DNA from: a virus
IMG/VR virus record: IMGVR_UViG_3300030098_007154
Span: 1 to 20,884 of that record
Length of the DNA stretch: 20,884 nt
Reading direction: 5' to 3' (one strand)
Shown here: positions 1 to 20,884 of the stretch, piece by piece
Position numbering within the stretch: the stretch's first letter is position 1
Layout: each line of letters starts with the position of its first letter
Notes under the pieces: model-generated
What the model was told of the DNA's origin: nothing
Seen by the model: the letters and a program-made list of their open reading frames with translations, nothing else
The model's database searches: none
Position numbers and translations under genes: made by a program

Positions 1-2111
1 CGAGCCGTTTCTCTAACCTTGTCCAGAGCATCCAGAGTGTTTTGGGGCAAAGGTTCCAGAGTATTTCGTTGTAGTTGTGGTACGGTCGAGACGGGCGTAC
101 TTCCCGGGTTCTCCAAATCGGCGGTAGGTGGTATGGATGCAACGGCGGCGGGAGAAGTGGCGGCCCCTCCAACCGGGTGTATTCCCGTACCCACGGCAGC
201 CTGACGATCGATTTTCGCTTTAACGTCCTCTCTCTGCTTCGGTAAAGCTTCTTCGGTTGCGGCGCGAGTCTTGTTTATATCAGTCTGTAACAGAGCGGCC
301 TTGTGAAGCTCCGGATCCTGCATGATTGACTGTAGATCGGATGGGCCAAGATTGTTGATGTCAAAGGTGGGGTTGTATATGTTAGGCACGGTAGTCTTGC
401 CCGAAGACATGAAACCTAGTTCGGGATCCGCTCCTATTCCGGCGACGTCCGTGTAGGGCATCCTGTCCTCGGCTGGCCCTGTGAGAATGTCCGAGACGGA
501 GTCCTTGGCCTTTTCGCGCACAAAATCTGTGGCCTGGTCAGGGGACATACCCTGACGCTCGGCTTCTTCATACCACAACTTGTAAAGACGGGCTCGGTTT
601 TCATCCCCGGGGATGGGCTCGCCGAAATATTCCCCACGGGTTCCAAGGACATTGGACAGCATTTCGGGCATTTGACCAATCTCTTCCTTGTCCTCGGAAA
701 CGAACGCTTGCCCCTTGGTATCGGGAACTCGTTGTCGTGCTGGGTCGTCCAACCCTTCCCTAATTCTATTGGCGGCATCAATCTCTCGTTGGTCAGGTGG
801 TAGGCCTGGGGCACCTCCAGGGCCTGGCAAGCCTTCCAAGGGAGACACGAACTTTTTTCCCTGCGTCCCCCCGAGCAGATTGTCGAAGGATACCTCTCCG
901 CCGCCCTCTTCCTCCAAACGCCTGCGCATATCCTCGCGGTTTCGAGTCGCGGCACGGTGGTCCCATTCCTGGGCCTGCCGGAACTGGCGCATGGTGGATA
1001 TGATCTTCTTCTTGTCATCGATGGACAACGCATCCCGAGCCGCATCGACGTCGAGCTTCCCGTCCTTCACGTGATCCCGTACCATGGGGTGATCCTGATT
1101 TTCCTTGATCCAATCCGTCACCTCCTTGTCGGCGCCTGCTGATTTCTCTATTACATCCGCCTGCTCCTGGCGTATGTTAGCCTGCTTCTCGGCATCCTTA
1201 AGATCCTTGTATCTTTTATTATGGAGCCTGTTGTACTCGCTTCTAGGATGGTCCCTGGGTAGCACGGGAAGAAGACCGGCCTTGAGTATTTTGGAGTCGG
1301 TTAATGCACCCTCCACCTGAGCATCGGCTATTCGGGGGTCCACTTGGCCTGCGCCGAGAAGGCCTTCGCCTTCGCCTTCGCCTTCGCCTTCGCCTTCGCC
1401 TTCGCCATCAGCTTCACCTTCGCCAACTCCTTTGTAATCTCCTTCGCCTCTAGCAGCTAGCTTAGCCGAGAGGTCGTTGTATCTGTCCTTAGCATCCTTA
1501 GGTAAGTTTTTTACTATATCATTATAAACTTCTTCGCTCAAAGGAGCCCCTTTATCGTCCCGATTTACAGGTTGCTTCAAATCTTCTATCCCTACACCAT
1601 CCCACGTACCTAGTATGTCGTTACCCCCCGTCCAATCATCCGAGGGGTAATCCGACCACGGGTCGCCCGCCGCCTGCTCCGCCAAGCTCGCTTCCCACCC
1701 ATCTTCTGTTTTTGTAGGAGTAAAGGCATCATAATTGCTATTATGAATATTCCACCCATTGGATTTCACCCACGCCTCGTTAGCGTCATCGTCATTGGCA
1801 TAACCGAACAAATTCAGGATCATATCCTGGTAGTCTCCCGACCGCGGCCCCCTATAGGCGCTCCTTATAAGCTCCCCCAACCCAGCGGAGTACTCACCAT
1901 CCGACTGTTCGGCTATTATTTGAGAGACTCTATTCGTGAATCCGGAATCTCTTATAGAAAGAAGATCCTTACCCGCTTTCTCTATGGAAGTAAATGCAGC
2001 CTCGTGCTTATGTTGTATTGGGCTAGTAGTGCCATCAACAGCATCTAAGAGAAGTAACGCATATCTACGGGCTTCGTCTTCCGAAGGTATAAAAGGTTTT
2101 TCTTTGGCCAT
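1..2111 (-). CDS. Very long hypothetical phage protein (3' end beyond window)
   Basis: One uninterrupted minus-strand frame runs from an ATG at 2111 to the left edge, giving at least 703 codons without a stop; I translated every line of it. The start (MAKEKPFIPSEDE) follows an AGGAG Shine-Dalgarno about 9 nt upstream and lies 24 nt after the terminase stop, so it is the next gene of the packaging operon. The N-terminal 250 residues are acidic and Trp/Asp/Gly-rich. They are followed by a (Gly-Glu)7 tract, a charged, helical, coiled-coil-like middle with many Lys, Arg and Glu, and a Pro/Gly-rich linker near residue 430. I see no signal peptide or membrane segment. Portal genes often follow terL, but nothing here resembles a portal core, so an internal virion or scaffold-like protein is equally possible. 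Function is not recognised. Confidence 0.85.
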   Translation of the reverse strand, partial: MAKEKPFIPSEDEARRYALLLLDAVDGTTSPIQHKHEAAFTSIEKAGKDLLSIRDSGFTNRVSQIIAEQSDGEYSAGLGELIRSAYRGPRSGDYQDMILNLFGYANDDDANEAWVKSNGWNIHNSNYDAFTPTKTEDGWEASLAEQAAGDPWSDYPSDDWTGGNDILGTWDGVGIEDLKQPVNRDDKGAPLSEEVYNDIVKNLPKDAKDRYNDLSAKLAARGEGDYKGVGEGEADGEGEGEGEGEGEGEGLLGAGQVDPRIADAQVEGALTDSKILKAGLLPVLPRDHPRSEYNRLHNKRYKDLKDAEKQANIRQEQADVIEKSAGADKEVTDWIKENQDHPMVRDHVKDGKLDVDAARDALSIDDKKKIISTMRQFRQAQEWDHRAATRNREDMRRRLEEEGGGEVSFDNLLGGTQGKKFVSPLEGLPGPGGAPGLPPDQREIDAANRIREGLDDPARQRVPDTKGQAFVSEDKEEIGQMPEMLSNVLGTRGEYFGEPIPGDENRARLYKLWYEEAERQGMSPDQATDFVREKAKDSVSDILTGPAEDRMPYTDVAGIGADPELGFMSSGKTTVPNIYNPTFDINNLGPSDLQSIMQDPELHKAALLQTDINKTRAATEEALPKQREDVKAKIDRQAAVGTGIHPVGGAATSPAAVASIPPTADLENPGSTPVSTVPQLQRNTLEPLPQNTLDALDKVRETA
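1363..1406 (-). repeat. Hexanucleotide tandem repeat encoding (Gly-Glu)n
   Basis: About 7.3 copies of CCTTCG on the plus strand (GGCGAA on the coding strand) encode seven Gly-Glu pairs within the long left-edge gene. Flanking codons (GGC GAA GGT GAA GCT GAT) look like degenerated copies. The unit is six bases, so slippage changes length without shifting the frame. It probably forms a flexible acidic linker. Confidence 0.9.
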
Positions 2112-2135
2112 GGTGTTTTTCTCCTAAATGCATTA

Positions 2136-3890
2136 TCAAGAGATTTTCATTCTCTTGTTCTTTAGATATGTGTTCAATGGTACTCTCATAAATCCGTCGG
2201 GACATAGCAAGCCTGGATTTTTGCGGAGCATCCTATTGCTTATCCTCTTTTTCTTCGGCATTTTGTATTTCGTGGCCGAATCTATGTTATAGACCGCGAG
2301 GGCGGCGGCGAGAACATGGTCATCATGATGGCCGGGAGCGGCCTCGGGCTTCCCCCTGTCATTGACCACGAAAGTCTTCAACTCCTTCATAACGTCGGGA
2401 TCGGGGATATCCACGTTGCCCTCCACGATCTCGGTGGCCAAATGATCTATTATGGTCTTTCGGGTAATCTTGTCGGTGCTCCAGCCAAAGGCCTTCTCCA
2501 CCATGCCAGTGGAATCGACCACTTTCCTTCGCTGATAGACATGCACGCCCTGATCCAGCAAGTATTTGACAAGGGCCAAGCCCGAATTATTTACCTCGGG
2601 AACCACGAACGCACCACCAAACCATTTGGCGGCCAATCTGATCTCCTCGGCCAGTATGCCTATGTCCACCCTGCTATGGTGTATCGCAACCAAACGCGGA
2701 ACATGCCATACGCCATGCCAATCCTCGTACCCTCTTTTCCATATTTGGGCGGAATGATAATCGGGATCGGCGGCCAAGCCCTGTATCTGCTGATCTTCGC
2801 CCGTGCAAGTATCCACGGACATAACGTATTGGGAGTCGTACTGAGGTTCTTCGTACAAACGCCAATTTCCGGCGGCATCGGGTGTGAACGACGCGGTGTC
2901 CCCCTGACCGGACATAGTGCCCAGTCTGTAGGTTTGATTCTTCGCGGCCTTGGACATCTCCTCGATTACCTGAATATTGAAGCGGGGGCGGGACGATAGA
3001 AGGAAACACTCCTCCGGATCCGACGGATACTCCTGCCGGAACTTGTTCACGTCGCCATTGCACTTGTCGCGAAGGGTCTTGCGTCTCCAATGCATGTTTT
3101 CCCAGGTGACGTCGAAACGTTTCATCTCGTCTTCCTCGTCACGGGTGAGATCGGACTTGAACTCCTCCAACTCCTCCTCGGACCTGAAAGGTATGGTGGA
3201 ATCCTCGAACTCGAACCATGCGGCGAATATCTTCTCCCAGTCGTTTTCCTGCACATATGTCCTGTAAAACCACCCCTGCGGACCATTCGGAGTGGAATCC
3301 GCTATGCAGAGCGAAACACTGTCCCCGTCATAAAGAGACTGCAAATAACCCAGGGCGGCATCGGTATGACCCGATTGCTGCCAAAAGGCGGTTTCCGTCA
3401 TATTCCCGACCTGAATGGTGCCGGATCTACCCGCATTCTTGGAGCCAGCGGTCTCTTTACCGTACTTGCAGTTAGTTACCGTCGTTATCAGATCCGCCAG
3501 ACTTCCGCCCTCGGCCAGGTTTCCGTTGTTTCCGTCCCACGGGAATATGTCCAATTCCGCGAATCTCCGATATATCTCGAACACCTTGTCCGAGGTACCC
3601 TGTATATCGCCCATCAGACTCCCCGCCAGATCCGAGTGCTTCCGCATGTGGTGATACACCAAAGCTTGCGCGCAGGTTGAGGCTCCCTTCTGACGTGGTT
3701 TCAGTATTACCATCTTGCATGCCTTGTCCTCCAGTTGACATTTTCTGTAATAATCGAACATCCTCTGCTGAAGGATGTTGGCCTTGGGCTTTATTATCTT
3801 GCCCCTCTTGTCCTTGATCATGCCGAAGGTGCTGAACCAGACCTCCGGATCCAGTCGGATGAGATCCGCGATCTGTTGCTCTTCGGTCAT
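2136..3890 (-). CDS. terL: Large terminase subunit (TerL), DNA-packaging ATPase/nuclease
   Basis: This 584-residue protein is the motor that cuts concatemeric DNA and drives it into the prohead. The ATPase domain shows a terminase-style Walker A, KPRQKGAST, at residues 64-72, and an acidic motif NMTETAFW around 163-170 that matches the usual Walker B/coupling region. The C-terminal RNase H-like nuclease has D360 in YVMSVDT, E432 in VVPEVNN and the closing GHHDDHVLAAAL (D523/D524). All three metal-binding positions are present, so the enzyme looks intact and of normal length. Its ATG overlaps the stop of the lysozyme gene (ATGA at 3887-3890), implying translational coupling. The C-terminal 40 residues are basic. 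Family assignment is firm; the packaging type (cos or pac) cannot be read from it. Confidence 0.95.
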   Translation of the reverse strand: MTEEQQIADLIRLDPEVWFSTFGMIKDKRGKIIKPKANILQQRMFDYYRKCQLEDKACKMVILKPRQKGASTCAQALVYHHMRKHSDLAGSLMGDIQGTSDKVFEIYRRFAELDIFPWDGNNGNLAEGGSLADLITTVTNCKYGKETAGSKNAGRSGTIQVGNMTETAFWQQSGHTDAALGYLQSLYDGDSVSLCIADSTPNGPQGWFYRTYVQENDWEKIFAAWFEFEDSTIPFRSEEELEEFKSDLTRDEEDEMKRFDVTWENMHWRRKTLRDKCNGDVNKFRQEYPSDPEECFLLSSRPRFNIQVIEEMSKAAKNQTYRLGTMSGQGDTASFTPDAAGNWRLYEEPQYDSQYVMSVDTCTGEDQQIQGLAADPDYHSAQIWKRGYEDWHGVWHVPRLVAIHHSRVDIGILAEEIRLAAKWFGGAFVVPEVNNSGLALVKYLLDQGVHVYQRRKVVDSTGMVEKAFGWSTDKITRKTIIDHLATEIVEGNVDIPDPDVMKELKTFVVNDRGKPEAAPGHHDDHVLAAALAVYNIDSATKYKMPKKKRISNRMLRKNPGLLCPDGFMRVPLNTYLKNKRMKIS

Positions 3891-4441
3891 TTGGAAAACA
3901 TCAAATGGCCCGGCCCGGTAAAAGCGCCTCTCAACGAGCCCGCGGTATGCTCCATGCGCGGCCTAATCCCTGGCCTCCCCCGAGAAACAGCGGTTTTATA
4001 TTCCTTGTTATTCAAAAATTCCTTGGCGGCGGCATCTTGATCCCCTTCGTTAAAAAGACGTCGGGCCTTCGGGCTCCCTCCCCAGCTTCCTCTATACTGG
4101 GACGCGCCCAAAGCGGTTTGGGTCACCGGATCCAGCTCATACAGGGAGGGGGTCATTTTTATTAAATCACGCTCCCGCTCCCCCGCTTCCTCCCTCAACA
4201 ACGCGGAGGCCTCCGGCTCTGTCATGGTGGCCCCGGGCTTGGCATGTTTCCCGGTATGACCATACCCTATCGTGGGGACATCTCCCTTGGTGGGTATGTA
4301 GGTCTTGCCTCTGAAACCTTCGTATTGCTTGAGTTTGGGAACAAGCCTGTCCAGATACTCTTTCTTGTCCTTTTGCGCCTTAAGGATCTGGGCTCGGGAC
4401 AAAGGTCTTGTGAAAGGCTCTATGTCGTACTCATCGGCCAT
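3887..4441 (-). CDS. GH24-type phage lysozyme (muramidase)
   Basis: This 184-residue protein would hydrolyse the glycan backbone of peptidoglycan. After a charged N-terminal extension of about 30 residues comes YEGFRGKTYIP (candidate catalytic Glu41) and then TIGYGHTG at 57-64, the hallmark of T4/P1-type lysozymes. A C-terminal stretch around 125-170 (RRLFNEG, SRGRPGIRPRMEH) matches the second half of the fold. No signal peptide or membrane segment is present, and there is no holin beside it. The position where many relatives have the catalytic Asp (nine after the Glu) is Pro50, with Asp54 slightly further on. It sits between small basic proteins and terL, so it may be a virion-associated enzyme rather than the main endolysin. 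Its start overlaps the preceding stop (TGATG) and its stop overlaps terL (ATGA). Confidence 0.85.
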   Translation of the reverse strand: MADEYDIEPFTRPLSRAQILKAQKDKKEYLDRLVPKLKQYEGFRGKTYIPTKGDVPTIGYGHTGKHAKPGATMTEPEASALLREEAGERERDLIKMTPSLYELDPVTQTALGASQYRGSWGGSPKARRLFNEGDQDAAAKEFLNNKEYKTAVSRGRPGIRPRMEHTAGSLRGAFTGPGHLMFSK

Positions 4442-4557
4442 CAGTGCTTTTTCCTACCGCCTTTGGCCTTTTTCCCGCGCTTTTTGGCTGCGTACCTTCG
4501 GGCTGCTTTCTTACCCTTCTTAGTGTAGGGGAACTTCTTTTTTCCTACTTTTGGCAT
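4441..4557 (-). CDS. 38-aa highly basic peptide (MPKVGKKKFPYT type)
   Basis: The translation begins MPKVGKKKFPYTKKGKKAA and ends KGGRKKH; about half of all residues are Lys or Arg. An AGGA-type ribosome-binding site lies 7-8 nt upstream of the ATG at 4557, and the stop TGA shares its last base with the lysozyme start (TGATG), so it is part of the coupled virion operon. From memory, peptides starting MPKVGKKKFPYT are common small unknowns in marine phage genomes; I could not verify this here. Binding to DNA or RNA, or neutralising packaged DNA, is plausible from charge alone. No fold is recognisable. Confidence 0.8.
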   Translation of the reverse strand: MPKVGKKKFPYTKKGKKAARRYAAKKRGKKAKGGRKKH

Positions 4558-4572
4558 GATTAATCCTGATTA

Positions 4573-4896
4573 CTAGTATAATTTTTTCTTACGTTCTGGG
4601 TAGTTACGTTTTTTCTTTCCACCTATTTCGCGAATCTCGTCCTCGACCTCGTCGGCTATTTTTTCGCTTTTAGTCCTCTTGGACTTGAATTTACGTTCCT
4701 TCTTCTCCATGAACTCTTGAGCTCTCTCGTCGCCCATGCCGTGAGCCTCGTCGCTCCACTTCTTGCGTTTCCTGTCCAGCTTTCCCTTAGCTCCCAGACC
4801 TGTCCCTATTTTATGTGCACGCCTGTAGGCTTCACGGTAACCTTCGTAAGCTCCTACGCCAGCCCCTGAAACTATTGATTTATATTTATCAGCCAT
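4573..4896 (-). CDS. 107-aa charged basic protein, function unknown
   Basis: The 107 residues begin MADKYKSIVSGAGVGAYEGY, a short Gly/Ala-rich helix, and continue as a very charged helical segment dominated by Lys, Arg and Glu, ending RNYPERKKKLY. A GAGG Shine-Dalgarno lies about 8 nt upstream of the start. It lies 3 nt after the 70-aa gene and 15 nt before the 38-aa peptide. The lack of hydrophobic core patterning after residue 35 suggests an extended or coiled-coil virion or nucleic-acid-associated protein. I do not recognise the family. Confidence 0.75.
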   Translation of the reverse strand: MADKYKSIVSGAGVGAYEGYREAYRRAHKIGTGLGAKGKLDRKRKKWSDEAHGMGDERAQEFMEKKERKFKSKRTKSEKIADEVEDEIREIGGKKKRNYPERKKKLY

Positions 4897-4899
4897 GAC

Positions 4900-5112
4900 T
4901 CAATCCTCTTCGTTCAGTTTATCGGTAAAATCCGTATCAGGCTCGAACTCTATGTCGGATTCCATTTCAATGGCCGGGGTATTGCAGACCTTGTTAATTA
5001 TCTCCACGGATGCCTCGGCCATCTCAAGAACATCCAGATCGGATTCATTACCCCACCTGCTGAACAGGGCAAGGAGCTCTCCCTGGAATTTCTGTTTCGG
5101 GCTTGGGTCCAT
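4900..5112 (-). CDS. 70-aa acidic protein, function unknown
   Basis: This small acidic protein has a helical N-terminal half (KFQGELLALFSRWGNESDLD) and a strongly acidic tail (ESDIEFEPDTDFTDKLNEED). Its ATG overlaps the stop of the 298-aa structural gene as TGATG at 5110-5114, which indicates translational coupling and supports it as a real gene. The acidic tail contrasts with the basic 107-aa and 38-aa products immediately downstream, so the products could interact by charge. That is inference only, and no family is recognised. Confidence 0.75.
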   Translation of the reverse strand: MDPSPKQKFQGELLALFSRWGNESDLDVLEMAEASVEIINKVCNTPAIEMESDIEFEPDTDFTDKLNEED

Positions 5113-6008
5113 CAGGATGCGGTGTAGGTTATTTTCCTGGAGACTGTGTAAGGCTGTATCTCATTGGTAAGCGTTAGGAATCCAGTATCGAATTTAATAA
5201 CCCCAGAGGGGTCCAACTTGGCGGTAGCAACCGTTCGGGCCACATTGCTTTTCGTAAAGTCCACCACACCCGATCCATTAAACACATTTAGATTGGTGAT
5301 TGAGCCGGTGCCATTGGAGGTTACCGTACCGCCAGTTACGTTAAGCGTGACGATTGTCGTGGTCCCCGTGGTCAAAAGAGTACCCGCCTGTATGTTTATT
5401 TCGGTGAAAACCACGTCATCCAGGTATACATCGCCACCTAGGATATTCAACTCCGCCGCGGTAGCTGCCAGATAACCTATGAACAGATCGGCGTCCGTGG
5501 CCACTTTCGTGTCATAACTGACGGTTACCTTGTCCAGTTTGGACGTGGTATCGTCCGTATCCGCTCCAAAAGATGCTTTTCCCTTGTACAAGATAAGATC
5601 GTTATTGGTGCCGGATCCCTTCAATCTAACGGGAGGTTTGGATGCATCGGCCGATGTTCCGGTATTGCTGATCGTGATATCCGTGTCATCGGATCCCAGA
5701 TCTATATTGATCAGGGGGGATCCCGCTGGCGTGCCGGGACCGTTATGATATCCAATATTCAGTATCGGAGTCTGTGTTTGAAGCGGTGTGTCTTCGGCTC
5801 CGAGCGATCCCGTATAGCTTTGAGCTATGTTCAGAGATCCCAGATTGATACTGGATTGATCCAGCTCCGAGGCAGTGTTGCAACTTACCGAGTTATTCTC
5901 GAAATATACGTTATCGCCGCCTGTCGGGACTCCACTAGGGCTCCAGTTGTCCGGATGCGTCCATGCATTCGGTGATGCGCCGGTTCCTACCCAAATTTTA
6001 GTTGCCAT
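5112..6008 (-). CDS. Beta-rich repetitive protein, probable virion decoration or fibre component
   Basis: The 298 residues are almost entirely Thr/Ser/Asn/Gly/Val/Ile in short beta strands. The start reads KIWVGTGASPNAWTHPDNWS then GVPTGGDNVYF, a layout I associate with the first turns of beta-solenoid passenger or adhesin-like domains. The later part (LNVTGGTVTSNGTGSITNLN) repeats short strand-turn units of about 8-11 residues. There is no signal peptide. A GAGGAA ribosome-binding site precedes the ATG. As the second gene of the packaging/virion operon, a head decoration or tail-fibre-like role is likely, but the exact part of the particle cannot be assigned. Confidence 0.8.
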   Translation of the reverse strand: MATKIWVGTGASPNAWTHPDNWSPSGVPTGGDNVYFENNSVSCNTASELDQSSINLGSLNIAQSYTGSLGAEDTPLQTQTPILNIGYHNGPGTPAGSPLINIDLGSDDTDITISNTGTSADASKPPVRLKGSGTNNDLILYKGKASFGADTDDTTSKLDKVTVSYDTKVATDADLFIGYLAATAAELNILGGDVYLDDVVFTEINIQAGTLLTTGTTTIVTLNVTGGTVTSNGTGSITNLNVFNGSGVVDFTKSNVARTVATAKLDPSGVIKFDTGFLTLTNEIQPYTVSRKITYTAS

Positions 6009-6014
6009 ATCGTT

Positions 6015-6425
6015 TTATTCCTCGTTTTCGAGCCTCTCGGGCTCCATTATCTGTGCTTTTTGAAGTGAATCGGTGTAGGTTTCGACGATTTCGCCCAATG
6101 CCACGCCCGAATTGCGAATTCTTTTCATTATTTCGTCCGGAGAGGCCGTTTTTGCGCTTTTGTCGTCAACCGTTATGTCATGTCGGGTGGCAGGTTTGCC
6201 AAATCCGTACTCTAACATGAGTCTGGCACTTGTCAAACGGGTAGAGTGATCAGGTACCTCCTCATAGCGCATACCCCTCTGGCCTTCGAGCGAAGCTCCA
6301 CGGACAATTTGCGTTGCGCTCATGCCTTTTCTCAATACTCCGACCGCGCTGGCGAAGTCATCGTCCTCGATATACTTGTGAACGTCCTCTCGTAGACGTT
6401 TCGGAGTCGTTTTGCGAATGGCCAT
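6015..6425 (-). CDS. Possible small terminase subunit (TerS-like), first gene of virion operon
   Basis: This 136-residue protein has a basic N-terminus (MAIRKTTPKRLREDVHKYIED), a helix-turn-helix-like stretch near residues 25-45 (ASAVGVLRKGMSATQIVRGA), and SARLMLEYGFGKPATRHD around 66-83. An arrangement of small helices followed by a LEYGFGKP-type segment is common in phage small terminases and their relatives, which bind the packaging site and load TerL. It opens the leftward operon containing terL, a usual place for terS, but five genes lie between them. No clear Shine-Dalgarno precedes the ATG. Assignment is tentative; it could be another small DNA-binding virion protein. Confidence 0.5.
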   Translation of the reverse strand: MAIRKTTPKRLREDVHKYIEDDDFASAVGVLRKGMSATQIVRGASLEGQRGMRYEEVPDHSTRLTSARLMLEYGFGKPATRHDITVDDKSAKTASPDEIMKRIRNSGVALGEIVETYTDSLQKAQIMEPERLENEE

Positions 6426-6654
6426 AGGTTCTTACGTGCGCGCGAGTGTATATATTTTACGGGAAACGGGTTCCCTTTTTAAAAATTGGTTTTAAATATA
6501 GAGGGGGGAGGGTGTGGGGGGCAAGGGGAAAGGAGAAACAATAATTTGTGATTTGCTAGTTGATTGCTAGGTCGTGTGATAGTTCGGTACCCGCGGGGGA
6601 TGGGGGTGGGTACCACGGTGGTGTGTGATGTGGACACGGTAACCATTGACGCAT
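6426..6654. other. Noncoding region upstream of the virion operon
   Basis: There is no convincing gene in these 229 bases. Contents: a small inverted repeat GGGAA/TTCCC (6461-6465 with 6471-6475) followed on the plus strand by five T; an AT-rich patch (6476-6500); two G-rich clusters; two GGTACC palindromes (near 6587 and 6609); and a palindrome ACCACGGTGGT (6612-6622). This is where a promoter for the leftward virion operon must lie. It could also hold a packaging or replication site, but I see no diagnostic motif for either. Confidence 0.6.
6503..6528 (+). other. G-quadruplex-forming motif
   Basis: Four G runs on the plus strand (6, 3, 6 and 4 long) are separated by loops of 1, 3 and 3 bases, satisfying the usual G3+N1-7 rule. 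A second cluster at about 6594-6610 has three more runs. The motif lies about 80 bp upstream of the first virion gene, on its non-coding strand. Its effect, if any, is unknown. Confidence 0.7.
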
Positions 6655-6694
6655 GGCATAAAGAAAGACGGACACCCGAAGGTGCCCGCCTCTC
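6655..6694 (-). terminator. Intrinsic terminator of the 138-aa gene
   Basis: In the minus transcript GGGCACC pairs with GGTGTCC across a UUCG tetraloop. The stem extends outward to about 12 bp and is followed by a U-rich tail (CTTTCTTTA). The non-Watson-Crick pairs are G-U only in the minus RNA. It begins about 30 nt after the stop at 6726. Confidence 0.88.
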
Positions 6695-6725
6695 GTTAGG
6701 GTCAGGATGATAGTTGATGTTGAGG

Positions 6726-7142
6726 TTAGCAGTAGTAGGGTACGAAACCTTTGGCGTAGTTACCGTCCTCGTCGCTTGCACCTTCGTGAGCTCTCGGCGT
6801 CCGTGCCACATGAACGAACGGTTTGGATGTGCCGTCGTGCCAACCCCGTGGGATGTAGTCTCCCTCGTGGGTGTTGGGAGTGTGGGTTGCAGGAAGTGCG
6901 GCGTATGATGCGGCTCGAAGCCTTCTTTGGCTCGCTTCACAACCAGGCCACCCATCGCCGAGATTCTTACTCAACGCCTTGGCGAATTCTTTAGCCGTTT
7001 TCTCGCACTTGAAGGTGTCGCAACTAGAGAATGTATAGTAGCTGTAATACCAACCGCCTTCTTCGGGACCTCCGAATAGCCGGTATTTTTTATAGATGCT
7101 TACACACCAAGGTGCGTGATGTAGTTTGTAGTATATACCCAT
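6726..7142 (-). CDS. 138-aa aromatic- and Cys-containing hypothetical protein
   Basis: The start (MGIYYKLHHAPWCVSIYKKY) has an AAAGGA ribosome-binding site about 8 nt upstream. Residues 1-75 look like a compact domain (GGPEEGGWYYSYYTF, then KTAKEFAKALSKNLGDGW, an amphipathic helix); the rest is Gly/Pro/His-rich, ending AKGFVPYYC. It is a single-gene unit, with a conserved upstream element about 30 bp before the ATG and a strong terminator about 30 nt after the stop. An overlapping frame entirely within this stretch and its downstream flank lacks such signals. No family is recognised. Confidence 0.7.
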   Translation of the reverse strand: MGIYYKLHHAPWCVSIYKKYRLFGGPEEGGWYYSYYTFSSCDTFKCEKTAKEFAKALSKNLGDGWPGCEASQRRLRAASYAALPATHTPNTHEGDYIPRGWHDGTSKPFVHVARTPRAHEGASDEDGNYAKGFVPYYC

Positions 7143-7172
7143 GGTATTTTTCCTTTGTTAACTATTATGATT

Positions 7173-7210
7173 CGAATCACAAATGACAGGCATAAAAAAG
7201 AGCGAAGCGA
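7173..7210 (-). promoter_or_regulatory. Conserved upstream element, copy 1
   Basis: On the plus strand this reads CGAATCACAAATGACAGGCA and then continues to GAGCGAAGCGA. It matches the copy at 8400-8437 at 31 of 38 positions and shares a TCACAAAGGA-like core with copies near 10100 and 19310. All four lie upstream of the first gene of a minus-strand unit. It is probably a promoter or an operator; which of the two is not decided by sequence. Confidence 0.6.
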
Positions 7211-7599
7211 GAAGGTCATGAGGATGTGCGGGCTTTATGTGTTTGGAGGCGAGACTACGAGGACTTCGTCCGAGACTTCAATGCCTACGGCATTTCTCGC
7301 CGGCTTTTGGTGGGGTGGATGCGATAGCCGGATGATAGTGCTAGCCGCGGAGCGGTGGTGAGGCGCTAGCCGAACCGCGCGGAGCGGCCGCGCAGCGGTG
7401 CGATGGCGCTAGCCAGCGCGCGCTGCGTGAGGCCGCGCAAGCGGCCCCGCCCCAGCGGGCATCGCTCGGCGATGTCGGCTGGAAATGGCGGCTCCGCCCC
7501 AACGGGGCGGTCCCGCTCCAAGGTGCATCGCTCGGCGATGCAGCTTGGTAAAGCGGCTCTGGAAAGTCTGAAAACCCGTAGAGGTTTTCAGGGGACTGG
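7211..7599. repeat. GC-rich, hairpin-packed noncoding region
   Basis: No credible gene. The region contains many short perfect inverted repeats: GGCCGC-GCAA-GCGGCC (7431-7446, GNRA loop), CATCGC-TCG-GCGATG twice (7460-7474 and 7526-7540), GGCGG/CCGCC (near 7488-7499), CCCC/GGGG (near 7500) and CTGAAAACC/GGTTTTCAG (7568-7576 with 7583-7591). Three GCTAGC palindromes lie at 7340, 7365 and 7408, the first directly joined to ATGATAGT. Composition is clearly more GC-rich than the adjacent AT-rich genes. It resembles a cluster of small palindromic elements rather than coding sequence. Confidence 0.75.
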
Positions 7600-7639
7600 A
7601 AAAAAAAAGAGACAGCCACCAGTAACGGTGACTGCCTCT
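7600..7639 (-). terminator. Intrinsic terminator of the 222-aa gene
   Basis: In the minus transcript AGAGGCAGTCACC pairs over 13 bp with GGTGGCTGTCTCT around a 6-nt loop, followed by nine U. Two pairs are G-U in this orientation and would be A-C mismatches in the opposite one, which fixes the direction. Confidence 0.95.
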
Positions 7640-7663
7640 TAAGGTTAAGGGTTATGGGTTGGG

Positions 7664-8332
7664 TTACAGAGAGACTTCGGATGTCTCTTTCTCTAGCTCG
7701 TCCGAAGACGATGCCGGCGAAGCCGCATCGGCGAGGATGTGCGGACGGACTTCGTAATCATGAACCGTCATGGGGTTCCCCTCGCTGTCGAAGGTCTCGA
7801 CATCGATGTTAATTACGGTGACTTCGACGGGCTTACCCACCAAGGACGCGAATGCCTTCTTCTCCTCAAGGATACTGAGGTCGCAGGCTTCCTCCTCGGG
7901 TAACCCTGTCGTGTGCATCAGGGTGTCGAGGATGGCTTGGAACTCATCTCCAGCAGGCTCCTGATTAGGACGCTTGCGTGCGGCTGGCAGGATGGGGTCT
8001 CCGTTACCGTCAAGCGGTCTGTCGTTAAACGCACTCTGCTGTGCGGTGAACACGGTATCCTCACCGTTGGTTCCTTGGATCAGGTTGCCTGCCTCATCGG
8101 CGAGCTTGAGCCTGTAGGAAACGGTTAGGGTGTCACGGACGGTGGACTTAACACCGTTATCGTCGTAACCGAAGACATGCTTGGTTACTACATTGGCGAC
8201 AACTGCGTAGATTACCTGACCCACTTGGGCGAAGACGCTTGGGTGGGTAGGGCGGCTACGCCGTTTCATTGCGAAGTGGACGAGTCCCCAAGAGGCGAGG
8301 AGCTCCATGATCATTAGGTTTACTATATGCAT
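7664..8332 (-). CDS. 222-aa hypothetical protein
   Basis: The frame is open for 222 codons and is followed 24 nt later by a strong terminator. The body looks like a soluble alpha/beta protein (strands VEVTVINIDVETFDSEG near residues 168-184) with an acidic Ser-rich tail (SSSDELEKETSEVSL). The start is uncertain. The first ATG (MHIVNLMIMELLASWGL) has no Shine-Dalgarno and adds a hydrophobic stretch that could be a membrane anchor or an artefact; Met22 (MKRRSRPTHP) would give a 201-aa soluble protein. It is a single-gene unit with the conserved upstream element 70-105 bp before the first ATG. Composition is more GC-rich than the genes to its right. Family not recognised. Confidence 0.7.
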   Translation of the reverse strand: MHIVNLMIMELLASWGLVHFAMKRRSRPTHPSVFAQVGQVIYAVVANVVTKHVFGYDDNGVKSTVRDTLTVSYRLKLADEAGNLIQGTNGEDTVFTAQQSAFNDRPLDGNGDPILPAARKRPNQEPAGDEFQAILDTLMHTTGLPEEEACDLSILEEKKAFASLVGKPVEVTVINIDVETFDSEGNPMTVHDYEVRPHILADAASPASSSDELEKETSEVSL

Positions 8333-8399
8333 TATGTTTACAGGTGGCTAGCACCGTTTAGGTTAGTATACTACGCGGGCTAAGGAAGATTCCATCGCC

Positions 8400-8437
8400 C
8401 GAATCACAAAGGACAGACATAGGTGGGAGCGAAGCGA
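8400..8437 (-). promoter_or_regulatory. Conserved upstream element, copy 2
   Basis: This is the same element as at 7173-7210 (31 of 38 identical), including CGAATCACAAA at one end and GAGCGAAGCGA at the other. Closer to the gene, at 8366-8371, the minus strand also carries AGTATACTAACC, similar to blocks downstream of the copies near 10100 and 19310. Confidence 0.6.
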
Positions 8438-8809
8438 CGAAGCGTCGTGGGGTGATGGGCATGAGGGATATAGCGGCTCAAGGGTCAAGACCCTTGTCTG
8501 GAGTCCAGAGGGCGAAGCGCCTCTGGGGGCGTTGCGGAGGTAGGGGTATGCTCAAGCCCCTTTGGGGCGCGGGAGCTAGGTTTGTATGATAGTCAGCTAG
8601 CCGTTGTCGGTGTAGTCAGCTAGCCGTTGCAGGCTCAGGCTCAGGCTCCGCTGTAGGCTCAGGCTCAGGCTCAGGCTCCGCTGTAGGCTTAGGCTCCGCT
8701 GTACCAGCGGCCTTTGGCCAAATACCCTTGGTTAGTGGGCGAAGGAGCCCCCTCCCCTAGTAAGTATTTTTAGACTAGATACATGATTGTGTCGGTTTTT
8801 GTCAACGGC
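8438..8809. other. Noncoding region with hairpins and direct repeats
   Basis: This is the upstream noncoding DNA between the 222-aa unit and the terminator at 8810. Inverted repeats: CAAGGGTC-AA-GACCCTTG (8479-8496), CCAGAGG/CCTCTGG (8505-8511 with 8520-8526) and GCCCC-TTT-GGGGC (8556-8568). A 17-bp direct repeat, TAGTCAGCTAGCCGTTG, occurs at 8590-8606 and 8613-8629, each copy containing GCTAGC. A short tandem repeat follows at 8632-8704. No gene with a standard start is present. Confidence 0.7.
8632..8704. repeat. GGCTCA / GGCTCCGCTGTA tandem repeat
   Basis: Runs of the hexamer GGCTCA (two, then three copies, then a GGCTTA variant) are each closed by GGCTCCGCTGTA. All units are multiples of three. 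The minus strand therefore reads Glu-Pro repeats separated by Thr-Ala (TAEPEPEPEP), but this frame has no ATG, GTG or TTG start between its stops. Confidence 0.85.
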
Positions 8810-8852
8810 AAAAAAAGGGAACAGGCACTGAATGATAGTACCTGCTCCCTTT
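8810..8852 (-). terminator. Intrinsic terminator of the HTH/endonuclease unit
   Basis: A 16-bp stem in the minus RNA (AAAGGGAGCAGGTACT with AGTGCCTGTTCCCTTT) encloses loop AUCAUUC and is followed by a U tract. Wobbles are G-U only on the minus transcript. Stem top and loop are nearly identical to the terminator at 10154-10196. Confidence 0.95.
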
Positions 8853-8871
8853 AAAGTGGCGTGGTTGGTGT

Positions 8872-9690
8872 CTATTTGAATATGTCCCAGTTATTTTTGA
8901 ATTGTTCGTATTTATTGGATGATAGTGGATTGTGTGGGCAGAGTCTTATCGTCTTACTGGTTACTTCTTTTATAGGGATTAAGTACCATACGTCTTCTTG
9001 AAGTACATATGCTGCGAATATGTCTATTTTGGATAGTTTGGCAGCATCTCCTGTATGTTTTCCTGTTCCATCTTTACTTAGGAACTGTTTTGCGAAGTCA
9101 GCATTGACTGAATAGCTGTCGCCTTTGTACAGAGTGCGGGATGTGCCTCTTATTTGTACGTAATAACCTTTATCCTGTCTGTTGTTCAATACCCATGAGT
9201 CATGTGCTAAGCATTCAGCGGGTGTAGGGTGTGGGTAATGTCCTAGTAGCAATGTCTTTGCAGAGAATAGTTTTTCATATGCTTGCCCAGCAGGTGTCGT
9301 CATGAGGGCTGAACGCCTCGCATCCATACCTTGCATATGCTCTTCGTAAGTTTTCTCTTTTGCGTTTCTACGAACCGTATGGATGAATGTTTTCAGTTTA
9401 GGGTGCCGTTGAGAGCGTTTCCATATGGTACGAACATTTATACCTAGTTGATCGGCTGTGGCTTGTAGATGTCCGTTGTTTTCAGCTATTGCTGTTTTCA
9501 ATTCAGACATCGTGACTTTATATAGCCGAGAGCCGTCCAGTTTCTTGACTTGGTTTTGCAAACCTCTGTCTTTTATGCGTCTGTATATTGTCTGTACGTT
9601 GCATTTCAATAGACGAGCTGCTGCTGCTTTGCTTCCATTGCATTCTTTTACTGCGGATAGAATGCTCCTTGTTGATATTTTATCTGCCAT
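8872..9690 (-). CDS. Double-HTH protein with PD-(D/E)xK homing-endonuclease-like domain
   Basis: The 272-residue protein carries two consecutive Fis-like helix-turn-helix units: residues 9-40 (SAVKECNGSKAAAARLLKC, then QTIYRRIK) and 63-95 (NNGHLQATADQLGINVRTIW). After a linker, the C-terminal half matches the layout of intron-associated PD-(D/E)xK endonucleases of the I-Ssp6803I type: YYVQIRGTS (177-185), KIDIFAAYVL (221-230), YLIPI (236-240) and the final NNWDIF. Such enzymes cut specific DNA sites and spread their own gene. No intron or split gene is visible next to it, so it would be free-standing. The usual Q-x-K lysine reads as Arg181 (VQIRG), so activity is uncertain. It is second in a two-gene unit with the 121-aa gene, six bases apart, and ends 20 nt before a strong terminator. 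Confidence 0.75.
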   Translation of the reverse strand: MADKISTRSILSAVKECNGSKAAAARLLKCNVQTIYRRIKDRGLQNQVKKLDGSRLYKVTMSELKTAIAENNGHLQATADQLGINVRTIWKRSQRHPKLKTFIHTVRRNAKEKTYEEHMQGMDARRSALMTTPAGQAYEKLFSAKTLLLGHYPHPTPAECLAHDSWVLNNRQDKGYYVQIRGTSRTLYKGDSYSVNADFAKQFLSKDGTGKHTGDAAKLSKIDIFAAYVLQEDVWYLIPIKEVTSKTIRLCPHNPLSSNKYEQFKNNWDIFK

Positions 9691-9696
9691 GATTAT

Positions 9697-10062
9697 TTAT
9701 AGTTGTTTGATTATATTTGTTAGATTTACTACACGATGCATGAGCTGGCATATGCATTTGCCTTCGTTTTCTTCTTCGTCGAAGTGACCGCAGGAGAGTA
9801 CGGTCCAAACAGGCTCGTAAGGATCTACTTTGTCGGATGCAACCAGATGCCATGTGATCGATGAGAGGTCAGGTGTTTCATCGAGATCTTGGGAGTACGC
9901 CTTCACTATTTCTTTCAGCTGATCTTCTGAAGGATTATCGCCTATTTGAAGTGCTGAGTGTTTGAATAAGAAGTGGTTAACTCCGTTGCCGAAGTCGATT
10001 AGATCGGGATCGGTTACTTTGCTGTTATAGGATATTCTACTGAGAAGGTTTGGGTTATTCAT
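9697..10062 (-). CDS. 121-aa acidic hypothetical protein with C-terminal Cys residues
   Basis: This soluble acidic protein includes DPDLIDFGNGVNHFLFKH and, near the C-terminus, SCGHFDEEENEGKCICQLMH. The latter has Cys/His residues (SCGH, CIC, MH) that could bind a metal ion, though spacing fits no motif I know. There is no Shine-Dalgarno; the leader is AT-rich. It is the first gene of the unit that includes the HTH/endonuclease gene, with the conserved upstream element about 40 bp before the ATG and a TATACT hexamer nearer to it. Family not recognised. Confidence 0.75.
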   Translation of the reverse strand: MNNPNLLSRISYNSKVTDPDLIDFGNGVNHFLFKHSALQIGDNPSEDQLKEIVKAYSQDLDETPDLSSITWHLVASDKVDPYEPVWTVLSCGHFDEEENEGKCICQLMHRVVNLTNIIKQL

Positions 10063-10098
10063 TATTGGTCTTTAGGTTTAGTATAATTAAATTAAATA

Positions 10099-10135
10099 TA
10101 TCAAATCTGATAGTCATAAAAATAGTTCTCCGGTT
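10099..10135 (-). promoter_or_regulatory. Conserved upstream element, copy 3
   Basis: The plus strand reads TCAAATCTGATAGTCATAAA and then AATAGTTCTCCGG. It aligns with 19311-19343 (TCACAAAGGATAGCCATAGA, then AATAACTTTCCG) at about 70 percent, and more weakly with the copies at 7173 and 8400. Closer to the gene, the minus strand has TATACT within AATTATACTAAACC. Confidence 0.55.
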
Positions 10136-10153
10136 CCGTTGTTGTTTTCGTTT

Positions 10154-10196
10154 AAAAAAAAAGGGACAGACACTGAATGATAGTGCCTGCCCCTTT
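10154..10196 (-). terminator. Intrinsic terminator downstream of the 70-aa gene
   Basis: In the minus RNA AAAGGGGCAGGCACT pairs with AGUGUCUGUCCCUUU over 15 bp (two G-U) around loop AUCAUUC, followed by a run of U. In the plus RNA the same two positions are A-C mismatches, so only minus transcription gives a perfect stem. Loop and upper stem match the terminator at 8810. Confidence 0.95.
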
Positions 10197-10394
10197 GGTT
10201 AGGTGCATTGTATTTACGTCAGTGACGTCTCCATTACGCGTAGTCCCCACTTCGTAGTTGTAAGTTCCTTACCAGATACTAGGAACATGAAGCTCTTATG
10301 CTACGCTGGCTGTATGGTTAATCTACATAGCCGTCTGATTTGATCGGGTCTATTCCCGCTTTGTCCGCGGACGGCATAGAACACGGACGATAGG
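10197..10394 (-). other. Structured trailer after the 70-aa gene, possible tiny ORFs
   Basis: This 198-nt stretch lies between the 70-aa stop and its terminator. Hairpins: GCCGTC (10331-10336) with GACGGC (10370-10375), enclosing CGGG-TCTATT-CCCG; GTCCGCGGAC palindrome near 10363; GTTCC/GGAAC near 10264 and 10281; ACGTC-AGT-GACGT (10216-10228). Two tiny minus frames exist, 10318-10377 (19 aa, MPSADKAGIDPIKSDGYVD) and 10214-10288 (24 aa, MFLVSGKELTTTKWGL...), neither with a clear ribosome-binding site. It could be an untranslated structured RNA or carry microproteins. Confidence 0.4.
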
Positions 10395-10607
10395 TCAATC
10401 AATGTGGTAATTCATTTTTCCTCCTATGGTTGAAGGTTGATCGTTTTGAAGTTCTTTAGGCCAAGGCACCGCATGTGACGGTTCTCCATCGCGACTACAT
10501 CTGACGAAGGTGTTTCCTTGGACAACGTAGATAGCTCCCGTTGGTTTGTACTTGTAGTATTGGCCTGTCTCTAAACATGTCGGGCTTTTTATCTTTTTGA
10601 ATTTCAT
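10395..10607 (-). CDS. 70-aa small soluble hypothetical protein
   Basis: The product (MKFKKIKSPTCLETGQYYKY... AIYVVQGNTFVRCSRDG) looks like a small beta-barrel-like fold: Lys-rich N-terminus, a YYKY strand, a turn at KPTG, a hydrophobic strand AIYVVQ, then a polar tail. No Shine-Dalgarno is visible and the leader is A/T-rich. It lies 14 nt below the end of the structured noncoding region, so it may be expressed by read-through from the upstream unit. No recognised family; reality is supported by codon pattern and size only. Confidence 0.6.
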   Translation of the reverse strand: MKFKKIKSPTCLETGQYYKYKPTGAIYVVQGNTFVRCSRDGEPSHAVPWPKELQNDQPSTIGGKMNYHID

Positions 10608-10620
10608 GTCTATTCTGTTT

Positions 10621-10906
10621 GAAAAAGGGATGATCAGTGCACCATGCCAAGTGCATCATCGTTGGGTCTGTACAACGATGAGGGACCTAATGAGTCGCTA
10701 GCATCATATTCACCTGCATGTCAGGTCTACTAGGCACTAGTATATCGCAGACACATATCGCTGGATATACTCGGTCTGATCAAAGGATGAGGGAGAGCCC
10801 ACTAGGGAATCGTCCACTAGTCTAGCTTGCCAGTATAGGATCGTACGCTCCGCATGGTATAGCATGACTTTTCGCTGATTCCGTGAAGCGGGCTCTGCCC
10901 TCAAAG
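10621..10906 (-). ncRNA. Structured noncoding region downstream of the tmRNA-like domain
   Basis: These 286 nt contain no convincing gene and many perfect stems in the minus RNA. A 12-bp helix with one bulge pairs 10890-10902 with 10789-10800 and encloses about 90 nt. Hairpins: AGTATATC/GATATACT (10739-10746 with 10764-10771), ACCTG-5 nt-CAGGT (10712-10726), CATCGTTG/CAACGATG (10657-10664 with 10673-10680), and a final GCAC/GTGC stem near 10638-10654 followed by U5 at 10622-10626, which resembles a terminator. Stem density and position argue for a transcribed RNA continuing from the tmRNA-like domain, either as one precursor or as a separate RNA. No Rfam family is recognised. Confidence 0.6.
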
Positions 10907-10970
10907 TGGTGGAGTAGGGCGGAGTTGAACCGCCGTCCTATCTAATGATAGTCGAATCCGTTACTACCCC
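10907..10970 (-). ncRNA. Minimal tmRNA tRNA-like domain lacking the mRNA-like region
   Basis: These 64 nt fold completely. Acceptor GGGGTAG (10970-10964) pairs with CTACTCC (10917-10911) over 7 bp, with G3-U70 as the only wobble. The D-loop analogue carries GGATTCGA, the conserved 5' signature of tmRNA. CTATC/GATAG forms a 5-bp stem closed by ATTA where tmRNA's long H2 helix would begin. Then come GAC, a perfect T-arm GGCGG-TTCAACT-CCGCC, discriminator A and an encoded CCA. In E. coli ssrA the ends read GGGGCTG...GGATTCGAC and GGTTCAACTCC...CTCCACCA, so the relationship is clear. G3-U70 with A73 is the alanyl-tRNA synthetase identity set. There is no anticodon arm, so it is not an ordinary tRNA. 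Its 5' seven bases overlap the ribbon-helix-helix stop codon. Confidence 0.85.
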
Positions 10971-11179
10971 TTTTTGAGAAGTTCAATCTTTTTGGTCAGA
11001 TCGTCTCTTTTTGCTTCTAGTATTTTTATGGTGCTATGGTTTTTCAAGGATACTTTAAGTCCTTCTAGAAGTAGGTCGGTTTTGGATATACCTGTGTTTT
11101 CGGTAATGAATGCTAGTTGGTCTTCTAGTTCTATTGGTGCTCGAAAGGATAGCGTGGTTTTGTGAGTTTTCTTTTTCAT
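10964..11179 (-). CDS. Ribbon-helix-helix DNA-binding protein
   Basis: The 71-residue product MKKKTHKTTLSFRAPIELED... has the classic ribbon-helix-helix layout: a basic beta strand (KTTLSFRAP), helix A (IELEDQLAFITENTG), a turn and helix B (SKTDLLLEGLKVSLK), followed by a C-terminal coiled-coil-like tail (KILEAKRDDLTKKIELLKKG). Such proteins bind operators as dimers. I chose the ATG at 11179, two nt after the preceding stop (TAA TC ATG), over an upstream in-frame ATG at 11218 that would overlap the previous gene by 37 nt. Its stop TAG forms part of the acceptor stem of the tmRNA-like RNA. It is the likeliest candidate for a phage transcription regulator here. Confidence 0.85.
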   Translation of the reverse strand: MKKKTHKTTLSFRAPIELEDQLAFITENTGISKTDLLLEGLKVSLKNHSTIKILEAKRDDLTKKIELLKKG

Positions 11180-11181
11180 GA

Positions 11182-11628
11182 TTAAGAAGCTTTGGTTAGA
11201 TTTTGTATTTGATGCCATCTTTCTTTGATTGCGTGTAGTAGATAAAGAACGATGCGTAGATTCGGTATGTCTTTGTGGTCAAACCATCCATGTGTTTCGA
11301 CGACATCGGTTTCGTATTGGGAGTATAGCCGGAGATCATTCCAGTATACGGATAAGCTGTTCCTCGGTGCCCAGCCTGCTCGTGGTCTGAATATGACATG
11401 ATCTTTCGGATAGCTGTGTATTGGCTCCGATGACTTCATGGATTTAATTTCCGGCCATTGGGCGTATGCACTCTTGCGGTCATCAATTGATGATTTGATC
11501 AGGTTTAGGTTTTTATTGTTTACGAACACGACGTTTAGATTGTTTCCTTGGAGTTCGCATACATGTTGCTCTATAGGTCCGTATTTTGATCGTGCTTGTC
11601 GGAAGTTATATATTTTGGATGAGTTCAT
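11182..11628 (-). CDS. 148-aa hypothetical protein
   Basis: This soluble, basic to neutral protein is rich in Asn, Ser and Trp (VIFRPRAGWAPRNSLSVYWN in the middle, IVLYLLHAIKERWHQIQNL near the C-terminus, an amphipathic helix). It starts one nt after the stop of the 30-aa membrane peptide (TAA C ATG) and ends two nt before the ribbon-helix-helix start, so it belongs to the rII operon. No Shine-Dalgarno is visible. No family is recognised. Confidence 0.8.
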   Translation of the reverse strand: MNSSKIYNFRQARSKYGPIEQHVCELQGNNLNVVFVNNKNLNLIKSSIDDRKSAYAQWPEIKSMKSSEPIHSYPKDHVIFRPRAGWAPRNSLSVYWNDLRLYSQYETDVVETHGWFDHKDIPNLRIVLYLLHAIKERWHQIQNLTKAS

Positions 11629-11629
11629 G

Positions 11630-11722
11630 TTATTTGAATATTAGTTTGAATATTTCGATTAATGCTATGACGCATGCACCATATATGATGGCGACTACGA
11701 ACAGGTCTTTGTAATCATTCAT
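11630..11722 (-). CDS. 30-aa single-pass membrane peptide next to rIIA
   Basis: The product is MNDYKDLFVVAIIYGACVIA followed by LIEIFKLIFK: a short polar N-terminus and one hydrophobic helix of about 18 residues ending in Lys. Its ATG overlaps the rIIA stop as ATGA (11719-11722), and its own stop is one nt from the next ATG, so it fits exactly between two genes with no spare sequence. That packing, with the membrane-helix composition, makes a real gene likely despite the size. A link to rIIA at the membrane is inference. Confidence 0.75.
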   Translation of the reverse strand: MNDYKDLFVVAIIYGACVIALIEIFKLIFK

Positions 11723-13932
11723 TTGATTAGGTTGTATAGTATTTTGTTAAGGTCTGTTTTCTCTTCTTCGTGATCCTTGGTGTGATGCCAGTTGAAGTAG
11801 TATGGCAAGGATATGTATCTGAGTATGGGGTGTTTGCCTATGATTTGATTTACCAGCTTTTTTATGTTGGTGTTCTTTTTTCTGGTGAATCTTTCAGGTC
11901 GTATTTTTAGTGTATTCAAGCAGTGGTTGAGACTTTGCATTCTTTTGGTTTCGAGAAGTCTGTCTTGTTTTGCTTGGAGTTGAGCAAGTGTGCGGACAGG
12001 TCCGTATTTGCTTTGTTTCATAAAAGGTAGAAGGTTCATCAGTTCTCCTATCTCTATTCCGCTTGAATGTTCTTGTGCTTCGAAGCTTATGTCTTGCTTC
12101 ATTAGCATGATGTTCCAAGCTAGATCCGGCTTTCGTTTTAGTTCTGCTCTCAGCAAGTCTTTTATGGTTGGGAATACTCTTGGTATTGAGCTGAATGCTG
12201 CTGCATGCTTTGGTCGATATGCTACGATTGTTGGTTTTTTATTGTATCTTTCTTCGAATAGACAAACTACTTGGTGCATGAAGGCAGTTGGGTAGATGTC
12301 ATTTCCATATTTTTTGTCATCTCCAGCGTACCTGAACCCGTTTATTTGAACAGCCATTATGTCGCTGTTATCTGTTTCGAATTGTTTTTGGTCTTCGATG
12401 ATAGTGAAGCAGTCTCTGTTTACATTTGTTTGTGTGGCTGTCTTTGATGTATCCATGAGGAAGAGCTCTCCGTGTGCTTTGGATGGTCCGTTGGAGAATG
12501 TACCTCCTTTTGATCTGTTGTAGTTGATCGGTAGAGGTTCTATTTCGCTTATCTTTCGTATACTGTCCAAGTATGATGACACGGTGCTGCTTTTCATGAC
12601 CCCTATTGGTTCGTTTATCATGATTAGCTGTGAGCTTGGGTTGTCATGGAGAAAGGCTTTTATTCTTCTTCCTCTGGTTGTCTTGGCTTCCATGTTGTCG
12701 TTGTAGAATAGTACGGTTGTTTGGTCTGGTCGCAGGTATTGCCTTTGTGACTTCTTTACTTGAGTTTTACCAGTTCTCAATGTTCTGACCATGTATTCGT
12801 CGCAGTTCATTGATCTTCTTGATCCGTCAGCTAGGATGTGGCTGAAGTTTAGACTTTGTTGTACGAACTCTCCCGTGTCTTCGTGTTTTATGTTTTTCAG
12901 CACTCGTTTTAATCCGTAGGGGAGTTCCTTTTCCGCTGTGTTATACAGTTTGGTCGCTTCATACAGGTTTGTTGCTGATATGATGTCTTTGCATATCGTT
13001 TCTTGTACGGATTTGGATACTTTTGGAAGCATGCTGTTTAGATATGCTTTTGTTTGGTCGTTGTATTCCAAGCTTTCTCTGGATGCAGCGATGGATAACG
13101 AACCAAGTGGCATTTTTATGAATAGAGAGGAGCAACTTGCAATCTCGGGGCAGTCTTGTAGTTGGTATATATCTAATTCATAGCAGACATGACCCATTAT
13201 TACTTTGGCGTATCCATGGTCTATTTCTTTTGTGTATTCACTTGCTTGAGCGATGTACCAGTCGTCACCTTCATAGAACTTGTTTATGTTTTTGGGTTCT
13301 TCTATGTTTTCGTTTACCAATCGGTATGGTGATCCGGCTAGGTGTATGGATGTTATGAACGACATGGTTCTTTTGTGAAAGGTTCCTATGTCATCGTTTT
13401 TAATAGGGATCGATATTCTAACACCATTTGGTTGGTCGTCTTTTCGTACGTTTGCTAGATGAATGATAGCGTCTCCTTTGTCATTCAGGGCGGCAATGTA
13501 TGTGTGTTTGTCGCCAGATATCCATGTCTCGATCGTGAATTGGTCTGTGTATGCAAATGCTGATTTGCTTCCGATTCCTAGGCAGCCTGTTACATCGTTG
13601 GAGTCACGCTTGGTTGATTCTCCGTATTGGGTGAAGATGCTTTTTATTTCTTTATCGGTGAGACCGGGGCCGTAGTCTCTTACTGACCATACTGGATCCA
13701 GTGTGCATGGTATTTGGATAAGTATTTCCTTTGCTTTGTTGCCTGCTTCGATGTTGGCATCGAATGCGTTGCAGCAGTATTCGCGGATAGGTGCTAGTAT
13801 TTTGTCCGAATAGATCTGATCTCGGAGCATACCCATGATATGGCGTTGATTCTTTTCGCTGATCTTGAATTGAATCTCTTCTGATTCGTATGTGTTCTTG
13901 AAGCGGTTGTGTTTTGGATTAGCTATTTTCAT
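11719..13932 (-). CDS. rIIA: rIIA-like protein with GHKL ATPase domain
   Basis: At 737 residues it is close to T4 rIIA (about 725). The N-terminal domain has the GHKL (gyrase/Hsp90/histidine kinase/MutL) ATP-binding motifs: N-box REYCCNAFDAN (E51, N55, D58), DYGPGL (D86, G88, G90) and a glycine-rich lid GCLGIGSKSAFAYTD (116-130). In T4, rIIA and rIIB are membrane-associated proteins affecting lysis and excluding or resisting other phages; the mechanism is not settled. Gene order rIIB then rIIA in transcription is the reverse of T4, where rIIA comes first. The leader has no Shine-Dalgarno (AAATACAATG). A 6-bp hairpin lies about 40 nt upstream. Confidence in the family is high; biological role is by analogy. 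Confidence 0.9.
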   Translation of the reverse strand: MKIANPKHNRFKNTYESEEIQFKISEKNQRHIMGMLRDQIYSDKILAPIREYCCNAFDANIEAGNKAKEILIQIPCTLDPVWSVRDYGPGLTDKEIKSIFTQYGESTKRDSNDVTGCLGIGSKSAFAYTDQFTIETWISGDKHTYIAALNDKGDAIIHLANVRKDDQPNGVRISIPIKNDDIGTFHKRTMSFITSIHLAGSPYRLVNENIEEPKNINKFYEGDDWYIAQASEYTKEIDHGYAKVIMGHVCYELDIYQLQDCPEIASCSSLFIKMPLGSLSIAASRESLEYNDQTKAYLNSMLPKVSKSVQETICKDIISATNLYEATKLYNTAEKELPYGLKRVLKNIKHEDTGEFVQQSLNFSHILADGSRRSMNCDEYMVRTLRTGKTQVKKSQRQYLRPDQTTVLFYNDNMEAKTTRGRRIKAFLHDNPSSQLIMINEPIGVMKSSTVSSYLDSIRKISEIEPLPINYNRSKGGTFSNGPSKAHGELFLMDTSKTATQTNVNRDCFTIIEDQKQFETDNSDIMAVQINGFRYAGDDKKYGNDIYPTAFMHQVVCLFEERYNKKPTIVAYRPKHAAAFSSIPRVFPTIKDLLRAELKRKPDLAWNIMLMKQDISFEAQEHSSGIEIGELMNLLPFMKQSKYGPVRTLAQLQAKQDRLLETKRMQSLNHCLNTLKIRPERFTRKKNTNIKKLVNQIIGKHPILRYISLPYYFNWHHTKDHEEEKTDLNKILYNLIK

Positions 13933-13970
13933 TGTATTTGTATGTATATTGTTTGGGTTATGAAATTGGT

Positions 13971-13990
13971 GCCCCGTTTAAGGTCGGGGC
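13971..13990 (-). other. Intercistronic hairpin between rIIB and rIIA
   Basis: GCCCCG (13971-13976) and CGGGGC (13985-13990) form a perfect 6-bp stem with an 8-nt loop in the 85-nt gap between the two rII genes. There is no U tract after it on the minus transcript, so it is not a typical terminator; an RNA-stability or processing role is possible. Confidence 0.65.
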
Positions 13991-14017
13991 CACACCTGCG
14001 TCGACGTCTGTTTTATA

Positions 14018-15037
14018 CTAACCCAAAGTATTTTTGGAGGCTTTTGGATCGTCGATGTCATCCCAGTCGATGTCCCATCCTCGTTTAACTAGTTGGTTAA
14101 CGAGATCGAATATGGATATATCGTGATCATTGGCTAGTTTTCTGAGTGGGATAGGCATTTGCAATGCTTCGTGCCAGTCTTCTAGTTTTGCTATTGCATC
14201 GTCTATCTCTGGTTGAGATACAGGATGTAGCGTGCTACCGTCTTCGTTTTCATCGTCTTCGATGGAGTATACGGGACGATCCAGAAGTTTTCTGTTGTCC
14301 GTAATTTCGTTGATGACTTCGTATTTGGTGACACGGAGTTTTTGGTATTGGCAGTCTGAGGGTACGCTAACTGCATTCTTTGGATCGAATTCAACGAGCA
14401 TGAGTCGTCCATCGGATCCGGCCCAGCTGTCAGCATAGTCGAAGCTTCCGATATGAAGTCCTGCGGAGCATCCGTTGTTGGGGTCATCATCAACTGATAG
14501 GCGAGCTACTTCGATGATTTCTCCAATTCCGTTATAGATTTGGTGGTTATCGTTTACTTTGCCTTGTAGTACGATGGTGTCTTTGTTTCCGTGAAGGCTG
14601 TAGTAGTCTTCACTTACACCTTTGTAACCCAGGCAGGTACCGGTTTCGGATATAGGCATTCCTTTGTGGTCCAAGAACTCGTATAGGTTGTCGAGGCATC
14701 GTTTGCTTGGGTTGGCTATGAGACGATCGACGAACTTGAGCCAAGGTAAAGCTGGGATACCTTCGTTCAGTATCGTGGTAAGCTTTTTGGCTATCGATGG
14801 AGCGATGTCATGCCCTGAGAATTTCAACACACCGTTTTCGTATGTTACTTTTCCTTCGGTGATGGCTCCGATGAATCCTTCGGAGTTCATTGCTTCTTTC
14901 AAGGTATTGATGTCACCTTCGATGATTGCTTTCTTTACCGCTTGGTAGTTGAGAGCGTGTTTGGGTACGGTGGTGGTTACACCGTCTATCGTTATGCTGA
15001 TTGCGTCTGTTGTTATGATGTATGCTACTTTATTCAT
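14018..15037 (-). CDS. rIIB: rIIB-like protein
   Basis: The 339-residue length is close to T4 rIIB (312). The N-terminal domain includes DAISITIDGVTTTVPKHA and NYQAVKKAI, as in rIIB proteins. The central block has CLGYKGVSEDYYSLH (135-149), GCSAGLHIGSFDYADSW (189-205) and LMLVEFDPKNAVSVPSD, which I recognise as the conserved rIIB core. The C-terminus (PLRKLANDHDISIFDLVNQL, then VKRGWDIDW) looks like a small helical module. It starts six nt after the HhH gene. It is the presumed partner of rIIA encoded immediately downstream. Confidence 0.9.
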   Translation of the reverse strand: MNKVAYIITTDAISITIDGVTTTVPKHALNYQAVKKAIIEGDINTLKEAMNSEGFIGAITEGKVTYENGVLKFSGHDIAPSIAKKLTTILNEGIPALPWLKFVDRLIANPSKRCLDNLYEFLDHKGMPISETGTCLGYKGVSEDYYSLHGNKDTIVLQGKVNDNHQIYNGIGEIIEVARLSVDDDPNNGCSAGLHIGSFDYADSWAGSDGRLMLVEFDPKNAVSVPSDCQYQKLRVTKYEVINEITDNRKLLDRPVYSIEDDENEDGSTLHPVSQPEIDDAIAKLEDWHEALQMPIPLRKLANDHDISIFDLVNQLVKRGWDIDWDDIDDPKASKNTLG

Positions 15038-15043
15038 GTCTTT

Positions 15044-15688
15044 TTATTCTAGTATATGTGACCAGTATTTTGAGTTAGATTTGTTTTGTACATAGCAGTC
15101 CCAGTATATGAATCTCGTGAGCACTGGTGGTATGTCTGCGTTGTTGCTCAAGTATAACCAGATGTCCTCCATTTCTAGGTAGTCATCCAGTTTCGGTGCT
15201 TTTTCCTTATGTTGCCCAAATGCATCAAGTATGTGTCTGTCGATGCAGATGATGTTAGCGTTTAGTGGATCTATGAGTTCGGCGGCAAAGCTTATCTTTG
15301 CGTTTCCAATACCCCAGATGTTTTCTCTATGATAGTCTCGCCAGTCAGCCCAGTTGCTGTCTTCTGGTAGATTATCGTATGCTTTTGAATCGCATATGCT
15401 TTTGATCAGTTTGGCTTTTCTGTTGTGCATACCTCCAACTTTGAGTTTGGTGGCTGCTTCAGACAGGGATATTTTGCCTTTGTGGTCTTTCAATGATTTG
15501 TATTGAGCGACATTGTTCTCCCATCCTGTGTGAATGGATGAAGCGGCGAATAACCATTTTTGCCAACGCTGTCTTTGTGTTGTCGGGGTATGGTGATTCC
15601 AATATATCCTGTACCATCTTCTTGTATCGTAGGGTATGTTTTTGAAGAAGTGTTCCAGTTCATGGAGTTTATCTTTTGGGATATCCAC
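15044..15688 (-). CDS. HhH-GPD superfamily DNA glycosylase-like protein
   Basis: The 214-residue helical protein contains a helix-hairpin-helix segment WGIGNAKISFAAEL (125-138) followed by NIICIDRHILDAFG (145-158), the spacing and Asp (D150) found in base-excision glycosylases of the endonuclease III/MutY/AlkA superfamily. The Lys of bifunctional enzymes would follow directly after the G-x-G-x motif; here that position is Ala130 and a Lys comes one residue later. A monofunctional enzyme like AlkA, or a non-catalytic variant, is therefore as likely as a lyase. No iron-sulfur Cys cluster is seen. The start is a GTG at 15688, overlapping the GP88-like gene by 20 nt; no later Met is plausible before residue 87. 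Confidence 0.65.
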   Translation of the reverse strand: MDIPKDKLHELEHFFKNIPYDTRRWYRIYWNHHTPTTQRQRWQKWLFAASSIHTGWENNVAQYKSLKDHKGKISLSEAATKLKVGGMHNRKAKLIKSICDSKAYDNLPEDSNWADWRDYHRENIWGIGNAKISFAAELIDPLNANIICIDRHILDAFGQHKEKAPKLDDYLEMEDIWLYLSNNADIPPVLTRFIYWDCYVQNKSNSKYWSHILE

Positions 15689-16421
15689 GGAAGCCTTTCT
15701 TCTTCAGTTGTTGCAGAGCTTTTGATGCGGTTGAACCTTTTGGTTGGACTCCGTGCAATGGTATTGCGAAGGGTCCTCCGGGTTCGGATGCTAACTCATC
15801 TTGTTTATCGATGGGTAGTCCTAGGTTTTTAGCTTCCTCGAAGCTGTATACGACTTTTGCATACTTGAGTTTGTGCTCATGTATCAGGTTGTCGTATCTG
15901 CCTCCCAAGCTGGCATTTTGCTCTAGGTTCGAAGGGGCTATATGTTGGTATTTTACGATGAAGGGTATTGCTTTCGTATACCAATATACTCGAACTGGAT
16001 TCAGTGCGGATGTTAGTGCAAGGCATGCTAGGTACATGTTCTCATGCCAGAAGTCTCCGCTTGTTCCGAATATTCTAATTTTCGGTAAGCTTTGGTGGTC
16101 TTCTATGTATGATAGTATGTGAGGTAGTACGCTGTTTAGCATTCTCCTGAACAGTTTTTCAGGTTCGTGTATATGATATAGCAGTGCTTTGTAGTTACTC
16201 CACAGGCTTTTTCTGTGTGATGGGTAGATCGATTCCATTGTCGCTGCATAGCATCGAAATGATTGATTTTCGCCATCGGTTATTTTTCCTGTTGCTGGGC
16301 TGGCGTGTGCATAACACTCGGTTGCCCAAGGTTTGCATGTCCAACCTGCTGGTATGCTAAGATGAATCGTGTTCTTTCTTAGCTTCGCGTTTCCTATTCG
16401 CCAATTTAGTTTATGATTCAT
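15669..16421 (-). CDS. GP88-like (mycobacteriophage gene 88 family) protein
   Basis: This 250-residue protein has an N-terminal Cys-containing block HLSIPAGWTCKPWATECYAH (C29, C36) with C57 in FRCYAATMESIY. A Trp/Phe-rich central block follows (IRIFGTSGDFWHENMYLACL, then NPVRVYWYTKAIPF), the pattern I associate with the GP88 phage family. The family's biochemical role is unknown to me; the Cys residues could hold a metal. The C-terminus is basic (KALQQLKKKGFRGYPKR). It overlaps the small Zn-binding gene upstream by 11 nt and the HhH gene downstream by 20 nt, so the three are probably co-translated. Confidence 0.65.
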   Translation of the reverse strand: MNHKLNWRIGNAKLRKNTIHLSIPAGWTCKPWATECYAHASPATGKITDGENQSFRCYAATMESIYPSHRKSLWSNYKALLYHIHEPEKLFRRMLNSVLPHILSYIEDHQSLPKIRIFGTSGDFWHENMYLACLALTSALNPVRVYWYTKAIPFIVKYQHIAPSNLEQNASLGGRYDNLIHEHKLKYAKVVYSFEEAKNLGLPIDKQDELASEPGGPFAIPLHGVQPKGSTASKALQQLKKKGFRGYPKR

Positions 16422-16647
16422 CTTTCTTCTTTTTCTTCTTTTTTGGCATGCATAATCCGCAAGTTCTTTGAATTATTTCTTCCCAAGATTCGTGCGGTTT
16501 CTTTCTTGCCGTGCATATCAGTTTTCTGAAGTGGCACACATTGCAGCTTGGTGTGCTGTGTATGTGTCCGTGTTTGCATTTTTTCATCAGGATGCCCGGA
16601 TCTTTTTTCCGTTTCATCATGAGGGCGATTAACTCTGCGTATCCCAT
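16411..16647 (-). CDS. Small CxHGH...CxxC zinc-binding protein
   Basis: The 78-residue product contains CKHGHIHSTPSCNVCHFRK then LIC: Cys and His spaced like small phage zinc-binding and HNH-related proteins (CxHGH then CxxC). It also has CGLC and a Lys-rich tail (KKKKKKKDES). An AAGGAG Shine-Dalgarno precedes two out-of-frame ATGs, at 16651 and 16647. I chose 16647 because only this frame has the Cys/His motif and protein-like sequence. The strong ribosome-binding site is unusual within this AT-rich unit. No HNH catalytic His-Asn set is complete, so nuclease activity is doubtful. Confidence 0.7.
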   Translation of the reverse strand: MGYAELIALMMKRKKDPGILMKKCKHGHIHSTPSCNVCHFRKLICTARKKPHESWEEIIQRTCGLCMPKKKKKKKDES

Positions 16648-16670
16648 CCATGTCAGCTCCTTCGTATATA

Positions 16671-17471
16671 TTAGAAAGGTACTAGTTCGTCGTCAGCATG
16701 GCTTACGTAGTTATTCAGCAGATGCATGATCTTTTGAGTGCGGTAGGGTATGTCTGCTCGACTCTTTTTGAACGATTCCGTGAAGCAGTTATACAAACTG
16801 TATAGGTTTCTTGCTTCGAAGTCCTCGTGGATTGGGTTATGCCATTCTTTGATTACCGTTGGTATGTAGGATGCGGGGATCACTTCATCTTGTATTGATT
16901 GAATCATGATGTCGTGTGCATCCAAGTCATCGATGGATTGGCTTTTGTATTGCCCGATTCTTTCGATGTGTTTTCCGGCTTCGGATTGCAGCTTGATCAA
17001 GGCTTCTCCGATAAGGAAGGGGAGCTCGCTTACGATTTTGTTTGTGTGCTTGCGTTGCAGAGGTATTTCGCAGGGCACATCCATGTTGGTGCATGCTACG
17101 GTTCTGGTTTGCAGATACAGGATGAGGGATCTCATTTTGATGTGGCTATTGTGTCCTGCCACTTGCATGTGGATTCCGGGCATTAATTCATTGGATACTT
17201 CGAATACGAAATGGCAGTTACCTTGCTCGAATGAACTTGCGAAGGTGGATGCTACGATGTCCCAGCCCATGTCCTCTATTTTATTAGCGGTCATGTTTAT
17301 GAATGACCTGTTGTCAACGGGTAGATGGGTTCGGGTACCTGCTGGCGTTGGTATGTTGCAGGCTGAGGTGTAAGACTCTCTTACTGCTTTTTTGGTAACC
17401 ATTAGACTGCTGTCTATGTTTATGACTGGGTTCTTTTCTAGTTCGAGTAATTTTGGATTTAGTATAATCAT
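16671..17471 (-). CDS. DUF932-like phage/plasmid protein
   Basis: The 266-residue protein shows features I associate with the DUF932 (phage/plasmid-like) family: a mid-protein TVACTNMDVPCEIPLQRKHT (the CTN motif followed by a basic patch) and a C-terminal NLYSLYNCFTESFK, the Asn-x-x-x-Leu-Tyr-Asn-x-x-Thr-Glu signature. Family members occur in phages and mobile elements; function is not established. It starts with an ATGA overlap with the 88-aa gene (17468-17471) and is followed 23 nt later by the small Zn-binding gene. Confidence 0.7.
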   Translation of the reverse strand: MIILNPKLLELEKNPVINIDSSLMVTKKAVRESYTSACNIPTPAGTRTHLPVDNRSFINMTANKIEDMGWDIVASTFASSFEQGNCHFVFEVSNELMPGIHMQVAGHNSHIKMRSLILYLQTRTVACTNMDVPCEIPLQRKHTNKIVSELPFLIGEALIKLQSEAGKHIERIGQYKSQSIDDLDAHDIMIQSIQDEVIPASYIPTVIKEWHNPIHEDFEARNLYSLYNCFTESFKKSRADIPYRTQKIMHLLNNYVSHADDELVPF

Positions 17472-17734
17472 GATATGATAGCTAGTATTTTAGTTGTTCC
17501 TGTTTCGTCTTTTGACGCTTTTGTTTCTATGTGCGAGGCCCATCCTTGGATCACGCATCTCGGTTGTTGTAGCCTTTCTTTGGATTCAGTATTCACTTTG
17601 CATGAAATACTGTGGATGAGGTGACATGTCCCCCCGTAATGGAGGGTCATGACACAACATCTCTGTTTTTGTGCTTCGGGTTTGTTGTAGTGATACCAGA
17701 ACCTGAAGGGTTTTTTCTTTTTTGCGGTAGGCAT
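17468..17734 (-). CDS. 88-aa Cys/His-containing basic hypothetical protein
   Basis: The product starts MPTAKKKKPFRFWYHYNKPE and contains QRCCVMTLHYGGTCHLIHSI, with Cys and His residues that could bind metal. The rest is polar. Its ATG directly follows the stop of the 281-aa gene (TAA ATG), and its stop overlaps the DUF932-like start as ATGA. That packing supports it as real. No known family. Confidence 0.75.
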   Translation of the reverse strand: MPTAKKKKPFRFWYHYNKPEAQKQRCCVMTLHYGGTCHLIHSISCKVNTESKERLQQPRCVIQGWASHIETKASKDETGTTKILAIIS

Positions 17735-18580
17735 TTATTCGGGAAGTACTATGTCCTCGTCTTTTTCCTTTCGGATTTCACGAGCTTTTTCGTTTCCTTT
17801 TTCAATCAATGCCTGAATTTCAGGAGAAGGTTCGAAGTTGGATGACTCTTGGAACATCTTAAGAACTTCGTCATCGGAAGAGTATCCGTCGCTGTCTCCG
17901 ATAACACCCATCTTGGGCTCTTCTTGGTGAGGAGCGTCTTCTGGGTAGACATCGTCGAGTTGAGCGTCGTTGTCGTCACGGACTTTATCCACTTCTTCGT
18001 GTTCTCTTACTGCGGGATCTCCATCGGTTGAGCGAGGCTCGTCTTCGGGAGAGATTTGATCTTCGTTGAGGACATCCTCGTCGGTTTTCTCTTCATCGTA
18101 GAAGCCGGCTTCCTCTGCCATTTTACCGTACATTTCGCCTTCGGCTTTGATGTGAGGCTGGTCGAGCCATTCGTCGAAAGTCATCTTGTTTTCTTTTTCA
18201 CGACTTTCTTGGACGATGGTGATTGTTCGGTTCAAGGATTCCTTGAGGTTTTCGATTTCTTCACGCACCTTGGCTACTTTTCTTTCCAATTCTTGGAACT
18301 TGGCTTTGGTTATTTTGGTACGCTCTTTCTTGCTTCTGGATCCGGGTGCGGCTGGTGTGTAGCCTGTGGCACGGATGATGGACGGGATGGAGTGTATTCC
18401 TAATCCGCCAGCTGGCATGATAGGCATAAGCTCTTCCACTTCATTCAGGAATTGGCAGAGTTCTGCGTGTGTTTTGCCGGGTACGATCTCTACCATATGA
18501 TCCGTGATCCATTTGCAGATCTGGAAGAAGGAGATTTGTCCGAGGCGAGTTGATTTCTTTGGGTCTATTGGTTGTGTCAT
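17735..18580 (-). CDS. 281-aa protein with coiled coil and long acidic tail
   Basis: Residues 1-85 look globular (SFFQICKWITDHMVEIVPGK, then a Gly/Pro-rich turn MPAGGLGIHSI). Residues about 85-130 form a heptad-like coiled coil (KAKFQELERKVAKVREEIEN), and 140-265 are strongly acidic (EEKTDEDVLNEDQISPEDEP and similar), ending KDEDIVLPE. The acidic part could mimic nucleic acid or bind a basic partner; this is inference. No Shine-Dalgarno is visible (TATAAATACA before ATG). It is the second gene of the large minus unit. Confidence 0.8.
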   Translation of the reverse strand: MTQPIDPKKSTRLGQISFFQICKWITDHMVEIVPGKTHAELCQFLNEVEELMPIMPAGGLGIHSIPSIIRATGYTPAAPGSRSKKERTKITKAKFQELERKVAKVREEIENLKESLNRTITIVQESREKENKMTFDEWLDQPHIKAEGEMYGKMAEEAGFYDEEKTDEDVLNEDQISPEDEPRSTDGDPAVREHEEVDKVRDDNDAQLDDVYPEDAPHQEEPKMGVIGDSDGYSSDDEVLKMFQESSNFEPSPEIQALIEKGNEKAREIRKEKDEDIVLPE

Positions 18581-18614
18581 TGTATTTATATTTAGTATTT
18601 ATGTTTTGGGTGAA

Positions 18615-19268
18615 TTATTTATTTTCTAATGCCAAAGCCCAGTTTTCCTTTACTTTGGTTAAGCTGTCGTGCTGGTTTAGCTCGAAATGAAATTCTTCGG
18701 GTTCGGATATGTCCATGGATATTCTGGAGTAACCTCCGTCGCTGAGATACCATTGGATTACATCACCATTCAGCAGTTTCTGTACTCCATATTCCAAGGA
18801 TCGGTAATTTTCTGAACCTACTTCGTAAGCTTTGTTACCTGTTAGATAGGTGTCAGCTTTTTGCATCAAATCGATGATAGCTCGCCCGACTAATAGGTGG
18901 GTGTGTGCGGGAGGAGTATTGCAATGCTCCTTGAGTGCGTACCATAGATGGTTAAGCGGGTTCTCTTCCTTGAAGGGGTTCTTCAGTCCTTTGTGAAACG
19001 CTTCGGTCTTGAAGCTGCCATCCTCATTCCACTCGCTTAGGTCAAAGTCTTCGGTTTCTCCGAATAACTCGTTCCATTTTTCTGGGGTAATACCGCTTAT
19101 GAGGAATTCTCTTTCCTCGGGCTTGAGATCAGGCATGGCGTCTTGTATTAAGACACCTTTGTTCTCCCATGCGTCTAGTTGTTCTTGAGTTATGTCCAAG
19201 TCCATGGTGTTTTCTATTGGGTTGCCGTTTTCGTCACGGGCGAATGGGTCGTCTTTTGTTATCTTCAT
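18615..19268 (-). CDS. 217-aa acidic hypothetical protein, first gene of the large minus unit
   Basis: The acidic protein begins MKITKDDPFARDENGNPIEN and continues with LDITQEQLDAWENKGVLIQD and FLISGITPEKWNELFGE, which look like short helices around a Trp. A hydrophobic helix LLVGRAIIDLMQ lies near residue 128. From memory, an ITPEEWDELF-type segment recurs in phage and plasmid hypothetical proteins, but I cannot name a function. The leader is A-rich with no Shine-Dalgarno. The conserved upstream element lies about 40-75 bp before the ATG. Confidence 0.8.
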   Translation of the reverse strand: MKITKDDPFARDENGNPIENTMDLDITQEQLDAWENKGVLIQDAMPDLKPEEREFLISGITPEKWNELFGETEDFDLSEWNEDGSFKTEAFHKGLKNPFKEENPLNHLWYALKEHCNTPPAHTHLLVGRAIIDLMQKADTYLTGNKAYEVGSENYRSLEYGVQKLLNGDVIQWYLSDGGYSRISMDISEPEEFHFELNQHDSLTKVKENWALALENK

Positions 19269-19308
19269 TTTTGTTTTTGGGTTAAGTGGGTTAATACTTA
19301 AATTCTCT

Positions 19309-19345
19309 ACTCACAAAGGATAGCCATAGAAATAACTTTCCGTTG
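19309..19345 (-). promoter_or_regulatory. Conserved upstream element, copy 4
   Basis: The plus strand reads TCACAAAGGATAGCCATAGA then AATAACTTTCCG. It shares TCACAAAGGA with the copy at 8400 and the longer pattern with the copy at 10099. Nearer to the gene, the minus strand has AGTATTAACC (19287-19296), resembling AGTATACTAACC upstream of the 222-aa gene. Probably the main promoter or operator of the large minus unit. Confidence 0.6.
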
Positions 19346-19377
19346 CCGTTTTTTGTGCCTTTGCTGGCTTATTGAAT

Positions 19378-19420
19378 ATGATAGTCGATAAGTGCTAGCC
19401 GGTCACGATAGCTGCTAGCC
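19378..19420. promoter_or_regulatory. ATGATAGT + two GCTAGCC motifs in the divergent region
   Basis: ATGATAGT (19378-19385) is followed by AGTGCTAGCC (19391-19400) and GCTGCTAGCC (19411-19420). The same pairing of ATGATAGT with GCTAGCC occurs at 7332-7346 and 8586-8602. The position, between divergent units and just before a TTGACG box, suits an operator. The ribbon-helix-helix protein is a candidate binder, by inference only. Confidence 0.5.
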
Positions 19421-19427
19421 GATTATC

Positions 19428-19457
19428 TTGACGGAAAGGCCTCCGAAGTGGTAATGT
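19428..19457 (+). promoter_or_regulatory. Candidate promoter of the basic 88-aa gene, possibly leaderless
   Basis: TTGACG starts exactly 36 nt before the ATG at 19464. A weak -10 (TAATGT, 19452-19457) would place the start of transcription at or next to the ATG. The same 36-nt distance is seen for TTGACA before the gene at 20230. No Shine-Dalgarno is present. Confidence 0.4.
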
Positions 19458-19463
19458 TTAGGT

Positions 19464-19730
19464 ATGCCAAGAACAAAAAAAGTCCCTCAAAGAAGAAATA
19501 AACTGGCAGGTAGAGGTAAGAAAAGGGCGTCTGCTGCGAAAAAGAAGTACGACACCAAGTACCACTCGACCAAATCTCGTAAGAAATACCGGGCTAAGTT
19601 GAACAAAGCTAACAAAAGAAGCCCTAACAAAAAAGGTTTCGACAAGTCACACACCAAGCGCGGGAAGCTGGTCAACGAGAAGCAAAGCAAGAACCGAGCT
19701 AGGAATCGTCCGGGGAGATCCCGTAAGTGA
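19464..19730 (+). CDS. 88-aa extremely basic protein
   Basis: About 45 percent of residues are Lys or Arg (MPRTKKVPQRRNKLAGRGKK at the start, SKNRARNRPGRSRK at the end). The middle, KKYDTKYHSTKSRKKYRAKL then NKANKR, resembles from memory a family of small basic phage proteins with a degenerate HNH-like layout (KYH...KYR..LNKANR...SHK...NRA.N). Here GFDKSHTKRGKLVNE and SKNRARNR take the place of the HNH core, without a convincing catalytic set. Nucleic-acid binding or DNA neutralisation is likely from charge. It is the first plus-strand gene, and its stop overlaps the GTG start of the next gene. Confidence 0.8.
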   Translation: MPRTKKVPQRRNKLAGRGKKRASAAKKKYDTKYHSTKSRKKYRAKLNKANKRSPNKKGFDKSHTKRGKLVNEKQSKNRARNRPGRSRK

Positions 19731-19903
19731 GGGACGGGAAAGAAAAGCACTACCACGTGCTGGATTACGAAGGCATAGCCAAGATAACGGTGGTCTCTAC
19801 CAAAAAGAAAATAATCTGGAGCGAATGGCTTCAGGAAAACCCCAAAGCTAAAACGTTGTTAGGCAGGGTTATAATGGCTCATGCAGAGTCCGACTTCGAA
19901 TAG
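19727..19903 (+). CDS. 58-aa hypothetical protein, translationally coupled
   Basis: A GTG at 19727 overlaps the stop of the basic gene (GTGA), with a GGGGAG ribosome-binding site 9 nt upstream, and the frame runs 58 codons to a TAG. The product (VRDGKEKHYHVLDYEGIAKI then TVVSTKKKIIWSEWLQENPK) reads as a small alpha/beta protein with two strands and a C-terminal helix (TLLGRVIMAHAESDF). The overlap plus ribosome-binding site make it credible despite the size. No family is recognised. Confidence 0.75.
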   Translation: MRDGKEKHYHVLDYEGIAKITVVSTKKKIIWSEWLQENPKAKTLLGRVIMAHAESDFE

Positions 19904-20190
19904 CCATCTGGTTTTCAAAAATAAAACCATATTGGTGTAACCCCATGCGGCTCATCGAGTTGCAACTCAAATTCGAAGGAAATCTGGTTTCTGGTTTTTT
20001 TTCCAAACCCTGTGCTGTGGGCGGGGGGCTGGGGTATGGTTCCTATATATACTACTATTATATACTTTATATAATATAAAACCATAAAACCATATCCCAT
20101 CGCCCATCGACCTTAGCGCCAACGACTTACGAAATCGGCTTTTGTTTTTAAAAACCATATTTGGTAAAAAGAAACCAGATTTTGTATAGG
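19904..20190. other. Iteron-like AAACCA repeats with AT-rich segment, candidate replication origin
   Basis: Noncoding. Eight copies of AAACCA(T/G)A(T/A) occur: 19906-19914, 19982-19990 and 19989-19997 on the minus strand; 19924-19932, 20078-20086, 20087-20095, 20152-20160 and 20172-20180 on the plus strand. Two extend to palindromes (ACCA-TAT-TGGT near 19927 and ACCA-TATT-TGGT near 20155). Between the minus- and plus-oriented sets lie a G-rich patch (20019-20035) and about 40 bp of almost pure A/T (20042-20080). Clustered repeats beside an AT-rich stretch are typical of origins bound by an initiator. An operator array for the downstream promoter is the main alternative. A 44-codon frame at 19945-20079 is low complexity and not credited. 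Confidence 0.55.
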
Positions 20191-20193
20191 TGC

Positions 20194-20222
20194 TTGACAT
20201 ATTTTTGAAAAAGTCCATTCTC
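20194..20222 (+). promoter_or_regulatory. Candidate promoter of the membrane-protein gene, possibly leaderless
   Basis: TTGACA begins 36 nt before the ATG at 20230, the same distance as the TTGACG box at 19428. A -10 match is poor (CATTCT at 20216-20221). It lies 14 nt after the last AAACCAGAT repeat, so those repeats could regulate it. Confidence 0.45.
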
Positions 20223-20229
20223 GCAAACC

Positions 20230-20514
20230 ATGAAATTAGAACAAATTCGCAAGTATAAGAGGTATATTTTGGCCATAATTGGGGTAATTTGCCTCTTTTT
20301 GATGGCTTTTTTCCTTTGGCCGTCGTGCAGTCACCGCAAGCCAAAGGCCACGGATCCTTCCCCGACGGAGGAGATCTTGAACCTGAGGAGCGAGTTGAGT
20401 GGCATGACCTTGGCTTTGGATGATTTGTCGGCCGTTAACCTGAAGTTGATGGATGAGAACAGGGTGCTCCGCACGATGTTGGTGGATTGCATGCAGAGGC
20501 ATATGGAGGATTGA
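20230..20514 (+). CDS. 94-aa single-pass membrane protein with coiled coil
   Basis: A short basic N-terminus (MKLEQIRKYKR) is followed by one transmembrane helix (residues 12-31, YILAIIGVICLFLMAFFLWP), a basic, Pro-containing stretch and a coiled-coil segment from about residue 46 (EEILNLRSELSGMTLALDDL and onward). This N-in membrane helix plus outer coiled coil is shared with inner-membrane spanins and with other small phage membrane proteins. No outer-membrane spanin partner or endolysin is beside it, so I do not assign spanin. There is no Shine-Dalgarno. Its stop overlaps the next start (TGATG). Confidence 0.75.
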   Translation: MKLEQIRKYKRYILAIIGVICLFLMAFFLWPSCSHRKPKATDPSPTEEILNLRSELSGMTLALDDLSAVNLKLMDENRVLRTMLVDCMQRHMED

Positions 20515-20846
20515 TGCAATCCGACATGGAGAGATTGTGGCGTGATCCGGATGCGGGCAGGAATAGCACGAAGGCCATGCGCCTGGCGGATCGCAAGCTT
20601 GCGAAGTTCGCGGAGAAGGCGGAGGATGGGAAGTGCTATACCTTGCATGAGATCGCGGAGGCCATGGGCGTAACGAGGGAGAGGGTAAGGCAGATAGAGG
20701 CGCGCGCGTTGAAGAAGCTTCGCGGGCGGCTTGGGCAGATTTTTAGGAACGAGGATATAACCCCGGAGGATATACTGGAGGTGCTGGCCCGAGGCGGCGC
20801 CAAGGATGTCCCCGAACATAACTACAGCACGGAGGGAAAGAAATGA
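20514..20846 (+). CDS. Sigma-70 region 4-like protein
   Basis: The 110-residue protein has one clear domain: YTLHEIAEAMGVTRERVRQI followed by EARALKKLRGRL (residues 42-73), a near-textbook sigma-70 region 4.2 helix-turn-helix that contacts the -35 box. No region 2 (core-binding, -10 melting) is present, so it is not a full sigma factor; it may be a region 4-only regulator or an appropriator of host polymerase. I chose ATG 20514, nine codons inside the longest frame, because it overlaps the previous stop (TGATG) and has GGAGG 4-5 nt upstream. Two upstream genes carry TTGAC boxes that such a domain could recognise (inference). Confidence 0.85.
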   Translation: MQSDMERLWRDPDAGRNSTKAMRLADRKLAKFAEKAEDGKCYTLHEIAEAMGVTRERVRQIEARALKKLRGRLGQIFRNEDITPEDILEVLARGGAKDVPEHNYSTEGKK

Positions 20847-20884
20847 ATGATGGATTGATAGAATTTGGCATGGTGGAGACGGAT
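20843..20884 (+). CDS. Start of a further coupled gene (runs off window)
   Basis: An ATG at 20843 overlaps the sigma-like gene's stop (ATGA), with GGAGGG six nt upstream. The frame stays open for 14 codons to the window edge (MNDGLIEFGMVETD). The product cannot be identified from this fragment. Confidence 0.65.
   Translation, partial: MNDGLIEFGMVETD

Follow-up and report, generated by a model that had tools for sequence, protein, structure and literature searches.

A 64-nt element on the minus strand (10970-10907) of an IMG/VR virus record, whose 20,884 bases constitute the window analysed here, belongs to a phage family of mini-tmRNAs: tRNA-like domains (TLDs) of tmRNA that have no mRNA-like region. 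By analogy with the reported behaviour of a similar RNA, we consider it probable, at roughly 60%, that the phage mini-tmRNA acts as an alanine-charged competitor of host tmRNA and depends on host SmpB to do so.

A tRNA-like domain without an mRNA-like region

In a covariance search of the kind that an earlier, sequence-only reading of this DNA had called for, the element matches the Rfam tmRNA model RF00023 at 62.1 bits (cmscan, E 2.5e-22; gathering score 47). The match runs from position 1 to position 374 of the model with 314 model positions deleted, so that no mRNA-like region (resume codon, tag frame, pseudoknots) is found by RF00023 and a 4-nt loop stands in its place. At -22.4 kcal/mol (z -3.0; one of 200 shuffles does as well), the MFE structure forms seven base pairs in the acceptor, five in an H2 hairpin capped by an AUUA loop and five in the T-arm. 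All the features that define a tmRNA TLD are present, namely an acceptor with G3-U70, a GGA/TTTCGAC D-loop, a T-arm and A73; GAC lies between the H2 hairpin and the T-arm, and G3-U70 is the sole wobble in the seven pairs of the acceptor (GGGGTAG/CTACTCC). ARAGORN returned no prediction for the element. The sequence-only reading had given the letters of 10970-10907 correctly, and its structural claims are borne out: RF00023 identifies, end to end, a TLD without an mRNA-like region, the alanine identity pair is intact in sequence and fold, and a plain 5-bp hairpin is folded where H2, pseudoknots and tag would otherwise be. The element and the gene upstream of it are laid out as follows.

10907..10970, minus strand: whole mini-tmRNA, a TLD without mRNA-like region (RF00023, fold)
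10964..10970, minus strand: acceptor 5' strand GGGGTAG, G3 paired with U70 (sequence, fold)
10952..10963, minus strand: D-loop-like segment TAACGGATTCGA with the conserved signature GGATTCGA (sequence, RF00023)
10938..10951, minus strand: short H2 hairpin CTATC-ATTA-GATAG in place of the tag/pseudoknot region (fold, short-class covariation)
10918..10934, minus strand: T-arm GGCGG-TTCAACT-CCGCC (RF00023, fold)
10907..10917, minus strand: acceptor 3' strand CTACTCC (U70 at 10913), A73 and encoded CCA (sequence, fold)
10964..11218, minus strand: upstream ORF of 84 aa, Arc/CopG-like repressor (PHROG 876, E 4e-6)

Mini-tmRNAs recur across phage contigs

To find relatives we scanned IMG/VR with a pattern in which the D-loop and T-arm signatures are fixed and the acceptor is left free (TTCGAC N4-34 GGAC NNN GGTTCRANTCC; at least 120 matches). 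Two scans yielded at least 121 contigs with six or more of the seven acceptor pairs and a full T-stem, and a narrower, complete scan added 22 short-hairpin contigs, so that at least 143 IMG/VR contigs besides the window carry a tmRNA TLD without an mRNA-like region. Among the 118 matches listed for the same pattern in bacterial and archaeal genome contigs (84,980 species), five have the fold and the remainder are mostly unrelated; at least two of these five copies adjoin phage head-morphogenesis or terminase genes. Every relative that was checked (L003-L013, L269 and the mini-tmRNAs of the five genomes holding those copies) passes the RF00023 gathering score. Four phage isolates also carry a mini-tmRNA, with RF00023 bit scores of 57.1 and 64.5 in the Streptomyces phages LuckySocke and BRock, 54.6 in Pontimonas phage phiPsal1 and 61.8 in Stenotrophomonas phage Jojan60; none of the four records annotates it as tmRNA. 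Some copies sit within tRNA arrays, others between structural genes.

Several further BLAST matches proved not to be mini-tmRNAs. Those in Validus, Milly and xhp1 are a tmRNA-3'-end-like piece that has no Rfam tmRNA match and lies beside an integrase (tyrosine or site-specific), that in GMA2 is a full-length tmRNA, and those in Stenotrophomonas phage IME-SM1, Acinetobacter phage BUCT628, Alcaligenes phage QDWS595 and Ruegeria phage RpAliso are permuted tmRNAs (RF04321; L306, L308, L309 and L310), which lack annotation in the regions shown. As a separate observation, Pistol ribozymes occur within about 0.3-2.4 kb of mini- or full-length tmRNAs in L007 (5916-6012), L240 (1621-1716) and L312 (1143-1199).

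The family falls into two structural classes. Most relatives are about 76-86 nt long. Their H2 consists of about 6-8 outer base pairs, an asymmetric internal loop rich in A, and a small hairpin at the apex, for which CCG-CAYG-CGG is a frequent sequence. The window and at least 30 other contigs have a short hairpin only, the shortest members being the window element and L269 at 64 nt each.

Stems and alanine identity are conserved

Covariation was assessed in 77 sequences of less than 88% similarity, dereplicated from the IMG/VR matches listed. In this set, changes on both sides of a pair number 17, 44 and 27 for acceptor pairs 4, 5 and 6, 56, 49 and 26 for T-stem pairs 1-3, and 36-46 for each of six H2 pairs. 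In each stem more cells are paired than in any of 1000 partner shuffles (491 versus at most 307 for H2, 308 versus at most 227 for acceptor pairs 4-7, 385 versus at most 282 for the T-stem). Note that the pairing filter raises the paired fraction in this set and leaves pair-type diversity unaffected; pattern matches that fail the filter mostly lack acceptor and H2 together. In the short-hairpin subclass (17 distinct sequences), 82 of 85 H2 cells, all 85 T-stem cells and all 119 acceptor cells are paired, a level reached by none of 5000 shuffles, and the H2 layout of the window hairpin recurs there with compensatory changes. Pair counts were anchored, MFE folding rearranging several long-class members, and a MAFFT alignment was left out of them because it misplaced the 5' acceptor in some rows. 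The family with compensatory changes in acceptor, T-arm and 5-bp stem that the sequence-only reading had proposed to look for is therefore present in the 77- and 17-sequence sets, and such extensive change across 77 relatives further excludes a chance origin of the fold in the window.

Against this background of change, pair 3:70, which lies outside the search pattern, is G-U in all 77 dereplicated relatives among the matches listed, and position 73 is A in all 77, whereas acceptor pairs 4-6 take five or six pair types each in the same sequences; CCA is encoded in only 26 of them. G3-U70 is the established identity element for alanyl-tRNA synthetase (AlaRS). Since this wobble is kept while its neighbours vary, the sequences point to selection for charging by AlaRS.

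Genomic surroundings

PHROG matches in the window include terminase large subunit, endolysin, rIIA and rIIB. The phage is not closely related to the other carriers, since its proteins gave two weak matches only against all fetched carrier loci; RIIA peptide patterns found no locus in IMG/VR, and in tblastn the best identities are 24-29% for RIIA and, among near-full-length matches, 23-26% for TerL. G+C content drops near 9 kb, being about 0.52 before this point and about 0.43 after it (1-9000 versus 9000-20884), and the first 2 kb appear poorly coding, which would fit either a mosaic genome or a chimeric contig.

The TAG stop of the Arc/CopG-like ORF coincides with nucleotides 5-7 of the TLD, inside the acceptor 5' strand, so RNase P-type 5' maturation would deprive this mRNA of its stop codon and make it, in turn, a substrate for trans-translation. 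This overlap is not a family trait: an upstream stop overlaps the TLD in 10 of 90 carriers versus 6% at random positions. The stretch of about 299 nt directly 3' of the TLD (10608-10906, minus strand), in which no ORF is listed, has a folding energy of -102 kcal/mol (z -4.2), equalled by none of 200 shuffles, and matches no Rfam family; the folding model suggests that this is possibly another structured RNA. Further on, downstream of the TLD and a 70-aa ORF, a strong terminator-like hairpin of 15 pairs followed by a T run (10160-10196, minus strand) is likely to mark the transcript end.

As to the rescue machinery, SmpB (PF01668) was found in none of 21 carrier records and in all ten bacterial controls. 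A second RF00023 match above the cut-off was lacking in 23 of 24 carrier records, permuted genes being outside this search. The remaining record, G009 (123,582 bases), has in addition to its mini-tmRNA a 392-nt tmRNA-like gene scoring 94 bits (77588-77979, equivalent to L303 589-980), for which ARAGORN predicts the atypical tag SPEYRIRLLTNTKW. Among the matches listed, full-length tmRNA is also present in four of the five bacterial genomes that hold a mini-tmRNA.

A competitor of host tmRNA?

Imagine that the mini-tmRNA is cut out of a phage transcript. Host AlaRS would charge it with alanine through G3-U70 and A73, host SmpB and EF-Tu would bind the charged RNA, and it would be delivered, in place of host tmRNA, to ribosomes stalled on broken mRNA. 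Once there it would offer no resume codon, tag or stop codon, so that host trans-translation might be competitively inhibited or short-circuited during infection. We infer here that the RNA is expressed, processed, charged and bound by SmpB, and that the phage gains from it. The analogy comes from a TLD-only RNA, similar to that of mycobacteriophage DS6A, which is reported to inhibit E. coli tmRNA strongly whether or not it can be charged (PMC4131195, PMC11915505), perhaps via SmpB titration (PMC4131195, citing Mao et al. 2009). Consistent with competition are the RF00023 match, the family and its covariation, G3-U70 and A73 in 77 of 77 sequences, the lack of SmpB in 21 records and of a second RF00023 match in 23 of 24, and full-length tmRNA in four of five bacterial genomes. 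Of the uses envisaged by the sequence-only reading, the decoy fares best, given the inhibition by a similar RNA, and a charged decoy is probable because the alanine-loading signal is kept in all dereplicated relatives; a minimal rescue RNA and an alanine carrier are less well supported.

Two observations sit uneasily with simple competition. The reported inhibitor is active uncharged, and pure SmpB titration would not need an invariant G3-U70. By analogy, the reported inhibition by an unchargeable version favours titration under overexpression, whereas for natural conditions the invariant G3-U70 in the sequences speaks for action on the ribosome. In addition, possession of both a mini-tmRNA and a full-length tmRNA-like gene, as in G009, would be odd for a simple anti-tmRNA strategy. 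The invariant alanine identity and the two genes of G009 speak for tag-less rescue, where the charged RNA, with SmpB, takes over the nascent peptide and Pth, ArfA/RF2, ArfB or drop-off frees the ribosome. Translation would then be aided while phage proteins stay untagged, a role that has been suggested for mitochondrial tmRNAs lacking a CDS. With G3-U70 and A73 invariant, charging and hence peptide transfer would matter beyond SmpB titration. We know of no releasing factor that acts after peptidyl transfer to a TLD, and this counts against the idea. The literature points both ways, in that mitochondria with a CDS-less tmRNA have retained SmpB alongside it (PMC11915505), yet the sole bacterial effect we found reported for a TLD-only RNA is inhibition of tmRNA. 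On balance we regard tag-less rescue as rather unlikely.

Invariant alanine identity would equally suit an alanine carrier, a tRNA-like RNA that is charged and then hands its alanine, away from the ribosome, to an enzyme of phage or host. A simple alanine donor, however, could do without the D-loop/H2 layout of tmRNA, the side to which SmpB binds, and this layout is kept. No aminoacyl-transferase turned up among those window proteins that were searched, and no shared enzyme was seen, window proteins having hardly any homologues in the other carrier loci fetched. We therefore consider such a carrier improbable. Slightly more improbable still is that the element is what remains of a phage tmRNA in decay, or a copy of host ssrA serving as an attachment site. 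The ssrA gene is an integration site for many phages, which carry its 3' end, and Validus, Milly and xhp1 illustrate the expected product. For the window, an attachment site (attP) was rejected, both TLD halves being present and no integrase being found among the window proteins searched, and stems maintained by compensatory change, together with the invariant G3-U70, largely refute decay. That the mRNA-like region was merely deleted during assembly might be suspected of a single metagenomic contig such as the window, yet the same architecture, with different hairpins, recurs in at least 143 contigs and four isolate genomes, which excludes this explanation at the family level and leaves it a negligible chance.

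We suggest, tentatively, that alanine-charged, tag-less mini-tmRNAs are widespread phage counter-rescue RNAs that accept the nascent peptide as charged substrates on the ribosome, thereby going beyond SmpB titration and, during infection, uncoupling rescue from tagging. The number of contigs and the unvarying alanine identity would turn these RNAs from a curiosity into a phage strategy under selection for countering or circumventing ribosome rescue, and LuckySocke, BRock, phiPsal1 and Jojan60 provide isolates in which to ask why phages interfere with trans-translation.

Relation to known tmRNAs

The sequence-only reading knew of no described phage RNA like this one. This claim does not hold: DS6A is listed with a "TLD only" tmRNA (PMC4131195, Table 2), the one phage example given in PMC4131195 and PMC11915505, and TLD-only phage tmRNA is therefore already known as a kind. 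The 2025 tmRNA database has nine unique "standard, no CDS" sequences in all (PMC11915505). As far as our searches show, three things appear to be new: how many carriers there are, that G3-U70 is invariant in them, and that the RNA comes in two structural classes. Like the DS6A RNA (tmID 11587) as described, the element in the window is phage-encoded and has a complete TLD and no CDS; the window copy is the 64-nt short-hairpin form.

Full-length phage tmRNAs (mycobacteriophages Bxz1/Wildcat, Streptomyces phages, crAss-like phages) and permuted ones (RF04321) share the phage-encoded TLD; unlike the mini-tmRNA, they keep the tagged mRNA-like region, the examples here being 392-417 nt or permuted. 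No permuted or two-piece layout is found in the window, where the halves are contiguous, in standard order and joined by a closed H2 hairpin, with no RF04321 match. The CDS-less tmRNAs of Mallomonadaceae plastids (about 65 bp) and of jakobid and oomycete mitochondria (RF02544) have likewise kept the TLD and lost the tag frame. The mitochondrial genes are mostly permuted, unlike the element in the window; and whereas an organellar CDS-less RNA is the organelle's own tmRNA, the RNA of the window is an extra, viral copy.
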